From Caballeronia sordidicola (GTDB lineage: Bacteria; Pseudomonadota; Gammaproteobacteria; Burkholderiales; Burkholderiaceae): a stretch of DNA of 64,000 bases. A program made the translations under genes and the position numbers. The notes beneath the pieces are model-generated. The model did no database searches. It was not told the origin of the DNA and saw nothing but the letters and a program-made list of their open reading frames with translations. Below, in pieces: positions 1-64,000 of the stretch. Within the stretch, counting starts at the first letter, position 1. Every line of letters begins with the position of its first letter. Location: contig NZ_JNFG01000214.1 in assembly GCF_000729995.1 (NCBI RefSeq), forward strand, positions 1 to 64,000. The letters run 5' to 3'.

Positions 1-7
1 CCCCTAA

Positions 8-25
8 CCCCGCCCGCAGGCGGGG
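8..25. other. Short GC hairpin at the left edge
   Basis: A perfect 7-bp inverted repeat (CCCCGCC, 4-nt loop CGCA, GGCGGGG) sits at the very start of the window. No T-run follows on either strand, so it is not a classic intrinsic terminator. It may end a gene lying left of the window. Confidence 0.4.
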
Positions 26-97
26 AAGTCCTTGCCGCCGGACGGGCTCGGTGGCTGGCATCGAACAGCTATGCCAGCCACATGCCCTTGAGCGTCA

Positions 98-170
98 ATG
101 GTCAGATGGGCGCGTCAATGGTTCGCTGCGCCGGACGTTCCGTCCGCCATTGACCCGCCCATCTGACCAT
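98..170. repeat. Large nested palindrome (24-bp arms)
   Basis: The arm at 98-121 and the arm at 147-170 are inverted copies matching at 23 of 24 bases, separated by 25 bp. The spacer holds a smaller inverted repeat (CGGAC, 5-nt loop, GTCCG). This would form a long cruciform or hairpin. It lies beyond the terminator of the minus-strand gene at 252-977. No coding use is evident; it could be a mobile-element end, a recombination site or a processed RNA hairpin. Confidence 0.7.
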
Positions 171-191
171 GAAAGGTGAATGCAACTGACG

Positions 192-224
192 AAAAAAAGC
201 CCGCGTCTCAGGGAGATCGCGGGC
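192..224 (-). terminator. Intrinsic terminator of the 252-977 gene
   Basis: On the minus strand a 7-bp stem (GCCCGCG/CGCGGGC, arms at 218-224 and 199-205) is followed by a run of seven T. It lies 28 bp past the stop codon of the hypothetical gene at 252-977. Confidence 0.8.
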
Positions 225-251
225 ATTGTGTTGTGGTGGCAAGGCTGTCGC

Positions 252-977
252 CTACGCTTCGGAAATTGCAGCATCAAGTACTGCTGGCGTGATGTCCATC
301 AGCTCCAATCTACGACAGATCTCTGCATAGTCTGGGTCGACCCTCATACTCGTGAGTCCCCTGTCCTGCAACTCATGGAAAGCCTGATACCCGCTGTCCC
401 GTCGCTGGATTAGCAGCCCTTCTGCATTGCGAGAAACGACTACCACACCGCCGACTGCTGAGGTACGGTAGAAGATTCCGTAGATCTCATCCGTCAGTGG
501 GAATCGCCCTTCGGAAGGTTCAAAGAAGCAGTAATATCGCTGCAGTGCGAGTAGCCAGGGGGTGTCGGTCGGCGCTTGCAGCATACAGATTCGGCTGAGT
601 GCGCCTCCTGAAACGCGAAACCCTTTTGACTCGAGTGCACGACAGCGCTCCGCAAGCTCGAGCGCGTCGCGTCTGCTCTCGGCAGGATCGCTGTGCGAGT
701 AATGCTCGATCTGCCTGCCCTTCCAGAACACGTACCCTTGATGATCACGAGTCAGATGCACTATGCCGTGAAACCAGTGACGCGTGGTTGCATACGCTCC
801 CGAAATTACCGAGCTATGGAGCTTTTCGAAAAGATCCCTGCCCGCCTCGTTCAACGCACCGTTTACCGCCTGTTCGACGAGTTTGAGGTCTCTCGCCTCC
901 AACGTGTCGCCATCGCGGGTTCGCTGAAGAATCTCGATTGCTTTGTCTGCAACTTCAACCTGTACGCTTCCCATCAT
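252..977 (-). CDS. Hypothetical protein, 241 aa
   Basis: I do not recognise the family. The reading frame could start further upstream, but that stretch runs into the terminator of the preceding gene. The start at 977 (tandem ATG ATG) has a good AGGAG ribosome-binding site 5 bp upstream, so I chose it. The protein is acidic and soluble-looking, with no signal peptide or membrane segment, and has a mixed helical N-terminal half. It is a single-gene unit, flanked by an intrinsic terminator on each side. It shares a similar leader with its minus-strand neighbour at 1089-1706, which suggests common regulation or a common origin. Confidence 0.6.
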   Translation of the reverse strand: MMGSVQVEVADKAIEILQRTRDGDTLEARDLKLVEQAVNGALNEAGRDLFEKLHSSVISGAYATTRHWFHGIVHLTRDHQGYVFWKGRQIEHYSHSDPAESRRDALELAERCRALESKGFRVSGGALSRICMLQAPTDTPWLLALQRYYCFFEPSEGRFPLTDEIYGIFYRTSAVGGVVVVSRNAEGLLIQRRDSGYQAFHELQDRGLTSMRVDPDYAEICRRLELMDITPAVLDAAISEA

Positions 978-1040
978 TCGATCTCCTGAAAGTAAGTCCG
1001 CGGCTGCGGACAATGAACTGAGCCCAGGAGATGTGAGGAC

Positions 1041-1073
1041 AAAAAAAACCGCGCTTCGAAAGGAAGCGCGGTT
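1041..1073 (-). terminator. Intrinsic terminator of the 1089-1706 gene
   Basis: A 10-bp perfect stem (AACCGCGCTT/AAGCGCGGTT, arms at 1047-1056 and 1064-1073) is followed on the minus strand by a T-run at 1041-1048. It separates the two minus-strand hypothetical genes. Confidence 0.85.
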
Positions 1074-1088
1074 CGTGGTTTGCAATCG

Positions 1089-1706
1089 CTAGGTTCTGTC
1101 ACTCTCGGCTGCATCGGTAAGATCCGACCATTCCTTCGCAAGATGTGCGATCGGATCATCTGGCTCGTCGACCATCTCACCATCCGCGACGCGAATCAGC
1201 AAATGTCCCTCGCCGGGCATTGCGCCCGGGTCGTACTCCATGCGACACCCTGCCGCGGCGAGCTCCTGCGCGATTGCTTCCCGGCGATCGATCGCATCGA
1301 CTCGTGATGCGGTGGCTTTTGATGGATGAGGTGCAGCGTCCGCCGCTCTCCTGGCAACCAGGGTAGCGGTGCTGCGCACGAAATGGTGCGAATCATCTAA
1401 CAGCGCGCGCTGTGCATCGGCGTTGCAACGCGTGAAGAGCAGATCTGCGACAAGGGCGCGGGCGCCCCAATCCAGACCATGGAGATGCGCTGGCGAGATC
1501 TCGGGTAACAGTGCCAAGTGCCTTACTTCCATTTCACGCAGGTCGTACAACTTCCCGACGAACTCCGCTGGCATGCTGCCCTTTCTAGGGTATCGGTCGC
1601 GCAGCGCCTGGGACGAAAGCACTACGTCTGAGTTCAACCCTCCGTCGACCGAACCTGCTATTACAATCGCTACCCCGCTCGCCCGAATGTTCGTTTCGCT
1701 GCTCAT
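1089..1706 (-). CDS. Hypothetical protein, 205 aa
   Basis: The product is a soluble protein with no membrane segment and no motif I can name. The ATG at 1706 has an AAGGA-like ribosome-binding site about 9 bp upstream. The gene ends just before its own terminator. Downstream on the same strand lies another hypothetical gene with a similar leader. The central region is Ala/Arg-rich and the C-terminus is acidic. It could be an accessory or phage-derived protein; nothing in the sequence decides this. Confidence 0.55.
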   Translation of the reverse strand: MSSETNIRASGVAIVIAGSVDGGLNSDVVLSSQALRDRYPRKGSMPAEFVGKLYDLREMEVRHLALLPEISPAHLHGLDWGARALVADLLFTRCNADAQRALLDDSHHFVRSTATLVARRAADAAPHPSKATASRVDAIDRREAIAQELAAAGCRMEYDPGAMPGEGHLLIRVADGEMVDEPDDPIAHLAKEWSDLTDAAESDRT

Positions 1707-1765
1707 TGAGAAATGTCCTTGTGTAAGCCAGTGCTACCGGGCGATGAACTAAGCACAAGGAATGT

Positions 1766-1794
1766 CGCGACAAAGAAAAGTCGCGTTGAGTTTT
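1766..1794. other. Hairpin with T-run upstream of the 1912 gene
   Basis: A 6-bp stem (CGCGAC/GTCGCG, 8-nt loop) is followed on the plus strand by TTGAGTTTTTT. It lies in the divergent spacer between the genes starting at 1706 (minus) and 1912 (plus). The sequence around it resembles the leader of the 252-977 gene. It could be a weak terminator or attenuator. Confidence 0.4.
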
Positions 1795-1911
1795 TTGTGG
1801 CGGCGCATATCCGAACGCCATGTATATGATTGCGCTCACGCACGCTGGATGAACCTGTCTGGTATGGCGGAAAGGCTGGCGACCGGAGCGCTTCTACGGA
1901 GAAAAACAGAT

Positions 1912-2367
1912 ATGCTTGAAGGTGTAATGTGGTTGTTCATCAACCTCGTGCTTCCAGTCATCGCACCCATTTTGGGTATGTGGCTGGAAATCGTGTCCGC
2001 GCGTAACATTCGGGACGACGCTGAGAGGTTGGACGCGCTCAGAAGACGCCGGATCGTCATGCTGTTCAAGGACGGGCAGCTTGGATGGGTCGGCCTGCTG
2101 ATGTGCTTTGCGGCCGTCTCCGATACGCTCGACGGCATCAGAAAGCACGGACTGCCCAACTGGGCGCCAGTGGTTTTCGTTGCGTTGCTCGGACTGGTTT
2201 ACACGAGCGGGTATTTCGCGACGAAAGGTGCGGTGGATACGGCTGACGCGCTGGACGGCTTTGCCTGGCGGACTTTCGCCAAGGACTATCCGACCGCGTT
2301 TTATACTATAATATTCACTGTGTTTTCTGCCGCATTATTTGGTTACGTCCACTTCTGGGCTCAATGA
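1912..2367 (+). CDS. Small integral membrane protein, 151 aa
   Basis: About four hydrophobic segments can be read: near residues 3-22, 48-62, 77-94 and 125-146. The loop after the first segment is charged (ERLDALRRRRIV). I chose the ATG at 1912 because a GGAG ribosome-binding site sits about 10 bp upstream, while longer in-frame starts run through the upstream hairpin. The family is unknown to me. It is followed after 10 bp by a second tiny membrane protein gene and a strong terminator, so the two form a small operon. Small paired membrane proteins of this kind occur in stress, toxin or phage-exclusion loci, but that is only a suggestion. Confidence 0.6.
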   Translation: MLEGVMWLFINLVLPVIAPILGMWLEIVSARNIRDDAERLDALRRRRIVMLFKDGQLGWVGLLMCFAAVSDTLDGIRKHGLPNWAPVVFVALLGLVYTSGYFATKGAVDTADALDGFAWRTFAKDYPTAFYTIIFTVFSAALFGYVHFWAQ

Positions 2368-2377
2368 GGATCCGACT

Positions 2378-2521
2378 ATGACTACCATCGCACATCGCCT
2401 TTTCCCTCGCGCGCATGGCAAGGAAGCCATGTTGTCGCTGTCCGCAGTCATTGCCGGCGCCGTCGGGTCCATAGCAACGATCGTCTTGATCGTAGGCGAC
2501 GTCCTGAAGCTCTGGCACTAA
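2378..2521 (+). CDS. Single-span small membrane protein, 47 aa
   Basis: The peptide has a basic N-terminus (TTIAHRLFPRAHGKEA) and one hydrophobic helix near residues 19-40, and ends in KLWH. The ATG has a GAGGA ribosome-binding site 7-8 bp upstream that overlaps the end of the preceding gene. An intrinsic terminator follows 48 bp after the stop. It is likely co-expressed with the membrane protein before it. The function is unknown. Confidence 0.55.
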   Translation: MTTIAHRLFPRAHGKEAMLSLSAVIAGAVGSIATIVLIVGDVLKLWH

Positions 2522-2568
2522 ACCCGCCTCGCAGCCCCTATGGGTTGCTAAGCCAAGCTATACCAAAA

Positions 2569-2600
2569 AGCCGCCCCATGCACGGGGTGGCTTTTTTTTG
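2569..2600 (+). terminator. Intrinsic terminator
   Basis: A 9-bp stem (AGCCGCCCC pairing with GGGGTGGCT, one G-T pair) is followed by eight T. It closes the two-gene membrane protein operon at 1912-2521. Confidence 0.9.
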
Positions 2601-2926
2601 TCGCACACCTCGATACCGCGCTGACAAAGCCATTTGGGGTGCCTTCAGGATCCGGACGAAAACGTACGTCAGCCGCTCGTAAAGCCTTACTGGGGAAAGA
2701 TCAGACCTTCCACAGAAACAGAAACCATGACGCCAACACGTGCGAAGTTAAGTCTTTGATTTTATTGATTGTGCACCGCAGCCGTCGTAAGAAAAAATCC
2801 GAATCCTGAAGTCATCCCTGCAGCAACACCCTTTTTCTTCGAGCCGCGACGTTCGAAACAAGCCGAGAACACTTTGCGCCCTGCGTTTCGCCAGGCCAAT
2901 GATAGACACGCTGCGCATCGCCTATA
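2601..2926. other. Intergenic region without a supported gene
   Basis: Open frames exist on both strands but lack convincing ribosome-binding sites or protein-like composition. The region ends in the promoter and LexA box of the next gene. Confidence 0.5.
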
Positions 2927-2942
2927 CTGTATATCCATACAG
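2927..2942 (+). promoter_or_regulatory. LexA (SOS) box
   Basis: The 16-mer CTGTATATCCATACAG matches the proteobacterial LexA consensus CTGT-N8-ACAG exactly in both half-sites, with an AT-rich centre. It lies 19 bp before the ATG at 2961 and overlaps a plausible -10 element (TATACT). The gene behind it should be induced by DNA damage. Confidence 0.85.
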
Positions 2943-2960
2943 CTTTTGTGATGCAGAATC

Positions 2961-3272
2961 ATGTCGCTCAAAATCGAGGATTTCGAGCCCGTCTCCAATG
3001 GAGACCTGCGTGATCTATGGCGGATTTGCCGCGATCCAGCCCTTCGTCGGCTAATCCTAGAGGTGGTGCGCTACCGGCGCGTCATAGACAGAGCGCATGC
3101 TGAGGCGCTGGAAATTCATTACGGCCTGGGAGCAAATAACCAGGGGAAAATTGTTGGTGTTGCGAAGTCGCTATTAGCTCGCCTACAAGACGAGCACGTC
3201 CGACTCGGATCACAAGGTGGCATCATGATCAAATTGCCGACGGACGGTCAATATGCCGGTAAGCGTTGGTGA
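2961..3272 (+). CDS. Putative SOS-regulated hypothetical protein, 103 aa
   Basis: This small helical protein has an Arg-rich segment (RRLILEVVRYRRVIDRAH) and a basic C-terminus. I do not recognise the family. The ATG has only a weak ribosome-binding site, but a near-perfect LexA box directly precedes it. It converges on the SRAP-family gene at 3301-3975, with only 28 bp between the stops. The context points to a DNA-damage role; the biochemical function is open. Confidence 0.6.
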   Translation: MSLKIEDFEPVSNGDLRDLWRICRDPALRRLILEVVRYRRVIDRAHAEALEIHYGLGANNQGKIVGVAKSLLARLQDEHVRLGSQGGIMIKLPTDGQYAGKRW

Positions 3273-3300
3273 ACCAAGGATGTGCCGCACAACCGTAGCT

Positions 3301-3975
3301 CTACAGGAGCGATTCGTTCACCTCAGACTTCGGTTTCGGGCGCCGCGGTGGAATCGGCGCAGGCGCGGCGGCCATCTCGTTAGCGGGAAACAGGTTTAGG
3401 AACGAACGTGCCTCGTCCGTTGTGCGACAACCAAGCCAGTCTTGGTATTGCTCAGGCCGCAGGATGATCACCGATCGCTTCTCGGCCCCCGGCTTATGAA
3501 AGCGCCGCATGAGCTCATGGTTCTCGGCATTGACGGTAAGCATCGAAAACGACAACGAAGGGCCGTCTGGATCGTTCCAAGCGCGCCACAGGCCGGCAAG
3601 AGCGAGTGGCTGGCCAGAGCCCAAGCCGATCCGCCAGCGCACCGGCGATCCGGTCTCATAGTTCGGCTCGTAAAAACTGCGACACGGGATCAGGCAGAGC
3701 TGGAGGTTCTTCCATGCTCCGCTGAAGCTGCGCTTCTCCCCGATCGACTCAGCGCGTGCATTCATCGTGTCGAAAAGCTTCACACCCTTGGGAATGTGCT
3801 TGCGCGGCACAATGCCGAAGGTGGCAGGATTGGTCAGCCGCTCACCGCCGTCCATGCGCAGGATGGGCGCCGCGTAGTCTTTCCACGTCTCAGGTGGATA
3901 ATCAAAGGTCGGACGCGGAAATTCGCTGAATGCCTCGAAATCGATTTCTTTAGATGGATCGTAGTTTGCGCACAT
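3301..3975 (-). CDS. SOS response-associated peptidase (SRAP/HMCES/YedK family), 224 aa
   Basis: SRAP proteins form a thiazolidine crosslink with abasic sites in single-stranded DNA through Cys2. Here the protein starts Met-Cys-Ala-Asn-Tyr, giving the required Cys2. Other family landmarks are visible: NARAES near residue 70, PCRSFYEPNYE near 100 with the active-site Glu, and the conserved His in RFHKPGAEKR near 160. Length is typical. Cleavage of the initiator Met is needed to expose Cys2. The family is often linked to SOS genes, which fits the LexA-box gene next door, although I see no LexA box before this gene itself. It starts at 3975 behind a CAGGAGGTGG site. Confidence 0.93.
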   Translation of the reverse strand: MCANYDPSKEIDFEAFSEFPRPTFDYPPETWKDYAAPILRMDGGERLTNPATFGIVPRKHIPKGVKLFDTMNARAESIGEKRSFSGAWKNLQLCLIPCRSFYEPNYETGSPVRWRIGLGSGQPLALAGLWRAWNDPDGPSLSFSMLTVNAENHELMRRFHKPGAEKRSVIILRPEQYQDWLGCRTTDEARSFLNLFPANEMAAAPAPIPPRRPKPKSEVNESLL

Positions 3976-4032
3976 GGGCCACCTCCTGCCTTAATGATAG
4001 CGCTGAGTTAGGCCGTTTTTCGGAGAGACATC

Positions 4033-4422
4033 ATGGACCCGACTGACCTTCCGGACGCAACCCTCGACTACTGGGTCGAACGAGCGGAACTGCTCCGTTT
4101 AAACCCGCGCGCGTCCGCGGTCGATATCGCCAGCATTTCCCACTGGCCGCGATACACACTGAATCCTGAACTGGCGGAGCCAATCATCGAGCGCGCACAG
4201 ATCGTCATCGATGAGATCGATGATCCGGGGCGCGGAATTGTTTTTTTTGCACGCCGGCCGCATGCCGAGCCAGTTTCGATCTTCGTAGATCACCGCGAGT
4301 TCCATGGCGATACCTACCTCGACGCGGCCATGATCTGCTACATCGCGTCGGTCTTTGGGCCAGAAGTTGAATATCAATTGCTCTGGGATGACGGAACATC
4401 GCGCTATGAGCCGTATGAATAG
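4033..4422 (+). CDS. DUF2591-like phage-type protein, 129 aa
   Basis: The N-terminus (LDYWVERAELLR) and the C-terminal half (D-rich stretch before YEPYE) resemble the DUF2591 family found in lambdoid and other phages (NinX-like). The start has a GGAGAG site 7 bp upstream. The role of that family is unknown. Its presence hints at prophage-derived DNA in this part of the window. The stop lies 66 bp before the next gene on the same strand. Confidence 0.6.
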   Translation: MDPTDLPDATLDYWVERAELLRLNPRASAVDIASISHWPRYTLNPELAEPIIERAQIVIDEIDDPGRGIVFFARRPHAEPVSIFVDHREFHGDTYLDAAMICYIASVFGPEVEYQLLWDDGTSRYEPYE

Positions 4423-4488
4423 ATTCGCAGCAGGCTTTGTGGCAAGAAGATTGGTTGATTCGCCGCCGCGCGCGGCAGGGAGATAAGC

Positions 4489-4767
4489 ATGACGCACGAA
4501 GAATTCGGGGCACACGTCGCCATGTTGCTGCGTGATCAGCCGCGCGGTACAACTGCAGATCTGACTGACTTCGCGGTTGCCTACTGGGACGACAAGCGAG
4601 TGCGCTACGTGTTCCTTCACGAAGACGGCCAAGACGCGCTCGACGAAGAACTCGACCTGCCTGATTATCTACTCGATCAGTGGGAAGTTGACTTCGCTGT
4701 CTGGTCCTCGGAGCCGCATTATTCGTTGCGGCCGCAGCTGCTTCGGTGGCTCAAGGCTGGTGCGTAG
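4489..4767 (+). CDS. Hypothetical acidic protein, 92 aa
   Basis: This short acidic protein is rich in Asp/Glu (EDGQDALDEELDLPDY) and Trp, and has no signal peptide. The ATG has a GGGAGATAAGC ribosome-binding site. It probably shares a transcript with the DUF2591-like gene. I do not recognise it. Confidence 0.5.
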   Translation: MTHEEFGAHVAMLLRDQPRGTTADLTDFAVAYWDDKRVRYVFLHEDGQDALDEELDLPDYLLDQWEVDFAVWSSEPHYSLRPQLLRWLKAGA

Positions 4768-4940
4768 GATCGCATCCGAGGCGACCCCCGTGCAACTCGG
4801 TTACCCGAGCCGTACAGAAAAACTGAGGACGCTTCTCGATCGTTGAGGCCGGGAAATCGCCATCATCCGTATGCCCCAACGGCCAGGTTCGGATGTGACC
4901 GTACTGAAAACGCGTGCGGACTACAACGAGGCGAGCCAGT

Positions 4941-7900
4941 TTATAGCGGCCTACGATCGAGACGCTGACCGCTGAGACTCGTGGTAGCCGAGGTTCCAGA
5001 TTGGGGCTGTGCCTCCGTCGCTCGCGTGAGCGGTGCCTGCCAGATCACGTACAGTTTGCTCACCGGTCCGTTGCCACGCTCGTAGCCGTAGAACGTATCG
5101 CCCTTGTCAAGCGCGACACAATATGGCAACCCCGGCTTTTCCGGACCATCAAGGGCACCCATGTGCAAGAACGCCGTTCTCCGATCGACTGCCCGCGCAC
5201 AGATTTTCTCGACGTATCGGTACATGTCATCTCGGTTTGACATGTAATGCTGACCGTCGTCGTCGGCAGGAAATGCCATAGCCGCCAGGTCGTTGTCCTG
5301 CGCGATCTGTATGCCGACTTCGACGAACGATTGCACGACTGAGTCGGCCTCGTACTGCGCGTCCGCCGCGTTGACCGTGTTGATTGCACGCATCACCAAG
5401 GTTGCGCGATGCGGGTCGATCGGATCAATGCGTTCAACGTAGAGCATCGCCATGCCGACCAGCCGCCTGCTCACCGGGTTAAACACCACCAGATGCGACT
5501 GGCGCTCTTCGCGCCACATGCGCACGTTATCCGCCGAGCACAATTTCGTCGCCACCTTCGCGAAGTAAGCCGCCGGATATTTTGACATCGATGACTGGTA
5601 TTCAACTTCGCTGGCCTTCTCAGACGGTCGACCCTTGAACGCGCTGACCTGCCGGTGTGCCCACGTCCCGTAAATCCCGCGTGCACGCGCCCCGATTTCA
5701 CCGAGCACCACAATCAGCCGATCGCGCGGCACCCTACTATCATCAGCCACCGGCGCCCCGGCGAGACGCATCACCAGATACCCGGCGGCCTCCTCGGTCA
5801 GCCTCGCAGCGACGGTCGTACCATGCTCCGAGATCGCATCGTGCAACTCGACATCGAAAAAGTCCGCTACCTGTTTAGCCGCGGCATGCCGCCGGTCGAC
5901 GTCATTCGCATGCATTTCAAGCGTCTCGATATGGGTCAGCAGCCTGTCCACCCTGTCGGCTGGAATCACACCAAGCAGCACCCCGAGGTGACGATGGAAA
6001 GTCTGCGGACTCACCGACTGTCGCGAGCAGTCGCGCAGTTGCTTGGGCGACAGTCGGTAGCATGCGTTAGACATGTCTCCGTCGGCCTCTCGACGGAACG
6101 TCGCGCCATATCCGATCGCGGCCCGGATCGCACGTAGTCCCGCTGAATCGATCGGTCGCTTCAACTCAACTGGCTTGCGACGCCACTTCATCATGTAATG
6201 GTTACGTTTTACGAGATGGTCAAGATGCTGCACGAGCCCCGCCGCTCTCGACCATCGCTGGTCTCCTTCTCCCAACTCGATCCCATATACGGCCGTGACA
6301 GCTTCAGCCTCCAACTGCGACAGCGCCGCACCGGAAGGTCCCTGTCCCCTCAGCAGCGACTCCACTTCCACGCGAAACGCGGCGAGTTGCCGTTCATATT
6401 CCTGCGCACCGGCAAGGTAAGCACCAATCAGGCTGGCAGCCAGCATGCCGCCCGTTGCGTCCAATTGCGGCTGGATCCCGGGCAGGATACGCACTTCGAT
6501 GTCCAATTCAAGTGCATGCCAGCGGCGCCAGTAGATCGTGCACGCCGGCTCGTCGTTGAACGGCAACTGCCCGAGCAAATGACGGCACGCAGCGGACGAC
6601 GCTCTCGAGACCGCCGCAAGATTACCCTGAACGAAGAAACAGTTGCCGCGGGCGCAGGCATCGTCCAGCAACAACCGCGAAACAGGCTTTTGCCAGCTCA
6701 CCCAGCCAACTTGCTCGATACCGCGTGAAGCGCGCTGCCAGGCACGCAAGGCGTGCACCGTTCGCAGCTTTCGCGCCTCAGCCGCATACTCAAGTAGACT
6801 GCGATCGATCTGTGCCAATTGCCGGACTTCATCGAACGCAGGCAAGTCCGGCACCGGCAGAATCGAAACCAGGTACTCAAATGCATCGATGCGATTCGCT
6901 CCGATGTTGCCAACCCATTCGGCCACCGTTTCGGGCACGGACGATGTATTGCGCAGCGCGCAATACATCGACAGGAGTCGGTCCAGATTCCGCGAGGCCA
7001 CGCCGTTCGCGTACAGGTGTTGGAACGCCAGCACACCCGCCGGCGCACCAAACCCGTAGCGCTCGAGCACGCCGAGGAACGACGCCAGATCGTCGTCGCT
7101 TCTCTGGATCACATATGCGCGGCACGCCACAAGCTCATTGAAACCGAGCGAATGCGGCGGCGAACACAACAGATCGATAGATCGACGCGGGTCACGATCG
7201 CGCTCGCGCATCTGCAGCATAAGGGACTGGAGGCCCGAAAGGTCGTCAAGCGACGCGCCCCGCGTGCGCAGTTCGTCCACGGTTTCTTCGTTCGGCAACG
7301 CCTCGACTTCCAGAACCCTGCTGAACAACGGCCACTGCTCCGGTTCCTTCGCGCCGATCACGTCAATCACGAAATGCCAGTTGCGCGGTCGTGCTTTCCA
7401 GAGCAGCTCGACCAGCAGTTCGAAAAGATGCGCCACATCGACGGCCCCCCGTTCGCCCAGCGTCCTGAGCGTGAGATCGAGCCCGGCCGGGTCGCAGTGC
7501 CGCCAGAACTTGAGCACCTTCAACGTCGCCCGACGAGGGACTCCGTGTTCGAGCAGTCGTCGAATCACCTGGGGCCCCCCGTCGGTCGATTCCACGTCCC
7601 AGTTGTAGCCGTGGTTTTGCTCGCGCCACGACTCAAGCCAGTGCAGTTCGTCGACCGAACGGATAACCTGAAGGTCGATCAACACGGCGAGTTTCCCCTG
7701 GGGAAAGCTGCGCGACATCCCGCAAAACACGGCCTGCAATTCCTCCGCCGTTTCAATCCCGAGGCGCCACGCATTGCGCGCAGTCACCACGTCGAAATAC
7801 TGCAGTTGCTCCAGCACGGCGTGGCTACGTGGTACCGTGAACTTGCGCACAATGAAGTCTAGTCCATCGCCGTAGTATGGCGTCTTTAGCAACGCAGGAC

Positions 7901-8372
7901 CGGCAAGCCGGTCGAAGATCAGCTCACGTCCTTCTGGCGTCCCCACCTCGCGAAGCCGATCCGCTGCCAGCCGAAGCGCCAATACCGGAAAGAATCCCGT
8001 CGCCAGAAATACGCCGATCTTCGCGGGCCAGGAAAGCCGCACTGGTACGTGATCTGGAATTCCTAGCGCGCGTCGGGCAAAGTCAGCGTCGGGTGACCGC
8101 GGCGCGCACAACTCATCGATACCGCTCGCGACCGACTCCCGAAATGCCTTGATGATCCGACGGCCGTAGGCAAGCCCACGTCGTGGCGCCTCATCGTACC
8201 CATACCGCGTACGCCGCGGCAAATCCGATCGCCCTTCATCCAGCCGCCACCTCGCGTACTCCGTCTCCAACTGCCGCTGTCGAAATGCACGATACGCACT
8301 TGTCTCATCCTGAGATTGAGATAGAGTGACGGTCGACTGAAGGCCGGAATTGTCGCTCGAGCATGTTGGCAT
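4941..8372 (-). CDS. Very large hypothetical protein, 1143 aa, GNAT-like C-terminus
   Basis: I do not recognise this protein as a whole. The first ~700 residues look like irregular helical repeats rich in Leu, Ala and Arg. Near residues 970-1080 a pattern like a GNAT acetyltransferase appears: a strand pair around HLVVFNPVSRRLVGMAML, then a helix VVQSFVEVGIQIAQDNDLA leading into AMAFPADD. That part is inference from hydrophobicity and spacing, not a clear acetyl-CoA loop. There are no membrane segments. A frameshifted remnant of another gene lies 12 bp before its start, so the gene may have inserted into or replaced part of an older operon. The ribosome-binding site at 8372 is weak, and the true start could be further inside. 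Confidence 0.6.
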   Translation of the reverse strand: MPTCSSDNSGLQSTVTLSQSQDETSAYRAFRQRQLETEYARWRLDEGRSDLPRRTRYGYDEAPRRGLAYGRRIIKAFRESVASGIDELCAPRSPDADFARRALGIPDHVPVRLSWPAKIGVFLATGFFPVLALRLAADRLREVGTPEGRELIFDRLAGPALLKTPYYGDGLDFIVRKFTVPRSHAVLEQLQYFDVVTARNAWRLGIETAEELQAVFCGMSRSFPQGKLAVLIDLQVIRSVDELHWLESWREQNHGYNWDVESTDGGPQVIRRLLEHGVPRRATLKVLKFWRHCDPAGLDLTLRTLGERGAVDVAHLFELLVELLWKARPRNWHFVIDVIGAKEPEQWPLFSRVLEVEALPNEETVDELRTRGASLDDLSGLQSLMLQMRERDRDPRRSIDLLCSPPHSLGFNELVACRAYVIQRSDDDLASFLGVLERYGFGAPAGVLAFQHLYANGVASRNLDRLLSMYCALRNTSSVPETVAEWVGNIGANRIDAFEYLVSILPVPDLPAFDEVRQLAQIDRSLLEYAAEARKLRTVHALRAWQRASRGIEQVGWVSWQKPVSRLLLDDACARGNCFFVQGNLAAVSRASSAACRHLLGQLPFNDEPACTIYWRRWHALELDIEVRILPGIQPQLDATGGMLAASLIGAYLAGAQEYERQLAAFRVEVESLLRGQGPSGAALSQLEAEAVTAVYGIELGEGDQRWSRAAGLVQHLDHLVKRNHYMMKWRRKPVELKRPIDSAGLRAIRAAIGYGATFRREADGDMSNACYRLSPKQLRDCSRQSVSPQTFHRHLGVLLGVIPADRVDRLLTHIETLEMHANDVDRRHAAAKQVADFFDVELHDAISEHGTTVAARLTEEAAGYLVMRLAGAPVADDSRVPRDRLIVVLGEIGARARGIYGTWAHRQVSAFKGRPSEKASEVEYQSSMSKYPAAYFAKVATKLCSADNVRMWREERQSHLVVFNPVSRRLVGMAMLYVERIDPIDPHRATLVMRAINTVNAADAQYEADSVVQSFVEVGIQIAQDNDLAAMAFPADDDGQHYMSNRDDMYRYVEKICARAVDRRTAFLHMGALDGPEKPGLPYCVALDKGDTFYGYERGNGPVSKLYVIWQAPLTRATEAQPQSGTSATTSLSGQRLDRRPL

Positions 8373-8384
8373 AGGCGGGTCTCG

Positions 8385-8570
8385 CTATAAGGTCAAGTGC
8401 GTGGCCGCTACTAATTCGTTTTCCGCCGCGGTGCACAGCCAGCGTGCAACGGTGGCGGTACTGGTCATTTTATCAATGAGCAGGTGATCAACGCGTTCGT
8501 GCAGCTTCCGGCTCCGCACGCGTAGCGCATCCACCTCGGCAGTCGTCTGGCGCCGCACAGTATTGGTCAT
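8385..8570 (-). pseudogene. Frameshifted 3' remnant of a coiled-coil gene
   Basis: Translated from 8570 the first ~35 codons match the C-terminus of the coiled-coil protein encoded at 16327-17175. About half of 32 residues are identical, including TAE-DALR and ER-D-LL-D. After the Asp-Lys codons the original frame continues as gibberish, but a shift of one frame restores DQYR followed by GGK, as in the intact gene. This is therefore a 5'-truncated, frameshifted copy. It lies directly before the 1143-residue gene. Confidence 0.75.
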
Positions 8571-8962
8571 TCAACGAATCCCTAGACCGGCACTCTCGAC
8601 GCTCAACACTTCGCGCGCTATGCTCGGCCTCTATGTTGAGCGCTTAGACAAAGCGGCCCTACCCTTTCGCTAACGGCAAACACCATGCGCATGATTCAAA
8701 TCGGCCCCAATGTTGCGTTCGCCGCCGTCGTGCTTTCGCCGGAGTGGAACGGTATAGCGACCGGCGACTTTAGGCCCGCCCCGGCGCAGGTTGGCAGCTC
8801 AGCCCGCGTAGTGGCTCCGAGCACGGCAAGAACGACGAATCCGACCCACGAAATCGAGCAACTCGGCTTGATCTAATGGCAATCGGGTTTACGCATTGCG
8901 GTAGCGTTAAGGCGCAGCCAATGCAAATCTCTATAACCGTGCACCCGTCATTTCAACCACCG

Positions 8963-9613
8963 ATGACCGATATCGATACCGACACCAACGGGGCAGCAGC
9001 GCCGCCCCGCTATCGCTCGTGGGCAGAACGCGAAGCGGCACAACGCGCGGCACAAGACGCTGAGCGTGATGCGCTCTCGCAACGCATTCAAGCGTCCCGT
9101 GCCAGTCAGAACAGACACGAGCGCGAAGGCTCTCAACGCAGGCAACTCACCGACATTCAGGTATTCCGCGCCCTGATGCTGGATGTCCTGGAACACCCAC
9201 TCGCCAAAACGAAATCGCCTCGATCAGGCTCATTCGCTTCGTTTAAAAGTGTCTGCTCGTTGATTAAGCAACGTAGCGGCGAGGATCCAAGTTTTCTGGC
9301 GCCGGGCCTCAGTCAAAATCTGCCGTTCTTCCACAAAATGATATCAACACCCGCCGCTTGGATCGCGGTCGCAGACCAGCTCGCCAACAATACAAGGGCC
9401 GGCCTCACACGGGAGATGACTGCACTCGGACCCTTCGCAGGATTGAGAGTCAGCATTCGTTCGATCCTGGTGAATGCGGGTATCAACGACGTCGTTCAGT
9501 TACGTGGTGCAATCGCCGAAGGCTCGATCGTGCTCGATCACGACATTTCGAGCAATGGATTGACCCGCCGACGTTGGACAGAATTGCTCGATTGGATCGA
9601 CCGGCAAGCGTAA
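8963..9613 (+). CDS. Hypothetical protein, about 216 aa
   Basis: The frame is open from 8876. I chose the ATG at 8963 because the upstream residues are low-quality, but no strong ribosome-binding site supports any start. The N-terminal third is a charged helix or coiled coil (RSWAEREAAQRAAQDAERDA). The rest looks globular and ends near an Arg/Trp-rich helix (LTRRRWTELLDWIDRQ) that could bind DNA. The family is unknown. It converges with the minus-strand operon ending at 9783. Confidence 0.45.
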   Translation: MTDIDTDTNGAAAPPRYRSWAEREAAQRAAQDAERDALSQRIQASRASQNRHEREGSQRRQLTDIQVFRALMLDVLEHPLAKTKSPRSGSFASFKSVCSLIKQRSGEDPSFLAPGLSQNLPFFHKMISTPAAWIAVADQLANNTRAGLTREMTALGPFAGLRVSIRSILVNAGINDVVQLRGAIAEGSIVLDHDISSNGLTRRRWTELLDWIDRQA

Positions 9614-9782
9614 ACCACGCAGCCTGCAGATTTGCCCTCAATACGTCGATGAGATCTTGCGCCAGACGCGGGTAGCTTTGCGGGCAGATGATGGAAAATT
9701 CTGCCTAAATCCTGAAGACACATCAGGCTGACCGCAACGAACAGCAGTCACGAAGGCTAAGCACTTTGGCCATCCCGACTGG

Positions 9783-12053
9783 TCACGGTTCCCGGCGCGG
9801 CGAGCCAAAAACTCCATTTGCAATCGCCTGCGCAACGCAAACCACGATAGTTGGCAACTGTTCCCGACACGCTTCGATTTTCTCGATAACTTTTCGTATG
9901 TCATCCGCATCAAGCCGGATACGGCCCATGCCCAATGCAAGGACAAATTCCGAGAGCGCCTCACCCGTCTGCTCTTGCGCGCCGTCGATCATCTTCATCA
10001 AAAGATCGCGCAACTGATTGCTGAAACTCTCGGTGTGTGTAGCCACGTAGTTGAGTTCGTCGCCACTGCTCGCCCTCAAAATGGCCGCTTGGATAACACC
10101 GTCATTGAAGCGGACAAAATTGTCTGGCGCGAGCACCCGGCGCTCATACTCGCTACAGCGAAGTCGGTCCGGACCTTCTGAATGACGAAGATTATTTAAC
10201 AGGCAAGACACAACAACGAAAATGTCTGCCTGGCTCAATGACTGTTTCCCGTCGCGTGTGGGAAGAAGTACGAAGTTCGAGCGAATTTGTAAGGCCTCGC
10301 CAGCGTACGCTGGCCAGAACAGGTCGCTCGTCATTCCTTGCGCGCTTGCATTGGCGAGGACACTTCGACGGCGAGTCAATTCGACGGGAATCTCCAAGTC
10401 TTCCGCCTCAAGCCAATCCGAAACCGCCGTCAGATAAAGCAGCTCAGACTCCCATGGATCAACGGCGCGATCATCCGGTAAGAGCAGATCGTGGATTTTG
10501 TGAAGCGAGTGAGTGTTCGCTCCTCGGTCTCCAAAAGTCAGATTTGTGCAAACCGACTTGATATCCTTCGGTGTCTTGGCGCGTACAAAGGGCGCGAAGT
10601 AGATCACGTTGCCGCCTGGAACAACGGTTCGCAAATCTCGACTGATGCCCATCATCTCGATTGCGTTGTCTATGCAGGGTGTGACGACCAGTGCCGCGCC
10701 TTCGGGCACCGGGTCGGAACCGTAGACTGCCACGCCTCGCTTTTGCACAACCTTAGCCATGTCGAGATACTGGCGCCCAAACGCCGCAACAGTCTTGAGC
10801 AATTCGCTAGACCAAGGGTACTCGGGCGAAATTAAATGTGAGACATTCGCTGGCACGTGACGGCGAAGCATCCGATCCCACGATTCACGGAAGCTAACTG
10901 CAGCAGTCTCTTCTGCATCTAGTAGAGACCCCAAGTCCACGGAGATTTCGCTGGTGCGATCGCCAATTCTTTTGTGGACGCGAAACAACCCTATCCCGGC
11001 ATACCCGCCCAACAACTTATATTGCTCCTCAGGCAGGTGCTTCTTGACCAACGTAATGCCAACGGACCTGGGAAGCGCCGTAAGAAAGAGATCGCCGCCG
11101 ATCTGGATCGGGGAAGAACCGCCTTTACAGAGCGAGCAATCGTCAGGTTTATAGCTTTCAATGAGAGCAAGTCCGTCGGGATTCGAGGCGGTCTTCGCCA
11201 CGTTGCATAAACTGTCTTGATCATTCTGCTCGTTCGCCAGCAGAAAGACTGTCAATAGCCTATTCCGGGGCACACGTCGCTGAAGGGCTTCACGGGCGAG
11301 GTTGCCCGAACTGCTCGCCGAAATGACGAAGAGCGTCTGATCTATCGCGCTTAGATCCTCATCGGATAGGCCTTCGTATGATTGAAACGAGTCGATCACC
11401 GGCATTTGCGCCTGCGATCCACTCGAGACTGCCATTGCGCAGCCCGCATAGACCAGCGACGCGATGGCGGAGGTGTCAACCAAGATTCGCTGGGTAGTCT
11501 GCGATAAGAAGCTTTGTAGCCAGTATGCGAGTGTCAGCGTGTCACCGGAACGGACCAGCGCGTTTGAAGCACGTATAAACGAATCGCTGTGAGCGCCAGA
11601 GGTTTTGCTGAAATGAATTCCGCGCGGCGCGACCTGCAGGCATTTCCGCGATTTAAAGATCGACTGGCTTGTCATCTGCCTGGCGAAATCAGCCTCCCGC
11701 TGCGGGTCCACCAGATAGCCTGCTGCACCAGATAACAAGGGCTCGAAACCCTTTCCGTCTCTCTCAACCAGGACTCCAAAGCACTTATTTTCTGCGTTGC
11801 TTCCCCACGCCTTCGATAGGCGAATCATAAACGGAGAGTTTATTTCCAATACAGATGCAATGAATTGCCTATTTGGTTGAAGACCGAATAGCACAACCTT
11901 TGAAGGAGCCAGGTTCTCACGAAGATGCGCCGATAGGGTTCTGGTGAGCGCTTCAATATCTTGCTCGCTTGAGTGAAGCACAATGCTCAGTTGCGTCTCT
12001 GAGTCTGCTGTATGAGTCTCACGTCGATGTTCGTACAGTGCAAAACCTGCCAT
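9783..12053 (-). CDS. Partner of GHKL ATPase with degenerate PRTase-like segment, 756 aa
   Basis: This is the second gene of a two-gene operon. Its ATG overlaps the upstream stop codon by one base (TGATG), so translation is probably coupled; this decides the start at 12053. Residues about 145-250 have the shape of an orotate phosphoribosyltransferase: GIHFSKTSGAHSDSFI, then ILVDTSAIASLVYAG, then a strand-loop LFVISASSSGN. In active enzymes that loop reads DD-TTG-T and binds PRPP. Here the two Asp are missing, so catalysis is unlikely unless the fold is used differently. A CSLC motif follows near residue 330. The C-terminal half is unrecognised. No membrane segment is seen. The pairing suggests a signalling or defence role, which is inference. 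Confidence 0.6.
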   Translation of the reverse strand: MAGFALYEHRRETHTADSETQLSIVLHSSEQDIEALTRTLSAHLRENLAPSKVVLFGLQPNRQFIASVLEINSPFMIRLSKAWGSNAENKCFGVLVERDGKGFEPLLSGAAGYLVDPQREADFARQMTSQSIFKSRKCLQVAPRGIHFSKTSGAHSDSFIRASNALVRSGDTLTLAYWLQSFLSQTTQRILVDTSAIASLVYAGCAMAVSSGSQAQMPVIDSFQSYEGLSDEDLSAIDQTLFVISASSSGNLAREALQRRVPRNRLLTVFLLANEQNDQDSLCNVAKTASNPDGLALIESYKPDDCSLCKGGSSPIQIGGDLFLTALPRSVGITLVKKHLPEEQYKLLGGYAGIGLFRVHKRIGDRTSEISVDLGSLLDAEETAAVSFRESWDRMLRRHVPANVSHLISPEYPWSSELLKTVAAFGRQYLDMAKVVQKRGVAVYGSDPVPEGAALVVTPCIDNAIEMMGISRDLRTVVPGGNVIYFAPFVRAKTPKDIKSVCTNLTFGDRGANTHSLHKIHDLLLPDDRAVDPWESELLYLTAVSDWLEAEDLEIPVELTRRRSVLANASAQGMTSDLFWPAYAGEALQIRSNFVLLPTRDGKQSLSQADIFVVVSCLLNNLRHSEGPDRLRCSEYERRVLAPDNFVRFNDGVIQAAILRASSGDELNYVATHTESFSNQLRDLLMKMIDGAQEQTGEALSEFVLALGMGRIRLDADDIRKVIEKIEACREQLPTIVVCVAQAIANGVFGSPRREP

Positions 12054-13237
12054 CAGGCCTCCACCGGAATTAACACCGACACGGTCGCCCCGGTAACTGG
12101 GCCGAGCGCACTTGGCTTCGAGGAGACGCCTTTCTGCCAATCCATGAGAACTGCTTCCGTCTCACTTAAGGGCGTGGTGGGCAACATGTGGAAATCACGG
12201 TAAAGGCAAATCCGATTGGTTCGGATGCGAATAAATCCGTTGAGCGCTCGCAGTGCGCGCAACACATCGGTTAAGCCCAAGCCTCGGTTTGGGTTTCTGG
12301 CGGTGCTGTGTCCAGACCGCAGGCATTCCAGGACAGCCCTGTACTCCACGTCTATGTCGCCTTGCGGATCGACTTGCTTGCGAAGCCAGCTTCCAACGAA
12401 TCCCGGACCGCTATCCAGTACCGAAAATTCGAGGATGCCACGGAACTTCTTCTTCGTCTGCGAGCGCATTGTCGCTGCGCCCTCGGATTGGAAGGACTTT
12501 ATAAAGGCAAGGTGAGGTGCAAGCGGCACGCTGGATTTTTTATTCACCACAACGGCAATGTTTTCGATCGGATAAAACCGCGAAAAAAATACCCTTACGG
12601 AATTTTCGATCGCCCGACCTTCGGCATCAAAAAGTGCGTGATCTTGGGTATTCTTCATGAGCTCAAAGAGCAACGTTGTAAGCAACGGATTTTGCTCTTC
12701 GATCACTCCCGTGAGTTCCTCGGCGGCCATGACGCTACCAATCATCGACGGTACGAACTGCTCGAAATGCTTGTCGTTTTTCAGCAGCCGGTCAGCATTA
12801 AAGAGAGGCGCGGGTAGCCCCTTACTGTAACCGTCATCACAAATCAGGAACGAGGTGTCCATGCGCGCGAGGTCAGGCCACGATCTCAATTGTTCGAAGT
12901 AATCGTTTCGAATACTTCGGAGCGCTTTCCGATCCGTGGGCCGGAACTCCGATCTGCCCAAAATGATGAGCACCAGTCCGAGCATGCTTGTTGCCAGCAC
13001 ATGGTCCGCATCGCCTGGAAGTTCGGTTATCTGCAATATTTGGCCAATATCGGCCGGGCTGAGTGCGCGGAACCAGCTCAGAAGAGCTTGTACCCGCGAA
13101 ATCTCCTCTATAGGAAATTGCGCCGTGTTCCCGACGTCTGAGACGTCTAAGCGAAACGTCTTTGCAAAGTTTGCTCCAGATCGAGAAATCGAGCTGACAA
13201 ACTCCTCAAAATCATCGATTGTGCGTGGAAGATTCAT
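12053..13237 (-). CDS. GHKL (HATPase_c-like) ATPase, 394 aa
   Basis: The Bergerat-fold motifs are clear. The N-box at residues 189-201 (LLFELMKNTQDHA) has the Mg-binding Asn, the G1 box is DSGPGF at 275-280, and the G2 box is NRGLGLTDV at 317-325. A region of about 185 residues without named domains precedes the ATPase. There is no transmembrane segment and no His-kinase phosphoacceptor block, so this is not an ordinary two-component kinase. The closest general class is the MutL/Hsp90/anti-sigma kinase-like GHKL group. It is the first gene of the operon and overlaps the 756-residue partner. The plus-strand gene at 13399 is transcribed divergently. Confidence 0.8.
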   Translation of the reverse strand: MNLPRTIDDFEEFVSSISRSGANFAKTFRLDVSDVGNTAQFPIEEISRVQALLSWFRALSPADIGQILQITELPGDADHVLATSMLGLVLIILGRSEFRPTDRKALRSIRNDYFEQLRSWPDLARMDTSFLICDDGYSKGLPAPLFNADRLLKNDKHFEQFVPSMIGSVMAAEELTGVIEEQNPLLTTLLFELMKNTQDHALFDAEGRAIENSVRVFFSRFYPIENIAVVVNKKSSVPLAPHLAFIKSFQSEGAATMRSQTKKKFRGILEFSVLDSGPGFVGSWLRKQVDPQGDIDVEYRAVLECLRSGHSTARNPNRGLGLTDVLRALRALNGFIRIRTNRICLYRDFHMLPTTPLSETEAVLMDWQKGVSSKPSALGPVTGATVSVLIPVEA

Positions 13238-13398
13238 TATTGTTTACGTATTAGGTCGCGGAGGCTTACTCGAAAGCAGTCTAACGGAGCGAACGGTATT
13301 TGAGCAGAAAAATGCCGCGTAAATCGCCGCATACCCACCACGGATGCCACGCCTTATACATGCGCTAAACTGACCGCTAAACCACAAGGGGAGCGCTC

Positions 13399-13950
13399 AT
13401 GCTTGGTGATGGGGAAGGACTCGAATCAGAGATCAAGTTTGCTGTAGGCGCGACATTTGAAAAATTCGCGAGAAAATGGGACTTGCCCATGGAAAAATTA
13501 CGCTGGGTAGACATTTGGGCGCCCTTGCTGAGCCGGTTCACGGTGACAGAGATCAATGCCGCGGCTGACTATTGTGTGAAAGAATTTCGTCGCCCACCAG
13601 TGCCGGTTGAACTTATCGAGTTGGCCACGCGTGTTCGATTGGAAAAACCACTTTCCGAACCGATCGTCTCGAAAATCGAGCGGATGGCGTTCCTGATTCT
13701 GTCTAGTCAAGAGTTCGCGACCGTAGACGTTTCCAACTCCGAAATCGCAGACGCATGCCTCATTGCAGCAGCGATCGCTCAACTCAAGGCTTACCAGGAA
13801 ACTTTGCCCGACATCGATCCTGACTATCTCCTCACGGAACTCAGTGGGCGCGCGAGGATGTTCGCCACCGAAGCGGCCAACTGGAAGCGCGATGCACACG
13901 ACGGGAAGGGATATTGGGTAGATGCCTTCATGCTCTCGCCCAAGGACTAG
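13399..13950 (+). CDS. Hypothetical protein, 183 aa
   Basis: The ATG at 13399 follows an AAGGGGAG ribosome-binding site. The protein is helical and soluble. The segment around residues 20-75 (a Trp-containing helix, then a PPVPVELIELA turn) loosely recalls phage replication-loader proteins, which carry a Pro-Pro turn after a helical pair. That resemblance is weak. It is transcribed away from the GHKL operon and could be unrelated to it. Confidence 0.5.
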   Translation: MLGDGEGLESEIKFAVGATFEKFARKWDLPMEKLRWVDIWAPLLSRFTVTEINAAADYCVKEFRRPPVPVELIELATRVRLEKPLSEPIVSKIERMAFLILSSQEFATVDVSNSEIADACLIAAAIAQLKAYQETLPDIDPDYLLTELSGRARMFATEAANWKRDAHDGKGYWVDAFMLSPKD

Positions 13951-14138
13951 CCTCCGCTTATCGCATTGGGTCTTGTGTCACAAATCTGACCAGCCGCCAT
14001 CGTCCTCTCTTCTCCCCGCCGTCTGCTCGCAAAGCCCAGTTGCTCCGGCGCCATCCTGTCCAGCCAGGAAGCGCGTCGACAGTGAACCCATCCGCGAGCT
14101 TAAGGTTGGCAAAACGCGTCCGTGGAAGTCGCCACCGT

Positions 14139-15026
14139 TCAGGGTAACAGTTCCCCGAGCCTAAGCGCCATGCCCGCGTAAGGCGAACTCGATTCAATTT
14201 CAAAGCGAAACGCGTTTCTTTCGTCGGCCAACTCGGGAACTACGCCGTGCCAGAACAGAGTCGCCTTTTGATTAATTAACGTCGGAAGATAGTTGAGCAC
14301 CAGATTCCGTTTTTTTGGCACCAAACGCAAAGGGAGTTTGCCCGTTCCGTGTAGAAATGTCTTTCTGCTTTGTATAAGAAAGCAGTGCTCCTTCTCAACG
14401 ACGGCCGCCGCGCCATAGATGATCCGTTCGAGCGGATTCAGCGAATCGATGTCGTCGGCAGCATTACCGAGAAATGTAAAGGCCGTTTCGTACGTCAAGT
14501 CAAAATCCCCGACGGTTAACGGCTGGAGCGCTCGTTCACTCGGTGTCATGCTAGTCCAAGCGTCAATCACTTCTTCGAGCGTTCCCGGATGTCGCGCGGG
14601 GAGTGTCCGTACCCTTGCCGCAAGCTGTAGCAGTTCCGCCGTTGTCGGCGCAACAGATTTCTGCTTTATCGTCGGGCCCGGACCGAGAAGGTTTGGCATG
14701 GGCTTTGCCGGTTCGTCCGCAGTTCTCGGCTTCGGCGCCCCAGGATGAAGCGCGGATTCAGTAGTGCGGGCCTCATTGGGGCAGCCGGCAACATGCTTAT
14801 CAGGAGCATAGAAATACGTGTTGACCCTCTTCTTGGCGTGCACCCTGACAAGACAGGTCTCATGCGGACAATAACAGGCAAGTTCAAATGTCGTATTTGT
14901 GGCGTACGCGTACTCCGCAGTGATTTTTGTTTCGAATTGCCAGCATAGAGCTTCCGTCATCAACTCATCCCGCATACGATCTATCTCCGATGCAACGAAT
15001 TTGTCCCCCCAGCGATCCAAGGGCAA
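14139..15026 (-). CDS. Hypothetical protein with CoiA-like Cys/His cluster, 295 aa
   Basis: Residues about 50-85 contain CYCPHETC, then a basic stretch and HVAGCP. This spacing of Cys/His looks like a zinc-ribbon at the N-terminus of CoiA-like nuclease families. I could not see a nuclease core further on. The middle is Pro-rich (PGAPKPRTADEPAKPMP) and looks like a linker, followed by a globular C-terminal half. It stands alone on the minus strand. Function not assigned. Confidence 0.5.
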   Translation of the reverse strand: MPLDRWGDKFVASEIDRMRDELMTEALCWQFETKITAEYAYATNTTFELACYCPHETCLVRVHAKKRVNTYFYAPDKHVAGCPNEARTTESALHPGAPKPRTADEPAKPMPNLLGPGPTIKQKSVAPTTAELLQLAARVRTLPARHPGTLEEVIDAWTSMTPSERALQPLTVGDFDLTYETAFTFLGNAADDIDSLNPLERIIYGAAAVVEKEHCFLIQSRKTFLHGTGKLPLRLVPKKRNLVLNYLPTLINQKATLFWHGVVPELADERNAFRFEIESSSPYAGMALRLGELLP

Positions 15027-15088
15027 CGATTCTATAAATCATTTCCAATTCCGAACTCGTTAATCGCCCGTCGGACCACTAGACGTGG

Positions 15089-15722
15089 CTACTGCGATAC
15101 GCCCGAAACCTCGCGCCCAGTCGTCGTTAGCATGTTCTGTCCGACGCTTGGCCTGCCGTAGCGTACTGTGACGTCCCTTCCATCAAACGTTGGTCGATAT
15201 AGCACTGGCGAGAACTTATTGCCCAAGCAGCGTGTGATATTCCCAGACATCCTCATATCCTTCGGCAACGAGAAATCTCCAACGGCCGGCAACGCCAGAT
15301 ATGGCAATGCCAACGGCGCTCACTGCTTGCGATGCTCGCCGTGCAACGGGATGAAAAGTCGGGATCTTGCGAAAAACGTTTCGCTCGCCCAGATGAACCA
15401 GCCCGTTAGTGCCAGAATCCGCATTGATTCTCATGCCGTTTAGCGGGCGGATTCCGCTCTTCACGTTTAACGACACACCCAATTTCAGATGCATGTCGCA
15501 AGAAGAGAATTGGGGGTGGAATCGCCGGCAAACTGCGCGTTGTTGTTCGTGCAATCTCGTGTCCGTTCGGATAAAAAAACGCCAGTTCGTTAAGATACGC
15601 CATCCTGCCAAGTAGCCGGCATTTGAGCAACGGTCACAGGCACCGGCAAAACTCTGCGTGCGTGCGGCCAGTCGCCGCCGTTCGAGGCCTGCTTTCAGCT
15701 TTGAGCTGAACTCGATCTTCAT
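15089..15722 (-). pseudogene. Probable decayed gene, frames broken
   Basis: Protein-like segments occur in three different minus-strand frames in succession. The first, from 15722, has an N-terminus with a CDRCSNAGYLAG motif. The second, at about 15610-15406, contains LNELAFFYPNG. The third, at about 15313-15089, contains KFSPVLYRPTFDGRD. None alone looks like a complete protein. The simplest reading is one or two genes broken by frameshifts. The original family is not recognised. Confidence 0.4.
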
Positions 15723-15771
15723 GTGAACCCGTCAGCGATATCATGGAGCATGCTCTTGATTTGGATCAAAG

Positions 15772-16116
15772 ATGCTCGAAAACTATAGACTCAGACTCAT
15801 GTTCGAGTGGGGAGGTGGCTGCCTTTGGGCGGGAGATGACACAACTCGCGACAAATACGGAGTTGGCCCAATTGAGGACTCGCTGCCGCTGGCCGATGAA
15901 ACGCGGAGAAAGCTTGCCGACATGATTGTATGGCACGACCTATCGCTCAACTGGGAATATCCTCCGGACCCAGGGCCATGGGACGCGCAAGAGTACGAGC
16001 GCTTCGAAGCAGCAGCGTCCGATATATGTGTTCTCCTTCAGTCGGAGTTGGGAGACCGCTTCTCCGTCGTCTACAAGCGATTAGGATTTTACGAGGGGCG
16101 TGCTGGAAGAAAGTAG
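15772..16116 (+). CDS. Hypothetical protein, 114 aa
   Basis: This is a soluble acidic protein with several Trp and Tyr (MFEWGGGCLWAGDD near the start, LSLNWEYPPDPGPW in the middle). Its size and composition resemble small immunity-type or cytosolic hypothetical proteins common in Burkholderiaceae. No strong ribosome-binding site is seen before the ATG. No partner toxin is evident beside it. Confidence 0.5.
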   Translation: MLENYRLRLMFEWGGGCLWAGDDTTRDKYGVGPIEDSLPLADETRRKLADMIVWHDLSLNWEYPPDPGPWDAQEYERFEAAASDICVLLQSELGDRFSVVYKRLGFYEGRAGRK

Positions 16117-16326
16117 CCCGAGTTCCCGATTACCGCACGTCTTACCTCGCATCGAATGGTCGCTCCCGAGATGCACCACTGTCCGCAACGGTGACGACCA
16201 GTGCCATCCGAATCGCACAACCTCACAAAAGCTGAACGTGCACAAACTAGCGAATCTTGAGACGCCCCTACTGCGTCGAGCGATCATCGGCGCCCACGAA
16301 CTTGAGGTTCATCGACCCTCCCACCA

Positions 16327-17175
16327 CTACTTGCCGCCCTTCTCAACGAGCGCTCGCCGATATTGGTCGTTGTCAAGAAGTAGGAGATCTATGCGCTCCT
16401 GCAACTGCTTTACTTGCCGTCGCAAGGCGTCCGCCTCGGCAGTTGCCTGCAGACGCACCGAATCGTTTTGAAACTTCAGAAATTGCTCCGTCCCGCGTAG
16501 CTGCTCGGCGACTTTTCCAAGTGCTCGTGCGCCGTCCGCCGACTCGGCGATCGTGCCGTGTAATCCCTCAAGCAACTGCGTGATGCGCGTCTCGGCGATC
16601 GTCGCGCGTGCCTCCGCGTGTCCCGCTTCGCGACGAAGCCGGCCATTATCTTCCTCGAGGCGGCGCACTCGCGCATGGGCATCTTCCAGCGCCGTCTGCG
16701 TCAATCTTGCGTGCATCGTCTGGTCGCCGGCCGGGCATGCGCCGGCTTCGCCACTGGACGACGACTTGGTGGCCAGCAACTGGGCGAGCAACTCGTGCAC
16801 GGGTCCGAGCGCGTCTCGGACAACCGGTTCCACCGCTCGGCGTAACGTGTGGACGTCGAACGCCGACGTAGGTGCCGCTGATACGTTTTCGTCGGCAGAC
16901 AGTGCCGCTGGTGCCAGTGCCTGTGCACGCGCGATCGCCTTCTGGATGGTCGTCACACTCGGCCGACGCGTGACCGTCATCGAGGCCGGCACAGCATCAA
17001 TTAGGCGCGCGTAAGTCTTGGCCCCATACAGGCGGCCCGTCACGGTGCGGATTTCATCGATGACGCCATCGAGGAAACGCGCGTTATCCGTTGGGAACGC
17101 CCGATTGCATTGATCGATGCCGGACACAATGAGACGCATCTGTGCGTTCGACCAGCTCAGTGAGGATCGCGCCAC
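16327..17175 (-). CDS. Coiled-coil protein, 282 aa
   Basis: Residues 1-75 form a small basic domain, followed by a linker. From about residue 150 to the end the sequence is a long heptad-like coiled coil (ALEDAHARVRRLEEDNGRL and onward). The layout recalls DNA-binding coiled-coil proteins such as KfrA, but the N-terminal domain does not clearly match. It is the last gene of a four-gene minus-strand operon, starting 6 bp after the previous stop. A truncated, frameshifted copy exists at 8385-8570, so this family has been duplicated in the same region. Confidence 0.65.
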   Translation of the reverse strand: MARSSLSWSNAQMRLIVSGIDQCNRAFPTDNARFLDGVIDEIRTVTGRLYGAKTYARLIDAVPASMTVTRRPSVTTIQKAIARAQALAPAALSADENVSAAPTSAFDVHTLRRAVEPVVRDALGPVHELLAQLLATKSSSSGEAGACPAGDQTMHARLTQTALEDAHARVRRLEEDNGRLRREAGHAEARATIAETRITQLLEGLHGTIAESADGARALGKVAEQLRGTEQFLKFQNDSVRLQATAEADALRRQVKQLQERIDLLLLDNDQYRRALVEKGGK

Positions 17176-17181
17176 GCTGGC

Positions 17182-17490
17182 CTACTCCACCGACTCGATG
17201 CGGGCGGCATCGAATGTCGATGTTGCGTTACCAATGTTCAGCGCTTCGTCCGCCTGCAGCTTCGCCAGCATCGCGAGCGGCAGCTCGATACCAAAGGACC
17301 GTGCTTTCTTGGCAAAGTAGCTGAGCCGTCCGCTCAGGCCTGCATCTTCGTCGTGCAGATTGCTGTAAAGCAGTTCGTCATCGTCGAGGGTTTCAATCAC
17401 CATGAAGTGATATTGCAGAAACTTGTCCCAGCCCATCAGGACCGTTATTGCCCGCCCGTTGACTGCGGTTCTCAAGGTGCGCTGAGTCAT
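17182..17490 (-). CDS. Hypothetical protein, 102 aa
   Basis: The ATG at 17490 overlaps the stop of the preceding gene by 4 bp (ATGA), which decides this start over longer in-frame options. The protein is globular, mixed alpha/beta, and has no known motif. It is the third gene of the 19225-16327 operon and sits between a 134-residue protein and the coiled-coil protein. Confidence 0.6.
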   Translation of the reverse strand: MTQRTLRTAVNGRAITVLMGWDKFLQYHFMVIETLDDDELLYSNLHDEDAGLSGRLSYFAKKARSFGIELPLAMLAKLQADEALNIGNATSTFDAARIESVE

Positions 17491-17891
17491 CGCGGTCCTC
17501 CGATGCGACGGATCGCCATTCGCGTGGCCTGCGCGGCAAGTTCCGCTTGTAACTCCGCCCACTTGCCCAAGAGCGTCGGGTCGGTCGTCAGAAAAAGCGG
17601 TTTATCGGCCCATGCGGTCACCCTGTCGCCACGTGAGCCGATTTCGAACACGCGTAGATCCTCGTCTTCGCTCACGCCGTTGTCGAACAGGTGTCGGTAC
17701 GAGTACAAGTTGTATAACTCCAGATCGGCGCCGGGCCGACCGGCGATCAGCGCGATTACCGCTTCAAAAAACCGCCGCGCGGCATCTCGCGTGGATTCGA
17801 GGGCAAACGCCTGGACACTGCCCTCCCCCGTTTCCCAGATGATTCGGTACAGGCTGACGCGGCAATCGTGACTCAGTGTCGGCATGGTCAA
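17487..17891 (-). CDS. Hypothetical protein, 134 aa
   Basis: This is the second gene of the four-gene operon, overlapping the next gene by ATGA. It begins with a beta-like segment (VSLYRIIWETGEGSVQAFALES), then a helix with several Arg, and ends basic. A small alpha/beta adaptor is plausible. No family could be recognised. Confidence 0.6.
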   Translation of the reverse strand: MTMPTLSHDCRVSLYRIIWETGEGSVQAFALESTRDAARRFFEAVIALIAGRPGADLELYNLYSYRHLFDNGVSEDEDLRVFEIGSRGDRVTAWADKPLFLTTDPTLLGKWAELQAELAAQATRMAIRRIGGPR

Positions 17892-18025
17892 TTCGTCCTT
17901 CAGCTATTAGCGATTCGTGTATCCACTGGCGACATGAGCGAGGGTGGCTAATCGATGAGGCCCGACAGCTCGATTGACTTGCCAATTCGCGTTGAGGCAT
18001 GTTGACAGTGGCCCCTCTTAGTCGT

Positions 18026-19225
18026 TCACGCACCGCCGCCTGATACGCCAGCAGGATCTGTGCGGCTACGCGCGCGCGAGTGAGCGAGTGAATCAAGGAC
18101 GGCCCGCACCACCTGTTGCGAGATTCCTGCGAGGTGGCTGTCCGGCGTGCTGCGTTCGCGGATGTGCCTGTCCGGGTGGATCAGATTTCGTGATTCACGC
18201 AACGCCTGCGCATGCCTCGCGTGGCTCGCGTCGAGGTAGTTGAGTTCTGCCGCCACGGTGATGAGTTCCGCGAGCGTCCATCGGTCGAGCGTCTTAGCCT
18301 GTCCGGTTCGGTCGCGCGGTGCCTTGGCCGCCGCCTTCGTGCGTGGCTGATCCCGACCAAGCCAGTCGAGCAGTACCACTTCGATGATCGAGCCGAAGAG
18401 TGCCGTGGCAGCAAGCCAAGCGCACGCGCTCATACAACGCCCAGCCTCTTCCCAGCGAAAGCGCAGGTTATCCGCAAACGCCGGGGCGAGCCCGAGGTCG
18501 TCAAACGGCAATGCCGGGGGTGCCGACGGCTGTGCTGCGAGAATTGTCGCGGGTGGGCAGAGGCCGAGGCGCGGAACGACAATTTGCAGGTAATGTCGCC
18601 GGCCGCTGCCCGTGAGGCGCAGCGCCTCCGGTTGCAGACCCCATTCCTCCGACCCCACGAGTCCCTGCTTGATCAGGTCGTCGCGTGCGAGCGTCCGACG
18701 CGATTCATCAATGCAGTCCAGATAGACGCACAGGGTGCGCCATGTGGTCTCGTCGAAAGCCAGTACGTCAAGATCACTCCCGCCTGCTGCGATCAGCGCG
18801 ACGATGAGATCGGCCGGATCGGCGTCGCCAGAGATCAGGCACGGGTGACGTCGGCCGCGCGCCTGCCAGCGACGTTCGCGGGCGGCAAGGCCGCCCGGCG
18901 TGGCCCGCCACGCTCCGCTATCCGCTGGTCCGTCTCGTTGCGCCAGCCCTTCATCGCGCAGCGCGATCAGCCCGGCCTCGAGCTGCTGCGGAGCGAATGC
19001 AAGCGCCGCGTCGAGGGCCAGCATGCTATCGAAAGCGTAGGCGGTATTCCACGTACGCGCCTCGAACATCTCATGCTCGTACAGCGCGTCACGCAGGCTT
19101 TCTGCTTGTAGATCAGTCAAGACGGCTCCGGGACGTGTGGATCGGTGGCCACCTCTGTTCGATGACCGTGCGCAAAATTCTGCCACAGATACCGTTATTT
19201 TTATAACGATATTTATAACGTCCAT
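18026..19225 (-). CDS. HEPN-like domain protein, 399 aa
   Basis: This is the first gene of a four-gene operon. The C-terminal ~140 residues form a helical bundle carrying ESRNLIHPDRH near residues 344-354. R346-N-L-I-H350 resembles the R-x(3-6)-H signature of HEPN domains, including DUF4145-type proteins. HEPN proteins are often RNases or structural scaffolds in defence and toxin systems. The N-terminal two thirds look like winged-helix or helical modules. An AGGGGAA ribosome-binding site precedes the ATG, but the first codons overlap an AT-rich palindrome, so a start further inside is possible. Confidence 0.55.
   Translation of the reverse strand: MDVINIVIKITVSVAEFCARSSNRGGHRSTRPGAVLTDLQAESLRDALYEHEMFEARTWNTAYAFDSMLALDAALAFAPQQLEAGLIALRDEGLAQRDGPADSGAWRATPGGLAARERRWQARGRRHPCLISGDADPADLIVALIAAGGSDLDVLAFDETTWRTLCVYLDCIDESRRTLARDDLIKQGLVGSEEWGLQPEALRLTGSGRRHYLQIVVPRLGLCPPATILAAQPSAPPALPFDDLGLAPAFADNLRFRWEEAGRCMSACAWLAATALFGSIIEVVLLDWLGRDQPRTKAAAKAPRDRTGQAKTLDRWTLAELITVAAELNYLDASHARHAQALRESRNLIHPDRHIRERSTPDSHLAGISQQVVRAVLDSLAHSRARSRTDPAGVSGGGA
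19193..19220. promoter_or_regulatory. AT-rich inverted repeats at the operon start
   Basis: A palindrome CGTTATTTTTATAACG lies at 19193-19208 and is followed directly by ATATTTATAACG. The motif TATAACG thus occurs twice, in a setting much more AT-rich than the surroundings. It overlaps the first codons predicted for the HEPN-like gene. It could be an operator or promoter; if so, the true start of that gene lies downstream of it. Confidence 0.5.
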
Positions 19226-19662
19226 TTCCCCTACTGAACATTACCGCCAGAGTGTTCAGTAGTTACATAATTGAATCGGCAAGAGCTATATTGTGCAACT
19301 AACGATCAGCGAGAATTCAATCCACATCCAACAACGCTGCCAATGCGAAACCGTCACTAAAATTCGCTAACCAAGATCGGTTCGAGCAAGCGCGGGCGCC
19401 GTTGGCGTAATGCTCCGAACCTGCGATGAGGTGACAGTCTTGGGAGCTATGTATGTGTTGTAGGTAATACGAGTCGGTCCGGTTACTGATCACCGGTGCA
19501 GCACAACGGGTTGAAGGCGGATGAAAGATCGAAAGACGGTTAGTTGCATTATCGATTTTCATCATTGCGAGCACTAGATATTGAGACGGCGGCTAGCGAT
19601 TAATGTCTGCCGTTTCGAGGTGACACCCAATGCCCTCTTTGATCGAATCCGACAGCTGCGAG
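19226..19662. other. Intergenic region without a supported gene
   Basis: About 440 bp lie between the HEPN-like operon and a doubtful small gene. An open frame at 19317-19574 (minus) has no good start and no protein-like composition. No repeats or tRNA-like structures were noticed. Confidence 0.4.
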
Positions 19663-19908
19663 CTAACGCGTTTTAATATCCGTGGCGTACAAACTAGGAT
19701 ACAGATCGACCAGGTCATGCTGGCTACCCTGTCGTTCGAGGTCGAGGATCTGCAGCAGCAGACGCGTTGCCCGTTCTGGAGACGTTTGTCGTGACGGTTG
19801 TGCTTCGCGAATCCGCGACGCCAAGGCTGCCTTTTCGACGTTGTAAACGCCAGGCGCTGACGGGGTGCACCACTTGGCGCGAACCACTTGCGATTCGTTG
19901 ACGTACAC
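19663..19908 (-). CDS. Doubtful small ORF, 81 aa
   Basis: This frame starts at a GTG 16 bp after the stop of the 151-residue gene on the same strand. The C-terminal half (ATRLLLQILDLERQGSQ) looks like a helix from a real protein. It may be a genuine downstream gene or the remnant of a longer one. No ribosome-binding site is convincing. Confidence 0.3.
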   Translation of the reverse strand: MYVNESQVVRAKWCTPSAPGVYNVEKAALASRIREAQPSRQTSPERATRLLLQILDLERQGSQHDLVDLYPSLYATDIKTR

Positions 19909-19924
19909 GCTCGACCTTATGGAA

Positions 19925-20380
19925 TCAGTCCTCGCATTCGCCGGTGGCCAACCAATCGTCGGCCGACAGGGATGTCCGTCCGCGGTGTCCGTTTTTGATC
20001 GTCACGATCAGTTGTGCGGCCGTGCCACGCAGACGGCCCTCTCCGAGGAACCGGGACTCGATGTGCCCGCGTTTCATCGACAAGGCCACGACCACGTCGT
20101 CTGTAACGGCGCTAAGGCCGTATTCGTCGTCTTCAATGCATTCGAAAAATCGCCACTGCACACTCGAGATCCCCGGCAGGACGAATTTCAGATGAGGAGT
20201 CGAGATCTGATCGCCGTCTCGCAATGATAGGAGCCCCTCTGGAGCGCGCGACCGGTCAGCCGAGTGCAGCGAGAGGATGACGGCACTGTTCAGTACCACC
20301 ATCGTGCGTAGGTGAAGGGCTGCGTAGGCCTCGACTGGTCCCAGTCTCACATATGTGCTTTCGCGATGAGGAAATGACAC
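19925..20380 (-). CDS. Hypothetical protein, 151 aa (paralogue of 57752-58141)
   Basis: The protein begins MSFPHREST and continues with RLGPVEAYAA. The same signatures (MSFSHREST, RLGPVEAYAA, VTDDV, LRG) occur in the same order in the protein at 57752-58141. The two are clear paralogues over about 125 residues, and this copy has a longer basic C-terminus. The family is not known to me. It is soluble with an alternating alpha/beta pattern, and the SAV-LSL and GLSAVTDD-V segments suggest a surface-presentation or ligand-binding fold similar to FliM/FliN (SpoA) domains. That comparison is tentative. Confidence 0.6.
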   Translation of the reverse strand: MSFPHRESTYVRLGPVEAYAALHLRTMVVLNSAVILSLHSADRSRAPEGLLSLRDGDQISTPHLKFVLPGISSVQWRFFECIEDDEYGLSAVTDDVVVALSMKRGHIESRFLGEGRLRGTAAQLIVTIKNGHRGRTSLSADDWLATGECED

Positions 20381-20464
20381 GTTATAAAGCGCCGATGGAC
20401 AAGGTGAAAAGTAATCGGCACCCGCACCGATCTTTGAAAGCCCTCGCCGCTATCGCCCGGTGGC

Positions 20465-20704
20465 TTAGGTGTGAGCCGAGACGTTCGCCCCACCGATCGA
20501 CAGCAACTGCGGATCGGGCTCGAGAGCAAGAATTTCTCTCACTCCGGCCTTGCATAGCGGCAAGTTCAGACCGAAACCCGCGCCAATCTCGAGCACCGTT
20601 CCTTCTGCCCTGCCAATGACTCGCTCCCGGTACGGACGAAGCATCGCATTGCGCATTGACATGTCGCAGAGCCGCGGCAAGACAACATTGCGGTAGAAGC
20701 CCAT
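20465..20704 (-). pseudogene. Truncated SAM-dependent methyltransferase
   Basis: The start at 20704 follows a good AAGGAG site. The product reads as the N-terminus of a class I methyltransferase, with the SAM-binding glycine motif VLEIGAGFGLN and the acidic strand-2 end ALEPDP. It stops after 79 residues, whereas such enzymes are usually 200 or more. The tail after LLSIGGANV is aberrant. The gene therefore looks 3'-truncated and probably inactive. It lies last in the copper-linked minus-strand gene run. Confidence 0.75.
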
Positions 20705-20814
20705 GTTTTTGATCTCCTTATCCGATGCAGCGTCCATGTCGGCGAGCGGATGGCCTCGCCGACATGTTTCGCCGCGGGCCTACGCACGTTCGATTGCGCG
20801 TGATTGCCCGTTGA

Positions 20815-21468
20815 TTATGTTGGTTGCGTCACCGTGCGCAGATACGGCTTAAGCGTCTTGAAGCCCTGCGGATACTTTTTCTTGGCTTCCTCATCGGAGA
20901 CGGACGTCGGAATGATCACGTCCTCGCCCGGTTTCCAGTTCACCGGTGTGGCGACCGCATGCTTGGCGTTCAACTGAAGTGCATCAAGCAAGCGCAGCAC
21001 CTCGTCAAAATTGCGGCCCGCGCTCATCGGATAGACAAGCATTGCCTTGACCTTCTTGTCGGGGCCGATGATAAACACCGAGCGCACTGTGGCATTGTCC
21101 GCCGCGGTTCGCTGCCCGCCGCTCGCGTTCGGGTGAATCATGTCGTAGAGCTTCGCGACGTTCAGGTCCGCGTCGCCGATCAACGGATAATTGACTGCGT
21201 GCCCTTGCGTCTCTTCGATATCACCAACCCATCTTTGATGGTCACTCACGGGGTCAATGCTCAGTCCAATGATCTGGGTACTACGTTTGTCGAACTCTGG
21301 TTTCAGGCCGGCCAAATAGCCAAGCTCGGTCGTGCAGACAGGCGTGAAATCCTTCGGGTGCGAGAACAGGATGGCCCATTTGTCTCCGATCCATTCGTGA
21401 AATCGGATCGTCCCTTCAGTGGTTTCGGCCGTGAAATCGGGTGCTTCCTCGCCTATGCGAATAGTCAT
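20815..21468 (-). CDS. 1-Cys peroxiredoxin (Prx6-type), 217 aa
   Basis: Peroxiredoxins reduce H2O2 and organic peroxides through a peroxidatic Cys. Here the catalytic motif is SHPKDFTPVCTTE near residues 36-48, with the resolving partner supplied externally. Length and the C-terminal dimerisation arm (VATPVNWKPGEDVIIP, then KTLKPYLR) fit the Prx6/1-Cys group. It is encoded among copper-response genes, directly after a cueR-like gene. Copper generates peroxide-derived radicals, so the placement makes sense. The start has a TGGAGG site. Confidence 0.95.
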   Translation of the reverse strand: MTIRIGEEAPDFTAETTEGTIRFHEWIGDKWAILFSHPKDFTPVCTTELGYLAGLKPEFDKRSTQIIGLSIDPVSDHQRWVGDIEETQGHAVNYPLIGDADLNVAKLYDMIHPNASGGQRTAADNATVRSVFIIGPDKKVKAMLVYPMSAGRNFDEVLRLLDALQLNAKHAVATPVNWKPGEDVIIPTSVSDEEAKKKYPQGFKTLKPYLRTVTQPT

Positions 21469-21548
21469 GTCAAACCTCCATTACTTGCGTGAGTCGAAGT
21501 ATCCCAGCCGCACCACGGCGGGCACTTCGGGTTGAAAGTCACGAACAA

Positions 21549-22028
21549 TTATTGTGCGCTTTTTTCCGGCGGGGCCGTTGCGCTTTGGCCGGACGCGGAA
21601 GTGTCTGCTTTTGCTTCAACGCCGCGGACGTCGTCCACGTCGAGACGTTGTATGCCTTGCAATATCGTGCAACTCGATCGACTATCGCCCGCGCACTGTT
21701 GCACGAGCTGATCAAGCGAATCGCGCATGGACGTCAATTCGGCTATCTGAGCATTCAGTTCCGCTACGTGTTTCAAGGCAACCGCCTTGACATCGGAACT
21801 GGCTCGGTCCTCATCTCGCCATAAGGCAAGCAAATGCCTGACGCGTTCGATGGAAAAACCGAGCGCGCGAGTCTGTCGAATGAAGCGCATGACGTGAACG
21901 TCGCTTTCCTTATAGATCCGATAGCCGCTCTCAGCACGTCCATGTGGTTGTATCAAATCGATACTTTCGTAGTACCGAATCATCTTGACCGACATACCGG
22001 TAGCCTTGGCGGCTTCTCCGATGTTCAT
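21549..22028 (-). CDS. cueR: MerR-family Cu(I)-responsive regulator, CueR/HmrR-like, 159 aa
   Basis: The N-terminal MerR helix-turn-helix is clear (MNIGEAAKATGMSVKMIRYYE), as is the wing RYYES through SGYRIY. A dimerisation helix follows. Metal binding is indicated by CAGDSRSSC near residues 112-120, the C-x7-C loop typical of Cu(I)/Ag(I)/Au(I) sensors. These regulators twist 19-bp-spacer promoters to activate efflux genes, and three such promoters are present in the window. A second copy of this family lies at 23429-23878. The C-terminal tail here is long and low-complexity. Confidence 0.9.
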   Translation of the reverse strand: MNIGEAAKATGMSVKMIRYYESIDLIQPHGRAESGYRIYKESDVHVMRFIRQTRALGFSIERVRHLLALWRDEDRASSDVKAVALKHVAELNAQIAELTSMRDSLDQLVQQCAGDSRSSCTILQGIQRLDVDDVRGVEAKADTSASGQSATAPPEKSAQ

Positions 22029-22209
22029 ACGACCTCTCCTTTACTACTGCGGGCAGATTAACCCACGTGGTTGTTTTAGTCCGCGGCGGCCGGCGCTTGA
22101 GCAAGAGAGCGCCTCCGAAGCGGCTTTGGCTATATCTCGCGTCGGGCTTCACGCCGGGCGAGCGCACACGATGACGCGTTCGCCCAAGATGAAGCCCCGC
22201 TGCGAATCG

Positions 22210-22458
22210 CTACTTCGCAATACGCGATTGCGGCTGCTGGTCCCGAGCCGTTTCGCTTGGGCGGGTGCCTTGATCGTCCTTACTATGGTTCATGCTTTTC
22301 ATCATGAAGAACATGGACAACGGGCACAGCAGGAACAACAAGAAAGGTCCACCGCTCAATACGAGGGTTCGGAACTGAGGAAACGCCGCATAAGCCGCAG
22401 CTAGTACGACGAGCATGACGGTTCCCGTGGCGATCATCGTTTTCATATTGCATTTCAT
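22210..22458 (-). CDS. DUF2933-like small membrane protein, 82 aa
   Basis: Two hydrophobic segments are visible, residues 6-26 and 33-53. The second is followed by a Met-rich turn (CPLSMFFMMKSMNH). This arrangement matches the DUF2933 family that recurs next to copper and silver resistance genes. A charged tail follows. It starts at 22458 behind an AGGAGCAACACC leader. The role is unknown, but Met/His residues may bind Cu(I). Confidence 0.75.
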   Translation of the reverse strand: MKCNMKTMIATGTVMLVVLAAAYAAFPQFRTLVLSGGPFLLFLLCPLSMFFMMKSMNHSKDDQGTRPSETARDQQPQSRIAK

Positions 22459-22514
22459 GGTGTTGCTCCTATTTCAGATTCGGGAGAATGCTCGCGCGTG
22501 CGAGCACTGCCGTG

Positions 22515-22817
22515 TTATTTCGCGGGCGGTGTCTGGATCTTGTCGGCGTACTTGAGCATGATGTCGCCCATCGCCTTCATCATTTCACCGTGCATTTGCA
22601 TCGCGAGTTTTTCGTTGCCTGGAGGGAGTTGCCCCATCATCGGGCAGTTGCTCATCATCCCCTTTCCCATCATCCCTTTGCTCATCATTCCATCGCCCAT
22701 CATGGCGCTGGCGTGATCATGCATGGCCGGCTGCGGTGGGCTGGCTGCGGCGCTCAATCCACTCGCTCCCAAAAGCGCAAGGGCCAGTGACATAGTGGCT
22801 AAACGTTTGGTGTTCAT
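22515..22817 (-). CDS. Methionine-rich periplasmic protein, 100 aa
   Basis: A signal peptide is evident (residues 1-25, ending in LSAAA). The mature part is extremely rich in Met and His (MHDHASAMMGDGMMSKG and further MM repeats). Such proteins bind Cu(I) or Ag(I) in the periplasm. It lies in the copper-linked minus-strand run, before the DUF2933 gene. I cannot assign it to CopC, CueP or CusF; it seems to be a Met-rich chaperone or buffer of its own type. Confidence 0.75.
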   Translation of the reverse strand: MNTKRLATMSLALALLGASGLSAAASPPQPAMHDHASAMMGDGMMSKGMMGKGMMSNCPMMGQLPPGNEKLAMQMHGEMMKAMGDIMLKYADKIQTPPAK

Positions 22818-22995
22818 TTCGATTTCCTTCGCCTCTCCCTAAGTCGGGAGTAAGGCCGTCTGTTTATGTTCCCGTGGCGTCGCGCTGAAAACGCTTGACG
22901 CGATTCGTCGAGCCGAATCATCGACGTGCTGGCACGCAACCGCGCGGCGAGCTGACGCTGCGCGTACGATCTAATGCCCAATCGCTGGAGGGGAG

Positions 22996-23370
22996 TTACA
23001 GAACTTGTGGCGGACGCTGCGGAAGATCAGGAATGAATTGCGCAAACGCAGTGGCGTCGAATGACGCGTAGACCGATGTCGAGGGCGCTGGGACCAGCGC
23101 GATCGGATGGGAAGATATCGCCGCAGGTGTGCAGGCAAGGCTACCGATGCTGCCGTGGCAATCGAGCTGATGCGTGGCCGATACAGCGGCGTCCACGTGT
23201 GCTGCCTCTACTGAGGCAACCGCATACGGGACCGCCGAGTGATGCAGTGACGTATGCGATCCGGCCATGGCCGATGAAACTTGCGGGCAAATCAATACTG
23301 GCGTGGCAAAGCCCGTCAAAGGCAGCCACGCAATCAAGAAGCACAGTAGTAATTTAACGACGCGTTTCAC
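22996..23370 (-). CDS. Secreted small protein of copper cluster, RPPQ tail, 124 aa
   Basis: A signal peptide (residues 1-22) precedes a His/Cys-containing mature part (LICPQVSS, QLDCHGSIGSLAC). It ends in FIPDLPQRPPQVL. The same tail ends the product at 36841-37203, and a related tail (LWRPPQSL) ends that at 26384-26749. These small proteins recall the CopL/DUF2946-type leader proteins of heavy-metal operons. A role in metal sensing or periplasmic binding is inferred. Confidence 0.7.
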   Translation of the reverse strand: MKRVVKLLLCFLIAWLPLTGFATPVLICPQVSSAMAGSHTSLHHSAVPYAVASVEAAHVDAAVSATHQLDCHGSIGSLACTPAAISSHPIALVPAPSTSVYASFDATAFAQFIPDLPQRPPQVL

Positions 23371-23428
23371 GAGATGTTGATTTCTGAATAGGTGTTCAGT
23401 TACAGATGCATTTGTTCTTGGATCCGGA

Positions 23429-23878
23429 TTACACGGCGAACGCCGCGCCGCGGGTCGCCGGCTTTCCTTTCAAGTTCAGACCTTGCCGCACGGCAGGTCC
23501 ACTTATTCCATCCAATATAGGGCAACCCGGCCGCTTGTCGCCCGCGCAATGTCGCGAGAGGTTAGCGAGCGTGTCACGCATCGCCACCAGTTCCGCAATG
23601 CGCGTGTTCAACTCGCCGTGGTGCGCGGCGATCGTCTTCACTTCGGCGCTCGCGCGGTCCTGATTCAACCATAACGAAAGCAGTTGCCTGATCTGCTCGA
23701 TCGGGAATCCCAAGGTGCGGGCTTGTCGGATGAAGCGCAACACATGAACGTCAGAGTCACCGTAGATCCGGTAGCCACTATCCGTGCGACCAGCGGCCTC
23801 CACGAGATCGATGCTCTCATAGTAGCGGATCATTTTCGCCGTGACGCCCGAGGCGCTCGCCGCTTGTCCGATGTTCAT
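23429..23878 (-). CDS. cueR: Second MerR-family CueR-like regulator, 149 aa
   Basis: The MerR helix-turn-helix (MNIGQAASASGVTAKMIRYYE) and the C-x7-C loop CAGDKRPGC near the C-terminus identify a Cu(I)/Ag(I) sensor. I chose the ATG at 23878, not 23890, because family members begin at MNIG. It resembles the other copy at 21549-22028 throughout the DNA-binding domain and diverges in the tail. It is the first gene behind the minus-strand promoter at 24010-24040, so it probably controls itself and the genes that follow. Confidence 0.92.
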   Translation of the reverse strand: MNIGQAASASGVTAKMIRYYESIDLVEAAGRTDSGYRIYGDSDVHVLRFIRQARTLGFPIEQIRQLLSLWLNQDRASAEVKTIAAHHGELNTRIAELVAMRDTLANLSRHCAGDKRPGCPILDGISGPAVRQGLNLKGKPATRGAAFAV

Positions 23879-24009
23879 CTTGCACCTCATACGTTAAGTC
23901 ACTGCGGTGTGGCGAATGGAGGTCGAACCTGCTAACGCGCCAGATCGCATGTTGCAAGCATCGGCTGCGAAAGGCCCTCCACACCACTGCCCGCTGATTT
24001 CCAATTTTT

Positions 24010-24040
24010 ACTCTAGACCTTCCAGTTGCGGGAATGTCAA
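24010..24040 (-). promoter_or_regulatory. CueR-type promoter, minus strand
   Basis: On the minus strand TTGACA (24035-24040) and TAGAGT (24010-24015) are separated by exactly 19 bp. The spacer has inverted elements (TTCCCGC ... GGAAGGT). The over-long spacer with a dyad is the hallmark of MerR-family activation. It faces the cueR-like gene at 23878 and the run beyond it. Confidence 0.85.
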
Positions 24041-24087
24041 GGTTTTTTTGGTGTTGGGTGACGGCTTAAAAACTCGCTCCGCGGCCC

Positions 24088-24118
24088 TTGACACTCCAGT
24101 GACGGGAGTGTTTAGACT
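24088..24118 (+). promoter_or_regulatory. CueR-type promoter, plus strand
   Basis: TTGACA (24088-24093) and TAGACT (24113-24118) are separated by 19 bp. The spacer holds the dyad ACACTCC ... GGAGTGT. The promoter is divergent to the one at 24010-24040, with about 48 bp between the two -35 boxes. It would drive the small genes at 24268 and 24427 and perhaps the following copper genes. Confidence 0.85.
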
Positions 24119-24267
24119 CCGCTCCATTGTCAGATAACGCATGGCGTAGGCCAGCGAAGTGGCGAAACGTCCGTGGAAACACCCGGACCGCGAGCGCGCC
24201 TTTCTTGAGCGCTCCGAATGGCAAGACCGGCGGTGATTAAGCAAGCCAACGAGTAGGGGCGAAAGAG

Positions 24268-24420
24268 ATGCGGTACACAAGAACAACGAAGGTAGCGGTG
24301 GTACACCCGGTGTGCGGGGCAGCCGGATCGACCGCGCCCGCCGCGAGTGAATGCGGGCGTGCGACCCTGTTGCTCGCCGATGTGCAGTGCATTTCGCACA
24401 ACCTCCGCCAATCCGCCTGA
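24268..24420 (+). CDS. Candidate small protein or leader peptide, 50 aa
   Basis: An ATG at 24268 follows AGGGGCGAAAGAG and opens a 50-codon frame containing four Cys and two His (HPVCGAAG, SECGRA, VQCISH). It lies between the CueR-type promoter and the 129-residue gene that starts 6 bp after its stop. It may be a metal-binding peptide or a translated leader. Composition is odd, so confidence is low. Confidence 0.35.
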   Translation: MRYTRTTKVAVVHPVCGAAGSTAPAASECGRATLLLADVQCISHNLRQSA

Positions 24421-24426
24421 GGCACC

Positions 24427-24816
24427 ATGCGCCGCGAAGCTAACCGTACGCTAACCGTCATCACGCTCCTTGTTGCGCTGTTCTTCAGCCAGCTCTGGGT
24501 GGCGGCGTACGCTTGCACAACGACACCTGCGCTTTCCAGCTCATCGTCTACTGAAGCAGTCACGTTCTTCGATGGTCATACCGACCTTCGCGATCACCAC
24601 GTCGCCGCGGTTTGCCACGCCCACTGCGACAATTCTGCGCAACCTGATCACGCCCAGCAACCCGCTCCATCGCCACTCGTTTGGATACCGTTGATCTGGG
24701 GTGCGTCGACGATCCCCGCATTGGCGATCCAGCCACGCTCGCCGACACGGCCTGAGCCTATTCTGCTTTCTGCCTCTCCCCCTCCGCGCATTCTGTTCCA
24801 GGTTTTTCGAATCTGA
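24427..24816 (+). CDS. Cys/His-containing metal-cluster secreted protein, 129 aa
   Basis: A hydrophobic N-terminal segment (residues 10-28) looks like a signal peptide or anchor. The middle has HHVAAVCHAHCDNSAQPDH, a likely metal ligand cluster. The C-terminus (SASPPPRILFQVFRI) matches a tail I associate with small proteins at the head of heavy-metal efflux operons. It sits downstream of a CueR-type promoter. The biochemical role is not known. Confidence 0.6.
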   Translation: MRREANRTLTVITLLVALFFSQLWVAAYACTTTPALSSSSSTEAVTFFDGHTDLRDHHVAAVCHAHCDNSAQPDHAQQPAPSPLVWIPLIWGASTIPALAIQPRSPTRPEPILLSASPPPRILFQVFRI

Positions 24817-25152
24817 TCTCTGGCGATTGACGTCGATCGTGCTCGGCGAAAGCTAGCGCGCGATCACGCTCGTTCGCGGAAAAGGTTTTTACGCTTGTCC
24901 CACCGTCTGCCTGTTCGCCGCGTGCGAACTGTGCGTCGCATCGCTCGCCGCTTGCCGGGCCTCCGATCGTTCGCGAAGACGGATAGAGCACAAGCGTTTC
25001 GCAAACCAAGCAAATTTAACTAAGTCGCCTAAGTCAAGTCGCGGGTAAGCCGCCCACGCTTTGAAGCTTCGGCAATTTGTGTCGTCGATGCGTATCGCGT
25101 GTTGCCTATCGCGTATTACGCACTGCGCTTATTTCTCACTAAGGAATTAACA

Positions 25153-25605
25153 ATGAAACGCGTCACTTCGTTCAAACACGCTGTCTTCGCAACCCTGCTC
25201 CTGTCGACGACCCTTACGGCCTTCGCGGGTGGTGGTGGTTCCGCCGAGCCGAGGGATTACCCATTCCAGAATGCGCTCTCAAGCGCGGGTCAACGCACGG
25301 CATCGACAGCTTCCGGCGCGGCCGTTCTTCCCGCGGGCGTCACGGGTTCCACCGCCACCGCGCTGGAAGCGCCTGCAGCAACTCACAGCACTTCGACGGG
25401 CAAGTCACGGGCACAGGTGCGCGAGGAATTAGTGGAAGCGCAACGCATGGGCCTTATCCCATCAGGCAAGACTGACTATCCGCCCAGCGCCGAGACCATC
25501 GCACGCAATCAGGTGCGATTCCAGCAGGCTGCACCGTTTTGGCGAGCGCATGGAGACCTTCCCTCGCAGGGGCAAATGGCGAGTGACACCGATCTAAGCA
25601 AGTGA
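25153..25605 (+). CDS. DUF4148 family secreted protein, 150 aa
   Basis: The signal peptide begins MKRVTSFKHAVFATLLLS and ends near AFA. The C-terminal half has the DUF4148 signature KSRAQVREELVEAQRMGLIP followed by DYPPS and a conserved ARNQVRFQQ. The family is typical of Burkholderiaceae and its function is unknown. The ATG at 25153 has an AAGGAATTAACA leader, which excludes the longer upstream frame. A paralogue follows at 25741. Confidence 0.85.
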   Translation: MKRVTSFKHAVFATLLLSTTLTAFAGGGGSAEPRDYPFQNALSSAGQRTASTASGAAVLPAGVTGSTATALEAPAATHSTSTGKSRAQVREELVEAQRMGLIPSGKTDYPPSAETIARNQVRFQQAAPFWRAHGDLPSQGQMASDTDLSK

Positions 25606-25740
25606 GTCATTGCTGTGGGCCATCGGGCTTCATTGCATGCAGCCGCGCAGCGACCCCTAGTCATTAGTCATCCAAATTGAATGCGCTAACGCGCTTGACT
25701 TTCTTTCGCGCTTGACCCAATTAACATCAAGGAAACACAC

Positions 25741-26169
25741 ATGAAACGCATCACTTCGCTCAAACAAGTGGTCTTCGCAACATTGCTGCTGTCCGCAACC
25801 GTTACCGCATTCGCGGCGGGCGGCGGATCCAATGGATTGGGGCGTAATCCAAACCTCTATGCGCCCTCGCTTGTTAGCTCAACATTGCACTCGCAGCAAA
25901 CGGTGCTAGCAAATAGCGATGGTTCCGAATCCACTGTCCTCACGACTGGCACGAATGGTCCTTCCACCGCAGACCGCATCACAGCTTACGGGAAGACCCG
26001 TGCACAGGTCCGTGCCGAGTTGTTGGAGGCGGAGCGCGCCGGTACGGTCCCCGTTCATAAGAATGAGTACCCGCCCAGCGTCGAAACCGTAGCTCGCAAC
26101 CATGCTAGGTTCCAACAGATCGAGCAGGCTTGGCGAGGAGAAGATCCGGTCGTAGCGAACAATCGGTAA
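25741..26169 (+). CDS. DUF4148 family secreted protein, 142 aa
   Basis: This is the paralogue of the preceding gene. It shares the signal peptide (MKRITSLKQVVFATLLLS) and the DUF4148 core (KTRAQVRAELLEAERAG, YPPS, ARNHARFQQ). The middle differs (Ser/Thr-rich). The leader contains CAAGGAAACACAC before the ATG. Tandem duplication of DUF4148 genes is common in Burkholderia-type genomes. A link to copper is only positional. Confidence 0.85.
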   Translation: MKRITSLKQVVFATLLLSATVTAFAAGGGSNGLGRNPNLYAPSLVSSTLHSQQTVLANSDGSESTVLTTGTNGPSTADRITAYGKTRAQVRAELLEAERAGTVPVHKNEYPPSVETVARNHARFQQIEQAWRGEDPVVANNR

Positions 26170-26344
26170 GTTCGCCGTGCGGGCTGCTTAGCAGCGGTGA
26201 TGCGACGTCGGGTCTTTGTCGTCTATGGATCACGTTACGACGAGGGCAAAGCTTGATCGTCTTTCATCGCTGTTTTTCAGCGTATCTATCCGCACCGATG
26301 TCCAGATGTAAATGCTCGGTGGTCCGCTACGCATTCAAAACTCC

Positions 26345-26376
26345 TTGACACCTTAAAAAAATGTCTCAGCTATAAT
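26345..26376 (+). promoter_or_regulatory. Promoter of the cus-type operon region
   Basis: A consensus TTGACA (26345-26350) and TATAAT (26371-26376) are separated by 20 bp. This is longer than a normal spacer. The spacer is A-rich and lacks the clear dyad of the CueR promoters. It starts 34 bp before the ATG at 26384. It may use another activator, for example a CusR/CopR-type response regulator. Confidence 0.6.
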
Positions 26377-26383
26377 CGCAACC

Positions 26384-26749
26384 ATGAAATTTCTTCGGAC
26401 AATGCTCCTTCTGTTGCTCTGCGCTATGCTGCCTATCAGTGGGCTGGCAGCCAGTGGCGCGACTGGACAGTGTCCGATGCAAGAGGTCATGGCCGACGAT
26501 AGCGGCGCCATGGCGGCCGATATGCCCGGCTGCGAAATGATGACAGCGGCATCTGGCGAACACGGCAAGTCGAAGTCATCCCTGTGCAAGGTGACTGCTC
26601 AATGTCAAATTGGCAGTCTCTACCACCCCGTATCGTCTCCCTCAGTCGTTCGACCCGCGGGGTCGTTCATCCCACTCAGTTTCCACTACGCAGAGTCGTT
26701 CTCCTTCCGCGCGCCGGATGGACTCTGGCGTCCCCCGCAGTCCCTCTAA
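26384..26749 (+). CDS. Secreted copper-cluster protein with RPPQ tail, 121 aa
   Basis: The protein has a signal peptide (residues 1-22, ending LAAS). A mature part rich in Met and Cys follows (QCPMQEVMADDSG, PGCEMMTAASGEHG, LCKVTAQC), and it ends in LWRPPQSL. The layout matches the small proteins at 22996-23370 and 36841-37203. It is the first gene before the efflux operon and 111 bp ahead of the outer-membrane factor gene. A role as periplasmic metal binder is likely but not proven. Confidence 0.65.
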   Translation: MKFLRTMLLLLLCAMLPISGLAASGATGQCPMQEVMADDSGAMAADMPGCEMMTAASGEHGKSKSSLCKVTAQCQIGSLYHPVSSPSVVRPAGSFIPLSFHYAESFSFRAPDGLWRPPQSL

Positions 26750-26859
26750 CTCCGTCCATCTGGTTCGCCGCAGCTTCGCGGTGATGTTGTCCTGGTTCAG
26801 GACTTGAGTCCGTATGTCCGTTCGCACGGCCATAGGGTGCTCGACCATTCGGGGTTCAC

Positions 26860-28185
26860 ATGCATTTCCAACATTTCACGTCGATCATCCGACGTGAGCC
26901 GCTGCGTTGCCTCGCTTTGGCAGCGGTCGTTATGTTTTCCAGTAGCGCAGCGCACGCTCAAGACGCAGGCATGACACTCGACGCGGCGCTTCAAATAGCG
27001 ACCAGCCGTTCTTCCTCGATCCAGGCGTCGGAAGCCGCAGTTCGGGGCAGTTCAGACGTCGTCGTCAAAGCCGGGCAACTACCCAATCCCACGTTGAAGT
27101 TGAGCGTCGAGGACTTGCCTATCAATGGGTCACAGGCCTTCACGATCGGGCAGGACAATTTCACGATGCGCGGTATTGGCATCGAGCAGGAATGGGTATC
27201 TGCGGACAAGCGCCGATTACATACAGCGTTGGCGGATCGCGCCGTAGAGCGCGATAAATCGACCTACCTGCAAAAAGTCGCAGAGGTCCGGCAACAAGCG
27301 GCCATGGCCTGGCTGAACGCTATCTATGCAAAAAAGGCCGTCGCCTTGAGCCAGGCCCTGGTCGACCATCTGAGCCAGGAACTTACCGCCAGACAAGCGT
27401 CGTACCGCGGTGCAAAAGGCACGGCGGTGGACGTCGCCCAAGCCAGCCTCACGCTCGGGAACGCACGTGATGAACTGATTAACGCGCAGCAGGACGAGAA
27501 GACTGCGTTGATTGCCCTGTCGCGTTGGACGGCGGCAGGTAACGTTCTGGAGGTCGCTGGAGACCCACCGGACCTGGAATCACAAGTGTCCAGTTTAAGC
27601 GTCGAGCAGCTCGATCAAGTTCAGCCTGATCTGATCGCCGCACGCTCCGCCATCTCATTGGCCGATGCCGGCACAGACGTTGCCCGAAGCGATAGAAACC
27701 CGAATTGGACCTGGGGGTTGACCTATTTCAAGCGGGGCGGAAATTTCTCGGACTACGTGTCGTTCGGTGTCTCCATCCCTCTGCCGATCAACCGTAGAAA
27801 TCTCGAGGATCGCGACGTCGAGCAAAAATCGGAAATGGGCACGCAAGCACGGCTCACTTACGAAGACACCGAGCGACAGGTCGTAGCCGATATCCAAAGC
27901 CTGACGGCAAAACTCGCCAGCGGTCGGGAACGTTTAGCGAACGTGAAGCAAACCGTTCTACCCGCCGCGGCACAGAAAGTGGCACTGGCAAACGCAGCCT
28001 ACCGGTCCGGTGCCGCCACGCTCTCCGATGCATTGGACGCGAGGCACACGCAGCTCGAAGCGGACCTTCAAGTGTTGAATCTCGAACGACAAGTCTCCCT
28101 GGTCTGGGCCCAGTTGGAATACCAGGTTTTGCCGCCTGACTTGACCGCCAGCCAAGCCAGCCAAGCCAGCCAAGCCAGCCAATAA
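26860..28185 (+). CDS. cusC: Outer-membrane efflux protein, TolC family (CusC-like), 441 aa
   Basis: This is the outer-membrane channel of a tripartite RND pump. A signal peptide (ending SSSAAHA) is followed by two TolC-type repeats with long helices, for example around residues 95-170 and 280-370. Length fits the family. It is followed 11 bp later by the adaptor gene, so the genes form one operon. The C-terminus carries a short tandem repeat (Ser-Gln-Ala units) not expected in the family. The substrate, Cu(I)/Ag(I), is inferred from the neighbouring CusA/CusB/CusF-type proteins. Confidence 0.88.
   Translation: MHFQHFTSIIRREPLRCLALAAVVMFSSSAAHAQDAGMTLDAALQIATSRSSSIQASEAAVRGSSDVVVKAGQLPNPTLKLSVEDLPINGSQAFTIGQDNFTMRGIGIEQEWVSADKRRLHTALADRAVERDKSTYLQKVAEVRQQAAMAWLNAIYAKKAVALSQALVDHLSQELTARQASYRGAKGTAVDVAQASLTLGNARDELINAQQDEKTALIALSRWTAAGNVLEVAGDPPDLESQVSSLSVEQLDQVQPDLIAARSAISLADAGTDVARSDRNPNWTWGLTYFKRGGNFSDYVSFGVSIPLPINRRNLEDRDVEQKSEMGTQARLTYEDTERQVVADIQSLTAKLASGRERLANVKQTVLPAAAQKVALANAAYRSGAATLSDALDARHTQLEADLQVLNLERQVSLVWAQLEYQVLPPDLTASQASQASQASQ
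28146..28184 (+). repeat. 9-bp tandem repeat at the cusC-like 3' end
   Basis: The unit AGCCAAGCC is repeated about four times in tandem, encoding Ser-Gln-Ala units just before the stop codon. In-frame 9-bp units can expand or contract without breaking the gene. Confidence 0.85.
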
Positions 28186-28195
28186 GGATAAAAAC

Positions 28196-29740
28196 ATGAA
28201 CCAGAAACTACTCGTACGTGCCGTCGCGTCGGTGTTCATCGCAGTCGCGCTGCTAGGCGCCGGCTATGTGATCGGCACCCATCGTTCTGCAACAGACGCA
28301 CCCATGGCGTCAGCCACGGCTGCGACCCCATCGGCGCCCGGCGACAAGGTCGATCCAAAGACCGGCCGCAAGGTCCTGTATTGGCATGACCCGATGGTGC
28401 CCAACCAGCACTTCGATAAGCCCGGCCCATCTCCCTTCATGGCTATGGCGCTGCAGCCCGTCTTTGCCGACGAGGGCGGTTCCAGCGGAATCCGGGTCGA
28501 CTCGGGGCTTCAACAGAATCTCGGTATCCGATACGCCACGGTGCGCCGGCAAGACACCGCTGTTGGTTTCGACGCGGTCGGCTCCACGCAGTTCGATGAG
28601 TCGGCGGCCGATGTCGTCCAATCGCGAGTAACAGGCTACATCGACCATCTGTACGCCAGCGCGCCAATGCAGCGCGTGGCCAAGGGCGCGCCGATCGCGT
28701 CGCTGTTCGTTCCGGATTGGCTGGCACCGCAGGAAGAATATCTGGCGCTCAAACGCGGCGGTATGGATGACGGCCTGCTTGAAGGGGCTCGCGCACGCAT
28801 GCGAGCAATGTCGATTCCAGACGGACTGATTACGAGCCTGGATCGAACGGGTAAAGCGCAGACGCACGTGACGCTATCCGCGCAAGAAACGGGTGTGCTG
28901 ACCGAGCTCAATGTCCGCGATGGTGCGATGGTTTCACCGGGGCAGACGCTCGCCAAGGTCGCAGGCCTGTCAAAGCTTTGGTTAATCATCGAGATCCCCG
29001 AATCGCTGGCATTGCAGGTGCGGCCCGGCATGTTGGTCGACGCGACGTTCGACGGCGATCCGTCGCAGCACTTTAACGGTCACATCCGCGAAATCCTGCC
29101 CGGCATCAGCACAAGCAGCCGCACGTTACAGGCGCGCCTTGAAATCGACAATACAGGGCTGAAGCTGACGCCGGGGATGCTGATGCGCGCCCATATCAGC
29201 GGAGCGAAACCTGTGTCGCGCCTGCTTGTGCCGTCCGAAGCCGTGATCACGACGGGAAAACGATCGATCGTCATCGTCAAGAACAGCGATGGTCGACTGC
29301 AACCTGTCGCCATTACGGTGGGCAACGATGCCGGTGAGGATACCGAAGTTACAAGTGGCTTGACGGAAGGCCAGCAGGTCGTTGCATCCGGCCAGTTCCT
29401 GATCGACTCGGAAGCGAGCCTGAAATCCGTGTTGCCGAAGCTCGAAGGAAGCGTTGTTCCAGGCATGGGTGCATCGGTTCCGGCGCCAGCCTCCGCCGCA
29501 GCTGCGGCGCCAACCTACGAGACGACTGGCAAGGTTGAAAAAGTCACGCCTGGTGACATCACGTTCTCGCACCAGCCCGTGCCGGCGTTGGGATGGGGTG
29601 CAATGACCATGACATTCGGCAAGCCTGCGCCCACGGCCTTCCCGGACGTCAAGGTGGGCGATTCCGTACATTTCGTTTTCAAGCAGTCCGATGACGGATA
29701 CCAACTGACGAAGGTCGAACCGGTTGGAGGCACAAAATGA
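28196..29740 (+). CDS. cusB: RND efflux periplasmic adaptor, CusB-like with C-terminal CusF domain, 514 aa
   Basis: Membrane-fusion adaptor linking the inner-membrane pump to the outer-membrane channel. Domains in order: a membrane anchor or signal (residues 8-27), a heavy-metal-binding segment with [13 protein letters not shown] near 62, then barrel-sandwich and beta-barrel regions to about residue 420. An Ala-rich linker follows. The last ~75 residues form a CusF-like domain ([15 protein letters not shown], then WGAMTMTF with the copper-binding Trp/Met pattern). The stop overlaps the pump gene by 4 bp (ATGA). Built-in CusF fusion is known in some CusB proteins; a separate CusF gene also ends this operon. 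Confidence 0.92.
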
Positions 29741-32700
29741 TCGCGCGCATCATTCGCTGGTCGATTTACAACCGGTTTCTCGTGCTGCTCGCGACCGTGC
29801 TCGTCACTGCATGGGGCTTTTATTCGTTGACGCAGACACCGCTCGATGCGCTGCCGGATCTGTCCGACACGCAGGTCATCATCAAGGCTTCATATCCCGG
29901 CAAGGCGCCGCAGGTGGTTGAGGACCAGGTGACGTATCCACTTACGACAACGCTACTCGGCGTGCCGGGCGCCACGACCATTCGCGCCTACTCATCGTTT
30001 GGAGATGCTTTCGTCTATGTGCTTTTCGACGACAAGACGGACCAGTATTGGGCGCGTTCGCGGGTATTGGAATATCTGAACCAAGTGCAGAGTCGTTTGC
30101 CACCGGGCGCGACCGTGTCGCTCGGTCCTGACGCAACGGGGGTTGGTTGGGTCTACGAATACGCATTGGTCGACCGCACCGGCAAACACGACCTTGGGCA
30201 GCTCCGAGCCTTAAACGATTGGTTTCTGAAGTTCGAGTTGAAGTCGGTACCGGACGTCTCGGAAGTCGCGTCGATCGGCGGAATGGTGCGCCAATACCAA
30301 GTCGTCATCGATCCAGACAAGTTGCGCGCCTATGGCATCACGCAAGGTGCTGTTGCGGATGCCATAGGAAAGGCCAACCAGGAGTCGGGCGGATCGGTTG
30401 TCGAGCTGGCCGAGTCGGAGTACATGGTGAGGTCATCCGGCTACCTGCGCTCACTGGATGACTTCCGCAACATCGTGCTGCGGACCAACGACACAGGCAC
30501 GCCGGTCCTGTTGGGAGACGTCGCTCGGATCCAGATTGGCCCCGAAATGCGCCGTGGCATTGCCGAACTGAATGGCGAAGGCGAAGTGGCCGGCGGCGTC
30601 ATTGTGATGCGCTCCAGCAAGAACGCGCTGACGACCATTGATGCGGTCAAAGCCAAGTTCGCCGACTTGAAAAAATCGCTGCCGCCCGGCGTCGAGGTCG
30701 TGACAACGTACGATCGCTCGCAACTCATCGAGCGCGCGGTCGACAACCTCAAAGACAAGCTCATCGAAGAGTTCATCATCGTCGGGTTAGTCTGCGCGGT
30801 GTTCCTGTTCCATCTGCGCAGCGCGTTCGTCGCGATCCTGTCGCTACCGCTCGGTGTGCTGACGGCCTTCATCGTCATGCGCTATCAAGGCGTCAACGCA
30901 AACCTGATGTCGTTGGGCGGTATTGCGATTGCCATCGGCGCGATGATCGATGCGGCCATCGTGATGATCGAAAACGCTCACAAACATCTGGAGGCGTACG
31001 ACCACGAGCACCCGGACAGTCCGATCACGAACGCTCAGCGGTGGGAACTGATCGCAGAGTCCGCGGCCGAAGTTGGGCCCGCCTTGTTCTTCTCGCTGCT
31101 CATCATCACGCTGTCGTTCATCCCGGTCTTTTCACTGGAAGGCCAGGAGGGCAAGCTCTTTGCCCCACTAGCGTTCACGAAGACATACACGATCGCGGCC
31201 GCCGCCGGGTTGTCCGTGACGCTGGTGCCGGTGCTGATGGGCTTTCTGATCCGGGGTCGGATTCCGCACGAAAACGCCAACCCGATCAACCGCGCGTTGA
31301 TCAGGCTGTATCGTCCATTGCTCGAAGCGACGCTGCGCCGGCCATGGGTCGCGATCGGTCTGGCGGTTATCGCGCTCGCGGTCACGCTCATTCCTGTATC
31401 GCGACTGGGCGGCGAATTCATGCCACCGCTCGACGAAGGCGACCTGCTGTATATGCCGACCGCGCTGCCCGGCATTTCAGCGGATAAAGCTGCCGAGCTG
31501 CTTCAACAAACCGACCGTCTGATCAAGACGGTTCCCGAAGTGAAAACCGTGTTCGGCAAATCGGGACGTGCCGATACCGCGACCGACCCGGCGCCGTTCG
31601 AGATGTTCGAGACCACGATCCAGTTCAAGCCGCGCAGCGAATGGCGACCCGGCATGACGCCCGAGAAGCTGGTGGATGAGCTCGATGCGCGAGTCAAGAT
31701 TCCGGGCTTGTCGAATGTCTGGGTGCCACCGATTCGCAATCGCCTGGACATGCTGTCGACCGGTATCAAGACGCCTGTGGGGGTGAAGATCTCTGGCGCA
31801 GACCTTGGGCAGATCGACAAGATTGCCACGCAGGTCGAGTCCGTCTTGAAGAACGTTCCAGGCGTCACGTCGGCGCTGGCGGAACGCTTGAACGGCGGCC
31901 ACTACATCGACGTTGATATTGACCGCTTGGCTGCAGCCCGCTATGGCATGTCGGTGACTGACGTCCAGTCCATCGTGTCCACGGCGGTGGGTGGCGATAA
32001 CGTCGGCGAAGTCATTGCAGGCCGCGAGCGTTTCCCGATCAACATTCGCTATCCACGGGAGATCCGGGACTCAGTCGACAATCTGCGTCAGTTGCCGGTG
32101 GTCACTGACCGGGGGGCGCAGATCACGCTCGGGGACGTAGCCACCATCAAAATCTCCGATGGGCCACCGATGATCCGTAGCGAGAACGCGCGCTTGTCGG
32201 GTTACGTCTACGTCGACATTCGCGATGTGGACTTGCAATCGGCCGTGAAGGCAATGCAGCTCGCGGTTGCGCAGCACGTTGTACTGCCGCCCGGTTATTC
32301 CATCGCGTGGTCCGGCCAGTTCGAGTATCTGGAGCGGGCGGCCGCGAAATTGCGGACCGTGATTCCGGTGACGCTCGTCGTCATTTTCGTGCTGCTCTTC
32401 CTGACGTTCAACTCGGCAGCCGACGCGCTTTTACTGATGTCAACCGTGCCCTTCGCACTGGTCGGAGGCTTCTGGCTGATCTGGATCCTGGGACATGCGG
32501 TGTCGGTCGCGACCGCTGTCGGGTTCATCGCGCTCTCGGGCGTCGCGGCCGAATTCGGCGTCGTGATGCTGCTGTATCTAAAAGGTTCGCTCAACCGCCG
32601 GCTCGAGGAAGGCGCGCCCTTTACTGAAGCAACGCTTGTCGACGCTATTCGCGAGGGCGCTGTCTTGCGCGTGAGACCCAAGGCAATGACCGTCGCGGTC

Positions 32701-32955
32701 GTGTTGGCAGGTCTCATCCCGATCATGCTCGGCCATGGTGCGGGGTCGGAGGTCATGCAGCGAATCGCCGCGCCAATGGTTGGCGGCATGGTGACCGCCC
32801 CGCTCCTGTCGATGCTGATCATCCCGGCCGCCTGGTTGCTGCTGCAACGCCGGAAGATTGCGCGCACCCAAACGAAACCTGAAGCACCGCTTCAACCTCA
32901 CGCAGTACCCACTGGCACGCTCGTGCCGCAAACTCAATCTGGAGAAAACCAATGA
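29737..32955 (+). CDS. cusA: Heavy-metal RND pump, CusA-like, 1072 aa
   Basis: The inner-membrane proton-driven pump of the complex. Length and layout (TM1 near residues 14-32, a large periplasmic domain, TM block 340-540, second periplasmic domain, TM block 880-1040) are those of HME-RND transporters. Family signatures include [10 protein letters not shown] near residue 41 and [17 protein letters not shown] near 567. Cu(I)/Ag(I) rather than Zn/Co/Cd specificity is inferred from the CusB and CusF neighbours. It overlaps both neighbouring genes by 4 bp, which indicates translational coupling. Confidence 0.95.
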
Positions 32956-33305
32956 AGAAGTTCGTTACCGTATCCGCCGTATTCTGTACCGCTCTTACGC
33001 TCGCCAGTGCCGCGATAGCTGCGGACGAAATGGCTGGCATGAAGATGGACAACGGCGCCATGAGCGCTGCAAAGCCGGGCAAATCGCAACTGACCGACGC
33101 GGTGGTCAAGAAGGTGGACCCATCGACTGGCATGGTGACGCTTCAGCACGGCGCGCTCACCAACATCGGCATGTCGGCGATGACGATGGCATACAAGGCC
33201 AAGGACGCTGCGATGATTGACCACGTCAAGGAAGGCGAGAAGGTCAAAGTCCGGGTCGAAGATGTCAACGGCACACTGACTATCGTAAAGCTGGAGAAGC
33301 ACTAA
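32952..33305 (+). CDS. cusF: CusF-like periplasmic copper chaperone, 117 aa
   Basis: A signal peptide (ending in AIAA) leads to a Met-rich linker ([13 protein letters not shown]). The OB-fold core contains [15 protein letters not shown], the CusF motif region that binds Cu(I)/Ag(I) through Met and His or Trp. The usual Trp is not obvious in that segment. It is the last gene of the cusCBAF-like operon, overlapping cusA by ATGA. It would hand metal to the adaptor and pump. Confidence 0.9.
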
Positions 33306-33318
33306 CCGTCGGTAGGCG

Positions 33319-33365
33319 CCAAGGACGCGGCGACGCCTACTATGGTAGGCGCCGCTGTCCTTTGG
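33319..33365. terminator. Long hairpin between convergent operons
   Basis: Arms at 33319-33340 and 33345-33365 pair over about 20 bp with a few mismatches (CCAAGGAC ... GTCCTTTGG outer, GCCTAC/GTAGGC inner) around a 4-nt loop. It lies between the convergent cus-type operon and the minus-strand operon ending at 33395. No T-run is present, but the stem could block transcription from both sides. Confidence 0.65.
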
Positions 33366-33394
33366 ACCGGAGCTGACAGATCGCGTTCGTACGA

Positions 33395-33712
33395 CTACGG
33401 TAGCACTTCGGTCATGGTATGGATGCTGTAGAAATGGGAAACCGGCAGCACGGCGATCACGCCGTCGCCCGGCGCACCCACATGCGCGACCTTCATGATT
33501 GCAGCGACCAGCGTATCGACATCGGCCGTGCGAACGAAGATCTCGATTTTCAGGTGGCCGATCGACTCGTCGTTCGCATACGGGTTCAGGTGCGCGCCGA
33601 AGCCTCTTACTTTGCTGATCGTGACACCATGCGTATGGATCGCGTGCAGCGCTTTCCTAAGAGCCCCAAGCACCTCCGGCCGGATAATCGCGACTACGCA
33701 TTGCGATTCCAT
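33395..33712 (-). CDS. P-II-like protein of metal clusters, 105 aa
   Basis: The beta-alpha-beta pattern (residues 3-25, 32-46, 55-75) and length fit the GlnB/CutA-like fold. P-II relatives are found in heavy-metal efflux clusters, where they are thought to sense or bind metal. The T-loop uridylylation Tyr of GlnB is not conserved, so nitrogen control is unlikely. It is the last gene of the dsbD-led operon, 30 bp after the HiPIP gene. Confidence 0.7.
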   Translation of the reverse strand: MESQCVVAIIRPEVLGALRKALHAIHTHGVTISKVRGFGAHLNPYANDESIGHLKIEIFVRTADVDTLVAAIMKVAHVGAPGDGVIAVLPVSHFYSIHTMTEVLP

Positions 33713-33742
33713 GGTGATCTCCTTATGCTCAGTTGAACCGTT

Positions 33743-34054
33743 TCACGCCTTTTTGGCGTAAGCGCTACACCAACCGTTTGCATTGACCTGCTTACCGGCA
33801 AAGATCGTACAAGGAGCCATTGCATCACCGGCCTTTCCCTGGAAGAACTGGCAGCTTGCACAGGTTTGTCCAGGCTGATGATTGGGATACTTCGCCTTGT
33901 CGACCTTGCTTGCATCTGTTTTGTACCCGAGCGCTTGCGCGTTCGCGTCGGATTCAAGGACCGGCCCGGCTTGCGCTGTAGCGTTGCGCTCCAAGATCAG
34001 CGACGAGGCCAAACCTGCGGTGACGAGCATAAAACTGCGGCGAGAAAATTTCAT
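33743..34054 (-). CDS. High-potential iron-sulfur protein (HiPIP), 103 aa
   Basis: A twin-arginine signal peptide (MKFSRRSFMLVTAG) directs export of the folded protein. The mature part has four Cys in the HiPIP pattern: CASC, then C in MAPCTIF, then C in NGWCSAY. These bind one 4Fe-4S cluster used in periplasmic electron transfer. I chose the ATG at 34054 because it starts the Tat signal; a longer frame exists. It overlaps the end of the multicopper oxidase gene by 101 bp in another frame. It may accept electrons from copper oxidation. Confidence 0.9.
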   Translation of the reverse strand: MKFSRRSFMLVTAGLASSLILERNATAQAGPVLESDANAQALGYKTDASKVDKAKYPNHQPGQTCASCQFFQGKAGDAMAPCTIFAGKQVNANGWCSAYAKKA

Positions 34055-35750
34055 GGTTGCCCTCCATTTCACTGGCCGTCTCGCGCTCGCGAAGTCTGGC
34101 CTGGTTGTCTCCGATTCTTGAATCACGCTCTAACGCCTGAATCAGATAGTTGCGCATCAAGCCCGAGTCCTCGTGCTCCAGCATGTGACAGTGATAGAGA
34201 AACATCCCGGTGTACGCGCCGAAGCGGATCAGCAAGCGGATTCGCTCGCCCGGCATAACGAGTACGGTGTCCTTCCATCCCTCATCGACATATCCGCCCG
34301 CAACCGAGTCGCGCGCGCTGGAAAACTCCGCGGCAACCAACCGCTTTAGTACGCGGAACTGCACGCCGTGTACATGCATAGCGTGCGCCATCAACATCAT
34401 CGATGCCTCGTTGCGAAACTCCCAGATTTCGGTGGTCTCGCGCCTCACGGTTTCCGATGCCGTGACGCCATCCATTTCGAAACGGCGACCGTCAATGCCC
34501 CATGTCATCATGCCCATTGTGATACCGAACGCACGTGGGCGTGAGAAATTGACTGCCTCGTGCGGACGTACCGCCGGCACCCGCGCGAGGTGCATCGGCA
34601 GGACGCTGGTCGCATCCGAGTGCTGCGTGACCCTGACGTTCAACACGGGGAAACACGCGCCCATCCGCAACTCCGTATTGCCCATCATCCCGCCCATCGC
34701 GACGTCGCCCGCGAACTCGCGGCTCTCCAGCGTCATCTGGGTCCCTACTGGTTGGTGGCTGAAATCCACCCACACGTCGATCCGCTCGGCCGGCGCGAGC
34801 GTCACGTACTGCCCTAGAAGCGGTGCGTCGAGCAGTCCACCATCGGTGCCGATCACGGTCAACGGAGAACCGTCGTTCCATGCGAGCTTATAAATTCGCG
34901 CGTTAGACGCGTTAAGCAGGCGCAGGCGATAGGCGCGGGTTTCTACTGGCAACACGAAGTCGGGCCGCCCATTAACGAGAATCTGGTCACCGAGAAAACC
35001 CATCATCTGCGCCATCACGTCACCCATGCCGCCCATGCCGCCGTTACCCATCATTGCGCTTTTCATCATTCCACCGCGCCCCATCATCCCCCCTGCTCGT
35101 TGTGACAGGTAAGCGAACTGGTTGTCGCCATTCACCTTCCGGTCCTGAATCATGAGTGGCACGTCGTAAGCGCCCGCAGGGAGTTTGAGCGCAGCTTCCT
35201 CCTCATCACCGACGATCAGGAAGCCGGCCTGTCCAAAGTAGATCTGTGCGCCGGTGCGACCGTCCGGATGCGCGTGGAACCAGTACGTTCCGGCGCGGTT
35301 CTGGACCTCGAATTCATATCGGAAATGCTGCCCGGGCGAGATCGCATTGCGCGGATGCCCGTCCATCGCGGCGGGAATGAGCAGACCATGCCAATGGATG
35401 ATGGTCGGCTCAGGCAATTCGTTGATGAAATCGACCCGCACTTTTTGTCCGCTTCGCACGCGCAACACCGGCACGTATCCATCGGACAGAAAGACGAGCG
35501 CGCCGGCGTCGCCAGAGGTGACTTTTCCGACATAGCGCCACACGTGTGTAGCCGATCCCGGCCAGATCGCGAGTTGATCTTTCTTTGCGCGCAACTCGAC
35601 TTCGAGATCCGGGACAAATGACGCACGAGCTGGATTTGATTGCGCGGATGCGGTACGCAACGTAGGTGGCCATCCGGCACTCGCGAATAGTGCCGAGCTC
35701 AGCGAGGCGCGCAGGAACGTACGACGTTTTGCGTTCTTGATGTCCGGCAT
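33954..35750 (-). CDS. Multicopper oxidase, CopA/CueO-type, 598 aa
   Basis: This periplasmic enzyme oxidises Cu(I) to the less harmful Cu(II) and reduces O2. The Tat signal is RRTFLRAS. All four copper-ligand blocks are present: HWHGLLIP, YWFHAHPDG, HAMHVHGVQF and LYHCHMLEHEDSGLM. A Met-rich loop (GGMMGRGGMMKSAMMGNGG) near residue 225 resembles the substrate Cu(I) sites of CueO/PcoA. The C-terminus runs about 60 residues past the last copper block and overlaps the HiPIP gene. This tail is unusual; a frameshift near the original end is possible. Confidence 0.92.
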   Translation of the reverse strand: MPDIKNAKRRTFLRASLSSALFASAGWPPTLRTASAQSNPARASFVPDLEVELRAKKDQLAIWPGSATHVWRYVGKVTSGDAGALVFLSDGYVPVLRVRSGQKVRVDFINELPEPTIIHWHGLLIPAAMDGHPRNAISPGQHFRYEFEVQNRAGTYWFHAHPDGRTGAQIYFGQAGFLIVGDEEEAALKLPAGAYDVPLMIQDRKVNGDNQFAYLSQRAGGMMGRGGMMKSAMMGNGGMGGMGDVMAQMMGFLGDQILVNGRPDFVLPVETRAYRLRLLNASNARIYKLAWNDGSPLTVIGTDGGLLDAPLLGQYVTLAPAERIDVWVDFSHQPVGTQMTLESREFAGDVAMGGMMGNTELRMGACFPVLNVRVTQHSDATSVLPMHLARVPAVRPHEAVNFSRPRAFGITMGMMTWGIDGRRFEMDGVTASETVRRETTEIWEFRNEASMMLMAHAMHVHGVQFRVLKRLVAAEFSSARDSVAGGYVDEGWKDTVLVMPGERIRLLIRFGAYTGMFLYHCHMLEHEDSGLMRNYLIQALERDSRIGDNQARLRERETASEMEGNHEIFSPQFYARHRRFGLVADLGAQRYSASRAGP

Positions 35751-35832
35751 TCGTCACCTCCACAACAAGCCATCCTTGCCTTGCTTGAGCCGCGGATTGG
35801 CGCAATCGCCTCCCCACGGGTGCATGACACGA

Positions 35833-36396
35833 TCAACCCTTCGGCGCCCACTTCGCATCGACCGCAGCCTGGATCTTGCCCGGGTCTTTGATACCCTGAC
35901 GCGTCATCTGATAAGCGATCTCCGCCGTACCCTGACAAACGGGGCACGTCACGGCCATCTTGTCTTCGAAGCATTGCAAATTGGAGCGATGCTCACCGCG
36001 ATTCTCACAGCCGCACCAGCAATACAACTGATTCAGGGTTGCCGGGATCTGCGTGGCTACCCAATACGCGTGCCGCGTCGCGACGTCGGAGAACTGCTGG
36101 GGGTTCAGCACATGCGATGCATCGGTTCGTCCACTTGGGACAATGCGCAAACCGTTGTCGCGCAGCATACCGATACGCCATGGGATGTTCGGTGTGCCCG
36201 GTAACGGTGCCTTGTCCCCCACCGGCGTGGTCTTTGACATCATGATTTCCGCCGCCATTGACACTACGCCCGCGGATAACGCCACCGGCACCACCCAAAG
36301 CAAGCGTCGCCTCGACAAGTTCAAACGAGGGCTGCGAGGCCGTGCACGTGTGGCTCGATCTTTCGAAAGTTTTTTGTCTGGTTGCCTATCTTTCAT
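35833..36396 (-). CDS. PCYCGC-motif-type lipoprotein or exported protein, 187 aa
   Basis: A basic N-terminus and a hydrophobic segment (residues 32-50) anchor or export the protein. The C-terminal half carries LYCWCGCENRGEHRSNLQC and then VTCPVCQGTAEIAYQM. This matches the family named after a PCYCGC motif, here with Trp in the motif. The many Cys suggest metal binding. It lies between a tiny membrane protein and the multicopper oxidase on the same strand, so it is part of the copper operon. Confidence 0.75.
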   Translation of the reverse strand: MKDRQPDKKLSKDRATRARPRSPRLNLSRRRLLWVVPVALSAGVVSMAAEIMMSKTTPVGDKAPLPGTPNIPWRIGMLRDNGLRIVPSGRTDASHVLNPQQFSDVATRHAYWVATQIPATLNQLYCWCGCENRGEHRSNLQCFEDKMAVTCPVCQGTAEIAYQMTRQGIKDPGKIQAAVDAKWAPKG

Positions 36397-36429
36397 CGAC
36401 GTGTCTCCTTGGCCGGATGAGGATCATCA

Positions 36430-36591
36430 TCAAGCGCGTATCGCGGCATGACAGTAGCGCAGGCCACGCATCATGCCAGCGTGCATCATTGCCATCCCTG
36501 CCACGCCAAGTACGGAGATAAGTCCGACTACGGCCAGCACAATCACAGTGACTTTCAGAATCCAGGAACGATCACTCACGTCAGTTTCCAT
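36430..36591 (-). CDS. Small Met-rich membrane protein, 53 aa
   Basis: The peptide starts METDVSDRSWILKV, has one hydrophobic helix (residues 11-32) and ends with a Met/His-rich tail (MAMMHAGMMRGLRYCH). It fits tightly between its neighbours: 33 bp before the PCYCGC-type gene and 15 bp after another tiny frame. The Met cluster suggests Cu(I) binding at the membrane surface. No strong ribosome-binding site is seen, so the start is not certain. Confidence 0.5.
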   Translation of the reverse strand: METDVSDRSWILKVTVIVLAVVGLISVLGVAGMAMMHAGMMRGLRYCHAAIRA

Positions 36592-36606
36592 CCAGTCTGT
36601 TCGGTG

Positions 36607-36759
36607 TCACGGGCTAACGCGCGGCACTAGTTCTACTGGCATAGGCAACCCCTGTTTCGCCGGCGAGCGCGAACAGTTGTGGGGCTTATCTGCCAGGCTC
36701 ATGGACCGTATCATCAACAGCATCAACGAGAACACTGAGGCTGGTCGGAAGCGACACAT
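36607..36759 (-). CDS. Candidate small secreted peptide, 50 aa
   Basis: An ATG at 36759 opens a frame with a signal-like segment (SVFSLMLLMIRSMSLA) and a short mature part (DKPHNCSRSPAKQG). Its stop lies 15 bp before the next tiny gene. It could be a real member of the operon. Evidence is limited to position and composition. Confidence 0.35.
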   Translation of the reverse strand: MCRFRPASVFSLMLLMIRSMSLADKPHNCSRSPAKQGLPMPVELVPRVSP

Positions 36760-36840
36760 GTTTTCGCCGTCCTACAGTTCTCCCGACGTGCGTGCGCGTC
36801 GTCGTTGAACGTGTCTACGATGGGACTAACGGAAGAGGGG

Positions 36841-37203
36841 TTAAAGCACTTGTGGTGGGCGCTGCGGCGGTTCGGGGATGAACTGCGCAATGAGAACGTG
36901 ACTCACGGGCCGGTAGACAGGCAACGAGGTGATTGCTACCGCGACATGAAGGGAGGGAACGAGACCCCACGGCATGCTGCACGAGTGACTGCCCATGCTG
37001 CAGTGACCACCCGCCTGCATCTTGACGACAGGTGCTTTTGTGCGATCTGCATGATCGCACATGTCGGTCATGGACATCTGGCTTTCGTGTGATGGCGAAA
37101 CGGCTGGTGCCATCGCCGAACAAAGCGACGCCTGCGCGGGGTAACCGAGTATCGGCAACCACGCGATCAGAAAAAAGGCGATCAGTTTGGTCAGAAATTT
37201 CAT
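36841..37203 (-). CDS. Secreted small protein of copper cluster, RPPQ tail, 120 aa
   Basis: The signal peptide is MKFLTKLIAFFLIAWLPILG. The mature part is Cys/His/Met-rich (MSMTDMCDHADR, GGHCSMGSHSCSMPWG) and ends FIPEPPQRPPQVL. It is a paralogue of 22996-23370, down to the AWLP signal and the tail. I chose the ATG at 37203 because it begins the signal peptide. It follows the dsbD-like gene by 98 bp in the same operon. Confidence 0.7.
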   Translation of the reverse strand: MKFLTKLIAFFLIAWLPILGYPAQASLCSAMAPAVSPSHESQMSMTDMCDHADRTKAPVVKMQAGGHCSMGSHSCSMPWGLVPSLHVAVAITSLPVYRPVSHVLIAQFIPEPPQRPPQVL

Positions 37204-37301
37204 GATTTTTAGTATAGGCGCAGCCGGGCAGTGATGCCACATCTTGCAATGTCGGTATTTACGTCGATAGCCCAATGGGCGATGTCCCAGTGAATGCCCC
37301 A

Positions 37302-39194
37302 TCAGCGGTCCCACCGCTGCAGGTGCGCGAGGAACGTGTCCGCGCCAACGAATCCCACCAGTTGCGCAGCGGTTTGTTGCTGACCGCTTCGGTCATAGAA
37401 AATCAATGCGGGCGGTCCGAACAATCCATAGCGCTTTAGCAGCGCAGCATCCTCCCGCGTGTTTCGCGTGACGTCGATGCGTAGCAGCTTCCAGTGCGCC
37501 AATCTCGCCGCCACACGCGAATCGGCAAACGTAAAGCGTTCCAGTTCCTTACAGGAGAGACACCAGTCTGCATAAAAATCCACCATGACGGGCTGACCAT
37601 GCGCCTGACTCAATGCGTCGTCCAGTTCGGCAACCGTGCGTACCGGCTGAAAACGCGAGGAGCTTTCCGTGACGGATGCCGTCCCTTGTGGCACGCGCTT
37701 GAGCGGCTGCAGCAAATCGTCGTTACCGGACAGGGCACCGAGCAGTTCGGCAATACCGGCAGCGACAAGGAGCACGCCCAGTGCTTTGCCCACCCGAGCA
37801 CTGCCACGCGCATCCGGCGGCAATGGATCAATCGCACGAAGCATCATGCCGCACGCGGCGAAGAGCGCGGCCACCAGCACCATCAGCAACCACGATGGAA
37901 GCAAGGAGTAGACGAACCACAGGGCGGCCACCAGCAGCATCACGCCCAGCGTGTTCTGCGCGGCACGCATCCATTTGCCTGTTCGTGGCAAGACCTGCGT
38001 GCCAAAGGTGCCAACGACCAGCAACGGAATCCCCATGCCGATCGCCATCACATAAAGTGCCAGCGCACCGGAAAGCAGATCACCGCTTCGCGAGATGTAC
38101 AGCAACGCGCCAGCGAGCGCCGGCGTTGAACAGGTACCGACGAGCAGCGCGGACAAGGCACCCATCAGGAAGACGGGAAGGATACGTCCGCCAGGCAGCC
38201 GCTGGCTCCAGCCAGCGAGGCCCGTTTGCCAGTGTGAAGGTAATTGCAGCCTGAACACACCGAACATCCCGAGCGCGAAGATCACCATGAGGATGCCGAA
38301 ACTTGTCAGGATCCACGGTTGTTGCATGAACATCACCAACTGGATGCCGAAGAACGCTGCGATGCTGCCCGCCAATGCGTAGGTCAGCGCCAGTCCCTGC
38401 ACGTAGGCAAAGGTGAGCGCAAAAGCGTGCCATAAATGCGGCCGGGCACCGTGTACTCCACCGCCCAACACAACCGTCGTGACAATCGGAATGAGCGGAT
38501 ACATGCACGCCGTCCCAGCGATCAATAGGCCCGCGAGCAAAAAGCCGAGCAACTCAGTGATGCTGAGGCCGGCGGACGACGGCAGTGCCAGTCCGAACAA
38601 TGTCCGTGTGTTCGCCGGCGAGCGGACCCCAGCATTGACAACACTAGCTTGGTCTGCAGCATGGGTGATGTCCGACACCGGGCCAGCGGCTGCAATGCGA
38701 TAGGTCCGAGTGAGTGGCGGATAGCAAACACCCAGATCCGCGCAGCCTTGAGAGGTCACTGACAGTACGACATCGGCGGTCACGGGATGAGGTAACGTCA
38801 GACGCAGCGACACCGGACCGTGGTAGACGAAGACCTTGCCGAAGGTTGGATCATCTTTCTCTTCGCCCGGTGGCAAGTCGACCGGCTTTACCGGAACACC
38901 CTCTACGGCGAAGCTAAAACGGTCTCGATACAGGTAGTAACCGGAGCGCGTGCCGAAATCGAGAGTAATTTGCTGCGGCGCACCGGGACTGACAGTGAGC
39001 GGGAAGGCCTGTTCGGGTGGCAACAGGTCGGATTCGGTCACCGCATGTGCTAGAAGCGGGACGACCGCAACGAGGAGCGCGAGCGCTATCCGCTTGAACC
39101 AGCACCGTGCGCTTGCAATGTCGCGGACACAGCGCGTCGGGCGCCCGCCCGTGTCCGGTCGCGTACCTAGCTGCCCTGTGTCGATGAGCGTCAT
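37302..39194 (-). CDS. dsbD: Thiol:disulfide interchange protein DsbD-like, 630 aa
   Basis: DsbD carries electrons from cytoplasmic thioredoxin to periplasmic thiols. The N-terminal domain has the Cys pair in SQGCADLGVCYPP. About eight membrane segments follow, with GTACMYPLIP and GTCSTPALAG carrying the two membrane Cys. The C-terminal thioredoxin-like domain has ADWCLSCKELE. I chose the ATG at 39194; a longer frame overlaps the CueR-type promoter at 39308-39338. A copper-induced DsbD would re-reduce thiols oxidised by copper. This looks like a dedicated, island-borne copy; a ScsB-like role is an alternative. Confidence 0.9.
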   Translation of the reverse strand: MTLIDTGQLGTRPDTGGRPTRCVRDIASARCWFKRIALALLVAVVPLLAHAVTESDLLPPEQAFPLTVSPGAPQQITLDFGTRSGYYLYRDRFSFAVEGVPVKPVDLPPGEEKDDPTFGKVFVYHGPVSLRLTLPHPVTADVVLSVTSQGCADLGVCYPPLTRTYRIAAAGPVSDITHAADQASVVNAGVRSPANTRTLFGLALPSSAGLSITELLGFLLAGLLIAGTACMYPLIPIVTTVVLGGGVHGARPHLWHAFALTFAYVQGLALTYALAGSIAAFFGIQLVMFMQQPWILTSFGILMVIFALGMFGVFRLQLPSHWQTGLAGWSQRLPGGRILPVFLMGALSALLVGTCSTPALAGALLYISRSGDLLSGALALYVMAIGMGIPLLVVGTFGTQVLPRTGKWMRAAQNTLGVMLLVAALWFVYSLLPSWLLMVLVAALFAACGMMLRAIDPLPPDARGSARVGKALGVLLVAAGIAELLGALSGNDDLLQPLKRVPQGTASVTESSSRFQPVRTVAELDDALSQAHGQPVMVDFYADWCLSCKELERFTFADSRVAARLAHWKLLRIDVTRNTREDAALLKRYGLFGPPALIFYDRSGQQQTAAQLVGFVGADTFLAHLQRWDR

Positions 39195-39307
39195 TGCCCC
39201 ATCCTCTGGCGCGTCGAAATGGTTCCGAATTGTCACACTGTAGGCGATCTCGCAACCCAGCCCGTCCCGCCGTGATTCGACGATGGCCAATTCGCCGGCT
39301 TCAGCAC

Positions 39308-39338
39308 ATTCTTGACCTTGACCGAGCGGGAAGGTCAA
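39308..39338 (-). promoter_or_regulatory. CueR-type promoter of the dsbD operon
   Basis: On the minus strand TTGACC (39333-39338) and AAGAAT (39308-39313) are separated by exactly 19 bp. A dyad spans the box (CTTGACC ... GGTCAAG). It lies 114 bp before the dsbD start and shows that the 39194-33395 operon belongs to the same regulon as the cueR genes. Confidence 0.8.
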
Positions 39339-39481
39339 GGATTCATAGAAAATGAGTCGCGCGGGTAATGCGACGCCGATCGCAGGAGCCGATAGGCAGA
39401 AAGAAGGTTAGATGCGCGGATAGTGAAGCGCCCAACCACGAGGCGCGTTGACCGGCCGAAATCAAACACTCGGATGCGACC

Positions 39482-39562
39482 TTAGTGTGTCGCCCGATTG
39501 CGACCGTAACGAAGCAAGCGCAATGCATTGGCGGTCACAAGAACCGTTGCGCCCGTGTCCGC
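39482..39562 (-). pseudogene. C-terminal remnant of a heavy-metal P-type ATPase
   Basis: In the minus-strand frame ending with a TAA at 39482-39484 the sequence reads ADTGATVLVTANALRLLR, then RYGRNRATH. ADTG-TVLVTANALRLL is the hallmark end of Zn/Cd/Pb/Cu P1B-type ATPases such as ZntA or CopA. The rest of the gene is missing upstream. This is a deletion scar and shows that the island once carried a metal-exporting ATPase here. Confidence 0.85.
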
Positions 39563-39768
39563 GCGTCGAACGAATTAAACATGTCAACTGGCGCTGGACA
39601 GCAGGCAGAAGTCGGCCATCTTCAGCCACCCGCCAGCGATTCCTGGCTGTCCGCTAGGGCGTCAAGCGAGCCGGCCGCATCGCGACGGAACACTGGCTCG
39701 AAGTTGAGTGCAAAATACAGGAGATGCAGGCATTAAAGGCTTAGCGAACCAAACTCGTGGGAAAGGCG

Positions 39769-40389
39769 ATGCAATCGAAGACTCACTGGGAACACATCTA
39801 CACGGCGAAATCATCGACCGAAGTCAGCTGGTATCAGCCGCACGCGACGCTGTCGCTGGGTCTGATTCGACGAATCGGCATCGGTCTGGATGCCGCGATC
39901 ATCGATGTCGGCGGCGGTGCGTCAACGTTGACCGACGATCTGGTTACTCTCGGCTACCACAATCTCTCCGTGCTGGATCTCTCCGGCGAAGCGCTGGCCG
40001 TGGCGCGTCGGCGGCTCGGACAGAAAAAATCCAGGCTCGTGCAGTGGATTGAGGCTGATGTCACTTCGGCGCCATTGCCGGAGCGGTTTTTTGATGTTTG
40101 GCATGACCGTGCGGTGTTCCACTTCCTCACAGACGAGGCCGACCGCCGCGCGTATGTCGGTCAGGTAATGCGGGCGGTCAAGCCGGGCGGCCACGTAATC
40201 GTTGCCACCTTCGCTCCCGACGGGCCCGCCGAGTGCAGCGGTCTTCCAGTAGTCCAGTACGACGCGGATTCCCTACACGGTGAATTCGGCCCGGCATTCG
40301 AACTGATCAAACATGACGAAGAAACACACGTCACGCCAGCAGGGCGCGTCCAGCATTTCATCTATTGTCACTGCGTTAAACCGCATTGA
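39769..40389 (+). CDS. Class I SAM-dependent methyltransferase, 206 aa
   Basis: The SAM-binding motif IIDVGGGASTL, the acidic strand-2 end SVLDLSGEAL and the motif WHDRAVFHFL identify a small class I methyltransferase. Family members of this shape occur in metal-resistance loci and are often annotated only as methyltransferase domain proteins; the substrate is unknown. I chose the ATG at 39769 (GGGAAAGG 4 bp upstream), not the GTG 12 bp earlier. It lies just before the transposon, which may have separated it from other genes. Confidence 0.85.
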   Translation: MQSKTHWEHIYTAKSSTEVSWYQPHATLSLGLIRRIGIGLDAAIIDVGGGASTLTDDLVTLGYHNLSVLDLSGEALAVARRRLGQKKSRLVQWIEADVTSAPLPERFFDVWHDRAVFHFLTDEADRRAYVGQVMRAVKPGGHVIVATFAPDGPAECSGLPVVQYDADSLHGEFGPAFELIKHDEETHVTPAGRVQHFIYCHCVKPH

Positions 40390-42123
40390 GCTGAGTCTGT
40401 CACCGCCGTCGGGAAGCCACGAGTCAATTCAATAAACGTATGCATACGCTCAGTCGACAGCATAGGCGCTAAAGCGGGTGTGCTTACTGAATGTCGCTTG
40501 GCGGCAGTAGCGCGGGCCGCCATCACGCCCCGCCCACTGTCCCTTGTGGGTCGGGTTTCGCCGATCGCCGAAAGGCTGGGGTCGGCCCAGAGTGTGTCAA
40601 AACGCTTTTTTGAAGAGCTAAAATCTCTTATCCGATACCGGGGTGAGCGAGATGAAGCGGTTCGTTCAGGGCGACAATCGTACGCAAAGCTTTCTTCTTC
40701 CCGAAGCGCTCGACGACTACGTGACGGATACCAACCCCGTGCGCGTAGTCGATGTCTTTGTAGATGAGCTTGATCTTCAGAAGCTTGGGTTTGAAGGCGT
40801 CGAACCAGCACTTACCGGCCGGCCTTCGTATCATCCTGAGGTGATGCTTAAGATTTACATCTACGGTTACCTGAACCGTATTCAGTCCAGTCGTCGCCTT
40901 GAGCGCGAGGCCCAGCGCAACATTGAATTGATGTGGCTCACGGGCCGCTTGGCACCGGACTTCAAGACCATTGCGCGGTTCCGCAAAGACAACGGCAAAG
41001 CGATCCGCAGCGTCTGCCGTCAGTTCGTCATGCTGTGCCAACGCCTGGACCTGTTCGCCGAAACGCTCGTTGCGATAGACGGGAGCAAGTTTAAGGCAGT
41101 GAACCATCGCGACCGCAACTTTACGAACGCAAAACTGGAGCGGCGAATGCGGGATATCGAGGCAAGCATCAGCCGTTATCTTGCGCAAATGGACACCGCT
41201 GATCGCCAAGAACCCACTATCGCGAAGGCGAAGACGGAGCGGCTGCAAGACAAGATCGCAGCTCTCAAAGAGCAAATGCAAATCCTCAAGCAAGTCGAAG
41301 TTCAACTCAACGCGGCTCCCGACAAGCAAGTGTCGCTCACGGACCCGGACGCGCGTTCGATGAAGACGCGGGGGACAGGCGTCGTCGGCTACAACGTCCA
41401 GGTAGCGGTCGACGCAAAGCACCATCTGATTGTCGCGCACGAGGTCACCAACAACGGTATTGATCGAGACCAACTCACATCGATGGCGAAGCTCGCGCGC
41501 ACGGAAATGGGCGTTGAGAAACTCACGGCAGTTGCGGACAGAGGCTATTACAAAAGCGAGGAGATACTCGCGTGTCACCAAGCTGGCATTACCGTGTTCG
41601 TACCGAAGACGGTGACGTCGGGTGCGACGGCTCACGGTCGCTTCAGCAAAGACGATTTCATTTACGACGCCGAGGCGAACGAGTATCGCTGCCCAGCGGG
41701 AGAGCGGCTCATATGGCGTTACGTGACTATCGAGCGAGAGCTAAAGTTGCACCGTTACTGGAGCTCGAACTGCCAGCAGTGTTCGTTAAAGGACAAGTGC
41801 ACACCGAGCGTACAACGCCGGGTGACGCGCTGGGAACACGAAGGAGTTCTCGATGAGATGCAAATCCGTCTTGATCACAGCCCTGACATGATGCGTATCC
41901 GACGGCAAACCGTCGAGCATCCGTTTGGCACAATCAAGGCTTGGATGGGAGCCACGCATTTCTTAACACGAACGATCGAGCGGGTAAGCACCGAGAATGA
42001 AATGAACGCGTCCCACCCGTGAACGGTGGAGTCGCACGGAAGTGGATCCACACAGGCCAACGACGTCGAAGTGCCCAGGATGGTAGATCATAAAGGTCTT
42101 CAAGGCGAACTGGAGAGTCCGAG

Positions 42124-43143
42124 ATGAACCCCACACCGGTTGGAATTGACATCGCGAAATCGGTTTTCCAAGTGCACTACGTGGACGAGGAAACAGGCGA
42201 GATTGTGAACAGGCCAATCAAGCGGCAAAAATTCCTGGAACACTTTGCGAACCGCTCTCTCTGCCTTATCGGAATCGAAGCGTGCGGAGGTGCTCACCAC
42301 TGGGCGCGAGAACTCGCCAAGATGGGGCATCAGGTGAAGCTGATGCCGGCAAAGTACGTCAAAGCGTTCAATATTCGTAACAAGAATGATGCGGCCGATG
42401 CCCGCGCGATCTGGCTAGCGGTCCAGCAGCCTGGCAAACCAGTGGCGGTGAAGACCGAAATGCAACAGGCGATGCTGGCGTTACATCGCATGCGCCAGCA
42501 ACTGGTGAAGTTTCGTACGATGCAGATCAACAGCCTCAGAGGCCTGCTCACCGAGTACGGCGAAGTGATGAGCAAAGGCCGTGCGGCACTGGACGGGGCG
42601 ATACCGAACGTGTTGGCAAGGATCAGCGAGCGCCTTCCAGCGATGCTGGTCGATACGATGCGCGAGCAGTGGAACGGTCTGACAAAGCTTGACGAGCAGA
42701 TTGCCGCGATCGAGCGCCGAATGCGCGAGTGGGTCAAGCACGATCCCGCCGTAAAGGCGATCAGCGAAATTCCCGGCGTGGGTCTCCTGACAGCAACCGC
42801 TGCAGTGGCAACGATGGGCGATGCGAAGGTTTTTCGCTCCGGTCGGGAATTTGCTGCGTGGGCTGGTCTCGTACCCAGACAGAGTGGTTCCGGCGGCAAA
42901 GTGAATTTGCACGGCATAAGCAAAAGGGGCGACACGTATCTCAGAACACTGCTGATCCATGGCGCGCGCGCCGTGTTGAGTCACGCCAAGGATGCGGGCA
43001 CTTGGATTGAGGAGATGCGCAGGCGTCGCCCAGCGAATGTCGTGATCGTCGCGCTCGCCAACAAGATGGCGCGGATGATCTGGGCGGTTCTGGCGCATGA
43101 CCGTCCGTACCAGAGGGATTACGTGAGCAGGAAGCCGGCATAG
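42124..43143 (+). CDS. IS110/IS1111-type DEDD transposase, 339 aa
   Basis: The N-terminal RuvC-like DEDD domain is visible: GIDIAKSVFQV (Asp), GIEACGGAHHWAR (Glu), then NKNDAADARAIW (two Asp). The C-terminal Tnp domain has GLVPRQSGSGGK with the conserved Ser, and GDTYLRTLLIHGAR. Length is typical and the frame is intact, so the element may be active. Recombinases of this family use a guide RNA from the non-coding end to pick targets. Confidence 0.95.
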   Translation: MNPTPVGIDIAKSVFQVHYVDEETGEIVNRPIKRQKFLEHFANRSLCLIGIEACGGAHHWARELAKMGHQVKLMPAKYVKAFNIRNKNDAADARAIWLAVQQPGKPVAVKTEMQQAMLALHRMRQQLVKFRTMQINSLRGLLTEYGEVMSKGRAALDGAIPNVLARISERLPAMLVDTMREQWNGLTKLDEQIAAIERRMREWVKHDPAVKAISEIPGVGLLTATAAVATMGDAKVFRSGREFAAWAGLVPRQSGSGGKVNLHGISKRGDTYLRTLLIHGARAVLSHAKDAGTWIEEMRRRRPANVVIVALANKMARMIWAVLAHDRPYQRDYVSRKPA

Positions 43144-43402
43144 GCGGTAATCGCTTCACGAACAACTAACTTGCGATCAGATTGATACGTCTAAAGGTTG
43201 CGCAGGCACCGTATGTGATGACACATCAGGTCGGACCATGACCCACGAAGCCTGAAGGCTCATACGAGCTTCGAGCTCGCACGGAGAATGAGGCATGGGT
43301 CAGCGGATTTCATAGTGGGCCGCAGCGAATCAGGCTGCAACAAGCCCGGATATAGAGCCGCGATCAACCTGTTTTCCAGAACACACGAGAGCTTGCTCAA
43401 AC
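43144..43402 (+). ncRNA. Candidate guide (bridge/seek) RNA region of the IS1111-group element
   Basis: A 259-bp non-coding segment lies between the transposase stop and the right inverted repeat. In IS1111-group elements the guide RNA is encoded at this end. Several short hairpins can be drawn (for example GAGCTTCGAGCTC near 43276). I cannot fold the whole RNA or place its loops by eye. The assignment rests on family knowledge and on the unusual length of this segment. Confidence 0.55.
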
Positions 43403-43513
43403 GGGACGCGTTCATATAGATGAGCCTTCAGGTGTTGGCCTACAACCTCAAGCGAGTCATCAACATACTTGGAGTTGCAGGGACGATGAAGGCGATGAAG
43501 TTGGCTGGAAGCT

Positions 43514-43531
43514 AAAGCCCCGAGGGGCTTT
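43514..43531 (+). terminator. Hairpin after the split transposase
   Basis: AAAGCCCC and GGGGCTTT form an 8-bp perfect stem with a 2-nt loop core, followed by TTCTTG. It overlaps the stop codon of the IS1182-like transposase and probably ends its transcript. Confidence 0.6.
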
Positions 43532-43827
43532 CTTGCGCACGCGATGTTCGATTAGCGCAAGCTCGACGTAGTAAACTCGATCGACCCGATCGGCAATCTC
43601 GCGCGCGCAGCGGCGAAAATTGAGTTTCCACACGGTCTCGGTCGCCACCGGCCACCCGGCCGTGGCAGCAATCCTCGGTCAAGCGGTCACGTGCTCCTCA
43701 TCACGCATATGACGTGGACTCATTCAAAATGCTGCCGGCTTCCACTCCCCCCGAAGCCCGGGCCGTGGCAAGTAGAATGCGCGCTATCGACACTTAGTGG
43801 GCCGCGGCGACGTACGCCCTTCTCCCG

Positions 43828-44385
43828 ATGAAACGCTTCCTGCTGCTGGCCGCCCTCTTCGCCGCGTCCGCCACGCTGCACGCCGCCGGCCTGCCGGCGG
43901 GCATCGCTGCACAGTTGCCGACGGGTTACGAGCCGATGGTGTTCCGAGCTGGGCCGCGAATCGGAGGCGGTCGGCGAAGCTTGCTCGTCGTCGCCCACCA
44001 GCGCGACGACTCTGCGAACAGCCCGTCGCCGCGTCCGCTGCTGATCTTCGAGGAACAGGCAAGCGGTCAGTACCGGCTCTCCGCGCGCAACGAGACGATT
44101 GTGCTGCGCACCAACGAAGGCGGCCAATGCGATCCATTCGAGGACGGCGACGACGGGCTCGCAGTCAAGGGACGCTAATTTACGGTGCAGAACGGCGTCG
44201 CGTGCGGCGCACACTGGACCGACTTCATCACGTTCCGCTACGACGCCGAGCGCCGCGCATGGCTATTCGACAGCGAGATCTTCACGTCTTCCGATCCGCT
44301 CAACGGCACGCCGGACAAGACCGACGCGACGCACGCGAACCGCGCGAAGCAGGTCGCGTTCGAGGCCTGGCGCCCTGCGCGATGA
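43828..44385 (+). pseudogene. Secreted protein gene with one nonsense codon
   Basis: A signal peptide (MKRFLLLAALFAASATLHA) starts a frame of about 185 codons. It is broken by a single in-frame TAA at 44176-44178. The residues before (DDGLAVKGR) and after (FTVQNGVACGAHW) continue the same frame and protein style to a stop at 44385. The codon was probably a Tyr codon. The family is not recognised, but the exported protein has a Cys in VACG and a beta-rich C-terminus. Confidence 0.75.
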
Positions 44386-44677
44386 AGCGACGCCATACGC
44401 GAACAGGACGGCAGCCGCGACGGTTGCACCGTGCGCGGCGAGGCATGGCGTCTCCGCTTTAAGGCGGTTGTACATCAGGGAGCAGACATAATGACTGCAC
44501 GGACCTGAATGGCAGCATCACGCCCTGAGGTGGTCAGTCAAGGTTTTTCATGTGCGCGTCTGGCTCGTCGTGCGCGCGTGCCAAGCAGATTTTGCACCCG
44601 CGGTATCATTGCGTTTAGGAGCTACAACTGCCGGCTGTCACCGAGCAACGCGTTCGATGCGGCAGCGAAGAGGCGCA

Positions 44678-47600
44678 ATGGCCAAATTGAGAATACAGAC
44701 AGCGCCCGGGGAGGGCGAGCGACGCGCGCAACGTGGATACGTGCGTCAATACGAGTCAGCGGCGGCGGCGATCTACGCGGCGCTTGAGCGCGACGAGCTG
44801 GTCTGGGTCGGATTGGCGGACCGCAACGCCGGCGTCGCGGACGACGTCGTGCTTGGTCTGAAAGGCAGTGTCGTTGGCCACCAGTTCAAAACATCAAGGT
44901 ATTCGGGACCCTTCCGGCTTGATACGCTGCTGCTCGGCGCAGATGGGTTGCTGCAACCTCTCGTTCTCGCATGGCAAGCGCTTCGCAGGGCGTTTCCCGA
45001 TGGGTGCGTCGAGGTGCGGCTAGTCACAAACGACTATCCGTCCAACGCCGATGTGCTTGACGGGGAAGACGGGCACAGCGCGGCCTTCCTGCGCGAGTTC
45101 ATGCTTTATCCGAACCGGACATTGGCTGACTGGCGAGCGTCCAGGTGGCAGCCGTTTGTCGATCGACTCGTCCTGCGCTCAGGCGTCGACGATGCGGCCT
45201 TTGAACAATTCCTGCAAGCGTTGCGCATCTTGTGGGGGCCGGCGGCTGATTTCGCACAAGCCCACCGGCTGTCGCCGGACGCCAGGCGCCTGGCGGGGGA
45301 GATCGCGAGCCTGTTACCACGGCTCGTCGCAGATGTCCGCGACCGCGACCGCTGGACTCGCTCGCAACTGCTCGAAGAATTGGGTTGGCCCGACAGCTTC
45401 ATAGTGCGACGTTCGCACCAGTTTCCGGTGGGCGCCTATGTCCAGCGCAATGCGGTGACGGAAATGGCGCTGCGCCGAGCAATCAACGAAGCCGGTCACG
45501 GTTATGTCGCCCTCGTTGGTTCGCCAGGCGTCGGCAAGTCTACGCTGCTGCAATCCTCCCTCGCCGCCGAACCCGCACTGGCCATCGTGCGCTATCTCGC
45601 CTTTGTGCCCGGGGAAGGCCAGGGCATCGGTCGCGGCGAAGCCGAAGCGTTCCTCGACGACGTCAATGCCCAGTTGAGGCGCGGCGGCCTTAGTGGTCTA
45701 CGGTTTCGGGACACGACGCTGCAAGAACGGCGCGACCAGTTCGGCATATTCATGCAGCGTGCGGGCGAGCGATTCCAACGGGACGGCGTCCGAACGCTGA
45801 TCATCGTCGACGGGCTCGATCACATTCCGCGCGAGGAAGTGCCGCAACGGTCGCTACTCGCCGAGCTCCCATTGCCGCAAGCGGTGCCGGAGGGAGTGCT
45901 GTTTGTGCTTGGAACGCAACGCCTCGACCTCGACGACTTAAAGCCGGCGATTCAGGAGCAGGCTTCGCTCTCGCACCGCAGGATTGTAGTCGCGCCGCTT
46001 TCCCGCGAAGCGGTGTACCGGATGACGGATGCGTACGGTCTTGATCCCGATGTCTCACGAGAACGGATCCTTACACTTGGCCATGGCCAGCCGCTCGTCA
46101 CGCGTTACCTGATTAACGCGTTGCGCCACGCAGATAACGGAAAACGCGAGGGGCTGCTCGCTGGCCAATTTACGTTCGAAGGCGATATCGAAACCATTTA
46201 TGCCTCTGCGTGGCGCGAAATCAACGACGACGCCCAAGCGCGTGACGTGATGAGTTTCATTGCGCGCGCCGAAGGACCGATTCAACCCGAGCAGCTCGCC
46301 GACGCGGTGTCGGAGCAGGCGGTGGAACGGGCGCTCGCCTCGACGGCGCACCTGCTAAGCGTCGGGCCGAACGGATGGGCGGTGTTTCATAACAGCTTTC
46401 GTTTGTTCATCCTGTCGAAGCCGCGATTGCGGTTTGGCAAACCAGACGTGGGCGACGCCCCCCGCATTTACGTGAGGCTCGCGGAACTCGCGCGCGTCGC
46501 GGCCACCGGCAGCCCGCAGCGCTGGCTCGAGCTCAGGTATCTGGCGCGCGCACAGCGCCACAGGGATGTGCTTGCCCTTGCACAGCCCGTGCGCTTTCGG
46601 AATCAGCTTGCTGACGGCAGGCCCGCTGCCGACATCGAGGCAGACATCCGTCTTGCGTTTGGTGCCGCTCAAGCGGAAGGCGATCCGACGGACGTCTTCC
46701 GTCTGCTGCTGGCCCAGGATGAAATCGGGCGCAGGGCAAATGCGCTCGAATACGCGCCGAGTGTAGTCGATGCAATGCTTGCGATCGCCGACATCGACGG
46801 CGCGCAGTCCTTCGCGGAGGCGAATGGTTGCGGTGGCTACAAAATTGTCGATGCGCTGCTGAGTGCCGGTCAAGTGGATCGGGCGCGGGCATGGTTCGAC
46901 CGGATAGAGCCTCTCGAACGCTTTTGGGGTAACCAGTCAGATGGCGTCCGTAGTCAGGAATCTGAATTGCGGGAATGGGCGCAACGCGTGTTTCACTTCC
47001 GCGAGGTCGATCAGATCAACGATGCGATTGAGCGCTTATCGAATCCGGCGCTGGCGCGGACGATGAGCAATGATCCGGACTATTGCGACCACCTCAGGTT
47101 CGACGTCGCGTGCGCGGCGGCGAGGGCGCAGCCCACCGGTGATCTGCAGGCGCTCGCGCGCCAATTGGGGGTAAGCGATACCGACGTGCCCTATCTGTTG
47201 ATCGAAGCGGGCTTGAGTGCACAACGCAGCGGTGATGCGGAAATAGCCCGAGCGCTACTGTCCCAGGCGGTGTCTAAGAGCACCTTCTCGCAGGTGCAGG
47301 AGGACTGGCGCGGTCTGGTCGCACGAAGTGCAGCCGAGCTTGGTGACATCGCGATGGCCCGTGCCGTGTTTGCGCACCTGACACCTCCGGCAATCGCCAT
47401 GATGGAGGGAAAGACGGGCGACGGTGTGGCGAAGACAGTCGCGCGGGCCTTTATCGAGTACGTCGAGCTCGGCACCCTGCTGGGCGAGACGCTGTCCGAG
47501 GTGGCGTCGCCGAAGCGCAGCCTACTCCAGCCGCTTCAGCACCATGCCATCAAAGTTGGTGAGTTGCTCGGCCGCGCCCGGTCTGGCGAGGCGGTGCCCG

Positions 47601-50600
47601 GTGTCGAGTTGGTGCGCGCCACGCACGACGCGCTCGCGTATCTTGAGCATGCCGAACCGAGAGCCGCCGACGAGTTCTATGCGATCCATCAATTGGATGC
47701 AGCCGCGCCCATCCTCGCTCACGCTCTGATACACGCCGCGGCCTTGTGCGGCGAGGAAGCATTCACCGACGTGGTCGCCGAGTTCGACCGAGCGTTCGCG
47801 AAGCCCAATGGCAAGAACCGGAAGCGCATCGATTTACGTCGCGAAGTTGCGGCCGAGATCTATCATCAGACAGGCGATCTCGACGCGGCCTGCCAACGGC
47901 TAGACCCTTTGGCAGGAGAGCTTCGCGAGGATACGCCCGAGACGCAGGTGGAGGGGTTGGCGGCACTCGCCACCACGTTTGCGAGCGTTGGGACGGTCGC
48001 ACGCGCCCGACAACTCCTGCATCAGCTTCACAACGAATCGCTTGGCTACGCGCGTGCGCCCAAAAAAGATCCCCAATATGCGCTGTGGCGTGATTTGCTC
48101 CAACGTGCCAACGCCGCCGATCCGGCGAAGTTGCGCGACCGTGTCGAACTGATGATGCGTCTGCTCGACGGCATGATGGAAACCGAGGGCCGGGCGTCGG
48201 GTCGCCGAATCGCATCGGCCGTGCTGACCGAGGCAGCGCTGATCGATGCCACAACCGGCCTCGTGGCCGCGAAGAAAATGGCCGCGCGCAGTATGCTCGA
48301 CTGGGCTGGCATCATCAACGCGCTGCTCTTGGGCGTCGTCCGACGTCGCCCCGATCTGGCCGGTCCGTGCGCGATGGCATGGGCTTCTCTCGCGCTACCG
48401 TACTACTCCGAGCCGCTCTATCGCTCGGACAAGCTCGGTGAGTTCATTTCAACGGTGATTGCGGCATCACCGGAGCACGACCTCGTTACGTTGATCGATC
48501 AATTGTGCGTATCGATCGAAACAAACGCTCAGGCGTCAACGCGTACGCCGTTGCTAGAGCGGCTGGCCGCTGCCATGGGCGTGAGGGGAGCGCATAACTC
48601 ACGCGTTGACGAGGCGTTGGTTCGCTGGCGGGCTGAGACGCCGGCCGAGCGGGATAGCGGCACGCCCGGCCGATATGACAATGTCACCTCCCTCGGTGCG
48701 CTCGAAGCGCGTTTGCGCGACGAGGCACTTGATGCGCCAGACTACGAAGGTATCGCAACATACGCACGCCTGGTTGCGACGGCCGAACTGGGCGAAGCAC
48801 GTACCCTGTTTGAGCGCTGGGCAGCCCTGCAGAACGACACCAACGCGCGATTTGCGCTGGTGACCAGGGCGTTGTCGTGCGGGGACCTCTCATTCGCGCG
48901 AAGCCTCGTGGAAGGGTACCGCTTGCAGACGGACGAGCGTGCAACATGGAACTACTGGACCGGAGCTGGCCGGCTCAAATACTTTCAGGCGCGTGTGAAA
49001 ATTGAAGGGGCCGTCGTGCACGACGAGGCTTACGCGGACCTGGTTGGCGAGCTCGCTGGAGGCAGGGAGTATGTGCAGCCGATCCTGTTCGACATCGAAG
49101 ATGTCTTTCCAACGATTGCGTCGTCGCTAGATTGGGCCGCGATGTGGGAGTGCCTTGCCGAACAACTCACCATGATGCGTGAGTACGCGATCGGCACGCC
49201 GTTCGAACTGCCGCCTGAATCAGGCATCACCGACGAAGACCTGATTGTTTCGATCTATCGCTGGGCACTGTCACTTTCGCTACCCGAACTGACGAGCAAT
49301 CTGCGAAGGGGTGCCCTGCACTTGCTCTCATTCGACGCCGGTGTGCCGCTATTTACTTTGCTGGTCGGGCGGCTGCTGGAGGGGGAAGGAGACGAAGCGG
49401 CCGAAGCGGTGCAGTTGCTGTTGCATGATGCAGAAAATACAGCCGCCCCCGTCCTCGGGGAAGTTATCGCGCCCCTCGTCGATGATCCCGATTACGCAGT
49501 AGCGGCCGGGGCCGCGCGGCTTTTGAAGCGCTGGGGACGGGCGCGTGCAATCACGCACACGGCATTGCCGTTCTTTTACGAAATTTATCTGGATGAGGGC
49601 AACGCTGACCGGTTCGAACGCCCGAAGCTTAGCGATTCAAGGACGGGGGCGATGCATGTCGAAGACCCCTTGGGTTGGACTTTTGCGTTTTCGGACGTAA
49701 TCCGGGCGCTGGCGCGAAAGGGCGTGTCAGTCCTGCAGATACGGGAACGCTGCCGAATATTCATCGAAGGTTGGGGCGGGCTGGCGGCGTTTGGCCCTTC
49801 GGCAACGGTTGCGCTCGAGGCCGCGCTCGGTCGCATCGACATGCGGCTGGCGTACGCCAGGCCGCACATGACGGTAGCGCTGCGCGCCCTTCGCTACGTG
49901 GCTGGCGAAATGAGCCGCGCCGGTATCCTCGACGAGAAAGACGAGCCCTGGCTACTTCACTTGATGGGGTACCCGGCAAGCCCGATGCCGCTGGTATCGC
50001 CCTGCGAACGGCCTCGCACTATTACGCGGCCGGCCCTAGACCGGACGCACTGGCATGAAACAGAGGAACGATGGCTCGATGCTGTCGACGGCGATGTCCA
50101 ACCGCTTTTGAACCGTCCCGGGAAGGTCATTGCCGAGTTCGCGCGGTTCGACTGTCGTGATATCCGGACGACTTTTTCGCTTGAGCGCCTTCGTGTCCCA
50201 TTTTTTGATGTCTGCAAAGGCGACGACCTCTCGTCCTGGATGCTCGAGCTGCCGCAGGCTATCTGGGCAGGAAGTATCGTGCCGCTATCCGACGAGCCCG
50301 CCGCGACTATTGTGAGGCGGTTCGAGGAGACGCGCGTGCCGGGCGTTCCAAGCGACATGCTGGTGATCTGCCCATTTTGGCTGCGCCGTCTGTCGTGGCA
50401 GCAGCACCCAGAGGACTGGCTCGCTTACCTTGATAAGAGAGGTCGAGTTGTGGCGCGGGTTGTTTGGTGGCGAGACGGCGGCCCGATCGACATCGGCGAG
50501 GATGGCATCTGGGGAGAAGGAGCTTTCGTAATGCTCACGCCAGAAGGGTGTCAGCAGATCGAGGCGGTGACGGGGCGCATGAAAATTCAGGTGCATGGAC

Positions 50601-50665
50601 GTCGTACGGTCGCGGAGCCAGGCAAGTCGACGGTAAAGGTTCGACGGGCGAGCGCGGTCGAATGA
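44678..50665 (+). CDS. Avs-like STAND NTPase with N-terminal Cap4/DUF4297-like nuclease, 1995 aa
   Basis: Residues 15-75 carry RGYVRQYESAAAAIY and then ADDVVLGLKGSVVGHQFKT. The D55/D56 ... Q69-x-K71 pattern is the PD-(D/E)xK core seen in Cap4/DUF4297-type dsDNA nucleases. The STAND NTPase follows: Walker A GSPGVGKSTLL near 281, Walker B LIIVDGLDHI near 374 and an LGTQRLD sensor segment. The remaining ~1400 residues look like long helical repeats (TPR-like) that would sense a target. This is the Avs architecture, which detects phage proteins and then kills the cell by cutting DNA. I chose the ATG at 44678 (GAAGAGG 4 bp upstream). It appears intact. The trigger is unknown. Confidence 0.82.
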   Translation: MAKLRIQTAPGEGERRAQRGYVRQYESAAAAIYAALERDELVWVGLADRNAGVADDVVLGLKGSVVGHQFKTSRYSGPFRLDTLLLGADGLLQPLVLAWQALRRAFPDGCVEVRLVTNDYPSNADVLDGEDGHSAAFLREFMLYPNRTLADWRASRWQPFVDRLVLRSGVDDAAFEQFLQALRILWGPAADFAQAHRLSPDARRLAGEIASLLPRLVADVRDRDRWTRSQLLEELGWPDSFIVRRSHQFPVGAYVQRNAVTEMALRRAINEAGHGYVALVGSPGVGKSTLLQSSLAAEPALAIVRYLAFVPGEGQGIGRGEAEAFLDDVNAQLRRGGLSGLRFRDTTLQERRDQFGIFMQRAGERFQRDGVRTLIIVDGLDHIPREEVPQRSLLAELPLPQAVPEGVLFVLGTQRLDLDDLKPAIQEQASLSHRRIVVAPLSREAVYRMTDAYGLDPDVSRERILTLGHGQPLVTRYLINALRHADNGKREGLLAGQFTFEGDIETIYASAWREINDDAQARDVMSFIARAEGPIQPEQLADAVSEQAVERALASTAHLLSVGPNGWAVFHNSFRLFILSKPRLRFGKPDVGDAPRIYVRLAELARVAATGSPQRWLELRYLARAQRHRDVLALAQPVRFRNQLADGRPAADIEADIRLAFGAAQAEGDPTDVFRLLLAQDEIGRRANALEYAPSVVDAMLAIADIDGAQSFAEANGCGGYKIVDALLSAGQVDRARAWFDRIEPLERFWGNQSDGVRSQESELREWAQRVFHFREVDQINDAIERLSNPALARTMSNDPDYCDHLRFDVACAAARAQPTGDLQALARQLGVSDTDVPYLLIEAGLSAQRSGDAEIARALLSQAVSKSTFSQVQEDWRGLVARSAAELGDIAMARAVFAHLTPPAIAMMEGKTGDGVAKTVARAFIEYVELGTLLGETLSEVASPKRSLLQPLQHHAIKVGELLGRARSGEAVPGVELVRATHDALAYLEHAEPRAADEFYAIHQLDAAAPILAHALIHAAALCGEEAFTDVVAEFDRAFAKPNGKNRKRIDLRREVAAEIYHQTGDLDAACQRLDPLAGELREDTPETQVEGLAALATTFASVGTVARARQLLHQLHNESLGYARAPKKDPQYALWRDLLQRANAADPAKLRDRVELMMRLLDGMMETEGRASGRRIASAVLTEAALIDATTGLVAAKKMAARSMLDWAGIINALLLGVVRRRPDLAGPCAMAWASLALPYYSEPLYRSDKLGEFISTVIAASPEHDLVTLIDQLCVSIETNAQASTRTPLLERLAAAMGVRGAHNSRVDEALVRWRAETPAERDSGTPGRYDNVTSLGALEARLRDEALDAPDYEGIATYARLVATAELGEARTLFERWAALQNDTNARFALVTRALSCGDLSFARSLVEGYRLQTDERATWNYWTGAGRLKYFQARVKIEGAVVHDEAYADLVGELAGGREYVQPILFDIEDVFPTIASSLDWAAMWECLAEQLTMMREYAIGTPFELPPESGITDEDLIVSIYRWALSLSLPELTSNLRRGALHLLSFDAGVPLFTLLVGRLLEGEGDEAAEAVQLLLHDAENTAAPVLGEVIAPLVDDPDYAVAAGAARLLKRWGRARAITHTALPFFYEIYLDEGNADRFERPKLSDSRTGAMHVEDPLGWTFAFSDVIRALARKGVSVLQIRERCRIFIEGWGGLAAFGPSATVALEAALGRIDMRLAYARPHMTVALRALRYVAGEMSRAGILDEKDEPWLLHLMGYPASPMPLVSPCERPRTITRPALDRTHWHETEERWLDAVDGDVQPLLNRPGKVIAEFARFDCRDIRTTFSLERLRVPFFDVCKGDDLSSWMLELPQAIWAGSIVPLSDEPAATIVRRFEETRVPGVPSDMLVICPFWLRRLSWQQHPEDWLAYLDKRGRVVARVVWWRDGGPIDIGEDGIWGEGAFVMLTPEGCQQIEAVTGRMKIQVHGRRTVAEPGKSTVKVRRASAVE

Positions 50666-51943
50666 CGTAGTCTGGTTCTTTCGAAGCGGGCGACCCTGGA
50701 CCGCGGGACGCGCTGTATTCAGCGCGCGTCCGTGTCGCCTGACGCCCGGGCCAGGTGTTGCCGCCGATCGCAGACCAGATTGCGAGAGTCAGTGTCTCTG
50801 GATCGTAAATGCGTTCCGCGTTCATTCCGGGCCTCCTGTGCCGCTCGCGCGTCGCGGTGGGTATGTCGGCCTGAGGCCGCCAGAAGGCTCAATACAAAAC
50901 CCGGCGCAAGGCTGGGCCCGTCCTGCTGTGCGTGTATCCAGGATCTTCATGTTGTCGGCGTCGGAGCGCAACAACCTGTCGCCACGACTTCCCAACGGTA
51001 AAGGTCAAAAACCGCCAACGCACTGTCGCCGGTAGCGAAAGCGTCCTAAGGCGTTATGCCCACGGCCCGCAGCATCGCGGCGGTGATGCCTTGTCGTGTT
51101 TGTCCGTACCCCTCCCACACATCGCCACCCAAGCGCCGCTGACGCGCGACGGCAGACTGCATGTTCCATTCGTCGCCGCGCGTTATCCGGAGGCGCACCA
51201 AAGTGAAAACCGTGTCAGGTAAGTGAATAACTACCGAATACAGTTCGTAAAAAAAACCGGACCGCCGATACCTCCTGCGAGGACTCGGCCGTCCGCGACG
51301 GTCGCTAATCGACTCAATTCTGCTGGGTGAGCCGGCAACGGCGAAATGGCAGGTATCCGAGTGGAGCAGTCGCACGGTACAGCTACTCACGGATACGGCC
51401 GCGAGCAAACTGTTTCCAAACGTATGTGGCGGCCGGCTTTGCGCTGGCTGCACCCATCGGGGCGCTCAGCAGCACACGTGCCGTCGATCCGCCATGATGC
51501 ACCAAGCTTAAGGCTCGGCCGATACGAGTCGAGCCAGTTCAGCATCTCATCCCAAGACCACCGACTTCTCACTTCGCACTGAGACGATCTTTTCGAGCAT
51601 CCTTTACTCGATGACCACGAGCAGCAATCTCACCTCAATCACCATGCCGGGCATGGAAGTAAAGCGAGAGTCGCGAAGGCCGATAAGGATCAGTCTTGGC
51701 GTTCGCTGGCATTGCGAGCGAGTCTTTAGTGCCTCGTATTGCGCCGAAAAAGTGGGTACACGAACGACCGAATTCGCGGGGCGCACGGACCATGCCATTT
51801 CGCGCACGAGAGTGCTGCTTGTAAAGATCGCGAGATGGTCTATCGTCATTTAGATGACAACGAGGCAGCATGAACGTTCGACGGCTGTCGCGAAGCATCA
51901 TCCAGTTCACTCTTCATAAAAACAGTGTGTGGGAGGTGGTGCA
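50666..51943. other. 1.3-kb region without a confident gene
   Basis: This long gap between two likely defence genes holds only doubtful frames. A minus-strand frame from 50825 begins MNAERIYDPETLTLAIW, then GGNTWPG, and may be the start of a truncated gene. Another minus frame ends at 51046 with GDEWNMQSAVARQRRLGGD before a stop. A third lies at 51604-51849. None has a good ribosome-binding site or full length. It may contain gene remnants. Confidence 0.4.
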
Positions 51944-54808
51944 ATGAGTCGTGACTTCCCTGATAGCTGGCGGGTGGGCGGAAAATCTGATGTACCGGAT
52001 TTGCGCGATGCCGAGTCCGCGTCATTTCTCGCGGACGATCCCGTGAGCCCCCGCGACCTCGAGTCGCACATGGAAGATCTCAGACGATTCGATGGCGTCA
52101 GGGAAAAGAGTCTCCGCCAGAGGATGGAGGGAAAATCCGCTCTGGGCGCATGTCTCGAGTCGGTGATGAACAAAGCCACTTCTGTAGAAACTCCGACGCC
52201 GTACGCGCGAATCAAGGCAATGCGCGTCGCATTGCAAACCGGTGCAGAGTTTACGCATTCGGGATCGTTGGAGCAGAAATTCGACTCTGTGCAAAATCTC
52301 AAGGCATTGAGTGAGACAAAGCGCTCAGTGCTCGTCGCGGCAGATTCCATGCGTGGGCTCGTCGCGACCGGCGAACTGGCCCTCAGCGCGTCGACTATGA
52401 GATGCTGGTATTGGATCATCCGGGAACTGTTCACTGCCAATCAGCCGGATTGGGCAGTCGGCGGGGCGGCGGCGGGTCCGCGTGGCAGAGTCTCCGGGTT
52501 CGTCACCGCGCAATGCGTTCACGCCGTGCTGGATCTGTCCGATAGTCTGGCGGCCATGCATGATCTCTGCAAGTTCATGTCGAAGACGGCGCAATCATTA
52601 GCGCTGATTTCGCAAGAGGGCGTTCCGAAGGCTTGGATGGTGACCGATCGTAAGCGAATCGCGCAATCCTGTCGAAACACTTTAATCAGAATCTCGCCGC
52701 GGCTGCCATTCAGATTGCAGGGGATCACCGAGTTCGACGCGGACCAACTGCAAGATTACATCGAGGTCGATCTGATTCGTCAGATTCGGGAAGCGCTCGA
52801 AAGGACGTACAAGGACGTCGAGACCCTGGTGACTGAAGTCGACGAATTTCGGCGCGATGAAGTGACGCAGTCGCGGGGAGAGTTGGTTCCGGGCGAATCC
52901 GTTACCCCGGAAAATGCCGAAACGGGCGACAACGTGCGCAAGGACCTGCCAAAGCAGGTGGCTGAGTCGACCGGAGGCCACAGCATCGCGCTTTCTGGCC
53001 TAAAGAAGGCGATGGTCAGCACAAGTCAGGCCATTAGCGCGATCAACTCTACGAATGACCGTTGGGGCGAGGCTGCAAAAGTATTCAAAGAGTCGTCAAA
53101 CGCGGTTCGCGAAGGTTTGAACGCGGCGCAGCGGTTCCTTTCCGGTGTCATCGACCAGCAACTAGCGGCGAGCCAACTGTCCGACGGCCAGCAGTGGGAG
53201 CCAGCGGAACTCGCCTTCGCCGCGGCCGCGTATGCGGCCTTGAACAAAGATGAGAACGTGCGGGACGGCGAGCGCATCCGGCTTGCCGCTTCGCTGGTCA
53301 AGAAAAGAATGGACGCCAGCGGAACGTTCGTAGTGCGAAATCCCTACTACACCAATTCGCAGTCGAGCTATTTCGTAGCCAGCAATGCTGTCTTGGCCGC
53401 GTTGGCGGAACTCTTGCGCGCGACGGAGACACATCTGGATAGGACATTCGTCGAAAAACTTCTTCAAGATCTCGAGCGACGCCGAGTTTATTCCGGCCAA
53501 GTGATGAAGGGCTGGAAAACGGAATACGCTGATACGAACGATGTGGACTTACAAGAAACGGCCATCGCTGTCGACGCGCTAGTTGCCATAAATCGATATC
53601 TCGATGAAAGTATCAACAATGTAATCCTCGAGCATTTCTCGGTTCGTCGTCCGACTGAGAACGGTGTAGGACTGGATGATCTCTTCTATGCAGACTATGG
53701 GTTCGATCAGCAGACCGATATAAAAGAGGTCAAATCGATCATGCGACCGAATTCCGCGCTGGTTTTTGAGCGGATGCGCTCACATGTGACGAAAACCAAC
53801 CAGGAACCCTTGCACTCGCTGGTGCTGTATGGCCCGGCGGGGACCGGCAAAACGACCCTCGCCGAAGCGCTGGCGCAAAGCTGCGGCGTGCCGCTCGTCG
53901 AAGTCACGCCTAGCGACCTCGCCAAGGCCGGAGAGGCGGCACTCGAGCGAAGATCCCGCGCAGTATTCGAAGCGCTTTCGTTTCTGACCCATGTCGTCAT
54001 TCTTCTTGACGAATTCGATCCGATCCTGCGAAGAAGAGATGCAACAGGGAGGAAGCAATTTACATATTTTTCGTTTCTCACACCGGGCATGCTTCCGAAA
54101 CTCAAAAATCTGAGCGAGAAAGCCAGCAAACGCTCGACGGCTTATGTTCTGATCACGAATCTGCTGGGAAGCCTGGACGAAGCGGCCGTGCGTCGCGGCC
54201 GTTTTGATGCGCGGCTGGGGATCTTCTCGCCTGATCCGCTTGCACGGCTGGGACGTATTGCGGTCGTGGCACATACGCGCGCGCGCGATATGGCGACTAA
54301 TCGCACCAAAGAGAAACTGAAAGATGCAGACAAAAGGAAGGAGCACTTCGACTTTGACGAGGTGTTTTCGGAGGAGTGGAAGCAGCAATATCCGAGTGAT
54401 TTTGTTGCGCGTCTGAGGTCTGTCGCTTACAGGACCGGGGGGCTGGGCATGCCGCAATTGACTGCCAAGGGGTGGTATAGAAGCAGTGACGATCCGCTTA
54501 GCAAAGGCACCCCGCTCGATTACATCTTCAATAGCAACTTGGAGGTATTCGACACGAACGCGGAAGCGGAGGATCCGTACGATAGTGAATTGCGCGGCAC
54601 GGGCGACGCGGCAGAGAAAGAGGCGCAGCAATGGTGGTGGCTCGACCGATGGGATTTTGCTGTGAAGAAACTTTCGCCTAGCCAAGAGTTCGACGTGCTC
54701 ACCGTACGACCGGGCGAGGTAGGGCTAACGGTCGACAAGCGGCACATGAGCAGGAAGCAGGCCGAGGACAAAAAACCGCATGGCAGTCCCACTCCCCCTC
54801 AGGGCTGA
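51944..54808 (+). CDS. Large AAA+ ATPase protein, 954 aa
   Basis: The AAA+ module lies near residues 610-800: Walker A GPAGTGKTTLAEAL (about 630), Walker B VVILLDEFDP (about 686), and the arginine-finger segment RRGRFDARLG (about 750). The first ~600 residues are helical; about 430-560 look like a toroid of paired helices (AELAFAAAAYAALN, NAVLAALAELL, ETAIAVDALVAI) as in terpenoid-cyclase-type barrels. The ~150-residue C-terminal part is unrecognised. The ATG at 51944 has a GGGAGGTGG site. There is no obvious operon partner. Such a fusion is new to me; a defence role is suggested by the neighbour at 44678. Confidence 0.75.
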   Translation: MSRDFPDSWRVGGKSDVPDLRDAESASFLADDPVSPRDLESHMEDLRRFDGVREKSLRQRMEGKSALGACLESVMNKATSVETPTPYARIKAMRVALQTGAEFTHSGSLEQKFDSVQNLKALSETKRSVLVAADSMRGLVATGELALSASTMRCWYWIIRELFTANQPDWAVGGAAAGPRGRVSGFVTAQCVHAVLDLSDSLAAMHDLCKFMSKTAQSLALISQEGVPKAWMVTDRKRIAQSCRNTLIRISPRLPFRLQGITEFDADQLQDYIEVDLIRQIREALERTYKDVETLVTEVDEFRRDEVTQSRGELVPGESVTPENAETGDNVRKDLPKQVAESTGGHSIALSGLKKAMVSTSQAISAINSTNDRWGEAAKVFKESSNAVREGLNAAQRFLSGVIDQQLAASQLSDGQQWEPAELAFAAAAYAALNKDENVRDGERIRLAASLVKKRMDASGTFVVRNPYYTNSQSSYFVASNAVLAALAELLRATETHLDRTFVEKLLQDLERRRVYSGQVMKGWKTEYADTNDVDLQETAIAVDALVAINRYLDESINNVILEHFSVRRPTENGVGLDDLFYADYGFDQQTDIKEVKSIMRPNSALVFERMRSHVTKTNQEPLHSLVLYGPAGTGKTTLAEALAQSCGVPLVEVTPSDLAKAGEAALERRSRAVFEALSFLTHVVILLDEFDPILRRRDATGRKQFTYFSFLTPGMLPKLKNLSEKASKRSTAYVLITNLLGSLDEAAVRRGRFDARLGIFSPDPLARLGRIAVVAHTRARDMATNRTKEKLKDADKRKEHFDFDEVFSEEWKQQYPSDFVARLRSVAYRTGGLGMPQLTAKGWYRSSDDPLSKGTPLDYIFNSNLEVFDTNAEAEDPYDSELRGTGDAAEKEAQQWWWLDRWDFAVKKLSPSQEFDVLTVRPGEVGLTVDKRHMSRKQAEDKKPHGSPTPPQG

Positions 54809-55140
54809 ACGCACACGATATGGGGCTCCCGTCAGCGTTATTCGCAGCGGCGCTTGCCGAATCCTACATGAACTTCTCTGTTTACCCAGACGTCGGCCGT
54901 AAATCATCCTGCTAAGGGGAGCCGATCTAGTGCGTAAGACCCAGCATTAGGTCTTCATTCATTTTGATGTGTTAGAACTCCGCATACCTTTCGAACGAGC
55001 GCACGCAACAAACAGCTAAACGAAGGCTTGCCAGAATGGAAGCTTCCGGGAGAACTAGCCGCGGACCCGACGTCAGCAGATCCGACGGCAGCGGGAGTGC
55101 CCGCACTCTCAAACATCGAGGGTGCGGGCAAATCATCCGG
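54809..55140. other. Intergenic region with a GC hairpin
   Basis: The only clear structure is a 9-bp stem TGCCCGCAC/GTGCGGGCA at 55098-55130, just beyond the stop of the minus-strand gene at 55141. No T-run follows. No gene is supported. Confidence 0.5.
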
Positions 55141-55554
55141 TTAGTCCTTCGCGACGTCCACCTGCTCTACCACCTTGAGATCGCCCATTTCCGAGACCTC
55201 CAGAATGAATCGGGCGCCGCGAGCTGTGACCACATCGACGCTCACAGTCGACAGCAGATCATTCAAAAGCGCCATCGGACTTGCGTTCCGGGCCTGGCTG
55301 ATCCAGCGCCGATACCGACGAATGGCCTCGTCCTGCGCCGTTTCATCGTGTCGGTCGTCCTCGCTCGAAAAAGACTCGGACTGCAACACGCCGCCGCCCA
55401 GCGCCGTCGTTTTGGACGGGACATAGACACATGCCTCGGACACCACGCCATCCTTGCCGTCAACGCCGATCGCAATTTCCGTGTCATCGATAACCACGGT
55501 GCACCAAAATTCCCTGGAGATAAACGAGCATTGCCGATTGGCCGGTCCCCACAC
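55141..55554 (-). pseudogene. Probable C-terminal part of the GHKL protein, different frame
   Basis: This frame overlaps the end of the GHKL ATPase frame by 71 bp. Its useful sequence begins at about TVVIDDTEIAIGVDGKDG, directly where the other frame ends with ILVHRGYR. It then continues with a charged linker and a helical end for about 110 residues. No convincing start or ribosome-binding site lies before it. The simplest reading is that it is the 3' half of one gene that was frameshifted near 55500. A separate overlapping gene is possible. Confidence 0.5.
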
Positions 55555-56146
55555 TGCACAGGTCGGGAATGCTTATCCACCCTGCTGCGGTTTGGTCGAA
55601 ACGATCCTCGCGCAGCGCATACGGCCGCGCAATTTTTTTGCCGTTGAAGACTATCGGTATTGCGTAGCCGGTCGCGATGTCCTTGAGCGCGGGTTCGATC
55701 TTCGTGTGGTCGAACGTGAGACCCTTAAGCGTCAGCCGCGTACCGGTGCTCACGGACCCAGCAGTAACTGCCACGTCCTCGCGCGCCAACAAGGCCCTCG
55801 TCGTTCCAGCAATCTTCTGACCACGCGACTCGACCATCAGGTGAGCGCAGGCGAAAAGCGCACTGGTAAAGCCCATGCCAAACGGGTTTTCGAGCGATTG
55901 GGTCTGGTTGTCCCAGCCACTGTCACCAATGGTGAGCAGACTCTGGAAGTTCTCTATGCCATTGCCGTCATCGCTGACCGTCAAGGTCCGCCCGTCGAGT
56001 TCGATGTCGACTTTCGTCGCACCGGCGCGACGGCTGTTCTGGATCAGCTCGGCGAGAAACGTCGAATAGTTCGAGAACGCAAACTTGAGGTTGCGCACGA
56101 GGTTCGCTTCGTTGACAGCAACACGAACGGTTTCAGTGGTGTTCAT
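55484..56146 (-). CDS. GHKL ATPase (HATPase), possibly frameshifted, 220 aa
   Basis: The Bergerat motifs are FLAELIQNSRRAGA (N-box, near residue 32), VSDDGNGI (G1) and NPFGMGFTSALFA (G2). Related ATP-binding proteins of about 350 residues are common on plasmids and integrative elements; they have unknown function. This one ends soon after LVYLQGI, where relatives usually continue. The sequence in another frame at 55141-55510 looks like the missing part. The leader resembles that of the gene at 56300-56647. Confidence 0.75.
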   Translation of the reverse strand: MNTTETVRVAVNEANLVRNLKFAFSNYSTFLAELIQNSRRAGATKVDIELDGRTLTVSDDGNGIENFQSLLTIGDSGWDNQTQSLENPFGMGFTSALFACAHLMVESRGQKIAGTTRALLAREDVAVTAGSVSTGTRLTLKGLTFDHTKIEPALKDIATGYAIPIVFNGKKIARPYALREDRFDQTAAGWISIPDLCSVGTGQSAMLVYLQGILVHRGYR

Positions 56147-56299
56147 GACTTTCTCCTTTTTGCCCGCTCTGGGCGTTGATAAAGGAGAGAGCGCGCAGCG
56201 CTCCGGTCAACCGCCTGGCTGACCAGAATGCACGCGTGTAGCAACGGCACCCAGCGCGCGCCTCAAAGAGGCGGCGCGGGTACGTTCTATGGCTGTTTT

Positions 56300-56647
56300 T
56301 TACCAGTCAAACGTCGCCAGTTCCGGGACAACGTCCGCGTCGCAGTCGAGTTTGAGGCAGGCTGCGTTGATGTCCAGACAGCGACGAATCAGTGCGGCGA
56401 GTTCCGGGTGAGATTCGCGTACCGCTTCTGCGGCATCGCTGCTGCACCAGACAATCCAGCCGTACTCGTGGAAGTATACGTGGGACAGCGTGTCCCAGAG
56501 ATCGGGCTTACCGCTCTTGCCCTCGTCGTTGCCGAGCGCGAGCGCCGTGTGCTTCGGGATGTGCGTGGTGGAAATGTTGATCATGCCGACCTGAAACGGT
56601 CGCAGATTGACTTCCTGATGCGTGGCAACGTTCTGGATGCTATTCAT
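56300..56647 (-). CDS. DUF5983-like protein, 115 aa
   Basis: The protein contains MINISTTHIPKHTALAL, a Trp/Gly segment (EYGWIVWCSSD) and ends with CDADVVPELATFDW. This order matches the DUF5983 family carried on plasmids and integrative elements beside the HATPase gene type found upstream at 55484. The ATG at 56647 has an AAAGGAGAAGC site. The function is unknown. Confidence 0.7.
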   Translation of the reverse strand: MNSIQNVATHQEVNLRPFQVGMINISTTHIPKHTALALGNDEGKSGKPDLWDTLSHVYFHEYGWIVWCSSDAAEAVRESHPELAALIRRCLDINAACLKLDCDADVVPELATFDW

Positions 56648-57015
56648 GAAGCTTCTCCTTTTCTGCCCGTGGGGCTGTTGATGAAGGAGAGAGCGAATGG
56701 CCCGGGTGAACAGTCAACTGTGTTCAGCCTGGCGCTGGGGTCATGCTGTTGAGGCGGACCGACGGGCAAGGAGCGGGCGTGGTCGCTTTCAGGAAATGTG
56801 CCGAGCGAACGGCGTGCGCAGATTCTACCGGTTTTCTTCGATCCTGAGCAAGCTGGCGAAGCGCATGCCGTCCATGGCCCGCACCGTCAGAGAGTTTCAC
56901 TCGGGCTTAAGCGGAAACGGGCAACGCGCCCGAAGGGATTGCAGCCAGGATTAGCCGAAATAGTCCCTTTCGATACACGTTTCTGTCCCGCTCGCGTTAC
57001 GGAAGACGCCGTGCT
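56648..57015. other. Intergenic region with duplicated leader
   Basis: Apart from the leader shared with the 56146 gene (see findings) I see no supported gene here. It ends at the stop of the minus-strand nucleotidyltransferase gene. Confidence 0.45.
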
Positions 57016-57360
57016 TCAGGCCCAAACTTTCTTGCCGTACGTTGTAGCGGCGTTTGCCGGATTGCCAGGTTGTGAACTGCCCGCATCGAAGACGCCCTGG
57101 TGCTTCACAAAAATGTCGACCTCGTGGGGTGGAATGATTGCGTGCAGCTTGCGGCAGATACTATCGCTCCAGAGGTTGCCGCCGGTTGCCCACCCTGGAT
57201 CACAACTGTCGTCAATGACGGCGACGAAGTCGTGATCTGCGTTTGCTGCTGCGGTTCCCTTTGCTCTGCTTCCAATCAGGTACACCGCTTTGAGCATTGG
57301 GTCGAAAGTTTGGCCAAGAAATTGAATGACTGCCTGCTCAACTTTTGGGTTAGGTCCCAC
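57016..57360 (-). CDS. Nucleotidyltransferase (pol-beta superfamily, MNT-like), 114 aa
   Basis: The signature YLIGSRAKGTAAANADHDFVA gives the GS-x-G turn and the Asp-x-Asp pair, and a third acidic residue follows in HEVDIFV. This is the minimal nucleotidyltransferase fold used by MntA antitoxins that AMPylate HEPN toxins. No HEPN gene is next to it, so it may act alone or be an orphan. It starts 30 bp after the AraC remnant on the same strand. Confidence 0.8.
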   Translation of the reverse strand: MGPNPKVEQAVIQFLGQTFDPMLKAVYLIGSRAKGTAAANADHDFVAVIDDSCDPGWATGGNLWSDSICRKLHAIIPPHEVDIFVKHQGVFDAGSSQPGNPANAATTYGKKVWA

Positions 57361-57390
57361 GGATAGCCTCGCATTTATGATGTCAGTGTT

Positions 57391-57531
57391 TTATGCCATG
57401 TTGGTCGGAAACCCGAGGGATTCGAGCACATGCTCGGGTGAAAGTTCGCAGTCCGCCAGATTGTCCCGCACAAAGCGGCGCACATCTTCAAACATGACCG
57501 CGCGGGCAATAGCGCGTTTGCTCCCGCTCAA
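57391..57531 (-). pseudogene. AraC-type HTH fragment, 46 codons
   Basis: From a TTG start behind GAGAGGAGG the frame reads VRRFVRDNLADCELSPEHV, then LESLGFP. This is the first helix-turn-helix of an AraC/XylS DNA-binding domain. It ends with TNMA and a stop where the second HTH should begin. It is probably the remnant of a regulator gene, although the good ribosome-binding site means that a short peptide could be made. Confidence 0.6.
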
Positions 57532-57751
57532 ACCGGCCTCCTCTCATTTCTCGTTACAAGGCCGGAAAATCCGATTTATTCGGTTCCACTCATCCGGCGC
57601 GTGACCGCATGCGTGAGCAAGTCGTTGATTAGGCGGGCAGGTCAGTCTCATCAAGCCGTATCCATACAGCAGTTCAGGCTTAGGACGCAGCGTTGGTCTC
57701 GATTGGTGCGCGGTATCATCGCGGTTCTGAGACCGCGATAGAGCCGAGGAC

Positions 57752-58141
57752 GTGTCGTTTTCCCACCGCGAAAGCACCATGATCCGGCTGGGGCCGGTCG
57801 AAGCCTATGCCGCCGCGCATCGGCGGACGATGAACTTGCTGGACAGCGCAGTTTCTTTATCGTTGCAGGCGGCCAATGGGTCCCGCGATGTTACGGCGCT
57901 ACGATTGCTTCGAGAGGGCGACAGAATTGCCCCCAGCGATCTCGAACGAGTGGTGCCTGGTCTACCCTACCGTCAGTGGCAATTTGGGGCCGGCGCGCAG
58001 TTCTACGAGCTTAGAACTGTTACGGACGACGTGATGGTGACCCTAGCCGTCACCAAAGATGCCGAGGCATCTCCGTTTCTGGCGGAGGGCAAGCTGCGAG
58101 GGCTTGCTGTCCGGCTCGTAGTCACGATGACCTATTCATGA
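57752..58141 (+). CDS. Hypothetical protein, 129 aa (paralogue of 19925-20380)
   Basis: The protein shares MSFSHREST, RLGPVEAYAA, SAV-LSL, VTDDV and an LRG segment with the protein at 19925-20380. The family is unknown to me. It is soluble, with an alternating alpha/beta pattern. The stop overlaps the ATG of a following 41-codon frame (ATGA). Two copies 38 kb apart in unrelated surroundings suggest a mobile or family-expanded gene. Confidence 0.6.
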   Translation: MSFSHRESTMIRLGPVEAYAAAHRRTMNLLDSAVSLSLQAANGSRDVTALRLLREGDRIAPSDLERVVPGLPYRQWQFGAGAQFYELRTVTDDVMVTLAVTKDAEASPFLAEGKLRGLAVRLVVTMTYS

Positions 58142-58263
58142 TGCGCGTCACCGGCGACCGAAATAGTCAGGCGTGTGCGCTGGCGACTGCGGCGTACCTC
58201 GATAGTATCGGCCACTCAAGCCCACGAATCCTCATGCACGCCGGCCTCGGCGGTGTCGAATGA
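58138..58263 (+). CDS. Candidate small protein, 41 aa
   Basis: The ATG overlaps the previous stop (ATGA) and a second ATG follows at once. The frame encodes MMRVTGDRNSQACALAT and ends LMHAGLGGVE. Its stop again overlaps the next ATG. Chained overlaps suggest a real operon, but the peptide is short and unrecognised. Confidence 0.35.
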   Translation: MMRVTGDRNSQACALATAAYLDSIGHSSPRILMHAGLGGVE

Positions 58264-58421
58264 CGCTAAAGCCCCATGGTCCGAGCTGGCCGTCCGCGAT
58301 CCCCTCAGACGCCGACGCCGCTCTGATTGCTACCGTACGTCGGGACGTTGCGGCAGGGCTTGGCATCGAGGTGGGGTCATCATTGCCCGCGACGTTCAGG
58401 CCCGCTATGCGCATCTCATAG
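58260..58421 (+). CDS. Candidate small protein, 53 aa
   Basis: This frame overlaps the previous one by ATGA and begins MTLKPHGPSWPSAIPSDADA. It has an Ala-rich helix and ends soon after GSSLPATFRPAM. It may be a decayed end of a longer gene or a small genuine protein. Confidence 0.3.
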   Translation: MTLKPHGPSWPSAIPSDADAALIATVRRDVAAGLGIEVGSSLPATFRPAMRIS

Positions 58422-58616
58422 ATGCGCGCCGCCGTGTCGGGGCCCAGAGTACTCCGCGTAATGGCGGTATGAGCGATCCCTCGCCGGTCGCGGCGAGGGA
58501 TCACATCGCGGCGGGCCGCCATTGCTCTCGCGCAACCTGCTCCCCGGGATCCACTCCGCCGCGCGAGCGGATTGCGTTCGCCACCGCACCCCACGACCGC
58601 CCAAACGGGGGATAGA

Positions 58617-58649
58617 ATAACCAGAATAACGTTGATAACCAGAATAACG
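58617..58649 (+). promoter_or_regulatory. 15-bp perfect direct repeat, likely operator
   Basis: ATAACCAGAATAACG occurs at 58617-58631 and again at 58635-58649, an 18-bp period. It lies 80-110 bp before the antitoxin start. Repeats of this kind at toxin-antitoxin promoters are bound by the antitoxin. The AT-rich repeat contrasts with the GC-rich surroundings. Confidence 0.7.
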
Positions 58650-58728
58650 AGTGTTACCCTATTGCGTCCCGATACAAACGGCGCTTGTGCAGATTGGCCT
58701 TCCCGGTTTGCCAGGCAGGAGGATGGTA

Positions 58729-59631
58729 ATGTCATATTTAAGCTATGTGGAAGTCGCGGAGAACGGCGACCTCCCGGTTGTGGGTTTCGGCACGGCCAAA
58801 GCGATCGAGGTGCCGGCAAAACGGCCTCCCCGCACGGCTCGGCTTCGCGTCTATTTCCGCGACAATGCGCGGCAAGGCAAAGCGTCGCTGGCCGCCTTCA
58901 CGGTTATCTCGCGCCTCGAAATGCTCGCCAGCCCCGGGTCGTCTTTGCGGCACAGCCTGCGCGACAGTGCGGCCGTCGGAAGCGCACAGCGGTTCTTCAG
59001 TGTTTCGCTCGACGATGTCAGCACGTCGAGCATGAAGGTCGTTGCGTTCCAGTCGATCAAGGGGCTCCGAGCGAAGCTCGACAGCGTTGACGCCCCTGTG
59101 CTGGTTCTGGAGGCGGACGGCCCGCAAAAGGGCATCCAGAAGCTGCTCGACGCGATCAACAATAACGTCACGCCGGAGGAATCGCAAGCGGCTGAGCCGG
59201 ATCCCGTTACGGATGACCCGCATCAGGCCACCATCGACTTCCGCGACAGACTGCTGGCGCTGAACTGGCCCGACGGGAAGCGGGTGGCCGAGCTTGCCGG
59301 AAGCAACGTTTCAACGAACCCAGCCCAATACGCTACACGGCTGCGTTCCGATGGGAAGCTGCTTGGCGTATGGTCGGCGGCGGCCCGGATGTTCCTGCAT
59401 CCCAGCTTCCAGTTCGACGCGAGCGGCAACGTGAGCTCCGACGTTGCCGAGTTGCTCAAGGTCCTCCCGGATCGTGACGACCGCGGTGGATGGAAGCGCG
59501 CATTCTGGCTTCACTCGCCACATTCGTTCCTCGAGGGGAAAACCCCCGCCGAGATATTCGTCTCGGATCCTGTGCGGGTGATTGAGGTGGCGAAGCGTGA
59601 GTTTGCGGGGAGCCAGGATGCCGGCTGGTAA
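58729..59631 (+). CDS. Xre/MbcA/ParS-type antitoxin of a RES pair, extended, 300 aa
   Basis: The ATG at 58729 has a perfect AGGAGG. The C-terminal ~130 residues resemble the antitoxins of RES toxins: a helical Xre-like part (DRLLALNWPDGKRVAELAG) and a DUF2384-like end (WLHSPHSFLEGKTPAEIF, then VIEVAKREF). The first ~150 residues form an extra beta-rich domain (YLSYVEVAENGDLPVVGF and on) that standard antitoxins of about 150 residues lack. The stop overlaps the toxin ATG by 14 bp. It should neutralise the toxin and repress the operon. Confidence 0.75.
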   Translation: MSYLSYVEVAENGDLPVVGFGTAKAIEVPAKRPPRTARLRVYFRDNARQGKASLAAFTVISRLEMLASPGSSLRHSLRDSAAVGSAQRFFSVSLDDVSTSSMKVVAFQSIKGLRAKLDSVDAPVLVLEADGPQKGIQKLLDAINNNVTPEESQAAEPDPVTDDPHQATIDFRDRLLALNWPDGKRVAELAGSNVSTNPAQYATRLRSDGKLLGVWSAAARMFLHPSFQFDASGNVSSDVAELLKVLPDRDDRGGWKRAFWLHSPHSFLEGKTPAEIFVSDPVRVIEVAKREFAGSQDAGW

Positions 59632-60304
59632 GGACGACGTGCTGCACAGGGTCAGGTTCTGCAAGGCTGAGCCTGGCGTGTACTGGCACGTCTTCCCGGC
59701 CCGATACAAGGCCACTGCATCCAACCCAAACTCGGGAGCCCGTCTGGCGTGGCGCGATGGCGCGCACAGCATGCTCTACACGGGTGAAACAGCTGCATGC
59801 GCCCTATGGGAGTCGGCGCTACGCTACGCCGCAGTCGACAACGGATACGTCTACACAGACCCGGACAACCTCAAGGGCATGATGATGGCCCGTCTTACGT
59901 TGACGGCGCCGATCGAAGCGCTCGATCTGCGCGCTCCCCGCCGCAGGGAGATCGTGGACCCTTCGTCCGATCTGGACAAGTTGTGGGAGTGGGTGCTCAG
60001 GGAGCCAGACCACTCGAAGACCCACGACGTCACCGCCAGGTTGATGAGTCAGATTGCTATCTCGGGACACTCCGTGGTACCCGCCTTGATCTGGCATTCC
60101 CGACAGTCGGGCAGGGACACAGCTACTCTGTTCTTCGACCCTCCCTCCGGGGAGTCATTGTGGTCGTGTGGAGCCGACGATGTGTTTCCTCTGGATGGGC
60201 CGGACGGAGACCGCCACATTGCGACGGCTCTCGAACCCGATGGACTGAAATGGCGCGCCGCGCCCTCCGGCGCCGCCTTCAACCCTCCCATCGGCATCAA
60301 GTAA
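59618..60304 (+). CDS. RES-domain toxin, 228 aa
   Basis: RES toxins degrade NAD+ (MbcT/Res type). The family pattern is visible: YWHVFPARYKATASN near residue 20, the conserved Arg/Gly stretch GARLAW, then MLYTGETAACALWES with the catalytic-site Tyr and Glu. A later Ser-containing segment FFDPPSGESLW is compatible. Its ATG lies inside the antitoxin gene, which decides the start. Length is typical. Confidence 0.85.
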   Translation: MPAGKDDVLHRVRFCKAEPGVYWHVFPARYKATASNPNSGARLAWRDGAHSMLYTGETAACALWESALRYAAVDNGYVYTDPDNLKGMMMARLTLTAPIEALDLRAPRRREIVDPSSDLDKLWEWVLREPDHSKTHDVTARLMSQIAISGHSVVPALIWHSRQSGRDTATLFFDPPSGESLWSCGADDVFPLDGPDGDRHIATALEPDGLKWRAAPSGAAFNPPIGIK

Positions 60305-60487
60305 CGCTGACCGGCAGATGGAACAGCCGGTCACGCCGGTCGACGGGTTGGCGTCGACTTCTTCGATATATACGGTCCAAGCCGCGACTGGTAAATACGA
60401 TCTCCGCGCTATCCTCAGTGAACCCAGCGCCCAGCGAGAGACGTGCTGGCGGCTTTGTGCGGGCTTGAGATCCAGTGGGTGTACTCG

Positions 60488-61043
60488 ATGGATGTAACCG
60501 GGTCCGAATCATGGACGGAGCGTATCCTCGACGACTTTGTTCAGAATTTTCGTCAATTATCGACGCTTCCCCCCGGTGAAGGAAGCGCACGGCAGGGACT
60601 TTATGTCTTGCTGTCGAGAATTCCTGGACGCAAGCGACGCGAAACCGTCAGTGAAGAGATTCAAGCCGCAATCGCGCAGCTAGGTGGCGAAAGCGAACGC
60701 GGCCTATCAGCGCGCCTGTGGGGGCGTCCATGCGCTCCACCGGTATTCCTGGCTTTGTGCCCAGCGGAGTATCGCAGCCCGGGGCCAACTAACGATAGAC
60801 CTACGGGCCAAGCTCGTGGCCCTTGGCATTCCTTACCGACCTAACGGTCAAGAGAGCCGATCGAAGCGAGCGTGTAACCGACAGTTCGAGAAATTGGAAG
60901 CGTTCCACAGGGAGCATGGTTATGTGCGCGTTCCGTCTAGGACGCCCTCAAACAACTGGACTTTCCAACAGAGGGCGAATAAAGCCAGGCTTACCGAGGA
61001 TCACCGAACGAAACTGATCAAGCTTCGACTCAAGCTCTACTGA
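60488..61043 (+). pseudogene. Helicase-associated-domain gene, frameshifted
   Basis: The first frame, from about 60488, is convincing to EEIQAAIAQL at about 60680 and then loses sense. The next frame, from about 60690, reads RYSWLCAQRSIAARGQL and later FHREHGYVRVP, RTPSNNWTFQQRANKARLTE. These are two helicase-associated (HA) domain repeats (hG-v-VP ... W...QR ... L....R...L). One or more frame changes are needed to join them. The gene is probably dead. The original may have been longer. Confidence 0.65.
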
Positions 61044-61239
61044 CTGGCAAACCACATACTAATCAGCTTGCGCGGAGATGAAAAAAAACTGTGTCGCGCA
61101 TGGTGCCTGGATCGGCACAGGTAGGAATGGAATCAAGGATGGCAACAGATGCACTGGCGCCATCCTCCGTCCGATAGAATCGCTCGGGCGACGAATCGAG
61201 ACCTAGTTGAGACGCGCTAACCGCGGACGGGAAAACAAA

Positions 61240-62337
61240 ATGGCGCTATTCATTCAAAAACCGATTTTTTGGAATACCAATCAGTATCGCTCGCCCTCGG
61301 GCGTCGTCGCCACAAGCGGCTACCCTCGGGAAAATGGATACGGGCATGAAGAGTGGAACAACTCGCCGCGAATGCTGCTCACCCGTGACCAGCGGGCCTT
61401 TCGCGTTTTTCACACCGAGAGGGTGCGCCAGGATCTCTTGACCGAGAACGCCGGGCAGACGTTTGTCTTTATGACGGCCTCACACGACGGGGTTCAGCAA
61501 CTTGTCGGGATTGCCGGGAACGCCGTCGGCATGCCGGCCGACGAATACAAAAAGCAGCGCAATGCGATTGTTAAGGAACTTGCACTGAACGACTTGTGGG
61601 AGCAAGCCTGGGCGGTTCCGGAAATCCGGGATCTCTGGCAGGACGACAAGCGCGCATTTCTCACGCTTTGGCGAAAGGACTTGGCCTGGATTCCCAACTG
61701 GATTTGCCCGGACGAATTTTTTTGGTGGCTCGACAAGCCCGTGACGCTCGACGCGCGAGCGATCACGGGTAAAAGCAGGTTGGCGACCATGTTCCTCGGC
61801 TCCTCTCAATGGGACCTGCAGACCGTCGCGCGCGTGCTTGACGCCATCCCGGCTGGTCAGCGAAATGAGAAGTGGCATCGCCTCTACGATGCGGTGCAGT
61901 GCGCCCCGGCCGAGCCGTTGCCAATTGATGAGCAGCCCGACGGTGGCGAGCCGGTGACCAGCGTCCTGACGACCATAAACGCGCGGCGCGGGCAAGGCCG
62001 GTTTCGCGAAGACCTCATGCAAATATGGAAGGGTGCCTGCGCCGTCACCAACCTCGACTGTCGTGAGTTGCTCATCGCGTCGCACATCAAGCCGTGGCAG
62101 AATTCGAACGGATACGAAAAGCTCAACGGCTACAACGGGATCCTGCTCTGCGCCAATCTCGACAGGCTCTTTGACACGGGTCTTATCTCGTTCGCAGACG
62201 ATGGCGCGATGATCCTCTCGCGGCATCTCACGGATAAGCATCGTGCTGAGCTAGGGATTCCTCGACCGCTGCGTAAAGCCCCTGAGCAGCTCGCGCCGTT
62301 CCTCCAATACCATCGCGCTGAGAGATTCCAGCGCTGA
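61240..62337 (+). CDS. HNH endonuclease, 365 aa
   Basis: The HNH module is at the C-terminus: IWKGACAVTNLDCRELLIAS leads into ASHIKPW, then NGYNGILLCANLDRLFDTGL. The His, Asn and Asp/His positions of the HNH-2 type are present. The N-terminal ~230 residues (FWNTNQYRSPSGVVATSGYP and on) are unrecognised and could be a DNA- or base-reading domain, as in type IV restriction enzymes. I chose the ATG at 61240 because the upstream start is a weak TTG. A defence role is likely. Confidence 0.85.
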   Translation: MALFIQKPIFWNTNQYRSPSGVVATSGYPRENGYGHEEWNNSPRMLLTRDQRAFRVFHTERVRQDLLTENAGQTFVFMTASHDGVQQLVGIAGNAVGMPADEYKKQRNAIVKELALNDLWEQAWAVPEIRDLWQDDKRAFLTLWRKDLAWIPNWICPDEFFWWLDKPVTLDARAITGKSRLATMFLGSSQWDLQTVARVLDAIPAGQRNEKWHRLYDAVQCAPAEPLPIDEQPDGGEPVTSVLTTINARRGQGRFREDLMQIWKGACAVTNLDCRELLIASHIKPWQNSNGYEKLNGYNGILLCANLDRLFDTGLISFADDGAMILSRHLTDKHRAELGIPRPLRKAPEQLAPFLQYHRAERFQR

Positions 62338-62829
62338 CGGGCGCGCGCTGCGCCACGTGCCATATTGGTGTTGAATCTCGATGAAATTTCCCGGGCGGAA
62401 AGCACTGAGCGCCCGCACCTCGGTGTTTGCGCATGTAGTGGGCGGCCTCCGGCTCCAACAGGCCTCTGAGCTAACGGTCGATACCCAGGCGTGGCTGATC
62501 CTAAGCCATAGATCACATGCCGGCTCGAAGGCGCCGGACGATGGTGGACTATTCTGAGCGCGTTTGCCCGTGTCATCCGGGTTGTGATGTGAGGCCGGCT
62601 TGCGATTCATCTGGGCGCTCACGGTGTGCGCGATGCGAACCAGGCCTGCCGTTGCGCCCTGCTGCTCCACGACGCCAAAGAACTCCTTCCGTTTGCGGGC
62701 TGGATCGACGAGGATATTGCGCGGATACCGATCGAACCGGTCGGCGGGCAACAGCCTGTCAGGCGTAAGCACCTCGAACGCAGTCCCGATCGCCACGAAC
62801 AGGTCGTCATCAGAGATCTCCTCCTCCAT
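62251..62829 (-). CDS. Doubtful hypothetical ORF, 192 aa
   Basis: The N-terminal ~100 residues (DDDLFVAIGTAFEVLTPDRL, RYPRNILVDPARKRKEFFGV) look like protein, while the rest reads like non-coding sequence and overlaps the HNH gene end. It may be the start of a real gene that was cut, or a chance frame. It is divergent from the frame at 62900. Confidence 0.3.
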   Translation of the reverse strand: MEEEISDDDLFVAIGTAFEVLTPDRLLPADRFDRYPRNILVDPARKRKEFFGVVEQQGATAGLVRIAHTVSAQMNRKPASHHNPDDTGKRAQNSPPSSGAFEPACDLWLRISHAWVSTVSSEACWSRRPPTTCANTEVRALSAFRPGNFIEIQHQYGTWRSARPSALESLSAMVLEERRELLRGFTQRSRNP

Positions 62830-62899
62830 CTACGATGTGATCAAGGCAAACACCCCCGAGCATCAAGCCAATCCTCCGGATCCGCGTTCGTGGGGCCTC

Positions 62900-63319
62900 A
62901 TGACTGAAGGCCCTCGGTGGGTGCTCGAACAGGCGCGATGCGCCCTTACTGGTCCGATAGACGACAATGCCGGGCGGCGCGCAGCCCTAGCAGCGATCGA
63001 CGCCGCGCTTGACCTCCCGGCGCCAGTGTTCGGAGTGCCGGGCGAATGGCTGCGAGCGATGATCGCCTACCTCGAGGAGAGCGTCGAGAAGATCGGCCCG
63101 AACGAAACGCAAGGCAGTATCGAGGCCCTCAAGCTGCTCTACAGCGCGCCTCCTCCAGCGGTCGCCGGCGAATCCCAGACCGCATTTGTGGCGCACGCCA
63201 TGATGCGCTGGCTTCGCGAGAACAAGGCCGCACTCGGCACGGAAGAGAATCATGCGATTGACGCATCACTGCGCCGTTTTCTTGGGACAAACGTCGTTCC
63301 GCCTGCAGGCGCGAGCTAA
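62900..63319 (+). CDS. Hypothetical protein, 139 aa
   Basis: The ATG at 62900 is inside a longer frame; a GTG at 62837 is an alternative. The protein is helical and soluble, with Ala/Leu-rich segments (RWVLEQARCALTGP, RAALAAIDAALDLP) and a conserved-looking Trp/Arg helix (AMMRWLRENKAALG). The family is unknown. Confidence 0.45.
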   Translation: MTEGPRWVLEQARCALTGPIDDNAGRRAALAAIDAALDLPAPVFGVPGEWLRAMIAYLEESVEKIGPNETQGSIEALKLLYSAPPPAVAGESQTAFVAHAMMRWLRENKAALGTEENHAIDASLRRFLGTNVVPPAGAS

Positions 63320-64000
63320 GAGCATTAACATCGAAGTATGTGGCGGCGCGCGCTCGTCCGATACGAACCCGAGGCGACTGCTGAGCCCCGTCACAGCGGA
63401 ATGTCTGACCGCCCGCCTACGTCGACCTCGTGTAAGCCAAGCGCTCAGCGTGCGCGGCGCTCGACAAAACGACGGATCCCGATATCGGCCGTCGGGTAAG
63501 CGCTCAACGACCCGTCCCTGAAGTCCGAGATTAAACGATACGAGGGCGACGTCATTCACGTTCATCCGACAATACTGTCAGCATTGCTTCGGCTTTCGAC
63601 GAACGGTTGTCTGCAGGCGCTTGGTCGTTTGCCATTTTCTCGCCGTCAGTACCATGCGAGTTGTAGCGTGGCCTGTTCATACGCAAGCGAAACGCCGATA
63701 CATGTAGCGCCCACAAATGTATCGCTAGGCTGTGCGCGTGCACCCGCAATCTTGTTTGGGACTTTTGGCGTGGCCTGGTTTTCAGTGTCTTCGGTGCATG
63801 GCGCTTCGACGCCGAGCACGCAAGCCAGAGCATCCTCGTGTATTGGGGCATCGAAAAGAAGGGCATACAAAAAACGACCTTATGAATAGCAGACTCTGTA
63901 CTACTATCGCCTTGAGCCAAACTGCGCGATTCACAGTTCGAAGTTTTTAACGCTACAGACCTTGCCGATGATTGAAACGGTTCGCTCAACACGAAAAATT
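63320..64000. other. Right end: overlapping minus frames, no confident gene
   Basis: Several short minus-strand frames follow one another: one at 63646-63870 (74 codons), a short frame starting MANDQAPADNRSSK and ending at 63552, and one at 63266-63565 starting MNVNDVALVSF. Neighbouring frames overlap or touch (for example GAATGA near 63555). They may be a decayed gene or a set of small genes. None could be assigned. Confidence 0.35.

Follow-up and report, generated by a model that had tools for sequence, protein, structure and literature searches.

For VcSduA, a GHKL ATPase is proposed to control an effector (PMC12137116). The DefensePredictor paper lists a thymidylate synthase and a phosphoribosyltransferase (PRTase) among its validated systems and a HATPase among the predicted ones (PMC13092281). 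PDC is the abbreviation of phage defence candidate (PMC11514479). In the portion of the literature covered by our search, no description of a defence pair of a GHKL ATPase and a PRTase was found; the name 'PDC-M65' was not found in the literature searched, and the system is listed as a candidate only. The list of PDC candidates is said to have come from Payne and colleagues.

The stretch of DNA analysed here (the window) comprises the first 64,000 nucleotides of Caballeronia sordidicola contig NZ_JNFG01000214.1. A sequence-only reading had placed a two-gene system at 9783..13237, and both ORFs were found there.

12053..13237, minus strand: GHKL ATPase gene A (PDC-M65A), 394 aa; ORF with PADLOC match
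9783..12053, minus strand: tandem PRTase-fold partner gene B (PDC-M65B), 756 aa; ORF with PADLOC match
12051..12055, minus strand: TGATG stop/start overlap of A and B, probably coupling their translation

The overlap was seen at 12055-12051 as that reading had described it, with GGTGGAGG just upstream, before the start of B. The ORF caller began B at a TTG, giving 785 aa. Starting at the overlapping ATG gives a protein of 756 aa, which is in keeping with the family, and the TTG start is the alternative. The pair is separated by 161 bases from a divergent ORF at 13399. A scan for sigma-70-like promoters gave no more hits than shuffled sequences, and none upstream of A in the 161-base gap.

PADLOC returned one match for each protein, PDC-M65A for A (E 2.2e-32) and PDC-M65B for B (E 2.2e-113); on these sequence matches the pair is firmly predicted to belong to PDC-M65. 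The sequence-only reading knew of no named system with this composition; the pair matches this PADLOC candidate, which carries no description. The same reading had suggested an undescribed immune or signalling module; PADLOC indeed describes nothing, but the pair is already a defence candidate there. Known GHKL defence systems were rejected, since at E up to 1 PADLOC matched PDC-M65 and nothing else; neither A nor B matched Pfam or NCBIfam at E up to 1.

Protein A is a GHKL ATPase that lacks the parts of a kinase. Its features are as follows.

12863..13237, minus strand: N-terminal helical domain, residues 1-125, from the predicted structure; no fold match among those listed
12650..12664, minus strand: N box ELMKN, residues 192-196; E192 and N196 in 97/97 homologues
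12401..12415, minus strand: G1 box DSGPG, residues 275-279, by alignment
12275..12283, minus strand: G2 box GLG, residues 319-321, by alignment

The GHKL superfamily features found in A are these three boxes and a Bergerat fold. All the GHKL motifs were said to be present, and in a conservation set of 97 homologues, restricted to A proteins of 350 aa or more whose B partner has 600 aa or more, nine motif residues, E192, N196, D275, G277, G279, G319, G321, G383 and P391, are invariant (97/97). His is kept in more than half of the homologues at two positions only, 136 (73/97; Gly in the window) and 200 (67/97; in the N-box helix), both within the ATPase core. The claim that A has no kinase phosphoacceptor is thereby borne out, with no acceptor His outside the core and no Pfam or NCBIfam match. 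A histidine kinase or two-component system was rejected: there is no DHp domain or acceptor His and no receiver, and B is not a receiver. The best matches in a structural search with the predicted structure of A were SpoIIAB and kinase CA domains, and the matches listed span only about residues 125-394. These matches argue against a DNA-acting A of the MutL, MORC or topoisomerase VI B kind that would have B for its DNA-processing partner; no nuclease or DNA-binding family was recognised in A or B, and we consider this reading very improbable.

The predicted structure of B contains two PRTase folds, and the tandem PRTase content of B is a firm prediction from this model.

11694..12053, minus strand: N-terminal alpha/beta domain, residues 1-120, from the predicted structure; no fold match
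11100..11684, minus strand: PRTase-fold domain 1, residues about 124-318, predicted fold
11301..11330, minus strand: PRPP-loop equivalent of domain 1, FVISASSSGN, residues 242-251, by alignment
10476..11033, minus strand: PRTase-fold domain 2, residues about 341-526, APRT/OPRT-like, predicted fold
10629..10694, minus strand: PRPP-loop equivalent of domain 2, residues 454-475; acidic-pair positions are T-P in the window
9819..10238, minus strand: C-terminal helical domain, residues about 606-745, with many near-invariant residues; no fold match
10074..10112, minus strand: RFNDGVIQAAILR, residues 648-660, near-invariant in clade I (below), R660 in all

The best Foldseek match of B had an E value of about 1e-3. 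Sequence-only comparisons of B with E. coli Apt and PyrE were not significant (probability <1%), and Pfam Pribosyltran matched weakly (0.008) in 1 of 22 B members. As regards a packing of the two folds like that of PRPP synthetase, this enzyme was absent from the 50 PDB matches listed for B, and one weak viral match (E 0.009) was seen. No fold was found for the N- and C-terminal domains by structure or profile search. A single PRTase domain in B was an idea superseded by the two folds. The predicted structures, a Bergerat fold for A and PRTase folds for B, agree with the kinds of protein assigned in the sequence-only reading. Its degenerate PRTase-like partner was confirmed in fold and in the missing Asp pair of VISASSSGN, but two folds are predicted; VISASSSGN is the loop equivalent of the first, and the loop that aligns with a canonical PRPP loop in clade II members (below) is that of the second, residues 454-475. 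In a Spirosoma locus (L052, 8534-10887), the N-terminal domain of B is a separate overlapping ORF.

The acidic pair of the PRPP loop holds the ribose of PRPP. Window B, unlike type I PRTase enzymes, does not have this acidic pair; the two positions read S-A (domain 1) and T-P (domain 2). VISASSSGN comprises residues 243-251, and D or E occurs at 245/246 in 0 of 104 members. The domain 2 loop of the window reads VVTPCIDNA and aligns with the canonical PRPP loop of clade II members. This clade consists of three sequences (support 1.0) in a midpoint-rooted tree of 106 B sequences, the other 103 forming clade I, and its members come from the window's family (L046), Rhizobium (L177) and C. necator H16 pHG1 (L181). 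Residues 458/459 are D-D in 3/3 clade II members and acidic in 0/103 of clade I. The domain 2 loops of L046 (ILDDVLITGDR) and L177 (ILDDCYITGTR) look like canonical PRPP loops, and that of H16 is IIDDVAYGSER. Domain 1 is without the acidic pair in both clades. Because the pair is lost, neither PRTase domain of clade I B should bind PRPP in the usual way. No further clade II member was found in a viral scan with L046 B, nor in 397 genomes scanned with L177 B, a scan without positive control that also missed the clade I B of genome G301.

Residues D193, R475, R660 and E702 of B are invariant in 106/106 sequences, like catalytic sites, and RFND..Q is mostly confined to clade I. Clade II keeps the domain 2 Asp-Asp and is without most of RFND..Q, as if an active site had moved. 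Both observations are consistent with B being an active effector enzyme, in which a re-tooled PRTase scaffold or the C-terminal domain would attack a nucleotide or nucleic acid and A would only license it; the candidate sites would be the Ser/Thr-rich ISAS[ST]SG loop, D193, or RFND..Q....R and E702. No recognised catalytic motif was found, however, and the C-terminal profile gave nothing convincing against solved structures (best E 0.17, PaaA); an effector enzyme is possible but on the whole doubtful.

In the window's family, the PDC-M65B model was matched in 19 of 299 genomes and 7 of 25 genera, several matches being short pieces only, and the PDC-M65A model in 12 of 298, all within the 19. 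The seven genomes with B and without a PDC-M65A match comprise six with B pieces only and one (G186) with a divergent A, which was detected by our own profile and not by the PDC-M65A model. Six loci of the family (L041, L042, L043, L044, L045 and L048) hold C-terminal pieces of B of about 75-180 residues with no detectable A, mostly in open frames, which may be relics or a reused domain. In L040 (10010-14385) A is intact and B is broken, its N- and C-terminal pieces lying about 2.5 kb apart. Matches were found in 11 of 72,556 plasmid records; relatives of B numbered three in viral contigs and none in phage records. A scan of genome contigs with the window protein alone gave no relatives, and a profile-guided scan gave 121 confirmed relatives, of which the best 80 of 121 were retained. 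The relatives span Pseudomonadota, Bacteroidota, an Acidobacteria, a Planctomyces and an Obscuribacterales record, and others. One pair (L063) comes from Noviherbaspirillum malthae.

Gene A lies directly upstream of B in 101 of the 105 loci with B of at least 450 aa; because some apparent near-duplicates are included (for example L110/L118 and L078/L134), this and the other conservation figures count loci and not independent events. A is split into two frames in L060 and L065, and L071 covers only its end. The four remaining loci are L096 and L109 (end of A at a contig edge), L101 (starting at a contig edge) and L135 (truncated B). The 101 A-B junctions include 58 overlaps of 1-8 nt and 28 gaps of 0-12 nt; longer overlaps, such as the -88 of the window, stem from the early start chosen by the ORF caller. 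The distances of A and B correlate (r = 0.94, 97 pairs with A of at least 350 aa and B of at least 600 aa). The conserved co-occurrence that the sequence-only reading had named as a check was observed, and B is proposed as an obligate partner of A.

Ten neighbours of the pair in the window were scanned with PADLOC; the sole match was a partial mad1 (E 1.7e-9, 21549-22028), and no clear defence gene was found next to the pair. The window also contains a gene for an SRAP (SOS response-associated peptidase) protein at 3301-3975, in the stretch common to plasmid pSBC1_4 (below), and a minus-strand ORF of 1143 aa at 4941-8372 for which Pfam, NCBIfam and PADLOC gave nothing at E up to 1 and PHROGs gave nothing at 0.001. 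A metal-efflux block at 26860-39338 comprises TolC-like, CusB-like (with a CusF-like end), CusA/CzcA-type pump, CueO-like multicopper oxidase and DsbD-like genes.

At 11 loci of the family, 140 of 156 neighbour proteins were scanned and 142 PADLOC families were matched at 1e-10, related models being counted apart; the 25 of these families listed include LmuA/B, ZorB/C/D, JetC/D and methylases. In 14 distant control stretches (10 from the same genomes, 4 from other family genomes), 118 of 232 proteins were scanned and four families were matched, by one protein each. Recurrent neighbours within six genes on each side at the 105 loci were HsdM-like (11), HsdR-like (9) and HsdS-like (7) by BLAST clusters; among one example of each scanned, the HsdR-like protein was above its NCBIfam cut-off and the HsdM-like and HsdS-like proteins were below theirs. 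Ten plasmid loci that carry the full pair are annotated; among the genes listed, four of the ten had defence-type neighbours and six had none. QatC/QatD lie near the pair on P. aeruginosa pBJ86, TIR proteins and multiubiquitin/ThiF in Rhizobium NZLR1, multiubiquitin/ThiF at an Agrobacterium plasmid locus, and ThiF and nucleases at a Spirosoma plasmid locus; the C. necator H16 pair adjoins AVAST type 1 genes. The enrichment near defence genes that the sequence-only reading had named as a check was seen at the family loci (142 against 4 PADLOC families) but not in the window or at six of the ten plasmid loci.

Plasmid pSBC1_4 of the related Caballeronia SBC1 aligns to window positions 1-10195 in three pieces, which are 94% identical and cover 39% of the 16-kb query; of B it retains only the last ~137 residues. 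Other genes follow past the break, including one for a DUF262 protein at a distance of about 6 kb and one for an MmeI enzyme at about 10 kb; the module was therefore lost or replaced there.

PRTase folds are known to act as regulators, as in PurR and PyrR. Together with the neighbourhoods poor in clear defence genes, in the window and at the six plasmid loci, this would suit a stress or metabolic signalling module, a nucleotide-pool sensor riding in mobile islands and not itself anti-phage. We find such a module unlikely in view of the patchy distribution (the 19/299 related genomes, fragments included), the defence-rich neighbourhoods at other loci, and the loss on the sister plasmid with the DUF262 protein and MmeI enzyme past the break. 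An immune function of the pair is likely.

A thyX gene adjoins the pair in 6 of the 105 loci, directly upstream in five and downstream in Bosea; three of these six ThyX proteins were scanned, and all were above the NCBIfam cut-off. The genome of L101 has ThyX-A near a contig end (L160), followed by an apparent insertion sequence. Upstream of ThyX-A in L160 (Hyphomicrobiales, 4030-8426) lie genes for a metallophosphatase, an ORC-CDC6-like ATPase and a 342-aa protein. A clade of the B tree (L051, L057, L058, L098, L101, L114 and L125; support 0.95) has ThyX in 7/7 members, L101 through L160. In 148 genomes of the genus of R. bangladeshense, PDC-M65B was found in four and ThyX in seven; all four are among the seven, with the genes side by side (hypergeometric 1.8e-6), and three of these four loci are already among those counted, G301 (L125), G407 and G313 (L051, L058). 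Of five genomes searched, four have a single ThyX copy, which in every case is the one linked to the pair. A Tardiphaga genome (L075) has the pair and no ThyX, and most PDC-M65 members, including the window, have no ThyX alongside.

In clade II, L177 has the order ThyX-A-B. Its ThyX shares 75-79% identity with six of the seven ThyX proteins linked to clade I pairs and 62% with that of Bosea. ThyX proteins this similar accompany B of both clades; the gene has thus remained beside pairs of both kinds. The motif of ThyX, RHRxxSxNExSxRY, is complete in L177 and carries an S to N change in the copies listed from clade I loci. ThyX as the sole thymidylate synthase of the host was rejected, as ThyA is present in 5/5 genomes tested and ThyX in only 7/148 Rhizobium genomes. 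The idea that immune PRTases in general are partnered by ThyX was likewise rejected, since ThyX adjoins PRTase-CE in 1 of the 20 Rhizobium genomes that have PRTase-CE, against 4/4 with PDC-M65B; ThyX and PRTase-CE are linked in G329 and both present, unlinked, in G312. An unrelated Rhizobium PRTase island (L176, 3629-9998) also has ThyX, in the order ThyX, DNA methylase, PRTase-CE (PF24390), ORC-CDC6-like ATPase (PF24389) and a 315-aa unknown protein.

We tentatively prefer, at somewhat below an even chance, a two-gene anti-phage module in which A is an ATP switch and B a ligand sensor that releases a C-terminal activity. By analogy with other GHKL proteins, A would dimerise and close on ATP. 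The strongly conserved PRTase pockets of B (D193, ISAS[ST]SG, R475) may act as sensors that bind a phosphorylated compound, probably a pyrimidine nucleotide or a precursor of one; the pyrimidine idea comes from the ThyX link in one order (Hyphomicrobiales). Infection would alter the occupancy of these pockets, and an ATP-driven rearrangement of contacting A and B would release the activity of the C-terminal domain (R660, E702), so that growth stops. A narrower proposal, which we hold to be rather improbable, is that PDC-M65 senses or attacks the pyrimidine or thymidylate supply through inactivated PRTases, with ThyX as a dTMP bypass (or feeder) and clade II still PRPP-capable. If the bypass is true, ThyX of Hyphomicrobiales would keep dTMP made while ThyA-dependent synthesis is disturbed.

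If the PRTase folds are sensors, PDC-M65 would be a GHKL-driven immune switch that reads the nucleotide pool. A label without a description becomes a testable system with predicted folds, pocket residues, an Asp-Asp contrast between clades I and II, and a ThyX partner that points to thymidylate. The clade II copy on megaplasmid pHG1 of C. necator H16, a laboratory strain, lies at 162815-166232 of NC_005241.1 and makes a native test possible.

Compared with known systems, both window genes match PDC-M65 (PDLC04764/PDLC04765), adjacent and on the same strand, over residues 1-736 of B and 103-393 of A. Its PADLOC entry is without description; this analysis adds clade II, ThyX and the tandem PRTase make-up of B. 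The models hardly reach clade II: H16 B has no PADLOC match, and H16 A matches only at 9e-6. Unlike the kinases whose CA domains resemble A, the operon showed no kinase acceptor domain or receiver gene. The two B domains have the fold of type I PRTases (PyrE, APRT), and domain 1 begins with a PyrE-like F...SG..S..F stretch (in a non-significant alignment); unlike those enzymes, clade I B lacks the PRPP-loop acidic pair in both domains, and B is a tandem PRTase fused to two further domains. VcSduA (Shedu type I-D / paraMORC3) also has a GHKL ATPase in a defence protein but is one protein with a DUF4263 nuclease; A and B match no Shedu model. PF24390 gave no match to window B at E up to 1, to 22 members at 0.1, or to the B proteins of L177 and L181 at 0.05. 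PRTase-CE / ORC-CDC6-like operons (PF24390, PF24389) likewise place a PRTase protein beside an ATPase, one Rhizobium copy with ThyX, but they belong to other families and have an ORC-CDC6-like ATPase instead of GHKL and a single PRTase with its loop intact.
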